Source: an uncultured Planctomycetota bacterium (lineage in GTDB: Bacteria > Planctomycetota > Phycisphaerae > UBA1845 > UTPLA1). From it: a stretch of 64,000 nucleotides of DNA. Shown in pieces: positions 1-64,000 of this stretch (position 1 is its first letter; the number at the start of each line of letters is the position of its first letter). The DNA is taken from contig CAADGE010000022.1 of NCBI GenBank assembly GCA_900696465.1, positions 1-64,000 on the forward strand. The letters are read 5' to 3'. Position numbers and translations under genes: made by a program. The notes under the pieces were generated by a model, which saw nothing but the letters and a program-made list of their open reading frames with translations, ran no database searches and was not told where the DNA came from.

Positions 1-254
1 AGAACGCCGATTATGTCGATGGTGTCGTCAGTTATTCGATAAACGACGATGAAGGGAAACCTGAGCATTACGGCGCGGCGGCAGGCGCGCCCCACACGTT
101 GGTACGAATTCGGATTCCAGCGAATATGCTCGATGGTCTGCAAGTACGCTTCGAGAAAGAGCCGGCCCCAATGCGGGCGTTGCGTGTCGTACCAGTCGGC
201 GGCTTGCAGCACTTCGGCCTGTGCGTAAGGAGTGACGCGAATCGTCCGTGTCAC
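1..254 (-). CDS. ParE/RelE-family toxin, 3' end outside the window
   Basis: This is the toxin half of a type II toxin-antitoxin pair; members of the family are small ribonucleases or gyrase poisons. The frame opens with GTG at 254, which overlaps the antitoxin stop codon (GTGA), and stays open to base 1, so about 84 residues are visible. The visible protein has the ParE layout: an N-terminal strand, then helices with ADWYDTQRP and WGRLFLEAYLQTI, then the basic core RVGRACRRAVMLRFPFIVVYRI. The overlap implies translational coupling with the antitoxin. Such pairs often stabilise integrated elements. ParE and RelE subtypes cannot be told apart here. Confidence 0.82.
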   Translation of the reverse strand, partial: MTRTIRVTPYAQAEVLQAADWYDTQRPHWGRLFLEAYLQTIEHIRWNPNSYQRVGRACRRAVMLRFPFIVVYRITDDTIDIIGV

Positions 255-481
255 CTGCGCTCGCGTAGTTGGCGCAGGGCTTCATCCCACGGAATGCACT
301 GGACCTGGCCCGAATCGACGGCGGCGCAGCGCCGCTCGATTTCGGCGACCTGTTCCGGGGTCAGCGGGCAAAGCTCGGCGATCTCCTGTTCGGACACGCT
401 GGCCCAAAGCTCCTGGGCGAGTGAAATCCGCTCGGCAGCCGACAACCGGGAATAGTCAAACGGTTTGTGCGATTCAGTCAT
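251..481 (-). CDS. Addiction-module antitoxin, 76 aa
   Basis: This resembles the short antitoxins annotated as 'putative addiction module component', which sit just upstream of ParE-like toxins. The protein starts MTESHKPFDYSRLSAAER and contains ISLAQELWASV, the helical core typical of that family, followed by a segment ending in WDEALRQLRERR. The start at 481 is preferred over an upstream in-frame Met at 517 because a GAGG ribosome-binding site lies about 7 bases before it. Its stop overlaps the toxin GTG by 4 bases, so the two genes form an operon. It is expected to neutralise the toxin and to repress the pair. Confidence 0.82.
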   Translation of the reverse strand: MTESHKPFDYSRLSAAERISLAQELWASVSEQEIAELCPLTPEQVAEIERRCAAVDSGQVQCIPWDEALRQLRERR

Positions 482-595
482 GGTGCCTCGTGTAGCTGTA
501 CTCTCAGAATGCCTCAATTCGCGGCCGAAGTAAACGAATTTGTGGATGAGGGGCGTGACGCCGACGACGGACGCGCCGTTATGTTCGGTCGGAGA

Positions 596-1360
596 TCAGC
601 GCCGCGGAGATTCCGGCTTCTCGAACACCATGCAAACGTCATGCAGGCCGGGAATGAAGGACGAGCGATAGACCTTTCGGCTGCTCGACGCCCCGTGGCT
701 GAAGCGGATGATGTCGGTGCAAAACTGGCGCAGTCCTGCCTCGAAAGCAAGCCTTTTCGAGTGATAGACGAGGGGCACAAACCCGGCCTGGCGGTCGCAG
801 TAGTCGCCCATGAGGATGGCCAACCTGCCGCCCGACGCGAGCGCCGCGGCGCAGTTGCCGATGAGCTGTCGGTAACGGTTCAGGAAAGCGTCCAGCGTCG
901 GCGTCCGCGACAGGTCGCGCGGATCATCCGTGTACAGCTTCTGCCGCCAGTACGGCGGATGGAGCCAGCAGAATTGGAACCGGTCGCGAGGGAACGAGCG
1001 CGCGTCACAGGCATCCTCGCCCTGGTGCAGGTCGCTCGACCAGCAATGGATGCCGAGTTCCAGGCACACGTCGCGGCAGGTGCCGCTGCCTGTCATGGGG
1101 TCCAGGACGGTCGTCGGCTGGAAGAATCGCAGCAGGTCGCGGATCAGCATCCCGCCGCAGTTGCCGGGATAGCCACGGTCGCCGTACTCGCCGGCCCGGC
1201 TGAAGTGATACAGGCTCGTCAGGTGAGGGACGGGGCTGGCGTTCACCGGTGCGAGAGGGAGTTTCGCGTACTCGACGCGCCGGGGTGCCGGTCGCAGAGC
1301 CGCAACGCTGGTTCGCGTGAGGCGCTTCGCCAGGAATGGATTGATTGCTGAATCGTACAT
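596..1360 (-). CDS. DNA adenine/cytosine-N4 methyltransferase, 254 aa
   Basis: A SAM-dependent amino-methyltransferase acting on DNA. Motif I is DPMTGSGT (residues about 87-94) and the catalytic motif IV is HPPYW (about 134-138), with motif I first. A motif X-like segment rich in Gly (FSRAGEYGDRGYPGNCGG) lies upstream. The usual first residue of motif IV is Asp, Asn or Ser, so His here is unusual. No restriction nuclease is adjacent, so it looks like an orphan methyltransferase, as often carried by plasmids and integrative elements. The start at 1360 has a strong GGAGG site and lies 9 bases after the end of the upstream gene, so the two are probably co-transcribed. Confidence 0.85.
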   Translation of the reverse strand: MYDSAINPFLAKRLTRTSVAALRPAPRRVEYAKLPLAPVNASPVPHLTSLYHFSRAGEYGDRGYPGNCGGMLIRDLLRFFQPTTVLDPMTGSGTCRDVCLELGIHCWSSDLHQGEDACDARSFPRDRFQFCWLHPPYWRQKLYTDDPRDLSRTPTLDAFLNRYRQLIGNCAAALASGGRLAILMGDYCDRQAGFVPLVYHSKRLAFEAGLRQFCTDIIRFSHGASSSRKVYRSSFIPGLHDVCMVFEKPESPRR

Positions 1361-1369
1361 GGCCGCCTC

Positions 1370-1990
1370 CTAGATGTGCGCGTCAAGGAGGACGACGCGG
1401 CAATCGGGATGTCGCGCGAGGATGGCTTGGGTGTGTTCGTCCCAGTTCTCGTTCTCCGTCAAGAGGATGGCCCACCAGCCCATGCTGCCGCGCTCGTGCC
1501 ACTGGCCGTCCGGCGTGATGATGGCATGGGGAATCTTGTTTCGGGCGATCACATCGTGCGTCGTGGCGATGTTGTCCTCGATGCGCTCGTTGCTCGTCTC
1601 AAGGTCGTTCATCCAGCCGTCCCAGCGGCCGCCGACGACGTACCAGTCCCATTTGCTGGCGGGGTTGTAGGTCGAGACCGGTTCGCCGCAGTCATTGAAC
1701 GTCTCGCACAGGCGTAGCCGTTCCTGGTATCGCTGCTCCGGCGTCGTGCGCCGGAGATCGTCGAGATTCTGCCGGCACTTGTCGATGTCGTAGCCAGCTT
1801 CACGTCGTTCGATGATGAGTTCAAGCCGGTGAGCAGTGGCCTTGATCTCCTCAGCGGCCTTTTCCCGGGTGTAGCAGACGTACGGCGCGACCTGGCGGTT
1901 CTCGTCGTAGGGCTCCATCTGCTGGGCGATGTAGGCGGCGATGTTGTTGACGCAGGCGGGGATGATGATGGCGATGGTGAAGTGTGTCAT
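1370..1990 (-). CDS. Conserved mobile-element protein of unknown function, 206 aa
   Basis: The protein begins MTHFTIAIIIPACVNNI, has a charged helical middle, and carries the aromatic motif SKWDWYVVGGRWDGW, followed by HAIITPDGQWHE and MGWWAILLTENENWD. I recognise this layout from uncharacterised phage and plasmid proteins but know of no assigned function. The start at 1990 was chosen over a longer frame because a GGAG site precedes it and the upstream extension is low-complexity and overlaps a terminator-like hairpin and another gene. It is followed after 9 bases by the methyltransferase gene. Confidence 0.7.
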   Translation of the reverse strand: MTHFTIAIIIPACVNNIAAYIAQQMEPYDENRQVAPYVCYTREKAAEEIKATAHRLELIIERREAGYDIDKCRQNLDDLRRTTPEQRYQERLRLCETFNDCGEPVSTYNPASKWDWYVVGGRWDGWMNDLETSNERIEDNIATTHDVIARNKIPHAIITPDGQWHERGSMGWWAILLTENENWDEHTQAILARHPDCRVVLLDAHI

Positions 1991-2005
1991 GGGAAAACTC
2001 CATTC

Positions 2006-2038
2006 AAAAAAAGGGGGCGGGCTGCAAGAACCCGCCCC
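2006..2038 (-). terminator. Rho-independent terminator or attenuator
   Basis: Read on the minus strand, a GC-rich stem (GGGCGGG pairing with CCCGCCC, loop of about 9) is followed directly by seven T residues. It sits between the 70-aa gene (stop at 2049) and the 206-aa gene (start at 1990), both on the same strand. It either ends the short upstream transcript or reduces read-through into the methyltransferase operon. Confidence 0.8.
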
Positions 2039-2048
2039 GGTGGAACAA

Positions 2049-2261
2049 TTACTCCTTGTTGTCGGTGATGACGCGAAGGGTGATGCGTCCGTCGAGCGGC
2101 ACGGCCTCGATCTGGAGGTTGAAGCCGTTGCCGTCGGCGTGCGCCCATGCGGCCCCGATGCGGGTCCACACGGCCTTGCCGCCTTCGCGATCGCGCACCT
2201 GGTAGGCGACGTGCGTCGGCGATTTCGACGTGGTCTTCGGATTGTTCTTGGCGTCTGACAT
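2049..2261 (-). CDS. Small conserved plasmid/ICE protein, 70 aa
   Basis: The protein starts MSDAKNNPKTTSKSP and contains the block VWTRIGAAWAHADGNGFNL followed by EAVPLDGRITLRV. Short proteins with this W.RIG.A..H.DG.GF pattern recur near conjugation genes in proteobacterial and other plasmids and are uncharacterised. A GGAG site lies upstream of the start at 2261. The longer in-frame start at 2321 lacks support. The gene is the first on the minus strand leaving the region upstream of the relaxase, so it is divergent from the relaxase gene. Confidence 0.65.
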   Translation of the reverse strand: MSDAKNNPKTTSKSPTHVAYQVRDREGGKAVWTRIGAAWAHADGNGFNLQIEAVPLDGRITLRVITDNKE

Positions 2262-2763
2262 TGTTGGTCTCCTCTTTTCAAAGTGTCCGGCCGCGACCAT
2301 CGCGGCCTGATGGCACTGCAAAACCAGCCGCGACAGTCCGGGGGCTTGGCCTAAGCGAAGCGCAACCGGTCACAGCGGAAAATGGTGGGTCCCTGAAAGG
2401 GGAAACGATTTTCTGCTTGACCGGCCCGGCGGCGGCTGTAAGTGCCCATCAGCAAGGCCGCGCGGGCGGGACGGCACGAAGATGCGAAGAGGGGACCCCA
2501 AGACGCCGAAGCAATCCGTTCACGGCGGGCCGGATGCACCGGCGCCAACGTGCCATGCGACGCGGATGCTGGAAGTGTGAGTTGACCGCATCGCCGCGCG
2601 GGCACGGCGACAACGCAATCGCCAGTTGCGGTGCGAGACGGATCGTGTCTTCTTCGTGTCACCGTGAAACATGTTGCAGAAAGTTCCATCGGGGGGCTTG
2701 CAGACCGTGAGCACAATTGTGTATGTACGTTTGTCCTCAATGCCCCTCACCGACGATTGACTC
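2262..2763. other. Non-coding region between divergent genes; candidate oriT
   Basis: About 500 bases without a convincing gene separate the minus-strand small gene from the relaxase. The region holds a 7-bp stem hairpin at 2289-2307 (GGCCGCG/CGCGGCC) and a perfect 10-bp palindrome CACAATTGTG at 2712-2721, 43 bases before the relaxase start. MobF relaxases are usually encoded next to the origin of transfer they cleave, so oriT is expected here. I could not identify a nic site with confidence. Confidence 0.35.
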
Positions 2764-5430
2764 ATGCTACGCATCACACTGAACAGCAACGCCGCCGGCG
2801 CGAAGAGCTACTACTCGACGGCCGACTACTACACCGAAGGCCAGGAACTGGCCGGCGTGTGGAAAGGCGAGGGCGCCAAGCGCCTCGGCCTCGATGGCGA
2901 AGTCCGCAGGGAAGACTGGGATGCCCTCTGCGACAACCGCGACCCCACAACCGGCGACGCGCTGACAGCGCGAAGGCGAAGCGAGCGCCGCGTCGGGTAC
3001 GACTTCAACTTCCACGTGCCCAAGAGCGTGTCGCTGCTTTACGGTCTGACGCAGGACGAGCGAATCCTTGACGCCTTCCGCGAGTCGGTCGAGGCGACGA
3101 TGCAGGACATCGAAGCCGAGATGAAGACGCGCGTCCGCAGCGGCGGGCGCAACGAGGACCGCACAACCGGCAACATGGTGTGGGGCGAATTCGTGCATAC
3201 GACGGCGCGGCCCGTCGAGGGCGTGCCCGACCCGCACCTGCACGCGCACTGCTTCGTGTTCAACGCCACGTGGGACGATACGGAGCAGCGCTGGAAGGCG
3301 GGGCAATTCGCTGATCTCAAGCGCGACGCGCCGTTCTTCGAGGCGGTGTTCCATTCGCGGCTGGCCAGGCGGCTGGAAGAGCTGGGCCTTGGCGTCGAAC
3401 GGACGAAGAAGGGCTGGGAGCTATTCGGGCTGCCCGCGTCGGCGCTCGACAAGTTCTCGCGGCGTACCGCGCTGATCGAGAAGGAAGCGAAAGAGCGCGG
3501 CATCACCGATGCCGAAGCCAAGGGCGACCTGGGAGCGAAGACGCGCGAGAAGAAACAGAAGGACATGACGCTCGCCCAGTTGCAGGACAACTGGAGATCG
3601 CGCCTCGACCAGGACGAGTGGGACGCCCTGCGCAACGTCCGCGACCGCATCGGCGGCGACGCCATTGCCGAAGACGACCGGATCGCAACCGAGGCGGCGC
3701 ACCGGGCGGTCGTACACTGCTTCGAGCGCAGCTCGGTGATTGCCGAACGCAAGCTGATTACGGAAGCCCTGAAGCGCTCCGTGGGCGCGGCGACGCCGGC
3801 GACGGTCGAGAAGAAACTCAAAGGGCAGGGGCTGGTCATCGCCCGGCGCGATGGCCGGAGCCTGGCGACGACGAAAGCCGTGCTTGATGAAGAGCGCGGC
3901 ATGATCCGCTTCGCGCGCGAGGGCAGGGGAAGTTGCCGGCGGCTCGTCACGGGCGAACATGCGTTCAAGCGCGAGAAGCTCAGCGACGAACAACGACGGG
4001 CGGTGCGGCATGTCCTCGAATCGCCGGACCGGGTCATCATCGTTCGCGGCGCGGCCGGCACCGGCAAGACGACGATGATGCAGGAGGCGGTCGAAGCGAT
4101 CGAAGCGGCGGGCCGGCGGGTGTTCACCTTCGCGCCGTCGGCGGATGCCAGCCGCGGCGTGCTGCGAAGCGAGGGTTTTACCGATGCCGACACCGTGGCG
4201 CGGCTCCTGGTCGATGCCGACCTGCAACGCGCGGTCGCCGGCAACGTCATCTGGATCGACGAGGCCGGACTACTGGGCACGCGGCAAATGGCGCAAGTGT
4301 TCGACCTAGCGAACCAACTCGACGCCCGCGTGATCCTGTCGGGAGATACGCGGCAGCATGGCAGCGTTGAGCGCGGAGCGGCGTTGCGGCTGCTTGAGGA
4401 CGAGGCCGGTCTCGTCCCCGCCGAAATCCGCAACATCAAGCGGCAGAGGGGCGCGTACAGGGATGCGGTGAAGGCGCTGGCCGAAGGCCGCACGGACGAG
4501 GGCTTCGCGCAACTGGACCGGCTCGGCTGGATCAGGGAAGTCGGCGAGACCGAACGCTACAAAGCGCTGGCGGAGGATTACGTCGCGACGGTCGAACAGG
4601 GCAAGACGGCGCTGGTGGTAAGCCCGACCCATCTCGAAGGGGAATGGTGCACCGATGAAATCCGCTGCCGGCTCAAGCAACTGGGCAGGCTCGGCGAAGG
4701 CGAGCGCCGGTTCATCGCGCTCGAAACAGCCAATCTGACCGAGGCCGAGCGGGCCGACCCGGTAAACCTGAATCCTGGCGATGTGCTCGTCTTCCACCAG
4801 AATGCCAAGGGCATCAGGAAAGGCGAACGCGTCGTGCTGGGCGACGGACCGGCGCCCGGCAACGAAGCGGCCAAGTACCAGGTCTATCGCCCGAGCATTC
4901 TGCCGCTGGCGCCGGGCGATGCGGTGCGGATCACCCGCAACGGCAAGACGCTCGACGGCCGGCACCGGCTCAACAACGGGGCGATTTTCACGGTGAAAAA
5001 GTTCGACGCCGAAGGCAACATCGTGCTCACCAACGGCTGGAAAATCGCCCGCGATTACGGGCACCTGGCGCATGGGTATGTTGTCACCAGTCATGCCAGC
5101 CAGGGCAAGACCGTCGATCGCGTATTCGTCGGACAATCGTCGCAATCGTTCCCGGCGTCCAGCCGCGAACAGTTCTACGTCTCGGCCAGCCGGGGCAGGG
5201 AAGGCGTCACCGTCTATACCGACGACAAGGACGCGCTGCTCGAAGCCGTCAACCGTTCCGACGAACGGCTGTCTGCGACCGAGTTCGTCGCTGGCCGCGG
5301 CATGAATGAGAGCCGCACGATTTCATCCCAGCTCCGCCAGCGCGCGGCGACGCTGCAACGGCTGGAAAGCCTGCGCCACCGTGAGCCGGAACCGGCGCGC
5401 GTCGCGGAAGTGGATCGGGAGAGGGCATAG
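2764..5430 (+). CDS. MobF-family conjugative relaxase-helicase (TrwC/TraI type), 888 aa
   Basis: This protein would nick oriT, stay bound to the 5' end of the transferred strand and unwind it. The N-terminal relaxase domain has the candidate catalytic tyrosines in a cluster at residues 16, 17, 22 and 23 (YY...DYY), and the metal-binding three-His motif PHLHAH (His158, 160, 162). The C-terminal superfamily 1 helicase has a Walker A GAAGTGKTT near residue 430, a Walker B VIWIDEAG near 498, and late motifs TSHASQGKT and SASRGR. The length is typical for a MobF protein without the extra C-terminal domains of F TraI. The next gene starts 3 bases after its stop. MobF defines the transfer class of this element. 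Confidence 0.95.
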   Translation: MLRITLNSNAAGAKSYYSTADYYTEGQELAGVWKGEGAKRLGLDGEVRREDWDALCDNRDPTTGDALTARRRSERRVGYDFNFHVPKSVSLLYGLTQDERILDAFRESVEATMQDIEAEMKTRVRSGGRNEDRTTGNMVWGEFVHTTARPVEGVPDPHLHAHCFVFNATWDDTEQRWKAGQFADLKRDAPFFEAVFHSRLARRLEELGLGVERTKKGWELFGLPASALDKFSRRTALIEKEAKERGITDAEAKGDLGAKTREKKQKDMTLAQLQDNWRSRLDQDEWDALRNVRDRIGGDAIAEDDRIATEAAHRAVVHCFERSSVIAERKLITEALKRSVGAATPATVEKKLKGQGLVIARRDGRSLATTKAVLDEERGMIRFAREGRGSCRRLVTGEHAFKREKLSDEQRRAVRHVLESPDRVIIVRGAAGTGKTTMMQEAVEAIEAAGRRVFTFAPSADASRGVLRSEGFTDADTVARLLVDADLQRAVAGNVIWIDEAGLLGTRQMAQVFDLANQLDARVILSGDTRQHGSVERGAALRLLEDEAGLVPAEIRNIKRQRGAYRDAVKALAEGRTDEGFAQLDRLGWIREVGETERYKALAEDYVATVEQGKTALVVSPTHLEGEWCTDEIRCRLKQLGRLGEGERRFIALETANLTEAERADPVNLNPGDVLVFHQNAKGIRKGERVVLGDGPAPGNEAAKYQVYRPSILPLAPGDAVRITRNGKTLDGRHRLNNGAIFTVKKFDAEGNIVLTNGWKIARDYGHLAHGYVVTSHASQGKTVDRVFVGQSSQSFPASSREQFYVSASRGREGVTVYTDDKDALLEAVNRSDERLSATEFVAGRGMNESRTISSQLRQRAATLQRLESLRHREPEPARVAEVDRERA

Positions 5431-5433
5431 CCT

Positions 5434-5862
5434 ATGAGCGAGAGTATCCTCAAGCGTTACACCGGCCGCTCGGTTGAGAGCCTCGCCGAGGCCCGCCCGG
5501 TTCAGACCAACGCCCCTGCGATTGACAATGAAAACGCCGATGATTTCGGCGCGTTCGCGCACCTGCGCGGCATCCGCGACAGGGCCATTATGCTTGAATT
5601 GCGAAAGGCAGACGGCAGCATCACCGCCATCGGCTACGGGTACCTGGAGCGCGCCGAGTACGATCCGTCAGAGGGCATCACGCTGCACGTGCTCGGCCAG
5701 AGGATCCGCTTGAAGGGCCGCAACCTCAATGCCGAAGTCCGCCCCGCCGTCCGCCTGTTCGAGGGAATCACCCGCCACAAGGTGGCCTGGGTGCGCGAGG
5801 CCGATCCCCGCGAGAGCATGACCGCCGCCGACGGCGACACGGTCATCGACGCGATTGACTGA
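5434..5862 (+). CDS. Relaxase-operon protein of unknown function, 142 aa
   Basis: A soluble protein whose gene begins 3 bases after the relaxase stop, so it is almost certainly co-transcribed with it. It has an acidic N-terminal stretch, then a beta-rich core (HLRGIRDRAIMLELRKADGS, and LHVLGQRIRLKGRNL). The central pattern resembles a small SH3- or Sm-like barrel, but this is inference only. No catalytic motif is seen. A role accessory to DNA processing is suggested by position alone. It converges with the propeller gene, with 9 bases between the two stops. Confidence 0.65.
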   Translation: MSESILKRYTGRSVESLAEARPVQTNAPAIDNENADDFGAFAHLRGIRDRAIMLELRKADGSITAIGYGYLERAEYDPSEGITLHVLGQRIRLKGRNLNAEVRPAVRLFEGITRHKVAWVREADPRESMTAADGDTVIDAID

Positions 5863-5871
5863 TCGGAGCGT

Positions 5872-8241
5872 CTATTGTAGTAGCATAGCCGTGAATGTAG
5901 TTACATCCGACTCGTCTATGGTCCCGTCACCGTTCATGTCGTAGGCGCACTCATTGATTGTCGGAGGGTTGCTGCCGATCAAGGTTCCGACCAAGCCCTG
6001 AATATCGGCACCGTCGAAGAATCCATCGCCGTTGCCGTCGCCGCTGCCGGAGTCCGCGGGGGCGGCCCAGTAGGCGACATAGGACGACGCGAAACCGGAA
6101 ACGCTCGTAAACGAGCCCGCGACAAACGCATCTGAGTTGGAGAGTGCGACGATTGCGTTCACACGGTTGTTCACGCCGAGGTCCAAGGGCACCCAAGAAC
6201 TTCCATTCCAGCGAGCTACCCGGTTGGCGGGTGTAACGCCGGCAAAGGAAAAGTCTCCTCCCACGAGAATGTCGCCGTTGGTGCATGCTGCGATTGCGGT
6301 AACGGTATTATCAAGGCCTCCGCCCAGTGCGCTCCAAGAGGTTCCGTTCCATCGCGCAACGTTGTTCGCCGAGACGCCCCCGGCGATTGAAAATGCGCCG
6401 CCTGCGACAATATCGCCGTTCGGCATCACCGCGAGCGCGTACACCGCTCCGTTCATTCCAGTTCCAATCGGCTGCCATGAAGAATTGGTCCATCTCGCGA
6501 TGCCGGTCGCAGGCATTCCTCCCGCCGTCGAAAAGCCCCCACCCGCGACGATGTCGCCGTTAGGAAGCGTTACCAAGGCGAATGCGGTGTTGCCGAGACC
6601 AACTCCGAGAGGCATCCAACTTCCTCCTGCCCATCGCGCGATGCGACTGGCTGCGCTTCCGCCAGCTGTCGTAAAGCTTCCGCCCGCGACAATGTTGCCG
6701 CCGGTGTCAATCGTGAGGGCTCGCACGGCGTCGTTCATGCCGCTGCCAAGCTGCTGCCATGCACTTCCGTTCCAAAGCGCTATTCGCTCTCCAGGAGCCC
6801 CAGACCCGATGATCGTGAAATCGCCGCCCGCGACGATCGAACCATTTGGGAGTACCGCGACCGCATAAGCGCCGGGTGAGGACGTGATTCCCAGTCCGCT
6901 GCCAAGACTGTGCCACCGTGTGCCGTCCCATCTGGCGATTTTGTTCGCCAGAACGCCTCCTGCACGAAGCATCGTTCCTGCCGCGATGACTTCGCCCGAG
7001 TCCGTCCGCGTCATTGCCAGGACTTGGCCATCAGCGCCGAGACCGAGTGGCGACCATTCAGTCTGATCCCAGCCGGCTATTGCATTGACGCCAAGCCCGC
7101 CGGCCGTCGTGAATCTGCCGCCCACGATGAACCGATTGTCGGGCATCGCCAGCAGCGAATAGACAGTTGCCAGACCTCCGGGACCGGTACCCTGAAATCC
7201 AGTTTCCTGCCAATCAAACCCGTTCCAGTATGAGAGATATCCGCCGCCCTCCACGAAAACCCCGCCTGCCAGGAGATTGCCGCCAGGCATCAGCGCGAGC
7301 GCGTAAACGGCGCCGCCAGCCCCGAAGCTCAAGCCAGTTCCGTAAGCTTGCCAGGAAGTGCCAGTCCACCTTGCGATACTTCGAGCGCTGTTTCCGCCAG
7401 CCGTCGTGAATTGTCCCCCTGCAACAAGGTGGCCGTTAGGTAGTTCGAGGAGTGAATTCACGGATGGAAAGTTCGTGCCGGTCATTCCGCTACCAAATGT
7501 CTGCCAGGACGAGCCGTTCCAAGCGGCGATTCGCGTGGCTGCCGTCGCGCCGGCCATTGTGAAGTTGCCGCCTGCAACGACATTCCCGCCTGACAAGACC
7601 CTCAGTACGCTAACCGGCCCGTTCGTGCCGCCGGCAAAGGAGCTCCAAGTTCCGGCGCTCCATCGGGCGAGGTTGTTGGATGCCATGCCGCCCGCGGTCG
7701 TGAAAGAGCCGCCGACGATGAGGTCCCCGTTGGAAAGGACTGCAAATGCGTTCACTGCCGGTGTAAACCCGCCGGTGATTCCTGTGCCCATTGCCATCCA
7801 TCCGCTTCCGTTCCATTGCGCGATGTTGACAAGAGGCGTTGCTCCCGATGTTGTAAAGGTGCCTCCAGCAACTAGAGTGTTGTCCGGCAGAACCGCTACG
7901 GCGAGCACCTTGCTGAAGGATCCTCCCAGGCCGTCGCCGAGAGGGCTCCATGCGATTCCATCCCACATGGCGATGTTAATGGCACCCGGCGTCTCAGCGA
8001 TGTTGAAGTCGCCGGCGACGACGACAACGGGAGCTTGCGGTCCGGCTCCATCAGGATCCCAATGCGTCATGGCATAAACATTGGGAATTCCGCTGGCGCC
8101 GGCACTAACACCGGGCAGCGAAAAGCCGCGCTGCCACGCAGCCTCGCATTGGGCGAAGGCAGGTGCAGTGGTTGCGAAAGCGCACAGCATCGCGAACGGC
8201 GCGACGATCGCGCGATAGTGTTTCTGCGGCCGATTAGGCAT
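5872..8241 (-). CDS. Secreted 14-repeat propeller-like protein with C-terminal dockerin-like domain, 789 aa
   Basis: An exported protein with a signal peptide over residues 1-31 (cleavage near AFA-QC). Residues 71 to about 727 contain fourteen units of roughly 45-50 residues with the core pattern IVAGGxFTTAGG...IARWNGSSWxPLG. The last 55 residues hold two calcium-loop motifs, DGNGDGFFDGAD and DMNGDGTIDESD, typical of the dockerin-like tails on planctomycete secreted proteins. Fourteen units would suit two seven-bladed beta-propellers. Ligand and function are unknown. The gene lies downstream of a kinase and sigma factor gene on the same strand, between the relaxase operon and the pilin gene, so it looks like cargo of the element. 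Confidence 0.85.
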   Translation of the reverse strand: MPNRPQKHYRAIVAPFAMLCAFATTAPAFAQCEAAWQRGFSLPGVSAGASGIPNVYAMTHWDPDGAGPQAPVVVVAGDFNIAETPGAINIAMWDGIAWSPLGDGLGGSFSKVLAVAVLPDNTLVAGGTFTTSGATPLVNIAQWNGSGWMAMGTGITGGFTPAVNAFAVLSNGDLIVGGSFTTAGGMASNNLARWSAGTWSSFAGGTNGPVSVLRVLSGGNVVAGGNFTMAGATAATRIAAWNGSSWQTFGSGMTGTNFPSVNSLLELPNGHLVAGGQFTTAGGNSARSIARWTGTSWQAYGTGLSFGAGGAVYALALMPGGNLLAGGVFVEGGGYLSYWNGFDWQETGFQGTGPGGLATVYSLLAMPDNRFIVGGRFTTAGGLGVNAIAGWDQTEWSPLGLGADGQVLAMTRTDSGEVIAAGTMLRAGGVLANKIARWDGTRWHSLGSGLGITSSPGAYAVAVLPNGSIVAGGDFTIIGSGAPGERIALWNGSAWQQLGSGMNDAVRALTIDTGGNIVAGGSFTTAGGSAASRIARWAGGSWMPLGVGLGNTAFALVTLPNGDIVAGGGFSTAGGMPATGIARWTNSSWQPIGTGMNGAVYALAVMPNGDIVAGGAFSIAGGVSANNVARWNGTSWSALGGGLDNTVTAIAACTNGDILVGGDFSFAGVTPANRVARWNGSSWVPLDLGVNNRVNAIVALSNSDAFVAGSFTSVSGFASSYVAYWAAPADSGSGDGNGDGFFDGADIQGLVGTLIGSNPPTINECAYDMNGDGTIDESDVTTFTAMLLQ
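6061..8031 (-). repeat. Fourteen protein-level tandem repeats in the propeller gene
   Basis: Each unit is about 140-150 bases and encodes a strand set centred on xVAGGxFxxAGG followed by ARWNGSSW. The units are diverged at DNA level, so this is an old duplication array and not a recent slippage product. Units 6, 8 and 14 are the most divergent. Confidence 0.85.
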
Positions 8242-8477
8242 GGCAATCTCCTCGCGTAACTGTCTGCCCGACGCGTTCTATGCGGGGGCACTTTGTCGGG
8301 GGGGCTCGCACGGCACCGGCCCTGCGAGAACGGGTCGAAACCCGGGCCCGCCTCCCTAAGCGACGTTTAAGCGGGAACAAGACAACGAATTCTGCAAAAC
8401 CCTGATGGGGGGGAGTGGATGCCGTCGCAGCGATGCCAAGCTCCGCCGTTGACGTGTAGAAGCGGTCCGACGCCGGC

Positions 8478-11201
8478 CTATGGCTTGTCTGAAGTCGGGC
8501 TGTTTGAGGGAGCGGTCGTGTCGGCGTCGAATTCGGCCAACCTTCCCTTCCACACAGCCGCTTTCGCGTCGTGCCCGCTGTTCGGGGCTGCGCGGTCGAG
8601 AGTATCGTAGAGTTTGATGAGCACGGTGAGACTGCACCTTCGCGTAAAGCGTGGAACATCATCACGGTCGCGCAGTCGGTTCTCCACGTCGAGCAAGAGG
8701 GCTTCGGCTTGCTCAAATTCGCCAATCTGAATCAACAGGCCGCCGAGGCTCATTTCCGCTACTGCCGTATCGGGATGCACAAGCGGCAGAATCTGGCGGC
8801 GGATTCGAATGACCGTACGAAGTTGCTCAGCAGCCTCTGGCTTGCGGCCCAACGCCGCAAGACACGCTGACATGCCGAACCTGGCTGTCGCGGCACGAGG
8901 ATGGTCGGGGCCATAGATGTTTTCAAGCATGGATATGCAACGCTCGTACAAGGGCAGCGCTTCGTGAAGCTGGCCTTGATTGAAGAGACAGTCGGCAAGA
9001 TTTCCGAGGGACTCCGCAACGTCGGGATGGTCCTTCGGCCAAAGTCGCTCGCGCATGGCGAGGGATTCACGATATCGCATTTCTGCCTCGGGGTTTCGTC
9101 CCATGGCCTTCAGGCAATGGGCCACGTTGTTCAATCCCGTCGCCACATCGGGATGATCGCCGTCGAAGATCCGGCGGCACATGTCCAGTGCCTCCTGGTA
9201 CCTTGAAAGCGCGTCCTCCGGGCGTCCGAGCGAACTGAGACAGGAGGCGAGATTACCAATGCAAGCCGCAAGTTCATTATGGTCGCCGTTGGTCAGAGTT
9301 GAGCACGACTCCAAAGCAGCCTCATGATATTGCAACGCCTCGGCAGGTCGCCCTAAGTCTTCGAACGCGAAGCCGATTCCGTTCAGCAGTTTCACGGTAA
9401 CATGGTCGTGCTGGGAATCCGTTCGGCGCTTGATCCTCAGTGCTGCCTCAAACTGCTCCAAGGCGTCATCAGGTCGCCCGAGGCTTATGAGGCAGAATCC
9501 CAGGTTTCCTTGGCACTCGGCCTTGTCTGATTCGTCATCATGATGATTCGTTTCGTACCACTGAAGCGCTTGTCGCGCAACTTGCTCTGCCTCGCTTGGC
9601 TTGCCCAGATTCAAGAGAATGGTCGAAATCGCGTTCAACAGTTCGGTGACAACCCGGGGCTGCTCCTTCAATTGCCCTTCGTCAAGCAGGCTGATGGCAC
9701 GATGCATTGCTTCGCTGACCAGCATGTCCGTGCGCCCGCCCGGCGCGTGCGGATCGTGAGATTGCAGTGCCTCGATCAAGAATCGCTTGATCGCAAGGGC
9801 GCGGTCGCGCGCCGCTTCTGCCTCCCGTCGATGCGCTGCTTCTTGGACCCGTGCTTCATGGGCCAACTGCGATTGCAGTCGCTCGCGGTACGCGAAGTAG
9901 ATCGAGATCACAGTCGCCAGGAGCAACACGACGATTGCAAAGCCGCCGGCGGCCACTGCGTTCCGGTGCCTGCGCACAAGCTTATGGAATCGATATGCCG
10001 TGCTGGGAGGCGCTGCGATCACAGGTTGGTGATCTAAGTGTCGACGAATGTCCTCGGCCAGTGCTGCTACGGATTCGTAACGGCGTCTGCGGTCCTTTTC
10101 TAGCGTCCTGGCGACGATCCAGTCGAGATCACCCTTAAGACTGCGAACCAACGCATGAAGCGTGCAACCGCGCGAGGCGGATAGCGTCTCCGGTTCGGCC
10201 CCGTTCGTACGAGTGACGGAGGCGCTCGCAAGGGTCGAAAGACGCGTGCTGGGCGTGGGCGGATCGGACTCGCAAATCATCTCGGCGATCTTGTCGAACC
10301 TCGCCCGGCGCATGGAGCGAAAGTCCAACGGCAAGGTACCCGTCAGGAGTTCGTAGAGCACCACGCCGAGCGAATATACGTCCGTTCGCACATCGGTATC
10401 CGACTCGACCTTTCCGGTCTGCTCGGGCGACATGTATTCCGGGGTGCCGATGCCACGGCCTGCTTCGGTCTTGTACGTTTCCTCGTCCTCATCGCCCAGC
10501 GCGGCCTTCGCGACTCCAAAGTCGATGACCTTCGGTTCGGCCCGGCCGCCGTGGATCGTCACAAGGATGTTATGCGGTTTCAGGTCGCGGTGAATGATCC
10601 CGCGCTGGTGTGCATGCTGCACTCCTCGACAGACATCGACGAACAGTTCAAGCCGCTGCCGGATGCTCAAGCGAGACGTGTCGCAATACTCGGTGATCGG
10701 TACGCCCGGCACGTATTCCATCACGAAGTAGGGACGTCCCTGAGGCGTGGCACCGGCGTCGAATACTTTGGCCACGTTCGGATGGTTCATCTTGGCCAAA
10801 GCGCGGCGTTCGGCCTCGAATCGCGCCAGCACCTCGCGCGTATCCATCCCGGCTTTGAGAATCTTGAGGGCGACCCGCGGCCGGACCGGATTCTCCTGCT
10901 CGGCCACCCATACCTCACCGAACGCACCATCGCCGATTCGTTCGAGCAGCCGATAGTTGCCAATGTTCACTCCGGGGGAATGGCTCACGTTGGAATCGTC
11001 GGATGAAACGCCGACGATCTCCAAAGCGCCACCCGGTTTGAGTCGGTCCGGGGCCGGAGCGTTCAGGAGTGCTTCAACTTCGCGCCGAAGGTCGTCATCG
11101 CGGGCGCACTCGCGATCAAGAAACGCTTGCCGCTCGGAGTCGTTGAGTTCGCTGACGGCCAGGAACAGGGCCTTCCTTCGTTCGTAGCGCGGGTCGGTCA
11201 T
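8478..11201 (-). CDS. Membrane-anchored Ser/Thr protein kinase with C-terminal TPRs, 907 aa
   Basis: Residues 1-60 are a helical leader common in planctomycete kinases. The kinase domain (about 83-360) has a Gly loop IGDGAFGEV, catalytic Lys113 in VALKIL, HRDLKPHN with Asp206, DFG at 227-229 and GTPEYMSPEQ. A single membrane helix follows at about 412-436 (GGFAIVVLLLATVISIYF). From about residue 490 onward there are TPR units (for example LGNLADCLFNQGQLHEALPLYERC), repeated seven or more times. The start lies 18 bases after the end of the ECF sigma gene, on the same strand. In planctomycetes such sigma-kinase pairs are common and the kinase is thought to control its sigma factor. Confidence 0.92.
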   Translation of the reverse strand: MTDPRYERRKALFLAVSELNDSERQAFLDRECARDDDLRREVEALLNAPAPDRLKPGGALEIVGVSSDDSNVSHSPGVNIGNYRLLERIGDGAFGEVWVAEQENPVRPRVALKILKAGMDTREVLARFEAERRALAKMNHPNVAKVFDAGATPQGRPYFVMEYVPGVPITEYCDTSRLSIRQRLELFVDVCRGVQHAHQRGIIHRDLKPHNILVTIHGGRAEPKVIDFGVAKAALGDEDEETYKTEAGRGIGTPEYMSPEQTGKVESDTDVRTDVYSLGVVLYELLTGTLPLDFRSMRRARFDKIAEMICESDPPTPSTRLSTLASASVTRTNGAEPETLSASRGCTLHALVRSLKGDLDWIVARTLEKDRRRRYESVAALAEDIRRHLDHQPVIAAPPSTAYRFHKLVRRHRNAVAAGGFAIVVLLLATVISIYFAYRERLQSQLAHEARVQEAAHRREAEAARDRALAIKRFLIEALQSHDPHAPGGRTDMLVSEAMHRAISLLDEGQLKEQPRVVTELLNAISTILLNLGKPSEAEQVARQALQWYETNHHDDESDKAECQGNLGFCLISLGRPDDALEQFEAALRIKRRTDSQHDHVTVKLLNGIGFAFEDLGRPAEALQYHEAALESCSTLTNGDHNELAACIGNLASCLSSLGRPEDALSRYQEALDMCRRIFDGDHPDVATGLNNVAHCLKAMGRNPEAEMRYRESLAMRERLWPKDHPDVAESLGNLADCLFNQGQLHEALPLYERCISMLENIYGPDHPRAATARFGMSACLAALGRKPEAAEQLRTVIRIRRQILPLVHPDTAVAEMSLGGLLIQIGEFEQAEALLLDVENRLRDRDDVPRFTRRCSLTVLIKLYDTLDRAAPNSGHDAKAAVWKGRLAEFDADTTAPSNSPTSDKP

Positions 11202-11219
11202 CCTCGTCTTCCGAAGGCT

Positions 11220-11798
11220 TCACAACCGGCCATTGAGTTGATCTGCAAGCCATGCTCGGGCGTGCTTCCAGTCATTCTTAACGGTTCCCTCAGAAACCCC
11301 GAGTGCCTGGGCGGCCTGGGCGTTGGTCAACCCGGTATAGAATCGCCACTCGACGATTCTTGCAGCACGCGGGTCCTTTTCCCCTAAGCGACGAATCGCC
11401 TGGTCCAGGGCATCAGAATCCCAAGGATTCTCGTCGTCGCAGGCTGGAATCGTCACTGCCGCATCGAGGTCCAAGCGGGCGCGGCCGCCTCCGCGCTTCA
11501 CGCGCCTACGAGCCTTGCCATAGTCCTGCAGAATCTGCTTCATGGCTTTGACGGCGGCATCGAGGAAATGCGCGCAGCTTTGCCACGGCACCTCGCGTGG
11601 GCCGGCCAGTTTGAGCCACGCCTCGTGGACGAGTGCCGTTGCGCTGAGCGTGTGACCCGGACGCTCGGCCCGAAGCTGCTCCTGGGCGCAGGCCCGAAGC
11701 TGTTGATAGACGAGGGGCAGAAGCAGCCTTGCCCGCTCCTCGGCGGGAAGGGACTCATCAAAGATCAACCGCTCGGCCTGGGCGTCGCTGCTATCCAT
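11220..11798 (-). CDS. ECF RNA polymerase sigma factor, planctomycete type, 192 aa
   Basis: A sigma-70 family factor of the ECF type with regions 2 and 4. Region 2 includes LPLVYQQLRACAQEQL and LSATALVHEAWLKL. Region 4 is at the C-terminus, with RIVEWRFYTGLTNAQAAQALGVSEGTVKNDWKHARAWL as the helix-turn-helix. The SATALVHEAWLKL sequence is the hallmark of a large ECF group in Rhodopirellula and relatives. I chose the ATG at 11798; a TTG at 11822 would add 8 residues. The kinase gene follows after 18 bases and no anti-sigma gene is visible, so control by the kinase is likely (inference). Confidence 0.9.
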   Translation of the reverse strand: MDSSDAQAERLIFDESLPAEERARLLLPLVYQQLRACAQEQLRAERPGHTLSATALVHEAWLKLAGPREVPWQSCAHFLDAAVKAMKQILQDYGKARRRVKRGGGRARLDLDAAVTIPACDDENPWDSDALDQAIRRLGEKDPRAARIVEWRFYTGLTNAQAAQALGVSEGTVKNDWKHARAWLADQLNGRL

Positions 11799-12010
11799 GG
11801 CAGAGAAGATTGTACCCGCCAAATGGCGTCGAGCGATCGGCCATCTGGAGCGGAATCAGGGGACAGCTGGCGGCCTTCGCCATCCTGAACAGTGCCTCGA
11901 CCGTGGTTCTTGTCGGCCATCGTTCTCATCTGCTTGCGGGCTCAATCGCGTCGGGCGGCGTTAACTATTTCTTAAGCACAGTATGTCAGGATACTTGAGA
12001 GGAGCCTTCC

Positions 12011-12112
12011 ATGAGTCAGGGCACGCATCAAGAACAAGCGCCGAGTCGGCGGATTCTCGCAATCATGTGGTTAGTTTGCGGGGCCGCGATTCTGTTCGTC
12101 TGGATCGCGTAG
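12011..12112 (+). CDS. Small single-pass membrane protein, 33 aa
   Basis: An ORF with a strong GGAG site about 6 bases before its ATG. It encodes an N-terminal polar stretch (MSQGTHQEQAPSRR) and one hydrophobic helix (ILAIMWLVCGAAILFVWIA) reaching the stop. It ends 5 bases before the pilin gene start, which has its own AGGGAG site. This placement suggests a small accessory subunit of the transfer machinery. The family is not recognised. Confidence 0.55.
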   Translation: MSQGTHQEQAPSRRILAIMWLVCGAAILFVWIA

Positions 12113-12117
12113 GGAGA

Positions 12118-12507
12118 ATGACGTTGACAATACGATGCCGCATCGGCCGAAAGAGTGGGGATTTATCGCGGATTCGGGTGCATCACCGATGGCTTAGGCA
12201 GTTCAAGGACCAGGCTGGGGCGCGGCATGAGGGACCATGCTTGATCGTCACGGTGCTGGTCACGTGCGTGTTGTTCGGCGAACCAGCGAATGCGCAGTCG
12301 ATTGGCGACATACTGTGCAGTGTCTGGTGGCTCATTCACGACGACATAGGCCGCGGGTTGGCGACCCTTGCAATCGTTGCGTTGGGGATCGGAGCGACGC
12401 TTGGCAAGGTATCGTGGGGAATGGCAATCATGGTCTGTGTCGGAATCGGCGTGCTATTCGGCGCCAACGACCTGACCTGGGCAATAACAGGTTTCAGGTG
12501 CCTATAG
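12118..12507 (+). CDS. VirB2/TrbC-like conjugative pilin, 129 aa
   Basis: The likely major pilus subunit of a type IV secretion system. After a basic leader there is a hydrophobic export signal at about residues 41-60 with likely cleavage at ANA-QS. The mature part has two hydrophobic helices (about 80-98 and 100-116, LATLAIVALGIGATLG and WGMAIMVCVGIGVLFG), as in TrbC/VirB2. The start at 12118 has a good AGGGAG site; a longer frame from 11983 overlaps the 33-aa gene and is not favoured. The leader is longer than usual for this family. No other channel gene is next to it. Confidence 0.75.
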   Translation: MTLTIRCRIGRKSGDLSRIRVHHRWLRQFKDQAGARHEGPCLIVTVLVTCVLFGEPANAQSIGDILCSVWWLIHDDIGRGLATLAIVALGIGATLGKVSWGMAIMVCVGIGVLFGANDLTWAITGFRCL

Positions 12508-12511
12508 GCCA

Positions 12512-12718
12512 TCATCGACCTCGGCCGTTATGCTCTTTTTCGCGCTTGCGATTGATCTCCCGCAACAACGGCTGAAGCATCTGCACGACCGCTGCCGCGG
12601 CCATCACCCCCATGCACACCATCGCCACGCGGTTGAATACGACGGCATCGTTCTTCGGGGCCATGCGGGCCATCTGCTGGGCGGTGTTGGCGACGTGGAG
12701 CGGGCTGGGTTGGGTCAT
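12512..12718 (-). CDS. Small membrane protein, 68 aa
   Basis: The protein has a polar N-terminus (MTQPSPLHVANTAQQMARMA), one hydrophobic segment (FNRVAMVCMGVMAAAAVVQML) and a very basic tail (REINRKREKEHNGRGR). An AGAGG site precedes the ATG at 12718. It converges with the pilin gene, with 4 bases between stops. Function unknown; the size and topology fit small conjugation or phage-type membrane proteins. Confidence 0.55.
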   Translation of the reverse strand: MTQPSPLHVANTAQQMARMAPKNDAVVFNRVAMVCMGVMAAAAVVQMLQPLLREINRKREKEHNGRGR

Positions 12719-12801
12719 GGGGCGTCCTCTTTAAGTTGTAGTAGAAGATGAGAGATGAGGCACGCATTGATAGCGCCGCCGGGCGACGATGACAAGCCCC
12801 A

Positions 12802-13833
12802 TTACGACTGTGTCGGATTGGAACTGCCTTCCACCTTGATCGAAATCCTCTCCACGATGTTCCGCGTCACCTTGCGGTCGCGGCGGTCATAGAGCCGCGT
12901 CGTGCGCGGGTCGGCGTGCCCCAATAGTTCCTGCACGTCCTCGATGGGCACGCCCTGGTCGAGCAGGTCGGTGGCCGTCGTCGCGCGGAACGAGTGGCAG
13001 GTGAGGATCGTCGGCAGGCCGGCGGACTTGAGCCGCCGCTTGACCATGCGGTGGATGTCCTTGGCCTGGCACGCCCAGACGGCAAGTGTGCGCGTGCGTC
13101 CGCGGACCGACCGGAAGAGGGGCTCGTTGCCGTCCACCGAATCGCCGATGGCGTCGATGTACGCCTGGATGTAGCCCTGAAGGTCGTGCCGGCAAGGAAT
13201 GTCGCGCTGTCGGCCGCCTTTCTCGTCGAACCGCAGATACCACTGGCGGCCGTCGGTGTAGAAGTCGCGGCGGCGCAGCTTGGCGACGGCGCCGACGCGG
13301 GCGGCCGTGTACATCATGATGGCGAGGATCGCCCGATCGCGCAGGCCGACGACGTTGCTCACGTCGATCGACCGCAGCAGCAATCCCGCGCTGGCGGGAT
13401 CGGTCGCCGGCGTCTTGCCGGTGACGCTGCTCACCTTCGGCCCGCGCACCGCCGCCGCCGGGTTGAGCACGATGGCGTGCCGCTGGACCATCACGTCAAA
13501 GAACTTGCGGATCGCGGCCAGGTGCAGCTTGCAGGTCGGCTTCGAGGCCGGTTTTCCCTCGGTCGTCGTCAGCGTGCGGATGTAGTGGCCGACGCTGCCC
13601 GGCGGGATGCGGGCCAGCTCGAACCCCTGGTCCTCGCACCATAGCAGGAACCGGTGCACGGCGAACCGGTACGCCTTGCGGGTATAATCGTTGCCGATCT
13701 GGTCGCCGAAGAACTCGGCGTAGGCGAACTGGGCGTTGACGCTGGCTTGAGCGACGATTGCGGGCGGCTCGGCGGCGTCGAGCGACGCCGAAAGCGCCCG
13801 GTCGTGATGTGGGATGATGTCATGGTCACTCAA
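12802..13833 (-). CDS. Tyrosine recombinase (phage integrase family), 343 aa
   Basis: A site-specific DNA recombinase. The N-terminal SAM-like DNA-binding domain covers about residues 35-130. The catalytic domain has all expected residues: Arg179 (AARVGA), Lys205 (EKGGRQRDIP), His280 and Arg283 (CHSFRAT), His306 (LLGHADPRTT) and Tyr315 (RLYDRR). The length is close to XerC/XerD and to integron or plasmid recombinases. It lies inside the element and not at a junction, so it may resolve multimers, move a sub-element or mark an older nested insertion. GTTAAC boxes lie just upstream. Confidence 0.92.
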   Translation of the reverse strand: MSDHDIIPHHDRALSASLDAAEPPAIVAQASVNAQFAYAEFFGDQIGNDYTRKAYRFAVHRFLLWCEDQGFELARIPPGSVGHYIRTLTTTEGKPASKPTCKLHLAAIRKFFDVMVQRHAIVLNPAAAVRGPKVSSVTGKTPATDPASAGLLLRSIDVSNVVGLRDRAILAIMMYTAARVGAVAKLRRRDFYTDGRQWYLRFDEKGGRQRDIPCRHDLQGYIQAYIDAIGDSVDGNEPLFRSVRGRTRTLAVWACQAKDIHRMVKRRLKSAGLPTILTCHSFRATTATDLLDQGVPIEDVQELLGHADPRTTRLYDRRDRKVTRNIVERISIKVEGSSNPTQS

Positions 13834-14332
13834 GCGAACTCCGTGCCGCGATGGGTTGCCGATCCGTTAACGCGCCCCCTGCCCGTTAACTCGTGGTGTA
13901 TAACACCTTTTGTCTACCACAATCGGGTATAGCACGGATGAGTTAACGAATGATTAACGGCCGGGTTGTCCGTAATGATCATCATCGCTCGCGGTATACC
14001 ACTAACGACGTGACACGGTGATCGTTGGGTCGCAATTCCGACTTGTCGCACGTCAATCGGCGCAATCGCAATGGTGCGACTTCCTCACTAGTCCATTTGC
14101 TGGAAGCGCAACCGACCGAGCCCACAGGAGCCTAACGATTCAGTGTGCAAGGGGCCGATCTGACCTGTACTCGCCCACCTCGCCCGAAGCCTAAGCTATT
14201 ATGAGTCGGGTGTTTATATGCCTGCCCCTGGGACCGCAAATCGCTCGTGGCGAACCGCCACAGTTGCGCGGCAACGTCGCGATATGCTTGGTGGTCGCCG
14301 AGGAACCAGACTCCGCGACCGAGGTATACCCC
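13834..14332. promoter_or_regulatory. Repeat-rich non-coding region upstream of the tyrosine recombinase
   Basis: About 500 bases with no gene. The first 130 bases hold three GTTAAC boxes (13866, 13885, 13942) and one TTAACGG (13954). The 13883 copy (CCGTTAACTCG) is inverted relative to the 13940 copy (GAGTTAACG). Between them is a 13-base palindrome GGTGT-ATA-ACACC at 13895-13907. This layout suits recombinase core/arm sites or operators of the divergent genes. The rest (14000-14330) shows nothing clear apart from a GAGGT ribosome site just before 14333. Confidence 0.5.
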
Positions 14333-15088
14333 ATGGCTACGCCGTATCCCAACGTCAACCAATTCAATCCATTGGTTCAGGAACTTCGGGATTCCTTTGA
14401 CAGGGAATGCCTTCCAGAAGGGGGTTTCGAGGCGTTGGAGTTGGAGATTCGGCGAACGTACGCAAGGAATTGCAGGTGCGGTCTGGTTCGTGCTTGTATG
14501 GCCGATGCCTTGTCCGGACGGTGGGGATTCGGATCGACGCAGATGGAGCTAGGCTGCGAGCTTGGAATGGATCGATCGCGCGTGAGTGATGCGGCAACCA
14601 AGGGTGACATCTCATTGGATAACTTCTTGATGTTGGTGTTCCATCCTAGCCGTCGCCGCGACCTAGAGCAGCGCCGATTCGAATTCGATGTAGCGAATCG
14701 AGCGGGCTTCATCGGAGTCTGTCATTTCCTAGCTCAATGGGAGCCAGGGTTGCAAGATGCTAAGTCGCCTTCTCTAAACGAACTTGATTACGAGTTGATG
14801 TGTGACGTGATAGAGGCGTACCCGGAATGGTTAAGAGCTCGCCTAACGAACACTCAAGAGTTGGCGTTTGAGCTTGTTGGTCAAGTGCTCGGCGATGCCA
14901 ATCGGGACCTTGTTCCGTTCTGGTATACTCGTGAAGACCGAGCGAGAATCAAACCACTCGTTGATTTGTTGAAGAGCGACGCATCGGTGGCGCATGCACA
15001 TCTTGTTCGTATACACAACCATTGGATAAGGGTGTTTGTCTCGGCCCATTCCGTTACCGAAACGCTGAGGTGGGAGGGTCCGCTATGA
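14333..15088 (+). CDS. Putative helix-turn-helix regulator of unknown family, 251 aa
   Basis: I do not recognise the family. Around residues 70-95 the stretch STQMELGCELGMDRSRVSDAATKG reads as a helix-turn-helix. The C-terminal half is helical with acidic and aromatic residues (LNELDYELMCDVIEAYPEWL) and has no catalytic motif. The start at 14333 has a GAGGT site 9 bases upstream; the upstream extension to 14201 has odd codon usage and is not favoured. The stop overlaps the next start by ATGA, so translation is coupled. This gene and the next two appear lower in GC than the conjugation genes, suggesting a different origin. Confidence 0.55.
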   Translation: MATPYPNVNQFNPLVQELRDSFDRECLPEGGFEALELEIRRTYARNCRCGLVRACMADALSGRWGFGSTQMELGCELGMDRSRVSDAATKGDISLDNFLMLVFHPSRRRDLEQRRFEFDVANRAGFIGVCHFLAQWEPGLQDAKSPSLNELDYELMCDVIEAYPEWLRARLTNTQELAFELVGQVLGDANRDLVPFWYTREDRARIKPLVDLLKSDASVAHAHLVRIHNHWIRVFVSAHSVTETLRWEGPL

Positions 15089-15750
15089 CTCCAAGAGAAT
15101 TCATTTCTGCGATTCACGACGATGCGACAGATGAGGCTCGGTCTCGCGCTCTGGAAGAGCTCACTTCACCGGACAGCAAAGTGAAGGAGTGGGTTGCGGA
15201 TTTTGCCAAGTGGGCGCGCAACACACTGGTTAAGGTCCGTCGTCCAAATCACCTGAGGGGCTTTGACGTAGATGATGTAATTCAGGCAGCGGCACTCCAA
15301 TTCGCGTCACAGACGAAACGCACTGTTAGGACATCGTCCGTGACCCTGAGCGCGCTGACGAGAGAGCTCGCGTCATATTGTCGAGGCACTGCATCGGACG
15401 ACGCAGTTACGAGAATCGAGTCGGACATTCACAACGTTGATTCGGAAGCGTGGGACATTACTAAGAGCGTTGCGCTTCCGATCTCCAAAATGGGTTCACC
15501 GAAAGTCTCCGGTGGAAGCAGCACGCCTCCACAGCTGACGACACGGGAGATTGAAATACTCCGGCTAATAGCGAATGGACGCTCCATCAAGGAGATTGCG
15601 GCACAACTGGGGCTGACCACAAAAACAATAGAGCTACATGTGACCCGCATATTGAACAAGCTGAATGATAAGCGAATCGAACTATCGACCGAGATCGGAA
15701 GAGTTGAATTCGCCCTGTGTTACATGCACGCCCTGGATGCTACAAGCTAA
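15085..15750 (+). CDS. LuxR-type HTH regulator with sigma-like N-terminus, 221 aa
   Basis: The C-terminal 65 residues form a LuxR/GerE helix-turn-helix (LTTREIEILRLIANGRSIKEIAAQLGLTTKTIELH, quoted here in two parts at about residues 152-170 and 171-186). Residues 60-80 (LRGFDVDDVIQAAALQF) resemble sigma region 2. Residues 2-55 match the N-terminus of the convergent gene at 15747-16250, with TPREFISAIHDDAT, a P.S.V..W spacing and a WA....R. motif. The start has a GGGAGGG site and overlaps the previous stop (ATGA). It probably controls transcription of the element with its upstream partner. The stops of this gene and the convergent one overlap by 4 bases. Confidence 0.65.
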   Translation: MTPREFISAIHDDATDEARSRALEELTSPDSKVKEWVADFAKWARNTLVKVRRPNHLRGFDVDDVIQAAALQFASQTKRTVRTSSVTLSALTRELASYCRGTASDDAVTRIESDIHNVDSEAWDITKSVALPISKMGSPKVSGGSSTPPQLTTREIEILRLIANGRSIKEIAAQLGLTTKTIELHVTRILNKLNDKRIELSTEIGRVEFALCYMHALDATS

Positions 15751-16250
15751 CGGTCATGGCTGGGGCCAAGGCCGCGGTCAAGGTTCTCTCGTATTCGTTG
15801 AACGTCGGTGGCAAGGTCCGGGCGCAGCTCGATCAAATCACGCAGCATTCGTAGAGCCAATGCACGATAGTCGGCAGAGTGGGAGGACTCAACTCCAGAC
15901 TCTGGAGCCGGATTCATTCGGAGGAGCGATTCTGATTCATTCTTTGTGAGCGTCCCTTTGTCCGTCAGCATGTGGATGAAGGCTACGACATCGTTGAAGT
16001 CCTGTCTTCCTGCACCTTCACGGAGCATCTTGTCGGCGGCCTTGGCGTGCCTGGATGTGCGGCGAAAGACCCTTTGTGCCCAGGATTCCATGGCTTCGAG
16101 CCAATCATTCACTTCTGAATGAGGATCCAATACGGCTTTCTTGACGAGCCGCTCTTCTTCCGCAGTAGCTTGACCGCGTAATACACGGATTAGCATCCTC
16201 GGCGTTACCTCACGGGGCGTATCTGCGTCGTCCGGCTCTGAGTGTGGCAT
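15747..16250 (-). CDS. Protein sharing an N-terminal module with the convergent LuxR-type regulator, 167 aa
   Basis: Not recognised as a known family. Residues about 15-70 align by eye with residues 2-55 of the neighbouring regulator: TPRMLIRVLRGQAT against TPREFISAIHDDAT, DPHSEVNDWLEAMESWAQR against SPDSKVKEWVADFAKWARN. The C-terminal half is helical (LALRMLRDLIELRPDL) and has no helix-turn-helix. It could be a partner or antagonist that dimerises through the shared module (inference). The start at 16250 has no clear ribosome site; an in-frame upstream Met at 16310 also lacks one. Confidence 0.55.
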   Translation of the reverse strand: MPHSEPDDADTPREVTPRMLIRVLRGQATAEEERLVKKAVLDPHSEVNDWLEAMESWAQRVFRRTSRHAKAADKMLREGAGRQDFNDVVAFIHMLTDKGTLTKNESESLLRMNPAPESGVESSHSADYRALALRMLRDLIELRPDLATDVQRIRENLDRGLGPSHDR

Positions 16251-16400
16251 CGCTATACACAGGTGTGATTGTCTGTCTTTAAGAACGCCACACGGGAAGG
16301 AATTTGTCAATCGCTTTTGTGATGGGCTGGTTGTTGTGGCGACTTGCCACCTGATGCACCGAGACGCTGGTTATAAGTGAGCATGCTGAGAGGTGCTCAC

Positions 16401-17096
16401 ATGAATCCAGATAATGAACACAAAGTCGATCGCGTCTATGAAGTCGTTGCCGAACACCAACGTCGTGCGGATTGGCACGGCCAGCCGATGATTGAACTGC
16501 TTCAGACGTGGGCTGATCGGTTTGTCGCGGAGTTTAATCTCGACATCCCCGAAGTCGTCATCGGCATCGACCCACTTCCCTGCACGCGGTACGGCCAGTT
16601 CCGCATGGGGCATAACGGCCTCGGCCTTCGCGGCGAAATCACCCTGAACGCCCGATACCTGGACGGGAAGCGCCCCTTGTGGGAAATCCTCGGCACCCTG
16701 CTCCATGAACTGTTGCACGGCTGGCAGCAGGCGCACGGCACTCCGAGCAAGAAGAATCACCACAACAGGGAACTCCGCGAGAAAGCGGCGCAACTCGGGT
16801 TGCTGATCGGGCCGACCGGTCTCACCGGCTACGCCACTGGCGGCCCCTTTAAGGCGCTGCTCTGGCAATTCGGGGTCGAGGCCCCGGCGACGGAGTCGCC
16901 GATTCCCGAGCGACGGCCGCGCGGTCAATCCAAGCTAAAAAAGTGGACGTGCAAGTGTCCCGTCAACGTGCGCTGCGCCGTCGAAATGCAGGCGCAGTGC
17001 CTCGTGTGCGGAGAGCGATTTGCGCTGTGCGCGAACGCGCACCGGCCACGACAAGGCGAAACGAAGTCGCAGACAGAAGCGAGAGGTGCCGCATGA
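16401..17096 (+). CDS. SprT-like zinc metalloprotease domain protein, 231 aa
   Basis: The metallopeptidase motif is HELLHGWQQAHG, with a further His pair (KKNHHNREL) about 10 residues on, as in SprT-like domains. A zinc-ribbon-like tail follows (TCKCPVNVRCAV and QCLVCGERF). SprT/Spartan-family proteins cleave DNA-bound proteins in eukaryotes; the bacterial mobile-element versions are uncharacterised. The start at 16401 has a GAGAGGT site. The stop overlaps the start of the sigma-like gene (ATGA), so the two are coupled. A role in clearing DNA-protein complexes during transfer is possible but is inference. Confidence 0.8.
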   Translation: MNPDNEHKVDRVYEVVAEHQRRADWHGQPMIELLQTWADRFVAEFNLDIPEVVIGIDPLPCTRYGQFRMGHNGLGLRGEITLNARYLDGKRPLWEILGTLLHELLHGWQQAHGTPSKKNHHNRELREKAAQLGLLIGPTGLTGYATGGPFKALLWQFGVEAPATESPIPERRPRGQSKLKKWTCKCPVNVRCAVEMQAQCLVCGERFALCANAHRPRQGETKSQTEARGAA

Positions 17097-17725
17097 CCGA
17101 AGAGCAAATCCGTCCGAAAGAGGAGAAACAAGCCAACACTCATGAGCGAGTTTACGCCGAGCAGTGTCCCGCCCGGCGCACGACTCATGCGGATGGAATG
17201 AGCCAGGTACTTCGACTCGCCGGTTCCAGTTGGGATGAAGTTGCGGCTCGTGTCCTCAAGCGATGTGCACGTCATTTGATGAGACGACCTGACATAGAAC
17301 CACGTGATGCATGCCAGGGCGTCCTGGTCATTATCCTTTGCCGGGGTTTTCTTACGCGGTTCGATCCACGAAAAGGTACCTTCTGGCAATATGTTGATGG
17401 AATCGTTCAGTTGGAGTGCTGGCGGTTGATGCGTCTTGCGCGTCGGAAGACTGTGCGTCTCGACTGTGTTGATGAGCCGGCCGCGCGGCGGCGGGCCTTC
17501 GATCCGGTCGCCGCGGCGATGGATCGCGAGTTCCGCGAGGCGCTGGCCGACGCGGCGGCATACCTGACACCGGCCGAGCGGTCGGTCTTCACGGATGTCG
17601 TGGATCGGGCGGAAGGCGGACGCCGGCTCGAAGGTCGTCAAGGCCGCGCGTCGATTCACTACGCCCGTGAGAGCCGCTGTCGCCTGCGGCTGCGTTCGCT
17701 GCTGATTGATTTCGCCGGGGATTGA
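17093..17725 (+). CDS. Divergent ECF sigma-like protein, 210 aa
   Basis: The middle part (about residues 75-120) resembles sigma region 2: EPRDACQGVLVIILCRGF, then TRFDPRKGTFWQYVDGIVQLECWRLMR. The pattern RFDP.KG.F..Y..GI....C...MR is common in ECF factors. A region 4-like part lies near 165-205 (LTPAERSVFTDVV followed by a basic helix). The first 40 residues are polar and not conserved with known factors. The start overlaps the metalloprotease stop. It probably directs transcription of element genes (inference). Confidence 0.6.
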   Translation: MTEEQIRPKEEKQANTHERVYAEQCPARRTTHADGMSQVLRLAGSSWDEVAARVLKRCARHLMRRPDIEPRDACQGVLVIILCRGFLTRFDPRKGTFWQYVDGIVQLECWRLMRLARRKTVRLDCVDEPAARRRAFDPVAAAMDREFREALADAAAYLTPAERSVFTDVVDRAEGGRRLEGRQGRASIHYARESRCRLRLRSLLIDFAGD

Positions 17726-17959
17726 AGTGGAAGCATCGGCGGTAGCGTTGGCGCTTCGGCGCTGCAAGCTTTCAGACTCATCGACCACGCGGGCACACTT
17801 CGAAGCGATTCTAGCTTGAAGTGGTTCGCGCCACCGGTCGCGCGATAATGACTTGCCACCCCAAACACCGTGATGTTCACCAACACACCGCCATAGCCCG
17901 TGGCGATTTCGCATCAGCCGCGACGTAAGGATCGGCGGACCCGCAACAAGTAAGTAATA

Positions 17960-17994
17960 CAAGCGGTTGACAGCAAGCGGGAGTTACCGCTTGC
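17960..17994. promoter_or_regulatory. CAAGCGG repeat cluster upstream of parB
   Basis: CAAGCGG occurs at 17960-17966 and 17974-17980 in direct orientation, and its complement CCGCTTG at 17987-17993. The last two form a perfect 8-bp inverted repeat (GCAAGCGG-gagtta-CCGCTTGC). A TTGACA hexamer (17967-17972) lies between the first two. The cluster ends 17 bases before the parB start, so it may be a ParB or regulator binding site. The rest of 17726-17959 shows no gene. Confidence 0.5.
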
Positions 17995-18011
17995 AGGCAG
18001 GGAGAAACGAC

Positions 18012-18878
18012 ATGGTCGTGCGGCAATCAGTTGACATCCCATTGAACCGAATCCAGCTCGGCGAGAACGACCGCGAGGTCCCGCCGCGCGAGTCGCTGCT
18101 TGGCATGGCCAAGTCGATCGAGACGGTGGGCGTGCTGCATCCGGTCATCGTCCGCCGCGACGGCGACGGCTATGAGCTCATTGTCGGAATGCGGCGATTC
18201 CTTGCATCGCAGATCGCGGGCCGAGGGACGATTCCGGCGCGCGTGATCGAAGGTGATTGCGAACGGGCAATGCTGCTCGCCTCGCGGCTAGTCGAGAACA
18301 TTCACCGTGAAAGTCTGCTCGACCTGGACAAGGCCCGGGCGTTCTCGCGGTACATGAACGAAACGGGGCTTTCTCCGTCGCAGGCCGCCGTCGAACTCGG
18401 CGTCAGCCCGTCGTCGGTCAGTAATCTGCTCACGCTGCTGGAGTCCTCGCCCAAGGTGCAGGAACTGGTCGAACGCGGCGAGATTCCCGCCAGCACCGCC
18501 GTCGAGATCGCGCGCCTCGGCGACGCCGAATCGCAGGATCGCCTGGCCGCCGACGCCGTAGAGCACGGTCTCTCGCGCGACGCGGTCGCGGCCAAGGTCA
18601 AACAGTCCAAGCGCGAAGGGGGCGAGTCCGAACGCGAAGGACCCTCGCGGGCAACGGCCGTGCTGGCGCCCGGGCGGGCGGTGACCGTCGCCTGTCCCGG
18701 CCTGACGCTGGAGCGCTTCATCGACTGCCTGGGCGAATTGCTGACCAAGGCCCGCCGGGCGCGAACCAAGGGCCACACATTGCCCGACTTGTGCAAGGCG
18801 CTCAAAGAGAAGTCAAAGAAGCAAATTGCGCCGTCGTCGCGGTGTCTCGTTGGCGCTGTGGGCGGCGATGCACCCTGA
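18012..18878 (+). CDS. ParB/RepB/Spo0J-family partition protein, 288 aa
   Basis: The N-terminal ParB domain contains VGVLHPVIVRR, ELIVGMRRFLASQIAG and the VENIHRESLLDLDKARAF box that matches the arginine-rich nucleotide-binding patch of the family. A helix-turn-helix follows (GLSPSQAAVELGVSPSSVSNLL), then a helical C-terminus. The start at 18012 has an AGGGAGA site. No ParA is adjacent, so this is an orphan ParB. It may help maintenance of the excised circular form or act as a regulator. Confidence 0.88.
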   Translation: MVVRQSVDIPLNRIQLGENDREVPPRESLLGMAKSIETVGVLHPVIVRRDGDGYELIVGMRRFLASQIAGRGTIPARVIEGDCERAMLLASRLVENIHRESLLDLDKARAFSRYMNETGLSPSQAAVELGVSPSSVSNLLTLLESSPKVQELVERGEIPASTAVEIARLGDAESQDRLAADAVEHGLSRDAVAAKVKQSKREGGESEREGPSRATAVLAPGRAVTVACPGLTLERFIDCLGELLTKARRARTKGHTLPDLCKALKEKSKKQIAPSSRCLVGAVGGDAP

Positions 18879-18978
18879 GTGAAATCCTGCAAGACCTGCC
18901 GATGCGTATCGACGGGCTCGCGCAGGACGTGCTTCTGGCGGAAGCTGCAACGGCGCTCGCCAGAAAGGAGTCGTTCCC

Positions 18979-19050
18979 ATGATGGCGTTGTTCTATGTGG
19001 TGACCGCTTTGATTGACATCCTCACCGGCGGTTCCGACGGCGACTGCTGA
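18979..19050 (+). CDS. Small hydrophobic peptide, 23 aa
   Basis: A very short ORF with a strong AAAGGAG site 9 bases before the ATG. It reads MMALFYVVTALIDILTGGSDGDC, one hydrophobic helix and a polar tail. It lies just before a strong hairpin, as the last ORF of the parB transcript. Between parB and this ORF another short frame (ending at 18982) reads LSEILQDLPMRIDGLAQDV; it might be a coupled small ORF but has no clear start. Both assignments are weak. Confidence 0.35.
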   Translation: MMALFYVVTALIDILTGGSDGDC

Positions 19051-19059
19051 AGGGTGTCG

Positions 19060-19093
19060 CGTCGCGGCGCTCTTCGCTCGGAGCGCCGCGACG
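19060..19093 (+). terminator. Strong hairpin after the parB operon
   Basis: A perfect 13-bp GC-rich stem (CGTCGCGGCGCTC with GAGCGCCGCGACG) has an 8-base loop. Only a weak T-rich tail follows (tgttagtttct). It probably terminates the parB transcript ahead of the coupling-protein gene. Confidence 0.65.
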
Positions 19094-19229
19094 TGTTAGT
19101 TTCTAAACTCTCGCTAATCGCGGTTTGTCACGCGTTGGTAAGCCACGCCGCCTCCTTCTCCTCCTCGTTGGCACATGCACCGACTGACTGTGTAACCGGG
19201 CGGACATTCAACCTGCGAGACATTCCGAG

Positions 19230-21014
19230 ATGTTCAGATTCCTCATTCGATTATCGCGGGCGTTGCTTGTCGCGTTTGCGGCCCTGGTCATCGGCAGCGT
19301 GATGTATGTCGAGGGCGAGAGAATTGCCGCTGAGGCACGCTCCGGGAATTCGGTAGCGGCTGCCGACACCGGAGCAGCGCATGTCAATCAACACGACCAG
19401 CCCGCTTTCACAATTGTCGAAACGAATCGCCGCCGGCGCACGATTCGCGCTCAAGTCCTGATGATGGGCGGAGTCTCAATGACGCTTGCCGGGTGCGTCG
19501 CGCCGATGTGGGTAGTCGTCTCCGGCCTGGTCAGACTCCTGCGCGGCGATCCGGCGAAGCGAACGCAATCGCCGGAGAAGCGGTGGAGCCTTGATGCGCC
19601 GCTGCTTCGCTTCTCGCGCAAGTCGGTGTGGACCATCGGCGCCGCCTGTCAGGGCTGCCAAATCTGGGGGTCCACTGGTTCCGGGAAAAGCACGGGATCG
19701 CTGGCCGCCATCTGCCTGGCATTTTTGCGCGCGGGATTTGGCGGCGTCTTCCTGACCTGCAAGCCGGACGATCGCGCCGTCTATGAGCGCTACATCCGTG
19801 AAGCCGGGCGCGAAGCGGACCTGATGCTGTTCGGTCCCGGACACAAGCTCACGTTCAATTTCATTGATGCGGAACTGAAGGCCGGGGCCGGCTTCGTCGA
19901 GAACCTGACCGCGCTGCTGACGACGGTCACTGAACTGGCGGACCGCAATTCCGGGCACGGCGGCCGCGAGGATGAATCGTTCTGGCGAAAGATGGTCCGC
20001 CAGTTGTGCCGCAATTCCATTCAACTCCTGGTGATGGCCAAGGGCAAGGTGACGATCGCCGATCTCTACCGCCTGGTCACGACCGCTCCGCTCAGCGTGG
20101 AGCAAGCGTTGTCGGAATCCTGGCAGAAGAGTTCGTTCTGCTATGCCTGCCTGGAGGAAGCGGACGGCAAGCTCAAGAGCGCCCAGGAGCGAGCGGACTA
20201 CGAACTGATCGTATCGTTCTTCACCTTCGAGTGGGCCGGCCTCAGCGATCGAACGAGAAGCACCGTGCTCAGCTCGTACTCGACCACGATCGACGTGCTC
20301 AACCGCGGAGTCATGCGCGACCTGATTTCCAGCCCGGAGTCCACGGTCCGGCCCGACATGGCGCAGGACGGCAAGCTGATCATCGTCGATGCGCCGGTGA
20401 TGGTGCAAAACGAGCTCGGCCAGTATCTGCAAGTCATCTTCAAGTATTGCCTGCAGCGGGCACAGAGCCGGCGCGACACGTCGGTCAATCCAAGGCCGGT
20501 CTTTCTGGTCTGCGACGAGAGTCATCTGCTCGCCGTCTCTGCCGACCAGGTATTCCAGACCACGGCCCGCAGCACTAGGACGTGCGTGGTCTACGCCACG
20601 CAGTCGATCTCGAACTACCTGGCCGCGTTCGGCGGCGACAAGGCCGAGCCGGAGGTGCACAGCCTGCTCGGCAATCTCCAGCTTCAAGTCTTCCACCAGC
20701 AGACTGACATCCGCACCAATCAATATGCTTCCGAATTGGTCGGCCGTGCCCGTCAGATTCTGTGTAACTCGAACAATAGTTATCAGCAGGACGATTGGCC
20801 GCTGATGATGAACGGCCTCGGCGCGCCGACGCAAACGACAGCGGGCATGCAGGAGGTCATCGACTTCGAGCTACAGCCCGGAGCGTTCACCTCGCTGGCG
20901 ACCGGCGGTCCACCGAAGTGGGAAGTCGAGGCCATCGTCTACCAGGGCGGCCGGCGATTCGCCGAGACCGGCCGAACCTGGATGCCGGTGACGTTCAAGC
21001 AGAAGACGAAGTAA
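19230..21014 (+). CDS. VirD4/TraG-type coupling ATPase (T4CP), 594 aa
   Basis: The inner-membrane ATPase that would bring the relaxase-DNA complex to the secretion channel. Two membrane segments lie at about residues 9-27 and 73-103. The Walker A motif is GSTGSGKS (147-154) and a Walker B is VFLVCDESHLLA (near 425). Later parts such as TCVVYATQSISNYL match the TraG/VirD4 motor core. The length is typical. It begins the last operon-like run of the element, which ends in the integrase. Together with the MobF relaxase it gives the element the minimum set for mobilization. Confidence 0.88.
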   Translation: MFRFLIRLSRALLVAFAALVIGSVMYVEGERIAAEARSGNSVAAADTGAAHVNQHDQPAFTIVETNRRRRTIRAQVLMMGGVSMTLAGCVAPMWVVVSGLVRLLRGDPAKRTQSPEKRWSLDAPLLRFSRKSVWTIGAACQGCQIWGSTGSGKSTGSLAAICLAFLRAGFGGVFLTCKPDDRAVYERYIREAGREADLMLFGPGHKLTFNFIDAELKAGAGFVENLTALLTTVTELADRNSGHGGREDESFWRKMVRQLCRNSIQLLVMAKGKVTIADLYRLVTTAPLSVEQALSESWQKSSFCYACLEEADGKLKSAQERADYELIVSFFTFEWAGLSDRTRSTVLSSYSTTIDVLNRGVMRDLISSPESTVRPDMAQDGKLIIVDAPVMVQNELGQYLQVIFKYCLQRAQSRRDTSVNPRPVFLVCDESHLLAVSADQVFQTTARSTRTCVVYATQSISNYLAAFGGDKAEPEVHSLLGNLQLQVFHQQTDIRTNQYASELVGRARQILCNSNNSYQQDDWPLMMNGLGAPTQTTAGMQEVIDFELQPGAFTSLATGGPPKWEVEAIVYQGGRRFAETGRTWMPVTFKQKTK

Positions 21015-21086
21015 CCCGCGCCTTGAACGTGTTACGCAAAGCCGCAGTCAAGCCGTTGGCGCTGAAAAGAATTGGGAGTCTCTGCC

Positions 21087-21680
21087 ATGTACAACGATCG
21101 CCCGCCGGGACCGATCGAACATACCAAGGCCGTGCTGAGCTGGATCGCGTTCGCGGCCGGCGTGCTCGCGGTTTCCGTCGAGGTGTTTCTGCACCGAAGC
21201 CGCACCTTCGGCGAGCGATACCTTGGAATGCAGGCCGCGGCCGTCATGCTCGTCGTGCTGTTCTACGGCGCGTGCTGGGAAGGCCACGACGTGTCGCCGC
21301 TGCTCGGCTTCCTGCTGGCGTATCTCTTCATGTGTTTCGTGGTCCGCATCGGCGGATTGATCGAACGCCGCCGCACCGGCGTGTGGGAGCATTCTCTCTA
21401 CAACGGGTTCCCGCGGATTCTGAGACTCATGCCGTGGCTCGGCGAACACCGGGCCAAGCTGTACGTCGAACCCATGCTCGTGTTCCTGGTCGGCGTCTTC
21501 ACCATGCCGCTGAACGAGCCGCTGGGCGGCTACCTGATTCTGGCTTCGATGGGCCTGCTTCTCAGCGTCAATCTCACCGTCGGCTACGAGCGCACGCGCG
21601 CCATGGACATGAATGACGCGGCAATCGAACAGCGTGACCTTGCGGAGCGGTTCCGCGAGCGTCGCGGCAACAGGCAGTAA
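21087..21680 (+). CDS. Multispanning membrane protein, 197 aa
   Basis: Not recognised. Four or five hydrophobic segments are seen: SWIAFAAGVLAVSVEVFL, MQAAAVMLVVLFYGAC, PLLGFLLAYLFMCFVV, PMLVFLVGVFTMPLN and LGGYLILASMGLLLSV. The tail is charged and cytoplasmic-looking. The start at 21087 has a GGGAGT site. Position directly after the coupling protein suggests an accessory membrane component of transfer. Confidence 0.6.
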   Translation: MYNDRPPGPIEHTKAVLSWIAFAAGVLAVSVEVFLHRSRTFGERYLGMQAAAVMLVVLFYGACWEGHDVSPLLGFLLAYLFMCFVVRIGGLIERRRTGVWEHSLYNGFPRILRLMPWLGEHRAKLYVEPMLVFLVGVFTMPLNEPLGGYLILASMGLLLSVNLTVGYERTRAMDMNDAAIEQRDLAERFRERRGNRQ

Positions 21681-21698
21681 CGGAGGGCGGCGACGCCA

Positions 21699-21992
21699 AT
21701 GGCACGTCAACGCGAAAACCAGAAACCCAAGATCGGCGCGGGGTCGTTTTCGGCTTGGATGAGGACCGGTTGGAGAGAAATCCGCGCCGCCCTGTATCCC
21801 GAATCCAACATTGCCCAGCAACCGGATGGCGGAATCTGGGGCAACAAGACGCCCGGAGAGGTGATGGAGGAGAAGCAGGGCGAAGCGCGCGACCCTGACG
21901 AGAAGCCCTCGATCCTGAAGGAACGAATGGAGCAACTCGCGAAGTGTCGCGACGGACGCGAGCCGGAGCCGCCGGGCCGCGACCGGGACTGA
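21699..21992 (+). CDS. Small hydrophilic protein of unknown function, 97 aa
   Basis: The protein is strongly charged, with MARQRENQKPKIGAGSFSAW at the start and a C-terminal part rich in Glu, Arg and Pro. No domain is recognised. A GGAGG site precedes the start. It lies 18 bases after the membrane protein gene and 32 bases before the J-domain gene, so it belongs to the same transcript. Confidence 0.5.
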   Translation: MARQRENQKPKIGAGSFSAWMRTGWREIRAALYPESNIAQQPDGGIWGNKTPGEVMEEKQGEARDPDEKPSILKERMEQLAKCRDGREPEPPGRDRD

Positions 21993-22024
21993 TGGGACGA
22001 GGCATTACCAGGGAGTCAAGAATC

Positions 22025-22810
22025 ATGCATCCAGCAGTGTATTGGGGAATCCGCGTCGGCGCCGGACTCGTTCGCAAGTGGCTGTCGGGTTGCGACGCGC
22101 CGTCGAACAACATCCGGGTATCGCGCACGGATGAAGTCGCCCTGCCGATCGAGGCGGTTCGCGATGCGATCGACACCTTTCTCAAGCGGCTGAAATTCGA
22201 GCTCGTGGACGCCGATGACGATGAGGCGGATGTTTACCAGCGCGGGGATCGCAGCATCAAGGCGTTGCCGTGCTCGCGCGACGTGGCCATGTCCGACGTG
22301 CCGACGCTTGCCGCCGTCGGCTACCGCAGGAAGGCTCATGGAACCACGGTGTGTCTCGCGGCCGGGCCCTTTCCCGATATCCGGTTTACGCCGGCGGCGG
22401 CAGCGCACGTCAGGGAACATCTGGAGGAGTTGTGCCGTCACGCCTTCGGGCTCTTGCGGGATGTGGCCGCAGACATGGCGTCGAATCGCGCGGAGACCAA
22501 TTGCACGAGCCGGCAGCGGGAGGATACCCATGCCCTGGGCGCACAGACCCTCGCCGACCTGGCCACGCTCGGGCTTGGTCCCGGCGCTTCATTGGCACAG
22601 GTGCAATCCGCCTTCCGCGATGCGTGCGGGAAGTACCACCCGGACCGGCTCATCGGACAAAGCCTCGCCCCTCACCTGGTAGAACTCGCGAGCGGGCGAT
22701 TCAAGGAAGTGAATGCCGCCTACCACCGGCTGAAGGACGCGTTGGCGCCCTCGAACAATTCTGGCTCAGTCTGGACAACCCCGCCGCGCGGCGGAGGTTC
22801 CGCGCATTGA
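22025..22810 (+). CDS. C-terminal J-domain protein, 261 aa
   Basis: Residues about 176-243 form a J domain: LGPGASLAQVQSAFRDACG, then KYHPDRL with the HPD tripeptide near 205, then FKEVNAAYHRLKDAL. J domains recruit and stimulate DnaK-type Hsp70. The N-terminal 170 residues are unlike DnaJ: there is no Gly/Phe region or zinc finger. The extreme N-terminus (AVYWGIRVGAGLVRKWL) could be a membrane-associated or amphipathic helix. The start at 22025 has a GGGAGTC site. It may link the host Hsp70 to transfer or replication proteins of the element (inference). Confidence 0.75.
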   Translation: MHPAVYWGIRVGAGLVRKWLSGCDAPSNNIRVSRTDEVALPIEAVRDAIDTFLKRLKFELVDADDDEADVYQRGDRSIKALPCSRDVAMSDVPTLAAVGYRRKAHGTTVCLAAGPFPDIRFTPAAAAHVREHLEELCRHAFGLLRDVAADMASNRAETNCTSRQREDTHALGAQTLADLATLGLGPGASLAQVQSAFRDACGKYHPDRLIGQSLAPHLVELASGRFKEVNAAYHRLKDALAPSNNSGSVWTTPPRGGGSAH

Positions 22811-22901
22811 CGAACGACCGCGACGTTTCGATCGCCGACATACGTTCGGTCCCTGCCCTCGCCTCGCCTGCCCTCCCCGTTTCGTTCTCGGAATTGTTGA
22901 C

Positions 22902-23117
22902 ATGCGTCCCGCCAACCCCGAAACCCGATCCCGCCGCAGGCCGTTGCATGATGGCATCACGGTTCCGGAAGGCGCGCCGGCCTGGATCACGCCCGCGCTG
23001 ATCCGTGAGACGCTGGCGACGTGGCAACCCTTCTACCGCGACTCGATGACCGTAGACGACGCCGTTAGAATCCTCGCCAGCGTGGGACGGTTGTTCGAGG
23101 TCTTGTCGCGGGGATGA
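22902..23117 (+). CDS. Small integrase-associated protein, 71 aa
   Basis: The core reads PAWITPALIRETLATWQPFY followed by MTVDDAVRILASVGRLFEVL. I know similar short proteins next to recombinases in planctomycete mobile elements, without a function. It ends 3 bases before the serine recombinase start, so the two are co-translated. It might be a recombination directionality factor by position, but no such similarity is visible. Confidence 0.55.
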   Translation: MRPANPETRSRRRPLHDGITVPEGAPAWITPALIRETLATWQPFYRDSMTVDDAVRILASVGRLFEVLSRG

Positions 23118-23120
23118 ACG

Positions 23121-24599
23121 ATGAACCGGTATGTGGCGCTGGCACGGGTATCAAGCCGGGAACAGGAGCGCGAAGGCTTTTCGCTGGCGGTGCAGGAGGA
23201 TGCACTCAAGCGCTACGCCGCTTCGACCGGCGGCGAAATTGTCCGCCTGTTTCGCATCGCCGAGACCGCGAGCAAGCGGGATGAACGTAAGACGTTCAAG
23301 GAGCTGGTCGCCTTCGCTAAGAAAAACGCGGCGAATCTCGACGCCCTGCTCTTCTACAAAGTGGACAGGGCCGCACGTAATTTATTTGATTATGTCGAAC
23401 TGGAACGGCTGGAGAGCGAGCACGGCCTCGCCTTCGTCTCCGTCTCCCAGCCGACTGAAAACAACCCGGCCGGCCGAATGATGCGGCGAACTCTCGCCAA
23501 CATGGCGAGCTTCTATACGGAACAGCAATCGGTCGATGTCCGCGAAGGTCACGCCCGTCGCGTCCAGGAAGGCTGGTTCGTCGGTGCCGCCCCCTACGGC
23601 TACAGGAACGTCCGCAAGGACGGCCGTGGCGTTATCGAAGTCGATCCGTCACGCGCCGAAACCGTTCGGCGAATCTTTCACCTCTACGCCTACGAGCCGC
23701 TGACCGTCGATCAGCTCATCGCCCGGCTTGCCGATGAAGGGCTGACATACCGCCCCTCTTCTCCCCGCTTCCCGCGAAGCTCGGTGTACGCGATCCTTCG
23801 CGACCGCTGCTACCTCGGCGAAGTCGAATACGGCGGGCAGTGGTATCCCGGCAAGCACGAGCCGCTCGTCGATCGGGCGACCTGGGACCGCGTGCAGGTC
23901 CTGCTCGGCGGCAAGACCTACCGCTCGCACGAGCTGACCTACGCCGGCGGCCTCATCCGCTGCGGCCACTGCGGCAACCTCATCACCGGCGAACAGGTCG
24001 TGAAACCTTCGACCGGCAAGCGGTACGTCTATTACCGCTGCACCATGTACAAGCTCGCGCCCGGGCATCCGCAGGTCCGCCTCAACGAGGCGAAGCTGGA
24101 CGAGCAGGTCCTCGCCGTCTTCCGCTCGATCAAGCAGCCCGACACCGTCCGCGACTGGTTCTCGAACGCACTGCGCGAATGGTCGAAACGAGAGCGGGCC
24201 GAGGCATCCACGCAATCAGACGTGTCGCAGCGCGAGATAACGCAACTTCAACAGCAACAGGACCGGCTGCTCAACCTCCGCCTGCTCGACGAGATCGACG
24301 CCGACACCTTCGCCCGCAAGTCCACGGAAATCCGCGACAAGCTCGCGGCCGCTTCACTCCGCGTCGAAGCCGCGAACCGCGACCGAGGCGAACAGGCGGA
24401 ATTGGCGATCAGGGTTTTCGAACTCTCGCAAGCCCTTGTCGAGAAATGGCTTTCGGCTGATTACGCCGCCAAACGCCAACTGCTCGAAATCGTCTTTTCG
24501 AACTTCACGCTCGACGGCGCAACTCTTTGCTATGAAGTGAATAAGCCCTTCGACGTGCTCATCGAAGGGCTCGAAACGAGTCAGACTCGGGGCGACTAG
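23121..24599 (+). CDS. Large serine recombinase (integrase), 492 aa
   Basis: The N-terminal resolvase domain has the catalytic Ser11 in ALARVSSREQ. A recombinase domain follows (APYGYRNVRKDGRG and later SVYAILRDRCYLGEV). A zinc ribbon (RCGHCGNLITGE, then YYRC) and a coiled-coil (QREITQLQQQQDRLLNLRLL) come next. This is the standard order for large serine integrases. The last three codons and the TAG stop lie inside the 3' end of the tRNA-Pro gene on the other strand, which places this gene at the right end of the element. It is the most likely enzyme for its integration and excision. Confidence 0.95.
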   Translation: MNRYVALARVSSREQEREGFSLAVQEDALKRYAASTGGEIVRLFRIAETASKRDERKTFKELVAFAKKNAANLDALLFYKVDRAARNLFDYVELERLESEHGLAFVSVSQPTENNPAGRMMRRTLANMASFYTEQQSVDVREGHARRVQEGWFVGAAPYGYRNVRKDGRGVIEVDPSRAETVRRIFHLYAYEPLTVDQLIARLADEGLTYRPSSPRFPRSSVYAILRDRCYLGEVEYGGQWYPGKHEPLVDRATWDRVQVLLGGKTYRSHELTYAGGLIRCGHCGNLITGEQVVKPSTGKRYVYYRCTMYKLAPGHPQVRLNEAKLDEQVLAVFRSIKQPDTVRDWFSNALREWSKRERAEASTQSDVSQREITQLQQQQDRLLNLRLLDEIDADTFARKSTEIRDKLAAASLRVEAANRDRGEQAELAIRVFELSQALVEKWLSADYAAKRQLLEIVFSNFTLDGATLCYEVNKPFDVLIEGLETSQTRGD

Positions 24600-24661
24600 A
24601 TTCGAACTAGCGACCTCCTGGTCCCAAACCAGGCGCTCTAACCAGACTGAGCTACGCCCCG
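24587..24661 (-). tRNA. tRNA-Pro (anticodon TGG)
   Basis: Read on the minus strand, a cloverleaf starts CGGGGCGTAGC and ends with CGCCCCG plus discriminator A. The 7-bp acceptor stem is perfect. The D arm has GCTCAGTCTGGTTAGAGC, the anticodon arm CCTGG-TTTGGGA-CCAGG gives anticodon TGG, and the T arm contains GTTCGAATC. CCA is not encoded. A TATACT -10 box lies at 24670-24675, 8 bases upstream. The 3' end overlaps the serine recombinase gene, so this is the attachment target of the element. Confidence 0.95.
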
Positions 24662-25186
24662 GTCGCGTCAGTATAGCACGAGATCGGCTTTCGTTCGTCT
24701 TCCCGTTCGGCTGCGCCCTGTCGGCCCAGCGTCGCACCGCTCTCCCATGGTCCGGCAATCTGGTGCTGGTCATCCGTGTGTTTTGCACCATGCCCTCGCC
24801 GTCCGCCTCCCACGGACAAATTGCCCGTACCAAGCCGACCGCAGACACACCAGAGACGGAACACAAGAACCACAAGCCCTTACACGAACGCTGCACATAG
24901 TCCTCACGAAGGAAAAGTACACTGTCGCTCGTCTATCACCCCCTTTACAGCTTCACAGAGGCCGTTCCAGCGCGACGGCTGCCCCCATGTTTGAGGCCGC
25001 ATATCTTGAATTATCAGGCCCAAACGGGTATCCTGAATGGTCAAGCGTCTGCTTGTTGATGGCTTTCGGATGGAGACCAGGTCACCGACCGATCTTGGGT
25101 CTAACCCTGCGATGTCATCATCTCCCATCAAGACAGCCGGCTTTCTATGGCGATACTTGCAGGCATGGTTCGGGACTGTGATACGC
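24662..25186. other. Non-coding region to the right of the tRNA
   Basis: No convincing gene is seen in about 525 bases. An open frame at 24747-25181 has no ribosome site and low-complexity content. The tRNA promoter is at the left end. The rest may be chromosomal spacer or the remains of earlier insertions, as expected next to a tRNA integration site. Confidence 0.5.
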
Positions 25187-25226
25187 CGCCGCTGCGTCTG
25201 ATAACTGTTGTTTGATTGCAGCGGCG
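25187..25226 (+). promoter_or_regulatory. Hairpin in the leader of the Cys-rich protein gene
   Basis: A perfect 9-bp stem CGCCGCTGC/GCAGCGGCG encloses a 22-base AT-rich loop and ends 18 bases before the start codon, just before the AGGAGAG ribosome site. It could be an operator or an mRNA stability element. Confidence 0.4.
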
Positions 25227-25244
25227 TCCTCAGGAGAGAGTTCC

Positions 25245-28200
25245 ATGAAACGTCACCCTGTTTACGCCCTCGTTCTGCTTGCTCTCGGCTTGGTGGTGGC
25301 CATCACCGGGGCACAGCCGCCCGCCACACTGATTGAGGCCGCTCCGACGACTGACCTTACCGGAACGGGTTCTCCACGAGGTACGCTCTGCCAGCCGGCG
25401 CCCGGCGGCCTGAGCTGCGGCATCATTGATTGTCCCGACGGCGTTTCGAAATGCCGACCGCGATGCGTCAAGCAGCTTGCTACGGGCGAGATCGAGATCG
25501 TCGAGTGTGACTGCCGTACCGGTGACGAGTGCTACGTCCTCTGGGCAGCCGGCACACTCCCCTTCTGTAACACGTTCTGTCCGCCCGGCGAGGTCTGCGT
25601 ACGAACCGAGTTCCTCGATCCCGTGACCGGCGATCTGACCATCTGCTGCGATTGTCAGCCGACGAACGAGTGCGGGCCGGAGTCCAACGGTCTTTCGTGC
25701 AGAACCGTCACCTGCGAGGACCCCACCGAGCAGTGCGTGACGAAGTGCATCGTCATCAATCAGGGTGTGATCACCATCGACGAATGCGACTGCCAGTCTC
25801 CGGATGAGTGCCACGTTTCCTGGACGCCGGGTACGCCGCCTTCGTGCGTGGGTGGATGTCCGCCCGGCATGGTCTGCGAGCAACAGGTCACGACCACGCC
25901 GACCGGCGGCACGCGAATCTGTTGTGTCTGTGTGCCCGAAGTCCCGGAAATCTGCACGATTACACCGGAAGGCACCGACTGCGTGGGGCCCTGTCCGGTC
26001 GGTTCGCCGATACCGTGCCGCGCATCAAAAATCACCGAAAACCCGCTCACCGGCGACATCGTGGTCGAGCGGTGCGGTTGCGATTGCTGGCTCCGCCGCA
26101 ACGACGTCCCGCCCTACCAGTTCATCGGCTGCGTGGGTAAGGTCTGCGCCGAGACCGGCGAACCGTGCGAGATGGTCGTCACGAAGAATGGCGATGGTAC
26201 GATCACCTATGACTGCTGCCAGGAGCCGCCGGTCTGCGAACCGGAGGAGGACCGCCTTTCCTGCAAGCCGGTCGAATGTCCCGATCCGACAAGTCAGCTC
26301 TGTCTGCCCAAGTGCGTGCTCGTTGCTTTCGACGGCACGGTGACCATCAACGATTGCGACTGCCGCTCGCCGAACGAGTGTCATGTCCTGTTTGCTCCCG
26401 GCGCCGACCCGTCGTGCGTCGGCGGCTGTCCGCCGAACACGATCTGCGAACAGCAGATTTTCACCACGCCGGAAGGCACGCTGATCTGCTGCGAGTGTGT
26501 GCCTGATCCGCCGCGCTGCGAACCGACCGAAGATCGCCAGAACTGCAAGCCGTTTATCTGCCCGAACCCGGAGGAAACCTGTCGGCCGCGGTGCGTGCGC
26601 TATCGCGCGCCGGGCGGAGGCCTCCCGGGCTTTACGGAGGTCCTCGACTGCGTCTGTCGCAACATCGAGGAATGTCACGTCGTGCAGATCGGCGGCGCCG
26701 CGCCGTCGTGCGAGGGCTTCTGCCCCCCGGGAATGTTCTGTGCGCGTAACATCGTGGAGTACTCGGACGGCTCCGTCGAAATCTGCTGCGACTGCGTCGC
26801 GCCGGAATGCGAATGCCCCGGCGACGTGAACGGCGACCATAAGGTGGACGGCCTCGATATTGCCGGCTTCGTGCGCTGCCTGCTGGGTAATCCGCTGCCG
26901 GGAGACAACTGTACCTGTGCAGATCTGAACGGCGACGGCCTTTACAACTTGCTGGACATCCAGTTCTTCATTCAGCTTCTGTTTGAGAAGCCCGTCTGCA
27001 ACGATACCGAGTGCTGCCCGCGGGAGGATCTGGTGCTCGACCTTGCAACAGGCGTTGACGGTGATGGAAATCTGATTCCTGCGGGGCAGGATGACGATAA
27101 CTGGGTCGTCACGCTCGATGCCGGCGGCGGCACCGTTCCGCGTCCGGCGGAGATCGTTACGCCGCATCCGTTCTGGCAGACGATTCCGGGGACGCAGTGG
27201 ATCAGTTCCGACTATTACGGCCCCAACGGCGACTACGCCTACGAGTTCTGCTTCTGCCTGGACGACCGCTTCAAGTTCCCGACGCTCACCGTGCAGGTCC
27301 GCGGGGACGACGCCTGCGCCGTTTATCTCAACGGCAACTTCCTCGGCTTCGGCGCGACGTTTAACGCGGCCACGCCGGCGCTGATTACCACAAGCAATCC
27401 GGCGTTCTTCCTGCCGGGCGAGAATTGTCTGCGCGTCGAAGTGCAGAACATCGGCGGACCTCCGACCGGCATCAACCTCGCCGGCACCGTCACCGCACGG
27501 GACGGCAAGTGCTGCTGCCCGCCGAAGGACCTCGATAAGCAAATCGCCTCGGGCGTCGACGACCCGCTCGGCAACCTGATCCCGTTCGGGCAGGACGACG
27601 ACACCTGGACGGTCACGGTCGACGCCAGCGGCGGCAGCGTGCCGCGCCCGGCGACCGTGATCACGCCGCACCCGGCATGGTTGACCATACCAGGCACGCG
27701 GTGGATCAGTGCGGCGCAGACGGGGCCGAATGGAGACTACGTCTATCAGTACTGTTTCTGTCTCGATCCGCGCTTCAAGAATGCGGCGCTGTCATTGCAG
27801 CTGCGAGCCGACGACTACGCAACCGTCTGGCTCAACGGCGTGCAGGTAGGAGCGACCCCGACCAGCTACTCCTTCAACACGCCCAACCCCACCAGTGTGG
27901 TCGTCACCAACCAGGCCCTCTTCCGCCCGTGCGAAAACTGCGTTGAGATCGTCGTCACCAACTCGCACGGCGTGGTTACCGGTCTGAATGTGGCCGGCTC
28001 CATCACCGCCGACGACGGACTCTGCTGTGACGATCGGGTACCGTTTCAGTACTCCTGCTGCATGCCCGATGGCAGCTGCATCGACCTGAAGCCGGGCGAT
28101 GACCGCTGCCCGATCGGTGGGACCCTGATCCTGGGGCCTTGCGAGGCGACGGTGCCGTGCTGTCTGGCGGACGGTTCGTGTATCTACACGGATCCGCGGT

Positions 28201-29069
28201 GCTGTCAGATGGCACACGGGGCGATCCTCAGCGTCGCGGCGGACTGCCAGACAGCGCCGGAGGCGTGCTGCTACGAGCAGCAAGGGGTCACGTTGTGCAT
28301 CGACGCGAATCCGGCCTGCTGCATCGAGCGATACGGTGGTACGCCGCAGGGACCGGGGACGATCTGCCTCGGTGACCTCAACAACAATGGTACAGACGAC
28401 GCCTGCGAAGGCCCTGGCAATCTGTGCGGACCGAATCCGCACGATCCCCTGAGCTGCCTGCCGACGCAGTGCCCGAGCCCTGCGAATGAGCAGTGCATGC
28501 CGAAGTGTGTGCGCATGGACAGTGTAAGTGGCGCGATCCTGGAGGTCATGGACTGCTCGTGTCAGGGTCCAGACACCTGTCGCGTCGCCTGGGACCCGGC
28601 GATGCCGATCCTACCTTACTGCACTGGCACGTGTCCTCCAGGGTATATCTGTGTGCAGAGAAATGTTCATCTCGGCGATGGCACGCAGATGGTGTGTTGT
28701 AACTGCGAGTTGGACCCGTATTGTCCGAGTCAAACGCTTTCCGGCCAAATGTGTTTCTACTATTGGCCGTCCCGTGAGGGGTGTTCGCCGCCCACGCCGG
28801 GCAAGATTTGCGAATCGAAGATCTTGGTTTTCTACCCGCCACTCTTCGCGTTGGAATGCAACTGTTTTGTGCCGGGCGAGAACGTCTGCGGGCCAATCGA
28901 CGTGGTGACCGAGCATACGGGGGTAAGTCACATGACTTGCCGACAGGGTTGTCCGCCAGGTGCCGCATGTGTGATCTTCGTGAATGGTGTGCCGACGGCT
29001 GCGAATACGATCAGTACGACTGATCTGCAGTACACGGATATGGTGGAGTGTCGGTGTTACAACCCGTAG
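25245..29069 (+). CDS. Large secreted Cys-rich modular protein with dockerin-like pair, 1274 aa
   Basis: A signal peptide covers about residues 1-25 (HPVYALVLLALGLVVAITGA). Five Cys-rich modules of about 85-95 residues follow, each with a pattern like LSC...C...C, I.ECDC, ECHV...PG..PSC, CPPG..C and ICC.C; the third is divergent. Next comes a dockerin-like pair (GDVNGDHKVDGLDIAG and DLNGDGLYNLLDIQ). Two similar beta-rich domains of about 140 residues follow, each with NLIP.GQDDD.W, PR...TPHP and WLNGV or YLNGN, resembling carbohydrate-binding sandwiches. CC.PDGSC motifs come next, then two more Cys-rich modules at the C-terminus. Function unknown; an extracellular structural or adhesive role is likely. 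The start at 25245 has an AGGAGAG site. Confidence 0.88.
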   Translation: MKRHPVYALVLLALGLVVAITGAQPPATLIEAAPTTDLTGTGSPRGTLCQPAPGGLSCGIIDCPDGVSKCRPRCVKQLATGEIEIVECDCRTGDECYVLWAAGTLPFCNTFCPPGEVCVRTEFLDPVTGDLTICCDCQPTNECGPESNGLSCRTVTCEDPTEQCVTKCIVINQGVITIDECDCQSPDECHVSWTPGTPPSCVGGCPPGMVCEQQVTTTPTGGTRICCVCVPEVPEICTITPEGTDCVGPCPVGSPIPCRASKITENPLTGDIVVERCGCDCWLRRNDVPPYQFIGCVGKVCAETGEPCEMVVTKNGDGTITYDCCQEPPVCEPEEDRLSCKPVECPDPTSQLCLPKCVLVAFDGTVTINDCDCRSPNECHVLFAPGADPSCVGGCPPNTICEQQIFTTPEGTLICCECVPDPPRCEPTEDRQNCKPFICPNPEETCRPRCVRYRAPGGGLPGFTEVLDCVCRNIEECHVVQIGGAAPSCEGFCPPGMFCARNIVEYSDGSVEICCDCVAPECECPGDVNGDHKVDGLDIAGFVRCLLGNPLPGDNCTCADLNGDGLYNLLDIQFFIQLLFEKPVCNDTECCPREDLVLDLATGVDGDGNLIPAGQDDDNWVVTLDAGGGTVPRPAEIVTPHPFWQTIPGTQWISSDYYGPNGDYAYEFCFCLDDRFKFPTLTVQVRGDDACAVYLNGNFLGFGATFNAATPALITTSNPAFFLPGENCLRVEVQNIGGPPTGINLAGTVTARDGKCCCPPKDLDKQIASGVDDPLGNLIPFGQDDDTWTVTVDASGGSVPRPATVITPHPAWLTIPGTRWISAAQTGPNGDYVYQYCFCLDPRFKNAALSLQLRADDYATVWLNGVQVGATPTSYSFNTPNPTSVVVTNQALFRPCENCVEIVVTNSHGVVTGLNVAGSITADDGLCCDDRVPFQYSCCMPDGSCIDLKPGDDRCPIGGTLILGPCEATVPCCLADGSCIYTDPRCCQMAHGAILSVAADCQTAPEACCYEQQGVTLCIDANPACCIERYGGTPQGPGTICLGDLNNNGTDDACEGPGNLCGPNPHDPLSCLPTQCPSPANEQCMPKCVRMDSVSGAILEVMDCSCQGPDTCRVAWDPAMPILPYCTGTCPPGYICVQRNVHLGDGTQMVCCNCELDPYCPSQTLSGQMCFYYWPSREGCSPPTPGKICESKILVFYPPLFALECNCFVPGENVCGPIDVVTEHTGVSHMTCRQGCPPGAACVIFVNGVPTAANTISTTDLQYTDMVECRCYNP

Positions 29070-29124
29070 CACCGCGAACCCGTGCCCGGAGCGCATGCCA
29101 CGGGCTGATGAGCAAGTCGAAGGT

Positions 29125-30975
29125 TTATTCTGCGGGCGGCACGATGCCGGGCGCTGGTGATTTCGACTCGGTTGGATCGATGCCATCGCCGTGCAGGTCC
29201 ACCGCGATATCCTCAAATCCGCGGCGGCGTCTGCGCATTGTGTGAATGAAGAACATCATCGCGCCGGCGGCGGCGTAACCAGCGGCGATGCGATAGCCAC
29301 GGTGCAGAAACGTCCCAGGCGGAAGTTCCAATTCGAGCGCCGTGCCCTTCGCCGCATCTTCCGTGCGCTGCCAGACGAGCAGTTCGCGTGCGGTGTATTC
29401 ATATCTCCCCGGTTCAACACGATAGGCGTGATGAAACCCCAGCAGCGTGATCGCCGCGGAGAGCAGGCACCAGACGCCCGCCGTGCGAAAGCTGCGATCA
29501 ATGAGAAACGCCGTGATCGCGGTGATGATCATCCCGGTGAGCACGAAGCCGCTGTTCGCACCGGCCAGGGCGAGCACGCCGATCGGCCACCACGCATCCG
29601 TGCGCACGGTCTCCAGCGCCTCGCCGTGCTGCGTGATCATCGGCAGGATGCCTTCCGTCGCGCCCACGGCAGGAAGCACATGGGGTAACAGAAACACCGC
29701 CATCATCGCCACCGCCGGGAAGAACCCCAGGGCCACGGCCGGATAATGCCGCGTCGGCACGGCTTCGTACGCCTGTGCCGCGATAATGACACCGATCCAC
29801 AACACAATTGCCATCCCCGCCTCGATCGGGATCACGCTGACAAACAGCGTCCCGAGGCCGAAGAGAAAAATCAGCGTGAAGAAGACGGCGTTGATGATCG
29901 AGTAGCCGCACCGTGCACCGAGGGCCTTCCAGCCGGGGTGGCCGATGTAGATCGTCGTCGGGAAACAGCTTCCGAAGAGCCCCGCGGCGATCGAGCCGAT
30001 GCCGTTGACCGCCATGCACGGGCCGGTGGAAAACCGATCGCCCGCCGCCTCGGCCGATTCGATGTTCTGCAGCGAACCGACGGCGTTGATCAGACCCATT
30101 GGCACGATCACGCCGAGAAACGACCACAGCAGGGCCCGGTCATTTGCAAGCAAAGCCCACGCGTCCGAGCCGCTGAAGATCGGCAGGTACAGCTTGTCCC
30201 ACGCCGGCGATTCGATCAGGGCTCCGAGCGACTGACGCACCTCGCCGAATGCCGCACCGACGGCACTCGCGCTCATGATCTCCGGCCCCATGCCCGGGAT
30301 CAGCGGCACCGTCCATGCCAGCACCGTTCCCGCGATGACCGCCGCCAGTCCGCTGGGCACCCCGAGCGGGAAACGCACCTTCGCGAAGTATCCGATCAGC
30401 ACGATGAACAGCGGCAAGATTGCCACCAGCGGTCGCTCGAAAATCTGAAACGCGAACGGGCTGGCGATGAAGATGATGCCGATGGCCGCGAGGGCCGAGA
30501 GCAGCGCCGCCCGCGGCGTCACCCGTCGTACCCATCCGCCGATAAACGCCCCGGCGAACTCAATCAGCCCGCTGCCGATGCACGCCAGCAGGCCGATCTG
30601 CCACGCGATCTGGGCGGCCTTATCCGGTCCGTATTCGGGCATCGCAGAGTAACGCTGATACACCGGCGCGAGGATGAAAAGGATGAAGGCGAAGACGGTC
30701 GGCGTGTTGATGCCGTAGGGCAGGGCGGTGCAGGTGAGGTTGCCGTCGCGCCGGGCGACCCGCCGGGCGTGCAGGGCGTAATAGACATTGCCGATGAAGA
30801 GACTCACCGCAATGCCCGGCAGCACGCGGGTAAAGAGCAGCGCATCAGTAAAGCCGCAGAGCTGCTTGCACAGGGCGACGATGACGAGGACCTGCACAAG
30901 GTTATCAACGGCCAGGCCGAAGAACCCGTCGAGATCACCTTTGACGAACCAGGGATAGCGCTTCTTCATGACCAT
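29125..30975 (-). CDS. NCS2-type xanthine/uracil/purine permease family protein, 616 aa
   Basis: An integral membrane transporter with about 12 hydrophobic segments. The N-terminal WFVKGDLDGFFGLAVDNLVQ and the polytopic core resemble the nucleobase permease superfamily, closest by eye to the AzgA-like branch. Features include LPYGINTPTVFAFI in the early part and FGSCFPTTIYIGHPGWKALG mid-protein. The last 100 residues include extra helices and a charged tail not typical of short NCS2 proteins. Substrate cannot be read from the sequence. The ATG at 30975 or the one at 30969 may be the start; neither has a clear ribosome site. It is divergent from uvrA. Confidence 0.82.
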   Translation of the reverse strand: MVMKKRYPWFVKGDLDGFFGLAVDNLVQVLVIVALCKQLCGFTDALLFTRVLPGIAVSLFIGNVYYALHARRVARRDGNLTCTALPYGINTPTVFAFILFILAPVYQRYSAMPEYGPDKAAQIAWQIGLLACIGSGLIEFAGAFIGGWVRRVTPRAALLSALAAIGIIFIASPFAFQIFERPLVAILPLFIVLIGYFAKVRFPLGVPSGLAAVIAGTVLAWTVPLIPGMGPEIMSASAVGAAFGEVRQSLGALIESPAWDKLYLPIFSGSDAWALLANDRALLWSFLGVIVPMGLINAVGSLQNIESAEAAGDRFSTGPCMAVNGIGSIAAGLFGSCFPTTIYIGHPGWKALGARCGYSIINAVFFTLIFLFGLGTLFVSVIPIEAGMAIVLWIGVIIAAQAYEAVPTRHYPAVALGFFPAVAMMAVFLLPHVLPAVGATEGILPMITQHGEALETVRTDAWWPIGVLALAGANSGFVLTGMIITAITAFLIDRSFRTAGVWCLLSAAITLLGFHHAYRVEPGRYEYTARELLVWQRTEDAAKGTALELELPPGTFLHRGYRIAAGYAAAGAMMFFIHTMRRRRRGFEDIAVDLHGDGIDPTESKSPAPGIVPPAE

Positions 30976-31298
30976 TCAAGCATCTAGAGGATACTTGCCT
31001 CAGGCCGCAGGAATATTCGACCGGCCATGTGTTATATCGGCGAAGGACGCATACGAGTCGGCAATACTCCAGAGAGTATCTTGCGGAGATGCAGCAATCC
31101 TGCCTGGAAAGGGTGGCATGGGCAAACTTCATCGAAAGGCATCCCGTCTACGATGCTGACCAGGATAATCATTTTCCTATCAACCGATCTGACGCAACTG
31201 CTTCACCACCGTTTCTCACAGTGGCCGTGCCCCGTCCCGCGCGGTAGCATCGTCCGATTCCGCACGGCGTGATTTTCAGGTTCCGGCGGTCGCGCGGA
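30976..31298. other. Divergent intergenic region, permease / uvrA
   Basis: About 320 bases without a gene. I looked for a conserved purine riboswitch core in the permease leader and for a recognisable SOS operator before uvrA and found neither. A GATAAT hexamer at 31163-31168 could be a -10 box for uvrA, with no good -35. Confidence 0.4.
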
Positions 31299-34247
31299 AT
31301 GTACCAACCGGCGGCGATAACCATGCAGGGCGACGACAGATGCATCACCATCCGCGGTGCGAGGACGCACAACCTCCGCAACATCGACCTTGACATCCCG
31401 CGCGATCGGCTTGTCGTCATCACCGGCTTATCCGGCTCAGGCAAGAGCAGTCTGGCCTTCGACACCATCTACGCCGAAGGGCAGCGGAAATACGTCGAAT
31501 CCCTCTCCGCATACGCCCGCCAGTTCCTCGGCCAGATGGTCAAACCCGACGTCGATCACATCGCCGGCCTGCCGCCGACGATCGCCATCGCCCAGCAGAG
31601 CGTCCGGGCAAATCCGCGAAGCACCGTCGCCACGGCCACGGAAATCTACGACTACCTGCGACTGCTCTACGCCCGGGTAGGCACACCGACCTGCCCGAAG
31701 TGCGGTCGCACCGTGGCGGCGCAGACCGTGCCGCAAATGGTCGATCGGGTTCTGTCACTTCCCGAAGAGACGAAGCTCATGGTGCTTGCACCGCTGGTTC
31801 GCAAGGGCGTCGCCTCCGGCGCTGCGTCCGGTCGACGACCGGAAGCCGCTGCGATCGGATCGCACGCCGCTTCAACGGATCGCAGCCCGCGGGCAAACGC
31901 CCTCAACCCGCAGGAGGTCCTCACGCGCGTCCTCCGCGAGGGCTTTGTGCGTGTGCGCATCGACGGCGATGTGTACGAGGTCAAATCACCTCCCAAACTC
32001 GAAAAATCCGGGAAGCACGACATCGAGGTAGTCGTCGACCGGCTGATCATCCGGCCCGACCTGCGCACCCGCGTGACGGAATCCATCGAAACCGCCCTGA
32101 AAGTCGGCGACGGCGTGGCGGTCGTGTCGCACCAGTCGCCGGACACTGGACCAGTTACCAGAGACATCTGGCGAGACGAGATCTTCAGCGAGCGCTACGC
32201 CTGTGCGCAGTGTGACGTGCGCTTGCCGCCGCTCGAGCCGCGCCTGTTTTCCTTCAATGCGCCGCACGGCGCCTGCCCGCAGTGCGATGGTCTTGGCACT
32301 GTTCTCGAGTTCGATCCTGAACTGGTCGTGCCCGATCCCGACCTGCCGCTCGAACGCGGAGCGATCGCACCGTGGCGCGGCGGTCCCGGCGCGACCTGGG
32401 CAAAGCTGCTCCGACAGTTCTGCGAGGCCTTTCAGGTCTCGCCGGCGACGCCGTTCAAGTCCCTCCCGGCCGCGAAGCGCGAGCTGCTGCTCGAGGGCAC
32501 CAGCACGGCCGATGACAAGAAGCACGGCGCGACTTTTGAAGGCGTCATCCCAAACCTCAAGCGCCGCTGGAACGAAGCAGACAGCGAAAAGGTCAAGGCC
32601 CGGCTCCACGCGTACATGTCCGAACACAAATGCTCGGCCTGCGGCGGCGCCCGCCTGCGTCCGGAGGCCCTCGCCGTCCGGATTGCCGACAAGAACATCG
32701 ACGATCTGACAGGCATGAGCATTGATGCCGCGGCGGGGCTGGTCTCGTCGCTCCGATTCTCCGGCGAGGCCGAGACGATCGCCGCGCCGATTCTCCGCGA
32801 GATCCACCGCAAGCTGCAGTTCATGATCGACGTGGGCATCGGCTACCTCACGCTCTCACGGTCCAGCGCCTCGCTCTCCGGCGGTGAGGCGCAGCGCATC
32901 CGTCTGGCCACGCAGGTCGGTAGCGGCCTCGTCGGCGTCTGCTACGTCCTCGATGAGCCGACCATCGGTCTCCACCAGCGCGACAACGCCCGGCTGATCG
33001 CCACCCTGCGACACCTGGTCGACCTGGGCAACAGCGTGCTCGTCGTCGAGCATGATGTGGACACGATTCACGCCGCCGACTGGATCGTGGACATCGGTCC
33101 CGAAGCCGGCGCCCACGGAGGCCGCGTCCTGGTCAACGGACCGCGTGCCGCGCTGCTGGCATCGAGCGAATCCATCACCGCGAAGTACCTCCGCGGCGAG
33201 CTGCGCATCGAGATGCCCGCGAAGCGCCGAAGCGTGTCCATGAAGCGCTGCCTGGAGATCAAAGCGGCGGCGGAAAACAATCTGAAGAAAATCGACGTGC
33301 GCTTCCCGCTCGGCGTCTTCTGCTGCGTCACCGGCGTCTCCGGCTCCGGAAAGTCCACCCTGGTCAATCAGATCCTCCTCCCTGCCCTGCGCCGACGGCT
33401 GTCCGGCTCGCACGAACGACCCGGCGCACACGACAAAATCCTCGGCATCAGCCAGATCGACAAGGTCATCGAGATCGACCAGTCACCCATCGGCAAGAGC
33501 CCGCGGTCGAACCCGGCAACCTACACCGGGGTCTTCGATCAGATCCGCGACCTCTACGCGAAGACGCGCGAGGCGAAGCTGCGCGGCTACAACGCGGCCC
33601 GGTTCTCCTTCAATGTTAAAGGCGGCCGCTGCGAAGCGTGTCAGGGACAAGGCACCCGGCGGATCGAAATGCACTTCCTGCCGGACCTCTTCGTCGAGTG
33701 CGCCGAATGCCGGGGCACACGCTACAGTCGCGAAACGCTGGATATCCGATACCGCGGGAAGACCATCGCCGACGTGCTCGCCCTCCGGGTCGAAGAGGCC
33801 GTCGACTTCTTCGAGAGCTTCAGCAACATCCGCCAGATGCTCACCGCCCTGTGCGACGTGGGGCTGGGCTACATCCAGCTCGGCCAGTCCTCGACGACCA
33901 TGAGCGGCGGCGAGGCCCAGCGCGTCAAGCTCGCCGCCGAGCTCGGCCGCTCCGCCGCAGGCCACACCCTCTACGTCCTCGACGAACCGACCACCGGCCT
34001 GCACTTCGCCGACATCCACAAACTTGTGGACGTGCTCAACCGACTCGTCAACCTCGGCCACAGCGTCCTCGTCATTGAACACAACCTCGACGTGGTCAAA
34101 CAGGCCGACTGGATCATCGACCTCGGCCCCGAAGGCGGTGACGCCGGTGGAAGAATCATCGCCGAAGGCGCCCCGGAAGACATCGCGGCCAACGAACGAA
34201 GCCAGACCGGCCGCTATCTGCAAACCCTACTCCGCCAGCCGTCGTAG
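31299..34247 (+). CDS. uvrA: UvrABC excinuclease subunit A, 982 aa
   Basis: The damage-sensing ATPase of nucleotide excision repair. Two ABC modules are seen: Walker [13 protein letters not shown] (near residue 39) and [12 protein letters not shown] (near 688), with signatures LSGGEAQRI and [11 protein letters not shown]. Zinc sites are [23 protein letters not shown] and [17 protein letters not shown]. The family motif [10 protein letters not shown] is present. The region after the first zinc site has an insertion rich in Ala, Gly and Ser ([20 protein letters not shown]). The start may be 31299 or an internal Met at 31323. Length is slightly above the usual 940. Confidence 0.96.
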
Positions 34248-34272
34248 GCGACATGCACACATCAGGCCGTCG

Positions 34273-35034
34273 TTAATCCATGTGTTCCACCTCGACGGCT
34301 CGATCATCACCGCCTTTTAGCCGCCGGGCCACCTGCGCTCGGAATCGCCGCTCGCAGCGCGTCAGTCGGCCCACGGAACACCCCAGCTCCCGCGCCAGTA
34401 CACGCAGCGACGTCTGCGCCGTTGGCTCGGGAATCATCCACCGCTGCCGCGCGCAGACCTCCACCACGCGATCATATCCCCGGCGTCCGAAGGGCGAGCG
34501 CTTCATCTCCTCCAGAACGTCATTCATCACCCGGCCCAGCCGCTCGCCCAGCTCCTCGTCTCCGCCGCAAGCACCTGCATTCTCGCCATCGCTTTTCGTA
34601 TTCGTTCGCCCGGATGCGGATCGCTCGGATACTGTTGCCGTTTCAGAATAGCGCACAACGCGCGGCACTGCGCCCGGATCGTGCCGATCTGCAGATGCGA
34701 GAGCTCGCTGTCGCAAGCGCTGGCGACGCTGCGTGATCATCGGTACGCGAATGGCCGGTCCATGCTCCTGCACGTATCGGCTCAGGGCAAACTCGATGCG
34801 AGAAAGGGCATACGGCTCAAAGCCGCCGTGCCGCGCCGGATCGTGGCTTCGCAGGGCCGCAGAGAGTACCAGCGCGCCTTCCTGAAAAAGATCGCGCTCG
34901 TCCCGTAGCGAGCGGCAGCGCCAGACCCGCCGGCGCACGCGCCGCATCGCCAGCCGCACCAGCGGCAGATGCTGCTCCACAAGACCGCGCTGCGCCGCGC
35001 TCAGCGCCCCGAGCGGGATGGTCGCCTGTGGCAT
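34273..35034 (-). CDS. Sigma-70 family protein, 253 aa
   Basis: The region 2-like segment covers HLPLVRLAMRRVRRR, DERDLFQEGALVLSAALRSHDP and FEPYALSRIEFALSRYVQEHG, which matches the -10 recognition helix of sigma factors. A polar linker (about residues 120-165) follows, then a C-terminal helix-turn-helix-like segment (LRVLARELGCSVGRLTRCERRF). The linker has low complexity. It is not a classical ECF protein; it is closer in layout to group 3 factors but short. The start at 35034 has a GAGGT site. A near-consensus promoter lies 55 bases upstream. It converges with uvrA, with 25 bases between stops. Confidence 0.75.
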   Translation of the reverse strand: MPQATIPLGALSAAQRGLVEQHLPLVRLAMRRVRRRVWRCRSLRDERDLFQEGALVLSAALRSHDPARHGGFEPYALSRIEFALSRYVQEHGPAIRVPMITQRRQRLRQRALASADRHDPGAVPRVVRYSETATVSERSASGRTNTKSDGENAGACGGDEELGERLGRVMNDVLEEMKRSPFGRRGYDRVVEVCARQRWMIPEPTAQTSLRVLARELGCSVGRLTRCERRFRAQVARRLKGGDDRAVEVEHMD

Positions 35035-35088
35035 GCTGTACCTCATAACAACAAGAGCCGGATCAGAAATTCACCCGGACCACAACCT

Positions 35089-35117
35089 AACATATACCAA
35101 ACATACGGGAAAGTCAA
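35089..35117 (-). promoter_or_regulatory. Near-consensus sigma-70 promoter for the sigma-like gene
   Basis: On the minus strand, TTGACT (35117-35112) and TATGTT (35094-35089) are separated by 17 bases. It lies about 55 bases before the start at 35034. The spacing and both hexamers are close to the housekeeping consensus. Confidence 0.65.
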
Positions 35118-35289
35118 ATCGTCGAACAGGCCCATGCGTCGCTGTCAGCCACATTCACGGATGGTGAGATTCCGAATCTGCTCACGCACGGGCACGCTCA
35201 CGCTAGCCCATGCCGCCCAGCCGGCGTAAGCGCGAGGGTACGAGGAACATGAATGCCGCTTGGCAGAGTGGAACCAGCGTAAGCGCCTG

Positions 35290-36474
35290 CTACCCGAACC
35301 GCCCGCGTTCCCGCGGGGCGCTGGCCCGGAGAAGGTTGAGCTGATAATCACCAATATAGCCCTTCGTCTGAAAATGCTGAAAGAGTTCATCCACCGACCC
35401 AAAGACCTTCGTCGCCGTCTCGGTAATGAACGGCGAGGGCTCCTTCTTCGGCCGCCAGATCACATAGACCTCCTTCGTTCCCTCGAAGGCGTGCTGAAGC
35501 TCGCGCTCGACGCCGCTCGACAGTCCCGGAATCCCACCCGCAAGCTCCGGCACGTAGCTCACGATCATGTCCGACTGGTCGATGAGCTTGAAGTCACGGG
35601 CATAAATCTGACTGTCGATGTCCGGCGCCACGGCAATGACATCCAGAACGTTGAAATCGACGTGGCGGCCATTGACCTCCAGCGTGATCTTGCTCTCACT
35701 GCGCTTCGTCGCCTCGGCCGCCTCGAAGAGCATGCGCTTCTCGTCCAGATCGCCGGGGTCAAAACAGATAAAGTGCTCCGCCAGCGCCTCGCGGAAAGCG
35801 TCGATCTCCGCCAGCACGTCCGGCATGTCCATCACGTGCGACATGGGGAAACTCGGATAAATCTTCTTGCGCTGCGGCTCAAACATCAGCCGGGCCAGCG
35901 ATTCCGCCGTCGACGACTGCACCCCGCGGGCCAGCACGTAATACCGCCCGTATCCGCCGATCGCGTGCGAGAGAATCTCCGTCGCCAGAATCTCCTCCTC
36001 CCGCCAGACCATGATGTCCTTGAGCGTGTGGGCGATGTCATGCTCGCGGGCGAGGCGCTCATGAACAGCATCGACGTTGTCGACCAGCGTCACATAGAGG
36101 TCCGCGTCAAATGCCGTCATATGGTCGAAGTCGAACGCCTCGAAGAGCCCGTGCTTCCAGCGAAAGGTGGCGTGGGTGTTGACGATGACGTTGTCCACCC
36201 GGTCCGCGATGTTAAGAATGTCCTTGAAGACGGCGCGGCGAAGTGTGTTGAGCCGTGAACGCGGCAGGTCGAGGATGCGTCCCGGCACCACGTCCGGCGC
36301 CTCCTTGTACATCATGTCGCCCACGTTGCAGAGCGTCACCTGCTTGCCGCGCTGCTCGGCCTTGCGGACGACCTCCTCCAGAAAGGCCTTCTTGTCCACA
36401 CCGACCTGGCCGGTAACGACCACGCGGACTCCGGCGCGACGGCGCTTTCCAAAGAGCGTATTGGCTTGGCTCAT
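35290..36474 (-). CDS. P-loop-like nucleotide-binding protein of unknown function, 394 aa
   Basis: The N-terminus has VRVVVTGQVGVDKKAFLEEV, a degenerate P-loop, followed by features like those of archaeal-type adenylate kinases (VIVNTHATFRWKHGLFEAFD, then ADLYVTLVDNVDAV). The C-terminal 150 residues include DMIVSYVPELAGGIPGLSSG and VYVIWRPKKEPSPFIT, which look like a nucleoside deoxyribosyltransferase-like or TIR-like fold, but this is weak. The protein is conserved-looking and probably cytosolic. The start at 36474 was chosen over 36489. It is downstream of purL on the same strand. Confidence 0.6.
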   Translation of the reverse strand: MSQANTLFGKRRRAGVRVVVTGQVGVDKKAFLEEVVRKAEQRGKQVTLCNVGDMMYKEAPDVVPGRILDLPRSRLNTLRRAVFKDILNIADRVDNVIVNTHATFRWKHGLFEAFDFDHMTAFDADLYVTLVDNVDAVHERLAREHDIAHTLKDIMVWREEEILATEILSHAIGGYGRYYVLARGVQSSTAESLARLMFEPQRKKIYPSFPMSHVMDMPDVLAEIDAFREALAEHFICFDPGDLDEKRMLFEAAEATKRSESKITLEVNGRHVDFNVLDVIAVAPDIDSQIYARDFKLIDQSDMIVSYVPELAGGIPGLSSGVERELQHAFEGTKEVYVIWRPKKEPSPFITETATKVFGSVDELFQHFQTKGYIGDYQLNLLRASAPRERGRFG

Positions 36475-36688
36475 GACGGATTCTCCCATCTATCTGAGTT
36501 TAACCGAGAGCAGGGTGGTCGCCAAATCAGACGCCGCTTCTCGGACCTGCGGCATGCTCGACTTCAACCAACTCATCCATGGGCAACCGCAGAATACCCG
36601 TGTTGATTCGTCAGTGAATTCGTTTTGACGCGATTGGATTTCACGCTGCCGGGAGCTTGCACGCCCCGCGAGCCGAGGAAGAAAAAGA

Positions 36689-39600
36689 TCACCAGTCCAG
36701 CGGCTGCTTCCATGCCCGTTCGATCTCCGTGAGCGAAAGCCGGACCGTCGCCGGTTCATCCCACGTTTCGAACTCCAGCACCGGCTCGCCATTGGGTGGT
36801 GTTACATCCGTCGTCGCAAGCAGCAGCGATGGCACCTCTGCCGCGAACCGCCTGAACTCGCCCAACCGCTCGTTTACCGGCTCAACGACATACGCAGCAG
36901 GAAACGGATCGAAATAAAAATCCGCCGGCGATTCGTCGGCCCCGCCCCCGCCGCGCAGCAGCGGCGAGCGGCTCACCTCGTCCTGTTCCTCGAACCAGTC
37001 CCCCAGGCCGTGAACGCTGCAACTGCGCCCGGCGGCGAGGCACATCTCGGCAATCGCCACGAGCAGGCCGCCGTCGCTCACATCGTGTACGGCGCTCACC
37101 AGTCCCTCGCGGATCATCCGCGCGACCGTCAGGTGCGTCTGCAGCGCGACGCGCAGATCGAACGGTGGGCGACCCCTCGGCCCGCAGTCGCCCAGGCGCG
37201 TCGGTTGCCCGATCAGGTAGAGCTGCGCGCCGGGTTGCTTCAGGTCCATCGTCACGCAGCGGCGAATGTCGTCGATGAGCGAAACAGCGGAAATCAGCAG
37301 TGTATACGGAATGGCGATTCGGCCGTCACGCACCATGGATGGGCCGTTGAACAAGCCGCGCCCAGCAGGCCGGCCGTTGTCGCGGGGCAGCACCGCAGGG
37401 TGTGCACTACTCACCCTGTGTGCGGAAAGATCGCAGCCAACTTTACTTGCCGCCGCAACGACCTTCTCCACATCGGCCGGGTCGAGTGCGAATTCGTTGT
37501 TGAGTGAATCCTTCCCGCTGATAAACGGCAGACCGTACGCCTTTGCGGTGTCGTAACAGGCCTGACAGGTGCGGACGAGGGCGCCGAGACAGTCGCTGCG
37601 ATCCACCCGCGGCCAGCAGAAATTATCGAGGATCGCCGTCTGCGTCGGGTCACCGCCGACGCAGACAACGTTGCGAAGTGCCTCATCGATGGCACAGACC
37701 GCCATCCAGTACGGGTCGACGTCACCACGTTCCGGGCACAAACCGCAACCGATGGCGATGCCGCGATCGCTGATGAGCTTCGGCCGCACGACCGCCGCAT
37801 CCGACGGGCCTTCGTGCCATCCCACCAGCGGCTTGACCACGCTGCCGGACTGCACTTCATGATCATACTGATGTACGAGCCAGTGTTTGGATGCGACCGT
37901 CGGACTGGAAAGTCGGGAGAGAAGCTCCGCGGCAAGATCGATTTTGGATTCCTGCTGACGGGTCTGGGTCGATGCATTTGCCGTCGACCATTCGGCGACG
38001 AGTTCCTTCTGCGGAATGCCTTCATGCAGAAAGTGCAGATCAAGATCGCCGACGGTCTGCCCTTTATAGCGCACCACCAGCCGGCCCGAATCCGTAAAGC
38101 GACCGATCGGCGTGGCCTCCACATCTTCCGATTTTGCGAGGGCCAGCAGTCGCTCCAGATTCTCCGGCGGCACGGCCAGTACCATCCGCTCCTGCGATTC
38201 GCTGATCCAGATCTCGTCATACCGGAGACCTTCATACTTCAGGGAAACATTCTCCAGGTCGACTTCGCCCCCCGTCTCCGCGGCCATCTCGCCGACGGCC
38301 GATGACAATCCGCCGGCACCGCAGTCGGTGATCGCGGAGAACAGGCAACTCGTGCCGCCCCCCTCGGTCGGATAATCGCGTGCCCGAAGGACGACATCGA
38401 GCACCTTCTTTTCCTCGATCGGGCTGCCGATCTGCACGGCATGGGCGAATTCGTCCTCGTGCGTGTCAGTCAGCTCAGCGCTGGAAAACGTCGCACCGTG
38501 GATGCCGTCGCGCCCGGTCCGCCCGCCCATCACGACAATGACGTCGCCCGGCCGCACCCGCTTCTCGATCCGCGAGCGCGGGATGCGTCCCACGCAACCG
38601 CAGAAGACCAGCGGATTGCCCAGGTAACGCGGATCGAAATGCACCGCGCCATTGACCGTCGGGATCCCCATGCAGTTGCCGTAGTCCCGCACACCGGCGA
38701 CCACCCCCTTGAAGACCGTACGCGGATGAATCACCCCGCGCGGTACGGCGTCGATCGGCCAATTCGGCGGCGCCAGGCAGAAGACGTCGGTGTTTGCCAC
38801 CGGCTTGGCGCCCAGGCCGCAGCCGAGCACGTCACGAATCACGCCGCCGACACCGGTAGCCGCGCCGCCGTAGGGCTCGATCGCCGACGGATGATTGTGG
38901 GTCTCGACCTTGAAGGCGATCGCGTCAACGTCGTCGAAGGCGATGATGCCTGCGTTGTCCTTGAAGACCGATAGACACTGCGGCCCACGACCCTCCGCCA
39001 TCAGCTCCGCCGTCGCCCGTGCAATCGTGTCCTTCAACAGGTTGGCATAGCGAAGCTCGACGGATGCGGCATTTGAAATCTCAGATTCGAACTCGGAATC
39101 GGTCCCAACGACAGATTGCGGATAGCGGATTGCGGATAGCGCGCCTTTCGACGTTTCGACGTTTCGACGTTTCGATTTTTCGGCGTTTTCCCTGGCCCCG
39201 ATTTTCGGCATCGGCGCGCCACGGTAGACAATGGCACTCTTGAGCGTCTTGTGCACGCAATGCTCCGACCACGTCTGAGCCAGTGTCTCAAGCTCCAGAT
39301 CAGTCGGATCACGCCCGAGCGAAGCGTAGTGGTCCTGAATCGCCCGCATCTCATCCGCGGAGAGAAACAGATGTCCCTCGCGGCTTAATCGACTCAGGCC
39401 CTCCGCATCCAACGCACGGATTGCCACCTTGCGAAGCTTGAACTCGTATCTTGGCGGTGCCGGCGGCGGCGCGAGCGGCCTCGTGCCTATGACAACTTCC
39501 TGTATGCAGTCATTCCCCAGTAGCCGCGGAATACGGCGAAGTTCTTCGTCGCTCGGTATCGGCAACAGTTCGTAGCGCAGTGCCGTGCGCACACTCCTCG

Positions 39601-39949
39601 CCTGTATCCCCATGTCAGCCAGAGCCAGCAAGGTTGAATTTGCCACGTTGTCCATCACGCCGGGCTTGAAATGGACCTCCACCGGAAGCGCCTCCGGCGG
39701 ATCGGGTATGGATTCGCCGAGCCCGTGGATCGTGCACCGCTCAGCCACCGGGTCACAAAGCAATTCCGCCGCAATCCGTCGGGGGGCTTGCGGATCAGCA
39801 TCATCCGGCAGCTCAATCAGGTACAGTCGGGCCGTCCGGACCGCTTGAACGCCTCGAATGCCGAAATCGCGCAGGGATTGCGCCACCTGACAGCCAAGGG
39901 GGTCGGAGTGCTCCAAAGTCGAATCTATCTGAAAACGCCAGAGTCCCAA
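36689..39949 (-). CDS. purL: Phosphoribosylformylglycinamidine synthase, PurL with two PurS-like N-terminal domains, 1086 aa
   Basis: Catalyses the ATP-dependent conversion of FGAR to FGAM in purine synthesis. The PurL core has TWSEHCVHKTLKS, VFKDNAGIIAFDD, FKVETHNHPSAIEPYGGAATG, the second-half FISGKDSLNNEF and VSAVHDVSDGGLLVAIAEM. No glutaminase domain is fused, so PurQ must be separate. Residues 1-76 and about 90-155 both look like PurS units, here fused in tandem to PurL. About 55 extra residues after SAIVYRGAPMPKIG come from short tandem repeats. The start is a TTG at 39949 with an AAGGA site; no in-frame ATG is available nearby. Confidence 0.94.
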   Translation of the reverse strand: MGLWRFQIDSTLEHSDPLGCQVAQSLRDFGIRGVQAVRTARLYLIELPDDADPQAPRRIAAELLCDPVAERCTIHGLGESIPDPPEALPVEVHFKPGVMDNVANSTLLALADMGIQARSVRTALRYELLPIPSDEELRRIPRLLGNDCIQEVVIGTRPLAPPPAPPRYEFKLRKVAIRALDAEGLSRLSREGHLFLSADEMRAIQDHYASLGRDPTDLELETLAQTWSEHCVHKTLKSAIVYRGAPMPKIGARENAEKSKRRNVETSKGALSAIRYPQSVVGTDSEFESEISNAASVELRYANLLKDTIARATAELMAEGRGPQCLSVFKDNAGIIAFDDVDAIAFKVETHNHPSAIEPYGGAATGVGGVIRDVLGCGLGAKPVANTDVFCLAPPNWPIDAVPRGVIHPRTVFKGVVAGVRDYGNCMGIPTVNGAVHFDPRYLGNPLVFCGCVGRIPRSRIEKRVRPGDVIVVMGGRTGRDGIHGATFSSAELTDTHEDEFAHAVQIGSPIEEKKVLDVVLRARDYPTEGGGTSCLFSAITDCGAGGLSSAVGEMAAETGGEVDLENVSLKYEGLRYDEIWISESQERMVLAVPPENLERLLALAKSEDVEATPIGRFTDSGRLVVRYKGQTVGDLDLHFLHEGIPQKELVAEWSTANASTQTRQQESKIDLAAELLSRLSSPTVASKHWLVHQYDHEVQSGSVVKPLVGWHEGPSDAAVVRPKLISDRGIAIGCGLCPERGDVDPYWMAVCAIDEALRNVVCVGGDPTQTAILDNFCWPRVDRSDCLGALVRTCQACYDTAKAYGLPFISGKDSLNNEFALDPADVEKVVAAASKVGCDLSAHRVSSAHPAVLPRDNGRPAGRGLFNGPSMVRDGRIAIPYTLLISAVSLIDDIRRCVTMDLKQPGAQLYLIGQPTRLGDCGPRGRPPFDLRVALQTHLTVARMIREGLVSAVHDVSDGGLLVAIAEMCLAAGRSCSVHGLGDWFEEQDEVSRSPLLRGGGGADESPADFYFDPFPAAYVVEPVNERLGEFRRFAAEVPSLLLATTDVTPPNGEPVLEFETWDEPATVRLSLTEIERAWKQPLDW
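39114..39175. repeat. Short tandem repeats inside purL
   Basis: A 14-bp unit GATTGCGGATAGCG is present twice in tandem (39114-39127 and 39128-39141). It is followed by an 8-bp unit TTTCGACG repeated 3.75 times (39146-39175). Both encode part of the extra segment of PurL. The 8-bp unit is not a multiple of three, so gain or loss of one copy would shift the frame. Confidence 0.85.
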
Positions 39950-39992
39950 GAGAGGAATCCTTGTAGGTCCGATATCACCTAAGGCAGCGTTA

Positions 39993-40022
39993 ATATCATG
40001 TAAATAATTGACTTACGTGCAA
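39993..40022 (-). promoter_or_regulatory. Probable purL promoter
   Basis: On the minus strand, TTGCAC (40022-40017) and TGATAT (39998-39993) are 18 bases apart, about 44 bases before the TTG start of purL. The area is AT-rich compared with its surroundings. The remaining intergenic bases up to 40352 show no gene; an in-frame extension of accA across them is not supported. Confidence 0.45.
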
Positions 40023-40352
40023 GCCAATCGGCGAGTTCAGGTCCGAGCTTATCGCGGGGTTGTCCAGTCGTCAATTCCCTCTTGTCGATGAGTAGTCTGA
40101 CGGCTAACCTTTTACCTTGGGTCAGGCCTGCCGGAGTTGCCGATCAGCCATCGGCTGAGCGGTCCCGGGATGGCCGATCCGAAAGTCGGGCTCGCTCTGC
40201 TTCTGCGCGGGAAGCAGCGTCAAGGCGGACAGATGGAGACCGCCCCAATGCCCGATCGGACTATCGGCTTCCGGTTTCAGGACACGTTCCTCGCGATTGA
40301 AGACCCAGACATCGTCCCATCCGACCGGATGCCGGGCATATTGAGGAAGTGC

Positions 40353-41462
40353 ATGAGTACGATTACCAACGGCTCGAATGGCACAAACGGCGGCGGATAT
40401 CTCGAATTCGAACGCCCATTGGCCAAAATAGAAAAGCAGATAGAAGAGCTTGAATCGACCCAGGCGGTCACCGGTCGCGACCTGTCGGAGATGATCCGCA
40501 CGGTCCGGTCCGAGCTGCTCGCGGCCAAGCGCAAGCTCTACGCGGACCTCAACGCATGGGAGACGGTGCAGGTGGCACGGCATCCACGCCGGCCGCTCAC
40601 GCCGGACTATCTCGGCTTGATGGTTCGCGACTTCTGCGAACTCCACGGCGATCGCAACTTCCGCGACGATCGGGCGATCATCACCGGCTTCGGCCGCATT
40701 GGTCCCCACAAATGCATGTTCATCGGTCACAACAAGGGCAAGGACACCAAGGAGCGATTGGAGAACTGCTTTGGCATGGCCCACCCCGAGGGCTATCGCA
40801 AGGCCCTTGCCAAGATGAAACTCGCCGAGAAGTTCGGCGTTCCCGTCGTCTGCCTGATAGATACGGCCGGCGCCTATCCAGGCATCGGCGCCGAGGAGCG
40901 CGGCATCGCCTACGCGATCGCCGTCAACCTCATGGAAATGGCCCGATTGAAAGTGCCGGTCGTCTGCGTCGTGATCGGCGAGGGCGGTTCCGGAGGCGCG
41001 CTGGGCATCGGTGTGGGCGACCGCGTGGCGATGTTCGAGCACGCTTACTACTCAGTCATTTCGCCAGAGGGCTGCGCGGCCATCCTCTGGAAATCTGCCG
41101 AACACGCACAGACGGCTGCCAAAGCCCTGAAGTTCACCTCGAAAGAACTGCGAAAGCTCAACCTCATCGACGATGTCATCAAGGAGCCCCTGGGCGGCGC
41201 ACATCGAGACCCCGCCGCTGCCGCAGCGAGTCTGGAAAAGTACATCGTCGAGTCGCTCCGAGACCTCAAACGCGTCAAGCCCGAGACCCTGCTTAAGAGA
41301 CGCTACAAGCGCCTGCGGGAGCTCGGCTCTTTCTTCACGGTCGAAGGAGCGGCGGCTGCGAAAATCTCCGTTACAAAGCCACGCACTCGCGCAGCGATCA
41401 AGCGGGCCCACAAAGTCATCGTCGCACCGGCGACTGCCCGACCCGTTGCGATCGAGGCCTGA
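40353..41462 (+). CDS. accA: Acetyl-CoA carboxylase carboxyltransferase subunit alpha, 369 aa
   Basis: Part of the carboxyltransferase that makes malonyl-CoA for fatty acid synthesis, working with AccD, which is not in the window. The AccA layout is clear: an N-terminal helical pair (LEFERPLAKIEKQIEELEST), then RHPRRPLTPDYLGLM, FCELHGDRNFRDDRAI, VCLIDTAGAYPGIGAEERG and GEGGSGGALGIGVGD. The start at 40353 has a GAGG site; the frame runs further upstream but the added 72 residues are unlike AccA. The C-terminal tail (after GSFFTVEG) is longer and Ala/Lys-rich. Confidence 0.95.
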   Translation: MSTITNGSNGTNGGGYLEFERPLAKIEKQIEELESTQAVTGRDLSEMIRTVRSELLAAKRKLYADLNAWETVQVARHPRRPLTPDYLGLMVRDFCELHGDRNFRDDRAIITGFGRIGPHKCMFIGHNKGKDTKERLENCFGMAHPEGYRKALAKMKLAEKFGVPVVCLIDTAGAYPGIGAEERGIAYAIAVNLMEMARLKVPVVCVVIGEGGSGGALGIGVGDRVAMFEHAYYSVISPEGCAAILWKSAEHAQTAAKALKFTSKELRKLNLIDDVIKEPLGGAHRDPAAAAASLEKYIVESLRDLKRVKPETLLKRRYKRLRELGSFFTVEGAAAAKISVTKPRTRAAIKRAHKVIVAPATARPVAIEA

Positions 41463-41495
41463 TCGACCGATTAAGAAATCGCATGGTAACTCCGA

Positions 41496-41530
41496 AGGCC
41501 CGAAACTTTCTGTTTCGGGCCTCTTCTTTT
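41496..41530 (+). terminator. Rho-independent terminator after accA
   Basis: A perfect 11-bp stem AGGCCCGAAAC/GTTTCGGGCCT with a 5-base loop is followed by a T-rich run (cttctttt). Confidence 0.92.
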
Positions 41531-41567
41531 CGGTAGGGATCATCTCGCCTCATTCCTATCAGCTCAT

Positions 41568-41647
41568 ATTACTTAAGTAATTATAAAATAACAGCTTACG
41601 AATTTTTCAAATGATGATCTTGCATTTTGATATTTATATGATATCAT
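41568..41647 (+). promoter_or_regulatory. AT-rich promoter with two palindromes before the SPFH gene
   Basis: The stretch between accA and the SPFH gene is markedly AT-rich. It holds a perfect 14-bp palindrome ATTACTTAAGTAAT (41568-41581) and a 10-bp palindrome ATGATATCAT (41638-41647). TTGCAT (41620-41625) and TATCAT (41642-41647), 16 bases apart, could be the promoter; the second palindrome covers the -10. Because the downstream pair includes an Arc-type DNA-binding protein, these may be its operators (inference). Confidence 0.5.
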
Positions 41648-41695
41648 TTAGATGTAAGCGTTTCGGTCATCGTGCCGAACATGGAGGTTACTCAT

Positions 41696-42607
41696 ATGGC
41701 CAGTGAATTCGATCGTGTGCCCAAAAGCGGCTGGGCTGTCTTGCCGCTGCAGATCCTTGCCAGCATCGGCGTCATCGCCGGACTGGTCTGGTCCATCTCT
41801 CTGGCGACCGAGTACCGCGGCCTGCCCGAGGAGGTGTCGCGCCTGTGGCCCGCGATGCACATCATCCTCTGGGTACTGGGCATTCTGACCGTCATTACCT
41901 TCTGGTGCGGCTTCTTCATGCTGCAACCCAATACCGCCGCGGTCCTGCTGCTCTTCGGTGAGTACAAGGGCACCGTGCGCAAGGCGGGCTTTCACTATGC
42001 CAACCCCTTTTACCAGAAGATCAAAGTGTCGCTCCGCGTGCGCAACTTCAACAGCGAGAAGCTCAAGGTCAACGACGCCCGCGGAAACCCCGTGGACATC
42101 GCCGCCATCGTCGTGTGGCGCGTGCAGGACACGGCCCGTGCGGTCTTCGATGTAGACGACTACTCGAACTACGTCCACATCCAGAGTGAATCGGCCGTGC
42201 GACACCTGGCCAGCCGGTATCCCTACGACACGCTGGAAGAGCATGAGCTGTCCCTGCGCGGCAGTCTCGATGAAATCTCGCACGCGTTGACCGAGGAACT
42301 ACAGGAGCGACTCGCCAAGGCCGGCGTCGTGGTCGAAGAAGCGCGGCTCAGCCATCTGGCTTACGCCGCGGAAATCGCCGGCGCCATGCTCCGCCGACAA
42401 CAGGCAGAGGCCATCGTCGCGGCACGCCGACGCATCGTCGACGGCGCCGTCGGCATGGTGCAGATGGCCCTCGAACACCTCGACAAGGAAAAGATCGTTG
42501 AGCTCGACACCGAACGCCGCGCCGCCATGATCAGCAACCTGCTGGTCGTCCTCTGCGGCGAACAGGCCGCCCAACCGGTGGTCAATGCCGGATCGCTCTA
42601 TTCGTGA
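41696..42607 (+). CDS. SPFH/band 7 (slipin/prohibitin-like) membrane protein, 303 aa
   Basis: Two N-terminal hydrophobic segments lie at about residues 12-35 ([20 protein letters not shown]) and 55-75 ([21 protein letters not shown]). The SPFH domain follows: [51 protein letters not shown] helical C-terminal part includes [24 protein letters not shown] proteins form membrane-associated oligomers or scaffolds. The start at 41696 has a GGAGG site. The gene for an Arc-type protein follows after 43 bases, a pairing I recognise from many bacteria. Confidence 0.88.
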
Positions 42608-42650
42608 TCGGTCATACGGCTGTGATCAGTCAGAAGTGCGGATGAGGCCG

Positions 42651-42851
42651 ATGCCGTCGAAGAAATCCATCCTGCTGCGCATCTCGCCCGAGCTGTGGGA
42701 GCAGCTGTCCCGCTGGGCCGGAGACGAGCTGCGCAGCGTCAACGGTCAGATCGAGTACATCCTGCGCGAAGCCGTGCGCAAACGAACCGGCCGCGGCATT
42801 CCGCCGACCAGCGACGATACCGATTCTCGCGAGGCGTCGTCGGCCTCCTGA
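42651..42851 (+). CDS. Arc-type ribbon-helix-helix DNA-binding protein, 66 aa
   Basis: The ribbon-helix-helix core reads [19 protein letters not shown] followed by [20 protein letters not shown]. It is typical of the Arc-like proteins found right after SPFH genes. It probably represses the SPFH pair. The alternative start at 42642 adds MRP. The tail ([14 protein letters not shown]) is disordered. Confidence 0.82.
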
Positions 42852-42874
42852 TTGTGTGACGACGTAGCTTCGGA

Positions 42875-44056
42875 CTACGGACGCTCAATCATCATGGCCA
42901 CGGCGTTGCCGCCGCCCAGGCACAGCGTGGCGATGCCGCGCCTGACGCCGCGGGTTTCCATCGCGTCGATCAGCGTGGTCAGGACCCGGGTGCCGCTGCA
43001 GCCGATCGGGTGCCCCAGGGCGATCGCACCACCGAGCACATTGACCCGGTCGTGCGAGATCTCAAGTTGACGCATGCAGGCCAGCATCTGCGCGGCAAAG
43101 GCCTCGTTGATCTCGAACAGGTCGATGTCTTTGACCTTGTGCCCGGTCTTGTCACAGAGTTGTCGTACCGCTCCGACCGGGGCGATGAAGAGTTCCTTCG
43201 GCGGCACGCCGAAGGTCGTGTGTGCGATGATTCTCGCCCGGATCGGCCAGCCGCGCTTCTTCGCTTCGTCCTCACTGGACAGCAGGGCCATCGCCGCGCC
43301 ATCCGTCAACTGCGATGAATTGCCCGCCGTCACGGTTCCGTCCTTCTCGAAGGCCGGCTTGAGTTTCTGCAGGTCCGCGAGGGTCACCTCGGGGCGGATC
43401 GACTCGTCTTCGGAGAAGATCGTCGGTCCTTTCTTGCCCGGCACTTCGATCGGGGCGATCGTCTTCCTGAAAGCGCCGGACTTCTGAGCCGCGGCAGCGC
43501 GATGATGACTTTCCAGCGCGAAGGCATCCTGATCTTCGCGGGATATGTTGTACTTCTTTGCGGTGTATTCGGCGGCGCTGCCCATGCCCCAGCCCTCGAA
43601 CGGGCATGTCAGGCCGTCGGCCAGCATGCCGTCTTCCATGGTGATGTGGCCGAACTTGGTCGCGCCGGTCCGCGTGCCGCGCACGTAATACGGCGCATTG
43701 GACATGCTCTCCATGCCGCCGGTCAGAATGATCTTCGCCTGATCAAGCCGGATGTTGTTGTCAGCGTTCATCGCCGCGCGAAGGCCCGATCCGCAGACCT
43801 GATTGACGGTCACTGCCGTGATCGTCGGCGGAAGACCGGCCTTCAGCGCCACCTGTCGCGCGGGATTCTGCCCGACCCCTGCCTGGAGAACCTGGCCGAT
43901 GAGCGCCCAATCGACGATGTCGAATGGGCAGCCGACTTCATTCAGGAGAGACTTCGCCACCTGCGCGCCGATCTCCGGCGCGGAAAGCGAACTGAGTGAA
44001 CCGAGAAACTTGCCCATCGGGCTACGCTTGGAACCGACAATCACCGATCGCGTCAT
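42875..44056 (-). CDS. Acetyl-CoA acetyltransferase (thiolase), 393 aa
   Basis: Catalyses thiolytic cleavage of, or condensation to, acetoacetyl-CoA. The active-site Cys88 is in VNQVCGSGLRAA. The other catalytic motifs are EAFAAQ, GGAIALGHPIGCSG (His near 353) and the C-terminal CLGGGNAVAM. The length is normal for AtoB/PhaA-type enzymes; a beta-ketothiolase role in beta-oxidation is equally possible. The gene lies at the end of the acyl-CoA dehydrogenase cluster but has its own promoter with a palindrome. Confidence 0.95.
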   Translation of the reverse strand: MTRSVIVGSKRSPMGKFLGSLSSLSAPEIGAQVAKSLLNEVGCPFDIVDWALIGQVLQAGVGQNPARQVALKAGLPPTITAVTVNQVCGSGLRAAMNADNNIRLDQAKIILTGGMESMSNAPYYVRGTRTGATKFGHITMEDGMLADGLTCPFEGWGMGSAAEYTAKKYNISREDQDAFALESHHRAAAAQKSGAFRKTIAPIEVPGKKGPTIFSEDESIRPEVTLADLQKLKPAFEKDGTVTAGNSSQLTDGAAMALLSSEDEAKKRGWPIRARIIAHTTFGVPPKELFIAPVGAVRQLCDKTGHKVKDIDLFEINEAFAAQMLACMRQLEISHDRVNVLGGAIALGHPIGCSGTRVLTTLIDAMETRGVRRGIATLCLGGGNAVAMMIERP

Positions 44057-44121
44057 GATGTATTCTCCACGTTGTTTGCGATCCGCGAGGCCTGCCCCGC
44101 CCGATTCGCATTCATAGGGGA

Positions 44122-44151
44122 ATTATAAAGGACTTTTGTGCGTTCGCACAA
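44122..44151 (-). promoter_or_regulatory. Thiolase promoter overlapped by a 16-bp palindrome
   Basis: On the minus strand TTGTGC (44151-44146) and TATAAT (44127-44122) are 18 bases apart. The -35 overlaps a 16-bp palindrome TTGTGCG-tt-CGCACAA (44136-44151 on the + strand) with perfect 7-bp arms. This looks like the operator of a dimeric repressor such as a TetR-family fatty-acid regulator; no such regulator is in the window. Confidence 0.7.
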
Positions 44152-44337
44152 CAGCCCCCCGTCGCGCCGCCGATCCCGTTCGCCCCTCGCCGCGGTGAAG
44201 CGTTCCTCCCGTGATCTATCGGACTTTCGTGCTCACGGCCGGTCCACGGCGGAGCGGGCTACCGGTGCAGATGCGAGTTGGTTCGCTCCGCAGAGGTTTG
44301 TGTCGGCGGATAGACCGCGTTCCGTTGCGGTTTGCTT

Positions 44338-45531
44338 TCAGATGTCCGTGAGGCGCTCGGGATGGGCGACCAGCGTTTCGGCGATGGTCATGCGCTGCAT
44401 CTCGCTGGTGCCTTCGTAGATCTCGGTGATCTTGGCGTCGCGCAGGTAACGTTCGACCTCGCCCTCGCGGCAGTAGCCCATGCCGCCGAAGATCTGAATG
44501 GCCTGATTGGCGCAGAAGGTCGCCGTCTCGGCGGCGTAAACCTTGGCCATGGCGGGTATGTGCAGCGAGTGACCGGCCTGCGCCTTGATCCAGCAGCCCT
44601 TGTAGAGCAGGGCGCGGCTGGCGGCGATCCGCGTGGCCATGTCGGCGATCTTCCATTGGATCGCCTGAAAATCGGAAAGCGACTTGCCGAACTGCTTGCG
44701 CTCGATGGCGTACTTTGTCGAACGATCGAGTGCCGCTTGAGCAATGCCTAAGGCCTGCGCAGCAATGCCCAACCGGCCGCCGTCGATGGCCGTCAGCGCG
44801 ATTCGCAGCCCTTGTCCGCGCTCGCCGAGCAGATTCTCGGCCGGAACCTTGCAATTTTCGAAGATCAGTTCCGTCGTGCTGCTGCCGCGAATGCCCAGCT
44901 TGTCCTCGTGCTTGCCGACGGTCAGACCGGGCGTGTTCTTCGGGACAAGCAGACAGCTGGCGTTGCGACGATCGGTGTCTTCCGTGCGAACAAAAAGCAG
45001 CACGACGTCGGCTTCGGCGCCGTTGGTGACCCAGAGCTTCGTACCGTTGATAACCCAGTGATCGCCTTTGAGTTCGGCGCGGCATTTCATGGCGCCGGCA
45101 TCCGAGCCGCTGCCGGCCTCGGAGAGCGAGAAGCAGTTGAGCCACTCGCCGCTGGCCATCTTCGGCAGCCACTTTCGCTTCTGCTCAGTCGTTCCGAACT
45201 TGAGAATCGGGTCGATGACCAGCGAGTTCTGCACGCTGTTGATGACGCCGACGGAGGCATCGGCGTAGGACAGTTCCTCAACGACAATGGCAGAGGCCAG
45301 GGCGTCCAGCCCCGCACCGCCGAATTCCTCCGGGACGCAGATGCCCTGGTAACCCATCTCGCCGAGCTGGCGGATCACCTCCGCAGGAAACTCGCCCTTG
45401 ATGTCGCGCTCCATGGCTCCGGGTGCAACGACGCCCCGCGCGAACTCGCGGATGCTGTCGCGCAAAAGCTGATGGTCCTCATCGAGCTCGTAACCGAAAG
45501 GGATGCAATCGTGCGCTAACGATTCCGCCAT
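44338..45531 (-). CDS. Acyl-CoA dehydrogenase, 397 aa
   Basis: An FAD enzyme for the first step of beta-oxidation. Family motifs include CFSLSEAGSGSDAGAM, WVINGTKLWVTNG, GIRGSSTTELIFENCKVP and AIERKQFGKSL. The catalytic base is the Glu in EIYEGTSEMQRMT. The protein is of short-chain/butyryl-type length. It starts 10 bases after the HEPN gene stop, on the same strand, so it seems to be read with it. Confidence 0.94.
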   Translation of the reverse strand: MAESLAHDCIPFGYELDEDHQLLRDSIREFARGVVAPGAMERDIKGEFPAEVIRQLGEMGYQGICVPEEFGGAGLDALASAIVVEELSYADASVGVINSVQNSLVIDPILKFGTTEQKRKWLPKMASGEWLNCFSLSEAGSGSDAGAMKCRAELKGDHWVINGTKLWVTNGAEADVVLLFVRTEDTDRRNASCLLVPKNTPGLTVGKHEDKLGIRGSSTTELIFENCKVPAENLLGERGQGLRIALTAIDGGRLGIAAQALGIAQAALDRSTKYAIERKQFGKSLSDFQAIQWKIADMATRIAASRALLYKGCWIKAQAGHSLHIPAMAKVYAAETATFCANQAIQIFGGMGYCREGEVERYLRDAKITEIYEGTSEMQRMTIAETLVAHPERLTDI

Positions 45532-45541
45532 AATTCCTCAC

Positions 45542-45934
45542 TTACATTCCAAGTTCGTTGACGACGAAATTTAACACCTTCTCCGCGTTTTGAATGGCGC
45601 GGTCGGCATCGACTGATGACGCCTCCGGCCAATCGCCGGGATACCTTGCTTCAACCGCCCATTCAGTCAGTTCAGATAGTTCCAGATTTTCAGAGTGACT
45701 TCGGATCGACCTCGGCAGAAGATTCCACAACAGATCGAGATCGTGGCTGCGAGGATGCTCGACCTGCTCGGAAATAAGCAACGCCTTGAGCGCCTTCTCG
45801 GCGGCTTGCTGGGCAAGCCAGCATGCGTGCCGAGCGATGGCGGTTGATCCGAAAATCTCCCTTGCGCCAAGAAGGTCTTCACGGGCATATTGCAGCCAGC
45901 GGCGAGCTTCAGCTTGGTGCTCAGGAACGCTCAA
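45542..45934 (-). CDS. HEPN-domain protein, 130 aa
   Basis: The HEPN layout is clear: WLQYAREDLLGAREIF, then ARHACWLAQQAAEKALKALLI, HPRSHDLDLLWNLL and a C-terminal helix. It is paired with an MNT-type nucleotidyltransferase, whose 3' end overlaps the start of this gene. In such pairs the HEPN partner is often the toxic part (a ribonuclease), but the typical R-X4-6-H motif is not evident here (only RSHD). It could be a structural partner in a nucleotidyltransferase complex. Confidence 0.85.
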   Translation of the reverse strand: MSVPEHQAEARRWLQYAREDLLGAREIFGSTAIARHACWLAQQAAEKALKALLISEQVEHPRSHDLDLLWNLLPRSIRSHSENLELSELTEWAVEARYPGDWPEASSVDADRAIQNAEKVLNFVVNELGM

Positions 45935-46268
45935 ACACTACTCTCCCTTCACGTAGTGCGGACCACAACACCGTGCCGACCAGCTTTCCTCGTCGCGAAA
46001 CTTCGTCGGGAGTCGTTACCAGAATGTCCTTGCCGACCGGCAGGTCTTTCAGAACCTTTCTCATCTCGACTGCCGCGCGGCGTTTGTCGTCCACCGATGG
46101 AAGGACGACCAGCAAATCGATATCGCTGTCGGGCCGCGCATCCGCTCGCGCACGTGAGCCAAACAAAATCACTCGAATCGGGTTGAACAACCGGACGATC
46201 GTCTTCGTCAGGACGGAGATCAACTGTGCTTCTGTCAACGTATGCACATGGTTCGATTCATGATCCAT
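45921..46268 (-). CDS. MNT-type minimal nucleotidyltransferase, 115 aa
   Basis: The signature GSRARADARPDSDIDLLV is the GS..DxD motif of the pol-beta nucleotidyltransferase fold. In known HEPN/MNT pairs the MNT enzyme adenylylates the HEPN toxin and so neutralises it. A start at 46268 gives 115 residues; 46295 is possible. Its stop overlaps the HEPN start by 14 bases. It lies 53 bases after an acyl-CoA dehydrogenase gene and is read on the same strand. Confidence 0.88.
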   Translation of the reverse strand: MDHESNHVHTLTEAQLISVLTKTIVRLFNPIRVILFGSRARADARPDSDIDLLVVLPSVDDKRRAAVEMRKVLKDLPVGKDILVTTPDEVSRRGKLVGTVLWSALREGRVVFERS

Positions 46269-46321
46269 TTCAGATTCAATCGGGCGGTTCAACACTTATT
46301 CCTTCCCCGCCAGCTTCCTTC

Positions 46322-47479
46322 TCAGGCCGCCTCGCCCGCCGCACGCTTGACCTCCGCCCGGGCAATCAGCATGCGCTGGACTTCGCTGCTTCCCTCTCCG
46401 ATCTCGCAGAGTTTGTTATCGCGCGTCAGCCGTTCGACGCAGACGTCCTTCGTGTAGCCCGCACCGCCGAAAATCTGGATCGCGTCCCAGCCCACGCGGC
46501 TGGCCATCTCCGAGGCAAACAGCTTCGCCATCGAGCACAGCTGCTTGTCCGGCCGGCCGGCATCGTGCGTGCACGCCGCCTGTCGAACCAGCAGCCGTGC
46601 CGCCTCGACCTGCGTCTCCATGTCCGCCAGTTTGAATGCTATCGCCTGATGCTGATGCAGCGACACGCCGAAGCTCTTGCGCTCCGACGAATAGCGAACG
46701 GCCTCCTCCAGGCAACCCCGGGCCAGGCCCACCGACAGCGAACCGATCGTCACCCGGCCGCGATCCAGCACCCGAAGCGCGTCCACGTAGCCGTTGTGCA
46801 GCTCGCCGCACAGGTTTTCCGCCGGAATCTCGCAGTTTTCAAAGTTCACCGGTACCGTGTCGCTCGCCCGCATGCCCATCTTGTCCTCGGGCTCGCCGAT
46901 GATCAGGCCCGGCGTGCCCTTCTCAACGATGAAGGCGGAGATCGTCCGCGCCCCGCGCTCGGGTTTGGTCCGCGCCGTGACGATGAACACGTCTGCCCGC
47001 TTGCCGTTCGTAATCCAGAACTTGCGGCCGTTGAGCTTCCAGCCGTTTGAAGTCTTCTCGGCCCGCGTCGTCATCGCCTCAGCATCCGTGCCGCACTCCG
47101 GCTCGCTCAGGCACCAGGCCCCGATCGCCTCGGCCGAAACCAGCTTCGGAAGCCACTTCTGCTTCTGTGCGTCGTTGCCGGCGATTCGCAGATGCGTCGC
47201 GCACAGCCCGCTGTGAGCTGCCATCATCAGGGCCGTGCCCCCGCACCAGCGGGCGATTTCCTCGACGACCACTGTCATCCCGAGCAGGCCCTGGCCGGCG
47301 CCGCCGTATTCCTCGGGAATGGCCACGCCCAGGATGCCGACCTGACCCATCTCCTTGATCAACTCGGTCGGCAGCCACTTTTCGGCGTCCCATTTCCGCG
47401 CGTGCGGCGCGATCTTCTTGGCGGCAAAGTCCCGCGTCAGGTCGCGGATGGCGATCAGTTCCTCTGAAAGTGTGTAGTT
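46322..47479 (-). CDS. Acyl-CoA dehydrogenase, 385 aa
   Basis: A second beta-oxidation type flavoenzyme, distinct from its neighbour. Motifs include MNYTLSEELIAIRDLTRDF, WCLSEPECGTDAEAM, LNGRKFWITNGKRADVF, GMRASDTVPVNFENCEIP and SSERKSFGVSLHQHQAIA. The Glu in CEIGEGSSEVQRM is the likely catalytic base. The start at 47479 is preferred over the ORF start 21 codons upstream. It is the first gene of an operon-like run: this gene, MNT, HEPN, second dehydrogenase. Confidence 0.94.
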   Translation of the reverse strand, partial: NYTLSEELIAIRDLTRDFAAKKIAPHARKWDAEKWLPTELIKEMGQVGILGVAIPEEYGGAGQGLLGMTVVVEEIARWCGGTALMMAAHSGLCATHLRIAGNDAQKQKWLPKLVSAEAIGAWCLSEPECGTDAEAMTTRAEKTSNGWKLNGRKFWITNGKRADVFIVTARTKPERGARTISAFIVEKGTPGLIIGEPEDKMGMRASDTVPVNFENCEIPAENLCGELHNGYVDALRVLDRGRVTIGSLSVGLARGCLEEAVRYSSERKSFGVSLHQHQAIAFKLADMETQVEAARLLVRQAACTHDAGRPDKQLCSMAKLFASEMASRVGWDAIQIFGGAGYTKDVCVERLTRDNKLCEIGEGSSEVQRMLIARAEVKRAAGEAA

Positions 47480-47547
47480 CATCGCGAGTCTCGTTGTCTG
47501 ATTTGCCCGACGGCGGAAAACCGGGACCAATGCGTCGGACAACTGAT

Positions 47548-47576
47548 ATTATCAGGTATTCGCGATGGTGGGTCAA
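47548..47576 (-). promoter_or_regulatory. Promoter of the dehydrogenase-MNT-HEPN-dehydrogenase operon
   Basis: On the minus strand TTGACC (47576-47571) and GATAAT (47553-47548) are 17 bases apart. A 13-base palindrome CTGATA-t-TATCAG at 47543-47555 covers the -10 box. The start of the first gene is at 47479. Its palindrome is different from that of the thiolase promoter. Confidence 0.65.
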
Positions 47577-47699
47577 ACGGTTCCGGAGCGGCTGAGGCAC
47601 GCAATCGGGCCTGTGGAGTCGGCCGCTCGGGAAATGGAAACGGTGGCAATCATTTCATAAAATAGCGGAAGTTCGACCGTATTTGAGGGAGGAAAGAAC

Positions 47700-48521
47700 A
47701 TGTCCGGACGCATTACTTCACGCATTGTTTTCACTGCTTTCATGATCGGTGTGCATGTTGCTGTATCCGCCACGGCTGACGTCGTGGACGACTTCTCCGA
47801 TGGCGGTGTGGTGCTCAATACCACGCCGGGAAATCTGATCGGGTCGGAGGGACCTTCGACAGCGCTGGGCGGCTGGCGGGCGTTCTACTTCCACAATACG
47901 TACGGAACCTTTGCCACACTCACGCTGGATGAGGACGAAGGATTCTTCCGAATTGCCTCCGATGGCCTTGCTCAATCGAGCATCGGCTACGGTTGGCGAC
48001 TTTCCCCGGGTGGCTCCGGTTTGCAGGCCGGACTCAACACCGTCATGAACGCAGATTTCAGTTGCTACTCGGCGTTTCGCTTTCACATCCGCGAAAACAC
48101 CGCCGAGCGCCTGCGCCTGATCGTCTCCCTGCGAACGAGCGGCGGCGGCACCAGTTCGACGCCGCAGCTCACGGTGACGACGCCGGCCGGTCAGGACTTC
48201 ATTCTGCCGTTCTCCTCAATCTCCGTGACTTCCGGCGGCGGCGTGAACTACGCTGACGTCGATCACATGACGATCACCGTCTACAACGGTTTCGTCGGCG
48301 CCACGGTCTCCATCGGGCCGATTGAGTTGGTCCCGCTGCCGGAACTGCTCGGCGACATTAACGGTGACTGCACGGTCAACCTCCTGGATCGCGATCTGTT
48401 CGTCGGTGTTCTGCTGGGAACCAATACCGATCCGGAGCACATCAGCCGGAGCGACCTGAACGGCGACGGCGAGATTGATGCCCGGGACGTGGCAGGCATG
48501 ATCGAGGCGCTGACCGACTAA
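47700..48521 (+). CDS. Secreted protein with C-terminal dockerin-like domain, 273 aa
   Basis: A signal peptide is seen at residues 1-26 (IVFTAFMIGVHVAVSATA). The mature N-terminal 190 residues are beta-rich (VDDFSDGGVVLN, FFRIASDGLAQSSIGYGW) and resemble exported proteins of unknown role with a sandwich fold. The end has paired loops GDINGDCTVNLLDRD and DLNGDGEIDARDVAG. A GGGAGGA site precedes the start at 47700. The stop overlaps that of the convergent MBL-fold gene by 4 bases. Confidence 0.85.
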   Translation: MSGRITSRIVFTAFMIGVHVAVSATADVVDDFSDGGVVLNTTPGNLIGSEGPSTALGGWRAFYFHNTYGTFATLTLDEDEGFFRIASDGLAQSSIGYGWRLSPGGSGLQAGLNTVMNADFSCYSAFRFHIRENTAERLRLIVSLRTSGGGTSSTPQLTVTTPAGQDFILPFSSISVTSGGGVNYADVDHMTITVYNGFVGATVSIGPIELVPLPELLGDINGDCTVNLLDRDLFVGVLLGTNTDPEHISRSDLNGDGEIDARDVAGMIEALTD

Positions 48522-49408
48522 TCAACCGAGGCGCGCAGCACATGTCGGCCGCCGGAATCGGTCTCGATGCGCCACAATGCGTGCCGGGGGTCCTGACCGA
48601 GGAGCAGCTTCCAACGACCTGCTTCGGCCTCTTTGAGCAGATTCCCTTTGTTGACCATATTTTCGAATGGCAACAGATCGTAGGACATATTGAATCGCAG
48701 GCCGACGTGGGCGGAGGTGGGCATCAGATCCGCCGGCTGCACGATCGTCTCCCCCCCGCCGCAAAGCACCACGCCCTGCTGATGTCGCGTATGCCCTGCG
48801 AGCACCCGGACGCGGATGCCCGGCGCAATCTCTGCGTCGCCATCCGCCAGGGCCAGCACCCCGGCACGCTCCAGCGGTTCAAGATTCTCCCGGCGATACG
48901 TCCCGGTCATCACGGCGTGGCCGTCGATCGCATCCTGCCATTCGCCGCGCTGCACGACGTACTTCGCCCGAGGAAATGTCGGCATGAATCCGCCGCGGCC
49001 GTCCGACATCGTCGCCCCACCCGCATGGTCAAAGTGCAGGTGCGTCAGGATCACCAGGTCGATGGTCTGCCGATCGATCCCCGCGGCTTCGAGAGACGGC
49101 AGCAGCCAGTTGTGACCAAAGCTGAAGAACCCGTGTTCCTTCTCGCTGTACTTCAATCTCTCCCCACAGCCGGTCTCGATCAGAATTCGCTTTCCGGCCG
49201 TTTCGACAAACAGGCAGGTCGTCGCCAGCGGGATGCGATTCTGCGCGTCCACCTCGACCCGCTGCGACCAGATCGGCTTGGGGATAATGCCGAACATCGC
49301 ACCGCCATCGAGCCAGAGCGAGCCGCCGTCGAGGACGCGTACAGTTAGATCGCCGAGCTGGAATTTCGGCGGGCTCGCGATCGGGCCCAGTCGTGCGGCG
49401 GCTTCCAT
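48518..49408 (-). CDS. MBL-fold metallo-hydrolase, 296 aa
   Basis: A zinc hydrolase of the metallo-beta-lactamase fold. The metal motif is ILTHLHFDHAGG, with a later His in VLAGHTRHQQGV and an Asp in VQPADLMPTSAH. It resembles lactonase or similar hydrolases with the Gly-rich N-terminus LDGGSLWLDGGAMFG. Substrate unknown. The start at 49408 was chosen because the upstream extension to 49654 overlaps the promoter and start of the divergent gene. Confidence 0.88.
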   Translation of the reverse strand: MEAAARLGPIASPPKFQLGDLTVRVLDGGSLWLDGGAMFGIIPKPIWSQRVEVDAQNRIPLATTCLFVETAGKRILIETGCGERLKYSEKEHGFFSFGHNWLLPSLEAAGIDRQTIDLVILTHLHFDHAGGATMSDGRGGFMPTFPRAKYVVQRGEWQDAIDGHAVMTGTYRRENLEPLERAGVLALADGDAEIAPGIRVRVLAGHTRHQQGVVLCGGGETIVQPADLMPTSAHVGLRFNMSYDLLPFENMVNKGNLLKEAEAGRWKLLLGQDPRHALWRIETDSGGRHVLRASVD

Positions 49409-49471
49409 GCAGCGAAGTTTATTCGATGCCGTGCGCGATGACCATTTACGCTTTGGCTGCCCACCGGGTGC

Positions 49472-49499
49472 TTGCGCTGCCAACGCGAATCTGTATAAT
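49472..49499 (+). promoter_or_regulatory. Promoter of the MmgE/PrpD gene
   Basis: TTGCGC (49472-49477) and TATAAT (49494-49499) are 16 bases apart, about 80 bases before the start at 49580. Confidence 0.6.
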
Positions 49500-49579
49500 C
49501 CCCGCTTCACAAACGGATTCGGCGCGGCGCCGAATAAGCCGCCGGTCATGACGAGAGCCATCAACGAAGGAAACCCACC

Positions 49580-50947
49580 ATGCTGCTCGCTGAGAAACTC
49601 GCACGTTGGACGCACAAACTCAAGTATTCCGACCTGACAAAGGACGCCATTCACGAAACCAAACGACGCTTTATTGACTCGCTCGGCACCGCCCTCGGGG
49701 CATACCGTTCAAAGCCGGCCACGATCGCCCGGGCGACGGCCGAGACCGTTCCTTTTCCCCGAAATGGATCGGCGATTGTCGGCACGCTCTCGCGCACGAC
49801 GCCGGACCTCGCCGCCTTTGCAAACGGCGCGGCAATCCGCTACCTCGACTACAACGACACCTATCTCTCGAAGGAGCCCGCCCACCCGTCCGACAACATC
49901 GCCGCCACCCTGGCCGTCGCCCAGGCCGCGAATCGCTCCGGCCGGGACCTCATCCTCGCCACGGTCATCGCCTACGAGATTCAGTGCCGCCTTTGTGACG
50001 CCGCCTCGCTCCGCGCCCACGGCTGGGATCACGTCACCTACGGCGCCTTCAGCTCCACGCTCGGTGCCGCCAAGCTCTGGGGTCTCACGCCGGAGCAGAT
50101 GGTCCACGCGCAGGGCCTCGCCGGCGTGTGCAACATCGCCACGCGCCAGACGCGAACGGGACAGATTTCGATGTGGAAGGCGTGTGCGTTCTCCAATGCC
50201 GCGCGAAACGCCGTCTTCGCCGCCAATCTTGCCCGCCAGGGCTTCACCGGCCCGCATGAGATCTTCGAAGGCCCCAAGGGCGTCTTCAAGATGCTCACGC
50301 AGTGCCGCTTCGATGTGAAGCTCGGCAGCAAGTCCGCCGGCTACATGATCAACAAGACTTACATCAAGTACTGGCCGGCGGAGTACCACGCCCAAAGCTC
50401 GATCGACGCCGCGCTCCAGATCCGGCGTCAGTTTCTCAAGGACGGCTACTCCTGGAAGGACATCAAAAAGCTCGACATGGAGTCCTTCGAGGCGGCGGTC
50501 TCCATCATCGGCAGCGAGCCGGAAAAGTGGCGACCCACCAGCCGTGAAACAGCCGACCACAGCATGGGCTACATGACCGTGGCGGCGCTGATCGACGGCG
50601 ACGTGACACGAGATACCTTCTCCCCGAAAAAGTTCACCAGCCGAAAGTACCTCGACCTGCTCGACAACACGACCATTGTCGAAGCCGCCGATCTGAACCG
50701 CGGCTATCCCGATGGCATCCCCAACCGCCTGCGCCTTCGCATGAAGGACGGCAAAGTCTACGAGAAGACGGTCAAGTACCCCCGCGGCCATGCCGGAAAT
50801 CCAATGAGCGACCAGGAAGTGGAAACCAAGTTCCGCACCCTGGCCGACGGCGTCATCTCCCGCAAGCTTCAGGACCAGCTCCTCGGGCAGATGTGGTCGC
50901 TCGATCGGTCGAAAGACAGCCGCAAGCTCTGGAGCTTCAAGGTATAG
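49580..50947 (+). CDS. MmgE/PrpD family protein (2-methylcitrate dehydratase-like), 455 aa
   Basis: Matches the MmgE/PrpD family: LARWTHKLKYSDLTKDAIHETKRRFIDSLG at the start (quoted across two helices), FANGAAIRYLDYNDTY, HPSDNIAATLAVAQA and STLGAAKLWGLTPEQMVHAQG. Members dehydrate 2-methylcitrate in propionate degradation or act on related tricarboxylic or iminodisuccinate-like substrates. No prpB or prpC is nearby, so the substrate is open. The ATG at 49580 has an AAGGAAA site. A strong terminator follows at 51023. Confidence 0.9.
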   Translation: MLLAEKLARWTHKLKYSDLTKDAIHETKRRFIDSLGTALGAYRSKPATIARATAETVPFPRNGSAIVGTLSRTTPDLAAFANGAAIRYLDYNDTYLSKEPAHPSDNIAATLAVAQAANRSGRDLILATVIAYEIQCRLCDAASLRAHGWDHVTYGAFSSTLGAAKLWGLTPEQMVHAQGLAGVCNIATRQTRTGQISMWKACAFSNAARNAVFAANLARQGFTGPHEIFEGPKGVFKMLTQCRFDVKLGSKSAGYMINKTYIKYWPAEYHAQSSIDAALQIRRQFLKDGYSWKDIKKLDMESFEAAVSIIGSEPEKWRPTSRETADHSMGYMTVAALIDGDVTRDTFSPKKFTSRKYLDLLDNTTIVEAADLNRGYPDGIPNRLRLRMKDGKVYEKTVKYPRGHAGNPMSDQEVETKFRTLADGVISRKLQDQLLGQMWSLDRSKDSRKLWSFKV

Positions 50948-51022
50948 CCCGGGTTCACTCGCCTCGGAAAGACGACCGATCATTCGCTTGCAGGTTACGT
51001 CGCGCGCACGGCGCAATAAGAA

Positions 51023-51059
51023 AGGCCCACGGAGATCGGCTCCGTGGGCCTGAATTTTT
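51023..51059. terminator. Bidirectional-looking hairpin terminator
   Basis: A perfect 12-bp stem AGGCCCACGGAG/CTCCGTGGGCCT has a 5-base loop. A T run (gaatttttc) follows on the + strand, and the complementary side has aagaaa. It ends the PrpD-type gene transcript and probably that of the convergent small gene. Confidence 0.85.
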
Positions 51060-51099
51060 CGCAGGTTGGCTTACCGGTGTTCGATGCTGCGCCGCGGCA

Positions 51100-51453
51100 T
51101 CAGTTGCCGCCGCCACCACCGCCACCACCGCCGAGACCTCCGCCCTGCGCGTCGGTCGGCTGATTCGGAGCGTCGCCGCCCGGGAAGCCCGGCGGGATGT
51201 TCGTGTACACGTCGCCCGGCCCGCAGCCCAGCGGGATCGTGCAGGAAGGATCGGTGCGATAGTCCGGCACCTGCAGATACGGGAACAAGGCGTTGATCTG
51301 ATCCGCTGGCGTGCAGAAGGTCAGGACCGTTCCGCAGACGTTGATCGACGCCAGCGTATTGAAACAGCCGTTGTTGAAGGCCGTTCCGCCGGCGAGGATC
51401 ATGCTCAATCCGAGGATCACTTTTCGCGTCTTCTTATGTGTTCGCATCTTCAT
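51100..51453 (-). CDS. Small exported protein, 117 aa
   Basis: A signal-like N-terminus (KTRKVILGLSMILAGGTAF) is followed by FNNGCFNTLASINVCGT. Cys pairs then appear in GTVLTFCTPADQINAL and DPSCTIPLGCGPGD. The C-terminus is a Gly/Asn run. Together with the next gene it forms a pair of short secreted proteins of unknown function, which I know as a common type in planctomycetes. The start is taken at 51453, though 51447 is also possible. Confidence 0.6.
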   Translation of the reverse strand: MKMRTHKKTRKVILGLSMILAGGTAFNNGCFNTLASINVCGTVLTFCTPADQINALFPYLQVPDYRTDPSCTIPLGCGPGDVYTNIPPGFPGGDAPNQPTDAQGGGLGGGGGGGGGN

Positions 51454-51570
51454 TACCACCCATTCTGACCATGAATCGACCTGCTCCACAGGTCACCAAG
51501 TCCGATCTGCTCCACCGCTTCCGCTCGCACTGCCGCGCCGGCCTGAGCCGAGCGACCAGTCACGCAGGCA

Positions 51571-51861
51571 TCAGTTCCCATTCCCGCCGTTCTGTTCGTA
51601 GATCACCGTGACCGGGCAGAAATAAACCAGATCATCCTCAGCGAACTGAACATCGCCGGGAATACCGTTCGCATCCACAACGACAAAGTTCGGTGTGCCG
51701 CATACCCCCGGAAGCCCAGCGTCCGTCAAAATCGTACCGAACGGGATGGAAGACAGCAGTGTGTTGGCGCCACTCGACAAGCAAGTCCCAAGCTGCAGCA
51801 TGTAGGCACCCACGCTGATACAGGTAGCAATTTTCCAGAGTCGAAGTCTGCGTTTCATCAT
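51571..51861 (-). CDS. Small exported protein, 96 aa
   Basis: The protein starts MMKRRLRLWKIATCISVGAYML with a signal-like stretch, then LGTCLSSGANTLLSSIPFGTIL, VCGTPNFVVVDANG and a final Asn/Gly-rich tail. It resembles the product of the neighbouring gene in layout (signal, Gly-Cys, Thr/Leu-rich, CGT motif, N/G-rich tail), so they may be old paralogues. The start at 51861 was chosen over 51933, which lies in a Pro-rich stretch. Confidence 0.6.
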   Translation of the reverse strand: MMKRRLRLWKIATCISVGAYMLQLGTCLSSGANTLLSSIPFGTILTDAGLPGVCGTPNFVVVDANGIPGDVQFAEDDLVYFCPVTVIYEQNGGNGN

Positions 51862-52219
51862 TTCAGCTCTCTTAAGAACCCCAGGTAGGACAAACGAGGG
51901 CGGGGGGCCGGGCGGATGCGGCTTGCACCTCACCCGACGACCTACTTATGGTACACCTGCCACAGCACGGTTTCAAGTCCTCACAAACATTGTACGTGCC
52001 GACACTTCCGGGTCGCGCGACGTCAACGTCGCCGCACAGATCATCCAGTTTACCCCCCGTTGCCAGGCGGACACGCATCACCGCGGCGGTCCAACGGTCG
52101 CGTACTTTACCGGCCCACCATCGACGCAATTCGCATGGCCTGCCGGTTGCATCCGCCGCAGGCATCATCCGTCGGCTGTCGTGATAGTCCGCGATGATCG
52201 GCAACATGGGGGGCGCACA

Positions 52220-52894
52220 ATGCTCATGAAGATTCTCTGGGCGGGTTGGTTCGCGGCGGCCACGGGCTCCGCCTCCACGAAACACGACGCCTCGACAAAT
52301 TTTCGGACGCAGTCCGATCCCGCGACCGGCGTCGCGCTCGCCGTCCCGCTGACGCGACTGCCGATCGTGATGACGCGCAAGAGCTGTCCCGTCCGCGATG
52401 AGACGATCTCGATGGCGCTCTGGGAAGATGGACAGGTCACCATGAACATGACCACCAGCGGTGGGCCCGGCGATCCGATCGAAATCTGCACCGATGCGGG
52501 CCGACTGCTCGGTCGCGGATTCGACGTGGAGTACGGACGAAAATCCGGAACTGCGCTCGCCGTCTGCTTCGATGCCGGCGCACAAGCGCTGCGATGTATT
52601 ACCTTCGATGGAAATCAGGCACGGCGACGCGCTGCGCTGCCCGTTCCGGCCGGACTTCGCGTCGGTTACCTCGGTCTCAGGGCCCGCGGCGGATCAGATG
52701 AGATCGTCCTGATGCTCTCCGGCGTTACGCCTGCCGGAAAGATTCATCTGCTGACCAATACATGGGACGGCAAGTCCTGGCAGGCGTGGGAGACGATCAG
52801 CGAAGACCTCGAGAAGGATCAGACCGGCGGCGTGAAGCCGGCCGAGCCGGACGACGCGAAGCATCCGCGGAAGCCGGATGCTGCCGATCGTTGA
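52220..52894 (+). CDS. Hypothetical exported protein, 224 aa
   Basis: Not recognised. The N-terminus has a short hydrophobic stretch (LMKILWAGWFAAATGSAS) that could be a signal peptide. The middle shows DETISMALWEDGQVTMNMT and AALPVPAGLRVGYLGLRARGG; the tail is charged with Pro and Lys. The start at 52220 is preferred to a longer frame that would overlap the upstream region of the divergent small gene. Its stop lies next to that of the convergent mtnA gene. Confidence 0.55.
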   Translation: MLMKILWAGWFAAATGSASTKHDASTNFRTQSDPATGVALAVPLTRLPIVMTRKSCPVRDETISMALWEDGQVTMNMTTSGGPGDPIEICTDAGRLLGRGFDVEYGRKSGTALAVCFDAGAQALRCITFDGNQARRRAALPVPAGLRVGYLGLRARGGSDEIVLMLSGVTPAGKIHLLTNTWDGKSWQAWETISEDLEKDQTGGVKPAEPDDAKHPRKPDAADR

Positions 52895-52895
52895 T

Positions 52896-53996
52896 TCACG
52901 GGCTTGGCTGCGCCGCACCGGCAAGCATCCGGCGAATGGCCGACTCGCTGACCGGAGAGATCAAACCCTTCTCCGTGACGATCCCGGCGATCAGCGTAGC
53001 CGGCGTCACGTCGAACGCCGGCGTATAGCAGGCGATATCCTCCGGCGCCACCGTCCGCTCGCCGATTCGTCGCACCTCGGCCGGATCGCGGTACTCGATC
53101 GGAATCGCCGACCCGTCGGGAATCGAAAGGTCAAACGTCGAACTCGGCGCGGCAACGTAAAACGGGATGCCGTGCGCGCTGGCCAGCACCGCCACGCCGT
53201 AGGTGCCGATCTTGTTCGCCGTGTCGCCGTTGGCCGCGATTCGATCCGCCCCGGTCACGACGGCGTTCACCTTCTTCTCGCGCATCACCACCGCGGCCAT
53301 GTTGTCGCAGATCAGCGTCGCGTCGATGCCGGCGCGCTGCAACTCCCACGCCGTCAGCCGCGCGCCCTGAAGGAGCGGTCGCGTCTCATCGACGAAGACC
53401 TTGAAGCGCCGTCCCTTCTCGTGCGCCGCATACATCAGCGCCAGGGCCGTGCCATACTCGCTCGTCGCCAGTGCCCCGGCATTGCAGTGCGTCAGCACAC
53501 CGCCGCCGTCAGGGATCAGATGCTGTCCGAATCCGCCGATCGCCCGGCACATCGCCGCGTCTTCATCGCGGATGGCATGCGCCTCGGTAAGCAGCGCCGC
53601 TCGCGCATCGGCCCACGACTTAACTGTCAGCGACGCACCTTTCCTGCGCATCCGCTCAATCGCCCAGAAGAGGTTGACCGCCGTCGGCCGGCTCGTCGCG
53701 AGAAAGTCGCAAACCTTATCCATCTCCACGCGCCAGTTAGCATCCGTTGGCGCGGCCTCATCCAATCCGACCACGATGCCATAGGCCGCGGCCACGCCGA
53801 TGGCCGGTGCCCCGCGCACCCGGAGCTGCTTGATCGCCTCCCAGACCTGCGCCGCCGTCGTACAGGTGATCGTGACCAGCTCACTCGGCAACCTTGTCTG
53901 GTCGATCATCTCCAGCGCGCCATCCCTGCCGGCCGCAGCATTCCACCACAGCGGCCGGAGTACCCGATTCTGTCCCTGATTCGTCGCGTGTTTCAT
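52896..53996 (-). CDS. mtnA: S-methyl-5-thioribose-1-phosphate isomerase, 366 aa
   Basis: Converts methylthioribose-1-phosphate to methylthioribulose-1-phosphate in methionine salvage. Motifs include QLRVRGAPAIGVAAAYG, LTHCNAGALATSEYGTALA, VFVDETRPLLQGARLTAWEL and VTGADRIAANGDTANKIGTY. The start is taken as the ATG at 53996. No other salvage gene is adjacent. The related eIF2B-like subfamily is less likely given the full motif set. Confidence 0.94.
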   Translation of the reverse strand: MKHATNQGQNRVLRPLWWNAAAGRDGALEMIDQTRLPSELVTITCTTAAQVWEAIKQLRVRGAPAIGVAAAYGIVVGLDEAAPTDANWRVEMDKVCDFLATSRPTAVNLFWAIERMRRKGASLTVKSWADARAALLTEAHAIRDEDAAMCRAIGGFGQHLIPDGGGVLTHCNAGALATSEYGTALALMYAAHEKGRRFKVFVDETRPLLQGARLTAWELQRAGIDATLICDNMAAVVMREKKVNAVVTGADRIAANGDTANKIGTYGVAVLASAHGIPFYVAAPSSTFDLSIPDGSAIPIEYRDPAEVRRIGERTVAPEDIACYTPAFDVTPATLIAGIVTEKGLISPVSESAIRRMLAGAAQPSP

Positions 53997-54090
53997 CTGG
54001 ATTGCTTTGATCCTTGTCTCATTGTCTCATTCGTTTGCCGGAAGTAGTGCACCGTCCTCTGCCCAACGTCGAAGTGCAAGCCACGCGACA

Positions 54091-57000
54091 CTACTCCTCC
54101 GGCAGCCGCGCCTTCACCTGCGTCAGCGGTCTGCCGTCCGTCGTCTCCACGTGAACGCCCAGTCCCCAGTCGCCCCCGCCCTGGTTCACCTTGATCAGCA
54201 GCGCGTTCTCGCCCTGCTTCAGCCGCACCGGCACCCGATCCTGTTTCGACGCGTACGGCCGGCCGACACTTCGATGATGCACCTTCTCGCCGTTCAGCCA
54301 GACCGCGACCCCGTCATCGCTCCCGATCGCCAGCGTTGCATCCATCTCCTCGGGGCTGTCCAGAAGCGTGTAGGCATACACAACCGCCTCATAGACGCGG
54401 CCGCCGAAGACATCGGTGAAGTTCATGAAGAACTCATCCGTCAGATCATCGCCGGGCCGGATGCGGCGCATCACCTGCTTCCATTCGATCGAGAGATCGC
54501 CCTTGCCCTTGTAACGCCCACGCAGGTCGATCTTTTCCTCCGGTGGTAAGACCCGGTCGAGCGCCTCGTTGAACGGTGCATCAAATGGACCAAGCACCCA
54601 CCACGCATTGATCGATGGCAGCACCACCGTCTGCAGCGGTATGCGCAGCGGACGCTCATCGTCGTGCAGCACGATCTCGCCCTGCAGGACGACCGTGCCC
54701 GGCTCATCTTTCGGCGCCAGTCGCCATCCGGCGACGAAGGGCTTGTCTTCCGTGATGCCGTGCACCCGCCACGCCTGCTGCGGCTCGGTGCTGCCCGTGT
54801 CCTGTTCCGTTCGGACGCTCCAGTTGCCGTCGCAGCGCAGCGAGACGTCAAACAGCACGTTCTTGAGCAGCGGCAGCGGCAGCACGGTCGACAGCTTCAG
54901 TCGCGCTCGCAGTTGCGGCACGTACGCGGTCTCACTCAGCCCCTCGTCGATCGGCTCAACGGAGAGCTTGCAATAGAGCCCCAGCATTCGCATCAGGGCC
55001 CGCTGCTCGTCTTCCGCGGAGAGCTCCATCGCCCGAATCCCGGCCATGTTCATGCCCCAGGCGTCCTTCCACAGCTCGACGGCCTGCGAAGCGCCGGTCG
55101 GGTGCAGCGAGAAGACCCATTCCTGTCGGTCGCAGTCGTACGCGCCGCCCAGCAACACATTCCGGGCGATGCCGTTCGCATGGCACAGGGCGGACATCAT
55201 CCCGCGAAAACCGTCCAGCCCCGCCGCCCCTTCTCGCATCGCCGCTGTCTCGCCGATCACGACGCGGATCCGCTCACCGATCGGCATCGGTGCGATGTGC
55301 ACGCTCGGCCCCATGATCCGTGCGTCGTACCACCAGTACGATCGACCGGAATCATCCTCGCCCGCCGTGGCATTGAGCAGCCGGCCGTTGACCTCGACCT
55401 CATAAATGGACGGTGACCGGTCGAACACCCGCAGGACGTAACCGCGCTGCTCCGGCATGCCCTGATACGAACCCTCCGGTGGCTCGATGGTGATTACCCG
55501 CCTGCCGTCGGCCCATTCCTGCGTGATCCGTGTCCAGGCATGCTCGCCTCTCCGGTAGCCGTCGCTGACGCCATCGTCTTCATAAAGTCGGCCCTCGCTG
55601 CGATCCGCGGGAAAAATGTTCAGCACGAGCGTCTCCAACGGACGTTCCGCCGGCGGGAAACGCCTCCCATCATCCCCTCGGCTTCCCGGCACGCGATCCT
55701 TGGCCATCGGAACAATTGCCCCGGCCCGCGCAAAAAGTGGAATCTCATCCAGCGGCGTCACCTGCGAGACAACGCGCGGACCCTCGTACAGGCGACCGGT
55801 GTACCAGTGAATCCAATGCCCTGGCGGAATCCACACTTCCGTCATCGCGCAGCCGCTGTTGACATTCCCCGGCTCGACGACCGGCGCGACCAGAAGATCG
55901 TCGCCGAGAAGATACTGCCCCTTTCGGGTGTACGCTTCTTCGTGTTCCGGCCAGTGGTAATACAATGGGCGGCAAAGTGGCAGCGCGGTGTCGTAACACG
56001 TCCGCGCTGTCGTGTAGAGATAGGGAATCAGCTCGTAGCGCAGGACAAACGCCTTGCGCGCTGCATGGAAATACGCCTCCGGAAACCTCCAGATGCGCCG
56101 CTCGGCGTCGGGGTTCTTCGTTGTGTGTGTGCGAAGGATCGGCGACAGCGCCCCCCACTGTATCCACCGCGTATAAAGCTCCGGCTCGACCGGCCCCGGC
56201 TGATGACCGCCGATATCGTGGCTCCAGTAGCCATAACCGACGTTGCCCGCCGTCGCCGTGAAATAGGGCTGAAACGCCAACGACGGCCAGTCGCAGAACG
56301 TATCCCCCGAGAAGCCGACCTGGTAGCGATGATTCCCCAGACCGCCCCAGCGCGAAAAGATCAGCGGTCGGCGACCGGTCTGGCTCGCCCGTCGTTCCAT
56401 GTCCGTCCAGTGCAGATAGTTCAGCCACCAGAGCGGATCGAGCCCGGGTATCTTTGTTTCCGTTCCCTGCTGCCAGTCCATCCACCAGAAGTCGACGCCC
56501 ATCTTCTCCAGCGGATGGTGCAAATGTTTGAAATACGCGTCGACGAACTTCCGATCGGTGCAGTCGAAAGGAATCCGGTCGATCTCTTCCGGATTAAGGC
56601 CGAGTGCCTTGCACATGTCACCAAAGGCGGCCTCATGCTTGCCCACGCCGTCGGCGGGGTGAAGATTCAGAGTCGCCTTCAGTCCCTGCGATTGTACCCA
56701 CTTGAGGAATCCCTCCGGATCGGGAAAGTACTTCGGGTTCCAGGTGTAGCCCGTCCAGCCGTCCAGGTGCCAGTCCATGTCGATCACCAGGACATCCAGC
56801 GGCACCTCGTGCTGACGAAACTCGAGCACCAGTTGCCGAAGCTGCGCATCCGAGTACGCCCAGTAACGCGACCACCACGTGCCGAAGACATATCGCGGCG
56901 GAAGCGGTATCCGACCGGCGATCTTTGTGAACTCCGCGAGCGCCGCCGGGTAGTCACTGCCGTAGACAAATATGTACGCGTCGATTGCATCCGGCTGACG

Positions 57001-57636
57001 GCGCGGCGTCGCCCACGGCCGGTCGCTCTCGTCGAAGAGCAGCGTCTTGGAGTCGTCGAGATAGGTCCAGCCGTAGCGGTTGAGCAGTCCGTCCGGCAAG
57101 GGACATGCGCCGGACACCCCGTCCAGCGTCCGCACCGTCCCGCCGAGATTCGAGCATTGAGAAAAGGGCGGCGTGCCTTCCCACCATTCTTCAGCCCCGC
57201 CTCCTCCGACGCGACACCGGACGACGAGGTTGTCCTCGCTGAACGGCTTGCCGTCCGGTCGGTACCGGATTTCCACGCGATCCGCGCGGATGACCACGAC
57301 GGGCTTTCCATTCGCCGACTTTTCGCTGGGTGCTGTGCCGGCTACGCGCAGGTCTGTATCCTCGGACTTCGTGTACGACGGCACCGGCAGTCGCCGGTTG
57401 ATCACCACCTGCGAGGCCCGATCCTCGAACGTCCCGTCCGGCGACCACTCCAGCCGCACGAGACGATCCGAGAGCACGGTGAACCGCGCCGATCCCGCGA
57501 CGACGACGGCTCTGGCGTCCGCCTTCGGGTCTGGCCGATCGTCTCGCAGCGCATCGATGGCAGGCGATTCGCCGCGCGCCGCACCGGTGAGGGCACACAT
57601 CGATAGCATGGTAACGAGTTGAAAAGTCCGCTTCAT
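54091..57636 (-). CDS. Exported glycoside hydrolase family 31 protein with extra C-terminal domains, 1181 aa
   Basis: A signal peptide is seen (LVTMLSMCALTGAARG). The N-terminal galactose-mutarotase-like part leads to the GH31 barrel: LDVLVIDMDWHLDGWTGY, FWWMDWQQGTE (Asp after Met is the likely nucleophile) and FSGDTFCDWPSL (likely acid/base region), then YGYWSHDIGGHQPG. A DUF5110-like part with FPADRSEGRLYEDDGVSDGY follows. From about residue 790 come further domains, ending in a beta-rich module with GSDDGVAVWLNGEKVHHRSVG that looks like a PA14- or CBM-type sugar-binding domain. Family activities are alpha-glucosidase, alpha-xylosidase or similar. It is much longer than the usual 700-800 residues. 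The start at 57636 has a GAGGGCGG site. Confidence 0.9.
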   Translation of the reverse strand: MKRTFQLVTMLSMCALTGAARGESPAIDALRDDRPDPKADARAVVVAGSARFTVLSDRLVRLEWSPDGTFEDRASQVVINRRLPVPSYTKSEDTDLRVAGTAPSEKSANGKPVVVIRADRVEIRYRPDGKPFSEDNLVVRCRVGGGGAEEWWEGTPPFSQCSNLGGTVRTLDGVSGACPLPDGLLNRYGWTYLDDSKTLLFDESDRPWATPRRQPDAIDAYIFVYGSDYPAALAEFTKIAGRIPLPPRYVFGTWWSRYWAYSDAQLRQLVLEFRQHEVPLDVLVIDMDWHLDGWTGYTWNPKYFPDPEGFLKWVQSQGLKATLNLHPADGVGKHEAAFGDMCKALGLNPEEIDRIPFDCTDRKFVDAYFKHLHHPLEKMGVDFWWMDWQQGTETKIPGLDPLWWLNYLHWTDMERRASQTGRRPLIFSRWGGLGNHRYQVGFSGDTFCDWPSLAFQPYFTATAGNVGYGYWSHDIGGHQPGPVEPELYTRWIQWGALSPILRTHTTKNPDAERRIWRFPEAYFHAARKAFVLRYELIPYLYTTARTCYDTALPLCRPLYYHWPEHEEAYTRKGQYLLGDDLLVAPVVEPGNVNSGCAMTEVWIPPGHWIHWYTGRLYEGPRVVSQVTPLDEIPLFARAGAIVPMAKDRVPGSRGDDGRRFPPAERPLETLVLNIFPADRSEGRLYEDDGVSDGYRRGEHAWTRITQEWADGRRVITIEPPEGSYQGMPEQRGYVLRVFDRSPSIYEVEVNGRLLNATAGEDDSGRSYWWYDARIMGPSVHIAPMPIGERIRVVIGETAAMREGAAGLDGFRGMMSALCHANGIARNVLLGGAYDCDRQEWVFSLHPTGASQAVELWKDAWGMNMAGIRAMELSAEDEQRALMRMLGLYCKLSVEPIDEGLSETAYVPQLRARLKLSTVLPLPLLKNVLFDVSLRCDGNWSVRTEQDTGSTEPQQAWRVHGITEDKPFVAGWRLAPKDEPGTVVLQGEIVLHDDERPLRIPLQTVVLPSINAWWVLGPFDAPFNEALDRVLPPEEKIDLRGRYKGKGDLSIEWKQVMRRIRPGDDLTDEFFMNFTDVFGGRVYEAVVYAYTLLDSPEEMDATLAIGSDDGVAVWLNGEKVHHRSVGRPYASKQDRVPVRLKQGENALLIKVNQGGGDWGLGVHVETTDGRPLTQVKARLPEE

Positions 57637-57755
57637 GATCCGCCCTCGCGCCGCTACGATCTTACGGCCATCCGCGGCGGCGGCCAAGACACGGCGGCTG
57701 CGCGGCGATCGGCGCAACAACCCGCGAAGCGCGGTTCTCGCGGAGTCCTTCTTCC

Positions 57756-58808
57756 ATGACGCATGACGCGCCTGTGCAACGCGACCGCCCCGGCGGCCGG
57801 CGGGCCCTTGTCACCGGCGGCGGCGGCTTCCTCGGTCGGCGGATCGTCGAAATGCTTCGCGAGCGCGGCGATCCGGTGCGCAGCTATTCGCGTGGAGCGT
57901 ACCCCGAGCTGGCGTCCATGGGCGTTGAGTGCCATCGCGGTGACCTCACGGACGCACCGGCCCTCCGGCGCGCCTGCGATGGATGCGAAGTCGTCTTTCA
58001 CGTCGCCGCGCGGCCGGGTATCTGGGGCCGATACGAAGACTACCATCGACCCAACGTCATCGGCACGCAGAACGTCATCGACGCCTGCCGCGCCGCCGGC
58101 GTGCCTCGCCTCGTCTTCACCAGCTCGCCGAGCGTGGTCTTCGACGGAACCGACATGGAAGGTGTCGACGAGTCGGTGCCGTACCCGAGGCACTATGAAG
58201 CACACTACCCGCGGACCAAGGCCCTCGCCGAGCAGGCCGTCCTCGCCGCAAACGACAACCATCTGGCAACCGTGGCCCTGCGGCCCCATCTGATCTGGGG
58301 GCCGCGCGACAATCACCTCGTCCCGCGAATCATCGCCCGAGCCGCCGCACTTCGACGAATCGGCCGCGAAAACAAGCTCGTCGATTCGACCTATATCGAC
58401 AACGCCGCGCTGGCCCATCTTCTCGCCGCTGACCGACTGGAAGTCGGAACCCCCGTCGCCGGCCGGGCCTACTTCATCAGCAACGGCGAGCCCTGGCCGA
58501 TCTGGGACTTGGTCAGCGGAATCCTCGCCGCAGCCAGGCTCCCGCCCGTTCGGCGCTGCGTGCCCGGATGGTTCGCCGTGGCAGCGGCGGCAACCCTCGA
58601 AGCGATCTATGCATCCCTGCGGCTTTCATCCGAGCCACGGCTTACCCGATTCCTTGTCCGCGAGTTGTCCACGGCACACTGGTTCGATATTTCCGCCGCC
58701 AGAAGCGATTTCGGCTATGAGCCAACCGTAACCATCCGCGAGGGGCTATCAAGACTGAAAGAATGGCTGGATTCGATCCATCCCATTTCCGAGCGCAAGA
58801 AATCGTAA
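57756..58808 (+). CDS. NAD(P)-dependent 3-beta-HSD/OleD-like reductase, 350 aa
   Basis: An extended short-chain dehydrogenase. The nucleotide motif is ALVTGGGGFLGRRI; the catalytic Ser-Tyr-Lys residues fit SSPSVVF and YEAHYPRTKALAE. LRPHLIWGPRDNHLVPRI is typical of the 3-beta-hydroxysteroid dehydrogenase/OleD branch, which reduces 3-keto groups. No other ole gene is here, so the substrate is unclear. It is divergent from the GH31 gene, with 119 bases between the starts. Confidence 0.88.
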   Translation: MTHDAPVQRDRPGGRRALVTGGGGFLGRRIVEMLRERGDPVRSYSRGAYPELASMGVECHRGDLTDAPALRRACDGCEVVFHVAARPGIWGRYEDYHRPNVIGTQNVIDACRAAGVPRLVFTSSPSVVFDGTDMEGVDESVPYPRHYEAHYPRTKALAEQAVLAANDNHLATVALRPHLIWGPRDNHLVPRIIARAAALRRIGRENKLVDSTYIDNAALAHLLAADRLEVGTPVAGRAYFISNGEPWPIWDLVSGILAAARLPPVRRCVPGWFAVAAAATLEAIYASLRLSSEPRLTRFLVRELSTAHWFDISAARSDFGYEPTVTIREGLSRLKEWLDSIHPISERKKS

Positions 58809-59106
58809 CCACTTTTTTAGTAATATTTTATGGATACAAACAAGAGACACAATTTGTCTTTATTGCCTCTTTAGCGCACAATTATCACGAGTTCGGCAAC
58901 CGATGAGTCCGAAAAAAGAGTAGTTCGGGTTGCTCTGGCAGCATTCCCCTGCTGCCCTTAGCTCGATTTTACTGGCAATACTTCCCGGACGGTCTATGAT
59001 CCTTAAAAGCCGGAACCGGGCCAGATATCAAAGGTACAACGTTTCACTGCGGCAAAGTGAGGGGGTCGTCAATTATCGATCACTTGCCGTATCGTAAGGT
59101 GTACGC

Positions 59107-59307
59107 ATGAGTGCAAACGACAAACTAGCCAATCTCAACGAACGACGGGATGAGCTCAAACGCGAACTCTCCGACCTCGCGGCCATCAAGCCGCACTCCC
59201 AGAACGCGGCACTCGACGATCTCGAGTCCGCCCTTCTGCGCGAACTGGAACGCGTCGAAGGACAGGTCCGGCAGATTCAGGGCTACCTCGATCGCTGCAC
59301 GGCCTGA
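59107..59307 (+). CDS. Small coiled-coil protein, 66 aa
   Basis: The protein is highly charged and helical: NLNERRDELKRELSDLAAI and LDDLESALLRELERVEGQVRQI give regular heptads. An AAGGTG site lies before the ATG. No family is recognised. The 298 bases upstream (58809-59106) show no gene and only AT-rich spacer near the end of the reductase gene. Confidence 0.55.
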   Translation: MSANDKLANLNERRDELKRELSDLAAIKPHSQNAALDDLESALLRELERVEGQVRQIQGYLDRCTA

Positions 59308-59500
59308 GTCTCCACGACCGCCTGGAGACTTCGGCGCTGACGGCCTGCTCTATCGGGCAGACATCATTCGCTCCAACCCGCCCGCTCAATTCCTCGCAGG
59401 ATATCCACCGGCCTCGCTACAAGGGTTTCGCCGCGCGCCGACCGGATGTACACTTGGAACTCTTCGATTTCTCACACGGTTCCAGCCCCGGAGGCAAGCA

Positions 59501-61405
59501 ATGAAGCGTCCGAGCATCCTTCAATTATTCCAACTTGCAACTCTGTCCGCGATCCTGGCCACGGTTCTTGCCAACGCACCGGCCTCCGCACTCGGCGGAG
59601 AAGCCCCCACGATTCGCCAGTTCGTGCAGATCAAATGGCCGCGCGCCGGGCGACTCGCGCCCGATGGCACCTTCTACTACATCCACAACCCCGACGGCCT
59701 TAACCAGCTCTACGCTCGTAAGCCCGGCGCGGCGGAGCCGAAGAAGCTGACCGACTTTCCCGACGGCATCTCCTCCTACAGTCTCTCCGACGACGGCGCC
59801 TGGATCGTCATCACTGCGGCCATCGGTGGAAACGAACAGACCGACATCTATCTGCTCGATGCAGCGAGCGGCCGCATGCGAGCCCTCTTCGCCCATCCCG
59901 ACGTCGTCTACGGCTCGATCGTCTGGCGGCGCGACTCGAAGGCCTTCGCCTTCAAGGCCAATGATCAATCCCGCTCCGATTTCTACGTCTATCTTTACGG
60001 CCTTGATGCCAACACCACGCGACAGGTCCTCACCCAGCCGGGCGATACCTCGCCGGTCGATTTCAATTCCGACGGTTCGCGGCTCATGTGTCGTCGCTAT
60101 TTCTCGTCGACGCACTCCGAGCTTCATGAAGTCAATCTCGCCGACGGCAAGTCGCGTCTGATCACGCCCGCCGATGAAGAGTGGGCCTTCGACCCCATCG
60201 GTTACACCGCCGACGACAAGACCTTCCTCGCCGCCAGTGATTATCGCGGAGACCTGAGCAACGTCGTCGCCATCGAACTCGCCACTGGCAAGATCACGCG
60301 ATCATTTCCCCAGTGGGATAAATACGAAGTCGATTACGGCACTTTCAACGAGAAGCGAGATATCCTCGCCCTCTGTCTGAACGAAGACGGCTACGGCAAT
60401 CTCCACCTCTACCGCATGCCCGAGAAGAAAGAGATGAAGCTGCCGGACATGCCGCAGGGCATCGTGCGAAATGTCAATTTCACCGGCGACGCAATGCTGT
60501 ATTCCGTCGACAACGCCAACACGCCCGGCGTCATCTATCGCTGGTCGCCGGCCAGGCCGGATGCCGAGCCGATGGCCATGACCGAGGTGGAAGATCAGGG
60601 CATCGACCTCTCGAAGTACCCGCTGCCGGAGCTGATACGCTACAAATCATTCGACGGCCTCGAAGTGCCTGCCTTCCTCTATCTGCCTGCCGACTACCGC
60701 AAGGGGCAGAAGATTCCCTTCATCGTTTCTTATCACGGCGGTCCCGAGGCCCAGTTCCGCCCGAATTTCAGCTACATGATCTCCTACTTCGTCTCCCGCG
60801 GCTTCGGCGTGCTCGCTCCGAATGTTCGCGGCTCTTCCGGCTACGGTAAGAAGTTCCTGGAGATGGACAACTACAAGAAGCGCATGGACAGCGTGAAAGA
60901 CGGCGTCGAGGCCGCCCGCTGGCTCGTCAAGGAGGGCTACAGCACGCCGTCACAGATCGCGGCCTACGGCGGCAGCTACGGCGGCTTCATGGTCATGGCC
61001 TGCATCACCGAAGCGCCGGACGCCTTCGGCGCCGCGTGCAACATCGTCGGCATCTGTAACATGCAGACCTTCCTCGAGCGCACCAAGGATTACCGCCGCA
61101 AGCTGCGCGAGGCGGAGTACGGCCCGCTGGAGGATACCGAGTTTCTCCGGTCCGTCTCGCCGATCTACAAGGTCGATCGCATCAAGTGCCCGCTGCTGAT
61201 CGCCCACGGGGCGAACGACCCGCGCGTGCCGCTCTTCGAGGCCGAACAGCTCTACGACAAGATGAAGAAACTCGACAAAAAAGTCGAAATGCTCGTCTTC
61301 CCCGACGAAGGCCACGGTTTCGCCAAAGAGCCGAACCGCATCACCTTCGCCGAACGCGTGGTGGAGTTTTTCACGAAGCATTTGGCGGACAAGCCAGCGT
61401 CGTGA
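59501..61405 (+). CDS. Exported S9 prolyl-oligopeptidase family peptidase, 634 aa
   Basis: A signal peptide is seen at about residues 1-30 (LATLSAILATVLANAPASAL). A beta-propeller precedes the alpha/beta hydrolase domain. The catalytic triad is Ser492 (AYGGSYGGF), Asp573 (HGANDPRVP) and His605 (PDEGHGF). The layout is that of dipeptidyl-peptidase/acylaminoacyl-peptidase-like members. The start at 59501 has a GGAGG site. The upstream frame to 59150 is not protein-like. Confidence 0.93.
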   Translation: MKRPSILQLFQLATLSAILATVLANAPASALGGEAPTIRQFVQIKWPRAGRLAPDGTFYYIHNPDGLNQLYARKPGAAEPKKLTDFPDGISSYSLSDDGAWIVITAAIGGNEQTDIYLLDAASGRMRALFAHPDVVYGSIVWRRDSKAFAFKANDQSRSDFYVYLYGLDANTTRQVLTQPGDTSPVDFNSDGSRLMCRRYFSSTHSELHEVNLADGKSRLITPADEEWAFDPIGYTADDKTFLAASDYRGDLSNVVAIELATGKITRSFPQWDKYEVDYGTFNEKRDILALCLNEDGYGNLHLYRMPEKKEMKLPDMPQGIVRNVNFTGDAMLYSVDNANTPGVIYRWSPARPDAEPMAMTEVEDQGIDLSKYPLPELIRYKSFDGLEVPAFLYLPADYRKGQKIPFIVSYHGGPEAQFRPNFSYMISYFVSRGFGVLAPNVRGSSGYGKKFLEMDNYKKRMDSVKDGVEAARWLVKEGYSTPSQIAAYGGSYGGFMVMACITEAPDAFGAACNIVGICNMQTFLERTKDYRRKLREAEYGPLEDTEFLRSVSPIYKVDRIKCPLLIAHGANDPRVPLFEAEQLYDKMKKLDKKVEMLVFPDEGHGFAKEPNRITFAERVVEFFTKHLADKPAS

Positions 61406-61430
61406 CGACGCTGCCCAGCCTGCCAGCACG

Positions 61431-61538
61431 CAGGCGTACATCGACTACACACGGCGGCGCTGCGTGGAGCTGGCCCGCGTGTTGAAGAAAACCGGCTCGT
61501 TCTACTGCCACTGCGACTGGCAGGCGATGGTACACTAA
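61431..61538 (+). pseudogene. Fragment of a site-specific DNA methyltransferase
   Basis: An in-frame remnant of 35 codons reads QAYIDYTRRRCVELARVLKK, then TGSFYCHCDWQAMVH and a stop. The segment R..EL.RVLK.TGSFY.HCDW matches the part of beta-class N4/N6 methyltransferases after the catalytic motif. No upstream part survives next to the peptidase gene. The matching C-terminal remnant is at 62717-62882. Confidence 0.7.
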
Positions 61539-61577
61539 TGGCAGATATTCTTTGCCCCATCCTGTAGAATCTCCGAA

Positions 61578-62723
61578 ATGGACAAACTCCTCCACGACAT
61601 CCAAACTTTTCGGGCGAAGTACGACGGCCTGCGCAAACGAGGTCTGAAGGAGACGCCAACACGAACGATCGTGGTGGACCCGCTCCTCGGAGCGCTCGGC
61701 TGGGACGTGCGCGATCCTGATGAGGTTGAACTTGAGTACCCCACAGTCGATGGGAAGTCCGTCGACTACGCGCTCAAGATCAACACAAAGCCCGTCTTGC
61801 TTGTGGAAGCTAAACCCCTCGATGATCCGCTTGACGATGTGAAGGGCATCACCCAAGTCGTCGGCTACGCGGCGAACGATGGGATTGTCTGGTGCGTCCT
61901 GACAAACGGCTTCAAGTGGAAGGTCTATCGCAGCGTCGAGAAGTGCGCAGCCCCCGAGAAGCTGATGTACGAGGTCTCGCTTGATCCACGAGATGATCCA
62001 GGATCGTCCATCGAGGAGTCGGCGCGGCTACTATGGCGACTCTCTAGGGACGAGATGGCAAAGGGCACTCTCGACGCTTTGGGGGAACAAATATTCACGG
62101 ACGGCAAAGTGCGCAAGGCGCTCGATGCTGTCATGGCTGACCCACCGAGGCCTTTCCTGAAAATACTTCGTAGCGCCGCGGGCGACGGTGTCCTTACTCC
62201 GCAGCAAATCAAAGAGAGTATTGCCCGCATATGGGTAAAAGGGCCGTCGTCAACGAGTGCAAACCCTCGTACCAGCACTCGTGAGAAACGAGTGGCGGTG
62301 CAAGCAGAAAGTCCGTCTCGCACCTCAAAGGCTTCGCGAAGACGTGGGAAATCCGCTTCCGTTTACGCCGAGTCCCATCACACTTCTGACAAGCCAAGAG
62401 AGGCGGTCGAGCTCTACCGGGCAATCGACCAATTCTGCCTCTCCTTGCGGCCGGGTGCTGTCGAAAGGCGGTATCTCGCGAAGTACATCAGCTATGTGAT
62501 CGGCAAGGAAACATTCTGCTCACTCCACATCCTGCGCGGTGGCCTTCGTGTGTGGTTGAAGCTGAAATACAATCGCTTGGACAGTCCGCCGGCTTTTGCG
62601 CGCGACATGTCGGGCATCGGTCATTGGGGGATAGGGGACTTGGAACTTGCCATCAACAGTCACTCCCAACTCGAAGAGGGACTGCCGTTTGTGCGAACGT
62701 CGTTTGAAGCGTGCGCTGGTTGA
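61578..62723 (+). CDS. Type I restriction R N-terminal-like nuclease domain protein with DUF5655-like tail, 381 aa
   Basis: The N-terminal 150 residues resemble the nuclease domain of type I R subunits and related single proteins: TRTIVVDPLLGALGWDV, then VDYALKINTKPVLLVEAKPL, which contains the D...E-x-K nuclease motif. A basic linker (about residues 215-265) follows. The last 110 residues (AIDQFCLSLRPGAVERR, ARDMSGIGHWGIGDLELAI) resemble the DUF5655 domain found in uncharacterised proteins. It lacks helicase motifs, so it is not an HsdR. It lies between two remnants of a methyltransferase, so it was inserted in or grew up inside a decayed restriction-type locus. Confidence 0.75.
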   Translation: MDKLLHDIQTFRAKYDGLRKRGLKETPTRTIVVDPLLGALGWDVRDPDEVELEYPTVDGKSVDYALKINTKPVLLVEAKPLDDPLDDVKGITQVVGYAANDGIVWCVLTNGFKWKVYRSVEKCAAPEKLMYEVSLDPRDDPGSSIEESARLLWRLSRDEMAKGTLDALGEQIFTDGKVRKALDAVMADPPRPFLKILRSAAGDGVLTPQQIKESIARIWVKGPSSTSANPRTSTREKRVAVQAESPSRTSKASRRRGKSASVYAESHHTSDKPREAVELYRAIDQFCLSLRPGAVERRYLAKYISYVIGKETFCSLHILRGGLRVWLKLKYNRLDSPPAFARDMSGIGHWGIGDLELAINSHSQLEEGLPFVRTSFEACAG

Positions 62724-62882
62724 TCGAGTCGAGAGGCTACAGCAATCCGAACGACATCATTCTCGACGCCTTCTGCGGATGCCGAGCGCGAGTGCGCCGC
62801 GTTCCACAAAAAGTCCGGGCGGATCATTAAGCTCATCACCGTGCAGGAAATCCTCGACGAGCTGCATGTTCAGAAGATGTAA
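62717..62882 (+). pseudogene. C-terminal remnant of a site-specific DNA methyltransferase
   Basis: One frame reads WLIESRGYSNPNDIILDAFC, matching the SNP.D.ILD.FCG motif I of DNA methyltransferases. After a frame change the sequence continues AERECAAFHKKSGRI then IKLITVQEILDELHVQKM and stop, which looks like the extreme C-terminus of the same family. An internal deletion and frameshift therefore separate motif I from the tail. With 61431-61538 this shows a broken gene. Confidence 0.7.
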
Positions 62883-63017
62883 AGGGCAATCGTCGTTGCG
62901 ACAGATGCCGCCCATGTAGGCGTAAAGTTGCGGTTCGATGTCCGGCTTGATCAGATTCGCACGATTTTCGGTGGAGAAAATCGCGTGAATCAGCAAACGC
63001 GTCAGGGTTTGAGCCAT
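62877..63017 (-). pseudogene. Truncated Y1 (IS200/REP-associated) transposase
   Basis: Forty-odd N-terminal codons read MAQTLTRLLIHAIFSTENRA then NLIKPDIEPQLYAYMGGICR and DDCPL, a close match in pattern to REP-associated tyrosine transposases (RAYT). The domain normally continues with the HVH metal motif and the catalytic Tyr; both are absent because the sequence runs into the methyltransferase remnant on the other strand. Confidence 0.8.
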
Positions 63018-63098
63018 GCGCCGCGATGGTGAAGGACGGTCGGTCGGTCGTCAAGACGACTCCGTTGGGGTCGCGGGGTAGGGGGGCGATTCCACGCA

Positions 63099-63143
63099 CA
63101 GGGGCGTTGCCCCTGCCTACGCACTGCCAGCCCTTCGGGCTGG
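63099..63143. repeat. Two REP-like hairpins beside the transposase remnant
   Basis: Two perfect 7-bp stem hairpins with 3-base loops lie 11 bases apart: CAGGGGC-gtt-GCCCCTG (63099-63115) and CCAGCCC-ttc-GGGCTGG (63127-63143). Such paired imperfect palindromes are the substrates of Y1 REP-associated transposases. The rest of 63018-63328 holds no convincing gene. Confidence 0.65.
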
Positions 63144-63328
63144 GAGAAGTTGCCACTGATCGCAGCCGGATAGTCATCTTACCTCTTCTTCTCCGTTGGT
63201 TTCTTTTCCGTTGCATCCGCCTTGCAGACGCCCGCCAAGGGCACATGGACTCCACTTGCGTAATGCCCATTCATCTGTTCACAGCAATGCTCCAACTAGA
63301 TGCTCAATGCCGACGTTCACCACAGACG

Positions 63329-64000
63329 TCACGGTAACAACAAATCCACAAACGCCCCCACGTCCCGACCGTCCAGCACGCCGTCGTCGTTCACATCGAA
63401 GCGGCAAAGCTCATCCGGCGTCAACAGCTCCAGCAGCGCACTGACGAATGGCCCGATGTCCGCAGGGTTCACCGCGCCGTTGCCGTCGGTGTCACCGCGC
63501 CTGCACTCGGGCAAGACCGCGCTCCCGATAAGTACCATCCCCCGCGGCTGCGTGATGCCCGACGCGACCGGCAGGACTTCGCCGAACTCCATCGCATCAC
63601 CGTCGCCGTTCAAGTCGCGCACCAGATAGACCGTCCCCGCTGCATCATCGGCCGCGACGTACAGCACACCCGCGGGGCCGGGCGTCATCACCGCCGCCAA
63701 AGCGAGCCCGCCGGCGTAGATCGTCACCTCGCCGAAATCGAGCACGTCGTCGTCGCCCGTCAGATCGTGCAACCGCAGAATCTCCCCGCCGGTCGGCCGC
63801 AGGAGATATGAAAGCAGGTTATCGTGGGAATGCAGATGCGTGCCCGGCGAAAAATTCTCGGCATAGCTGATATTCTCCGCGAAGCTGAAATAGTCGCCGT
63901 CGCCGTCGCGATCGCGCAGGATGCGAACCGGCACGGCCGTGAGGTTCTGCGCCACGAGCAAACGGCCGTCCTGCCGAATGGCGATCGACCGAGGGGCCGT
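63329..64000 (-). CDS. C-terminal part of a secreted protein with dockerin-like pair, 5' end outside the window
   Basis: The frame is open to the right edge of the window, so the N-terminus is missing. The visible 220 residues have beta-propeller-like strands with paired Asp loops (DRDGDGDYFSFAEN, DLNGDGDAMEFGE) and end in a dockerin-like pair (GDTDGNGAVNPADIG and DVNDDGVLDGRDVG). The type is like that of other secreted planctomycete proteins here. Confidence 0.85.
   Translation of the reverse strand, partial: TAPRSIAIRQDGRLLVAQNLTAVPVRILRDRDGDGDYFSFAENISYAENFSPGTHLHSHDNLLSYLLRPTGGEILRLHDLTGDDDVLDFGEVTIYAGGLALAAVMTPGPAGVLYVAADDAAGTVYLVRDLNGDGDAMEFGEVLPVASGITQPRGMVLIGSAVLPECRRGDTDGNGAVNPADIGPFVSALLELLTPDELCRFDVNDDGVLDGRDVGAFVDLLLP

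Follow-up and report, generated by a model that had tools for sequence, protein, structure and literature searches.

The window analyzed here, that is, the whole 64,000-nucleotide stretch of planctomycete DNA, raises the question of whether a large serine recombinase can serve as the integrase of an element inserted at the 3' end of a tRNA gene. Serine integrases are prime DNA insertion tools, and how they change their target is poorly understood. The recombinase open reading frame (ORF) ends in CGG GGC GAC TAG (24588–24599), and the coordinates of the ORF and of the tRNA gene located by ARAGORN bear out the original prediction that the last 3 codons and the stop codon lie inside tRNA-Pro(TGG) on the opposite strand. 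The further proposal that such a target is unusual for serine integrases agrees with published surveys, although it is the rule within the present family. In prophages of Mycobacterium abscessus, the enzymes that act on tRNA attB sites are tyrosine integrases (PMC8092301), and the streptococcal serine IMEs with a known site target protein genes (PMC5357655), with the serine recombinase DsiB at the tmRNA gene providing a clear precedent for RNA-gene targeting (PMC3146451). Our literature search, with most subscription journals outside its scope, returned no description of a clade of tRNA-targeting serine integrases or of serine-recombinase cassette arrays in Planctomycetota. We conclude that the recombinase belongs to a distinct clade of large serine integrases that use the 3' ends of RNA genes. 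It very probably serves to integrate an element, mobilizable or conjugative, at the 3' end of tRNA-Pro(TGG), a reading that takes in target switching within the family and cassettes moved in trans.

The recombinase gene and the element behind it

The features of the locus, in window coordinates, are as follows:

1–24592, no strand: right-hand part of the integrated element, its left end most simply placed beyond the contig start, at G000:C35:358651–358725 (distal-end, backbone, and G001 comparisons)
2764–5430, plus: MobF/TrwC relaxase with helicase (PF08751; NF041492, 198 bits against a cut-off of 100)
5434–5862, plus: backbone ORF of unassigned function adjoining the relaxase (conserved in the elements of G001, G002, G006, G014, G040, and G047)
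16377–17096, plus: SprT-like backbone ORF (weak Pfam match; element comparison)
17967–18878, plus: ParB-like protein (Pfam; element comparison)
19230–21014, plus: type IV coupling protein, TraD/TrwB-like (PF10412, PF12696; conserved upstream of the recombinase)
21072–21680, plus: conserved backbone ORF, orf21072 (element comparison)
21944–22810, plus: DnaJ-domain protein of the backbone (Pfam; element comparison)
22902–23117, plus: conserved 71-aa partner ORF directly upstream of the recombinase (match in 87 of 93 loci)
23121–24599, plus: large serine recombinase (integrase), 492 aa, with the stop codon from the tRNA gene (PF00239, PF07508, PF13408; relatives end in tRNA 3' ends)
24543–24572, minus: terminator-like hairpin that follows the tRNA, lying antisense within the last recombinase codons, KPFDVLIEGL (z −4.0; compensatory changes)
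24587–24597, minus: tRNA-side copy of the shared core AGTCGCCCCGA (the same 11 bp recur at the distal end on C35)
24587–24661, minus: tRNA-Pro(TGG), the target gene, intact (ARAGORN)

The Pfam domains PF00239, PF07508, and PF13408 (resolvase, recombinase, and zinc ribbon) are those of a large serine recombinase, with the catalytic serine in the N-terminal resolvase domain and a coiled coil between the zinc-ribbon strands in the predicted model of one relative. Residues R9, S11, S12, D82, R83, and R86 are invariant. The relatives in the PDB are the A118, TP901-1, and SPbeta (YokA) integrases, and the closest NCBIfam names are CcrB, XisF, and CcrC, every score falling far under its cut-off. Judging from sequence, the enzyme is presumably catalytically active.

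The backbone from relaxase to recombinase is conserved among related elements, not all of which carry every gene. Both a MobF relaxase and a coupling protein, the combination that defines an ICE or IME, are present on the element; no type IV secretion system was recognized among the window ORFs scanned, which are a part of the ORFs of an element that also extends into the contig gap. The 71-aa partner ORF, to which no Pfam or NCBIfam family could be matched, is a candidate directionality factor or regulator.

A near-copy of the element resides at tRNA-Pro(GGG) in genome G001, where window positions 615–13961 (13.4 kb) are matched at 95.2% DNA identity. The 2 recombinases are 96% identical and the DNA of their ends 88.7%, and the similarity stops at the tRNA gene; together with the discovery of a distal end bearing the shared core (see below), this supports the prediction that the element has its right end at the junction. 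The neighboring permease of the TGG locus, compared between the same 2 genomes, reaches only 75% protein identity, a difference that points to recent transfer of the element between different tRNA-Pro genes. The permease also adjoins tRNA-Pro(TGG) in G001, G003, and G014, all of which lack the recombinase at that locus. The proposed comparison with an unoccupied target thus yielded TGG loci without the recombinase, but no perfectly empty TGG site in a close strain. The recombinase–tRNA arrangement was not seen without an element.

Two further features of the region were recorded. The element encodes a tyrosine recombinase (12802–13833, minus strand), which is 93% identical in G001 and 86% identical in G006, and the cargo beside it (an ECF sigma factor, a kinase with repeats, and a beta-propeller/dockerin protein) shares 98% to 99.9% protein identity with G001. 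Between the tRNA and the conserved permease, positions 25212–29069 (plus strand) encode a protein of 1285 aa with cysteine-rich repeats and a dockerin domain, relatives of which occur elsewhere in other genomes.

Distal end, shared core, and the hairpin behind the tRNA

The elements of G001, G004, G014, and G047, when compared, proved to share the distal end GTTCAACTGGYGTnnnGTCRCCCCGA, which is part of a conserved sequence of approximately 75 bp that terminates in a target-matching core (GTTCAACTGGTGTCCAGTCGCCCCGA). A 75-bp profile built of this end gave a single match in the window's genome, at C35:358651–358725 on the minus strand (E 1.8e-18), where 100 bp separate the core from the end of the contig, toward which the element side points. 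The window itself contains no distal copy of the tRNA end, a search for a long copy having found none there. The original suggestion was to look for this copy to the left of the window, and it is located on contig C35 (358651–358675). The genome contains exactly 1 left end and 1 full-length recombinase of this family, and contig C22 starts at window position 1. This is most simply read as a single element split by an assembly gap, running from the left end on C35 through the gap to window positions 1–24592. Because 118 bp separate tRNA-Pro(CGG) from the end of contig C5, the C35 end could in principle belong to the CGG locus, but C5 is the less likely partner. Synteny between C35 and the TGG locus is only partial, and the contig ends compared (window start, C35, C5, and C45) have no exact overlap.

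The shared core measures 11 bp in the present element and 6 to 14 bp in most others, and CCCCGA is common to most intact pairs. We infer that crossover takes place within CCCCGA (24587–24592), because the T-stem part of the core in every case agrees with the local tRNA rather than with the element. Integration would then use the core, over 6 to 11 bp, to join the 3' end of the tRNA to attP, which is composed of a conserved left arm, the core, and a right arm formed by the final codons of the recombinase itself; crossover in CCCCGA would keep the tRNA sequence intact, the element would supply the tRNA with a new terminator-like hairpin, and the recombinase frame would borrow its stop codon from the tRNA. 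In the rejoined site, the hairpin sequence that lies behind the distal core comes directly after tRNA-Pro, and this junction equals junctions found in relatives.

The hairpin within the recombinase 3' end begins 14 nt past the tRNA, on the tRNA strand, and has folding z-scores of −4 to −7 in the window and 3 relatives. Over the 39 relatives compared, pairing is kept in 96% of cells, and both sides have changed in 5 of the 10 pairs; none of 500 shuffles scored as high, and slid controls were much lower. The T-rich 3' flank suggests a terminator, and the hairpin may replace the tRNA terminator displaced by the insertion. The 3' end of the recombinase gene would thus be at once coding sequence, attP arm, and tRNA terminator, which makes it instructive as to how constraints can overlap.

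The end sequence is present in 35 of the 114 genomes of the window's order, often several times in a row, whereas the reversed pattern, searched as a control, had no matches. Stretches that contain a tRNA-Pro account for 28 distal-end sites, every one of them downstream of that gene and on the same strand, and the cores of these sites fit the local tRNA better than shuffled tRNA (44/5000 shuffles). One such site, in G082, is situated between the 2 genes of a tandem pair of tRNA-Pro(TGG) (L185:6485–10361).

Target switching and the open reading frame across the family

Scanning 84,980 species genomes for the recombinase yielded 359 relatives, of which the best 80 were analyzed; almost all of these are from Planctomycetota, including Blastopirellula marina and Zavarzinella formosa. 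ARAGORN located an RNA gene antisense to the recombinase 3' end, overlapping by 4 to 13 nt, in 59 of the best 80 (49 Pro, 6 Ala, and 4 Ser). The complement of a T-loop lies at the recombinase end in 75 of the 80 (72 by pattern and 3 by eye), and one further relative has the attP form. Within the window's order, recombinases 46% to 96% identical are placed alike against RNA genes, nearly always tRNA-Pro (TGG, GGG, or CGG). G006 carries 1 recombinase copy at each of the 3 tRNA-Pro isoacceptor genes, and G047, a single contig (CP054190.1), carries 2 copies. The more distant family member of G002, 46% identical, sits at a tmRNA 3' end. A search of plasmids returned no recombinase relative above 60% identity.

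This recurrence bears on 2 other explanations of the locus. That a chromosomal recombinase overlaps a tRNA gene here by chance has practically no probability, because an antisense RNA gene recurs at the same place among the best 80 relatives; the same offset in 75 of them, against several tRNA genes, refutes it. It is also highly improbable that the tyrosine recombinase inside the element (12802–13833) is the true integrase and the serine recombinase a passenger. Targeting of tRNA genes is typical of tyrosine integrases, and the element does encode one, but this enzyme is matched only in the elements of G001, G006, and G040 and is absent in those of G004, G014, G047, and other loci tested, whereas the serine recombinase is always at the junction. 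Furthermore, the att core is short (6 to 14 bp), as for serine integrases. Given this patchy occurrence beside a constant serine recombinase, we rejected the tyrosine enzyme as the integrase and retain the serine recombinase in that role.

In the recombinase tree, users of tRNA-Ser and tRNA-Ala form nested clades within the tRNA-Pro users, with the target labels clustering far beyond shuffles. To judge from these sequences, the family is ancestrally directed to tRNA-Pro and has switched to tRNA-Ser and tRNA-Ala via core change, and probably in the same way to tmRNA and tRNA-Lys. Elements at tRNA-Ala have the distal arm followed by GCCTCCA. In G002 (L302:9459–9535), the same arm carries the core GTCCCAGCGCTCCCA 2.2 kb downstream of tRNA-Lys(TTT), the tRNA 3' end being identical over 15 bases, which makes tRNA-Lys another probable target in that genome. 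With these core variants beside an unchanged arm, a constant arm and a variable core appear to be the rule for the family. Two more G002 arms, L301:9707–9768 and L303:4956–5015, have the cores CCCAGTGTCTCCA and CCCAGTGTCTTCA, to which no RNA genes were assigned. A single clade thus offers a constant attP arm with a swapped core of 6 to 15 bp that tracks tRNA-Pro, tRNA-Ala, tRNA-Ser, and probably tRNA-Lys and tmRNA, a natural mutational series that renders target switching directly testable.

None of the best 80 relatives has a stop before the crossover, the recombinase frame staying open as far as the core in all of them, and the stop codon is supplied by the target. At attP-type junctions (L236, L039, L042, and L211), the frame runs on into RGD-x-TPVELF, often with a stop 26 to 31 codons further. 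The circular form might therefore encode an extra tail of approximately 30 aa, and integration, by swapping in tRNA-encoded residues, would alter the activity or stability of the enzyme and lock the element in. Both the open frames and the read-through into a tail are in keeping with such a switch; analogous repressor switches exist (PMC4557955, PMC8092301), and McMurdie et al. suggested the same for DsiB, the frame of which is likewise open through att and which is possibly fully functional only as the circular form (PMC3146451). We nevertheless consider the switch unlikely: the tails in recombinase-less cassettes diverge past approximately 10 codons, the predicted tail helices are mostly of low to moderate confidence, and the codon-position test of the tail was non-significant (p = 0.13, 20 independent pairs), an excess so weak that we do not claim protein-level selection on the tail.

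Recombinase-less cassettes and known systems

The end sequence also bounds units of 0.6 to 8 kb that lack a recombinase and lie behind tRNA-Pro genes, many of them with 1 to 3 ORFs; G038 has 3 such units and no detectable recombinase. The cargo includes an alpha/beta hydrolase, a flavin oxidoreductase, a methyltransferase, a CYTH protein, a TIR protein, and 23S-rRNA intervening-sequence (IVP) proteins, and unrelated cassettes have only the terminal ~100 bp in common, up to the core. A 0.58-kb mini-cassette encoding an IVP (PF05635) occurs as homologous units at TGG in G001 (L131:1706–2110) and at CGG in G008 (L196:9122–9481), with the core as the endpoint in both. Behind many distal ends lies similar sequence that includes a TTGCCGC hairpin. 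We considered the TTGCCGC..GCGGCAATAGAGCAGG hairpin as the native tRNA terminator and rejected this reading: the ~500 bp behind it are shared among several flanks and IVP mini-cassettes, so that the hairpin may itself belong to a common cassette.

Small units bearing only the end sequence stand in arrays behind tRNA-Pro genes, and their movement is probably in trans. It is possible, although less probable, that the arrays are instead what is left of full elements that accumulated at tRNA-Pro and decayed, given that recombinase 3' fragments are found at some junctions and that accretion is common among integrative elements. Against decay, many units are compact, with 1 to 3 intact ORFs, a full 75- to 105-bp end, and differing contents, and a similar small cassette ends exactly at the core at TGG in one genome and at CGG in another. 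If the arrays are indeed moved in trans, planctomycetes would own a cassette-capture system built on a serine recombinase. A broader proposal, which we regard as doubtful, is a serine-recombinase counterpart of the integron, in which elements at tRNA-Pro capture and shuffle cassettes marked only by an end of approximately 75 to 105 bp with a tRNA-matching core, and attP in frame makes the C-terminus of the enzyme dependent on integration. Like integrons, these arrays consist of small units of one or a few genes with a conserved end of that length, served by 1 recombinase; unlike in integrons, that enzyme is a serine recombinase and not the tyrosine integrase IntI, and the cassettes are larger and in either orientation. 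No conserved or covarying attC-like fold was found over the end sequence.

By analogy, the element would work like the Dehalococcoides ssrA islands and the SCC elements of staphylococci. The former (McMurdie 2011, PMC3146451), compared by published description, have a serine recombinase of approximately 500 residues, DsiB, at the 3' end of an RNA gene, with the frame running through att to a stop outside the element, as in all 80 relatives here, and several islands can occur in a row at one site. DsiB, however, targets the ssrA (tmRNA) 3' end rather than tRNA-Pro, tmRNA being used here only by the 46% identical relative of G002, and it is accompanied by a small second serine recombinase, DsiA, whereas the 71-aa ORF lacks that domain. 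SCC elements (CcrAB/CcrC) similarly insert at the 3' end of a conserved gene by means of large serine recombinases and form composite arrays including units without ccr (PMC9430635), and CcrB is the best NCBIfam match of the recombinase, albeit at 87 bits against an equivalog cut-off of 900. Their target is rlmH/orfX, with paired CcrA and CcrB, as opposed to tRNA-Pro. We assigned the element to neither group, because their defining targets and partner genes are not found here. The serine integrases of phages and ICEs/IMEs (phiC31, Bxb1, A118, and TP901-1) share the domain order, predicted architecture, and short core but use protein genes or other sites, in contrast to the RNA gene 3' ends of the present clade.

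A single-gene cassette at tRNA-Pro(TGG) in G014 (L132:10684–11793) encodes a TIR domain protein weakly similar to ThsB, a possible defense cargo, and an array cassette in G023 (L177:5565–8252) encodes an 895-aa protein similar to the phage defense protein Ppl of PADLOC.
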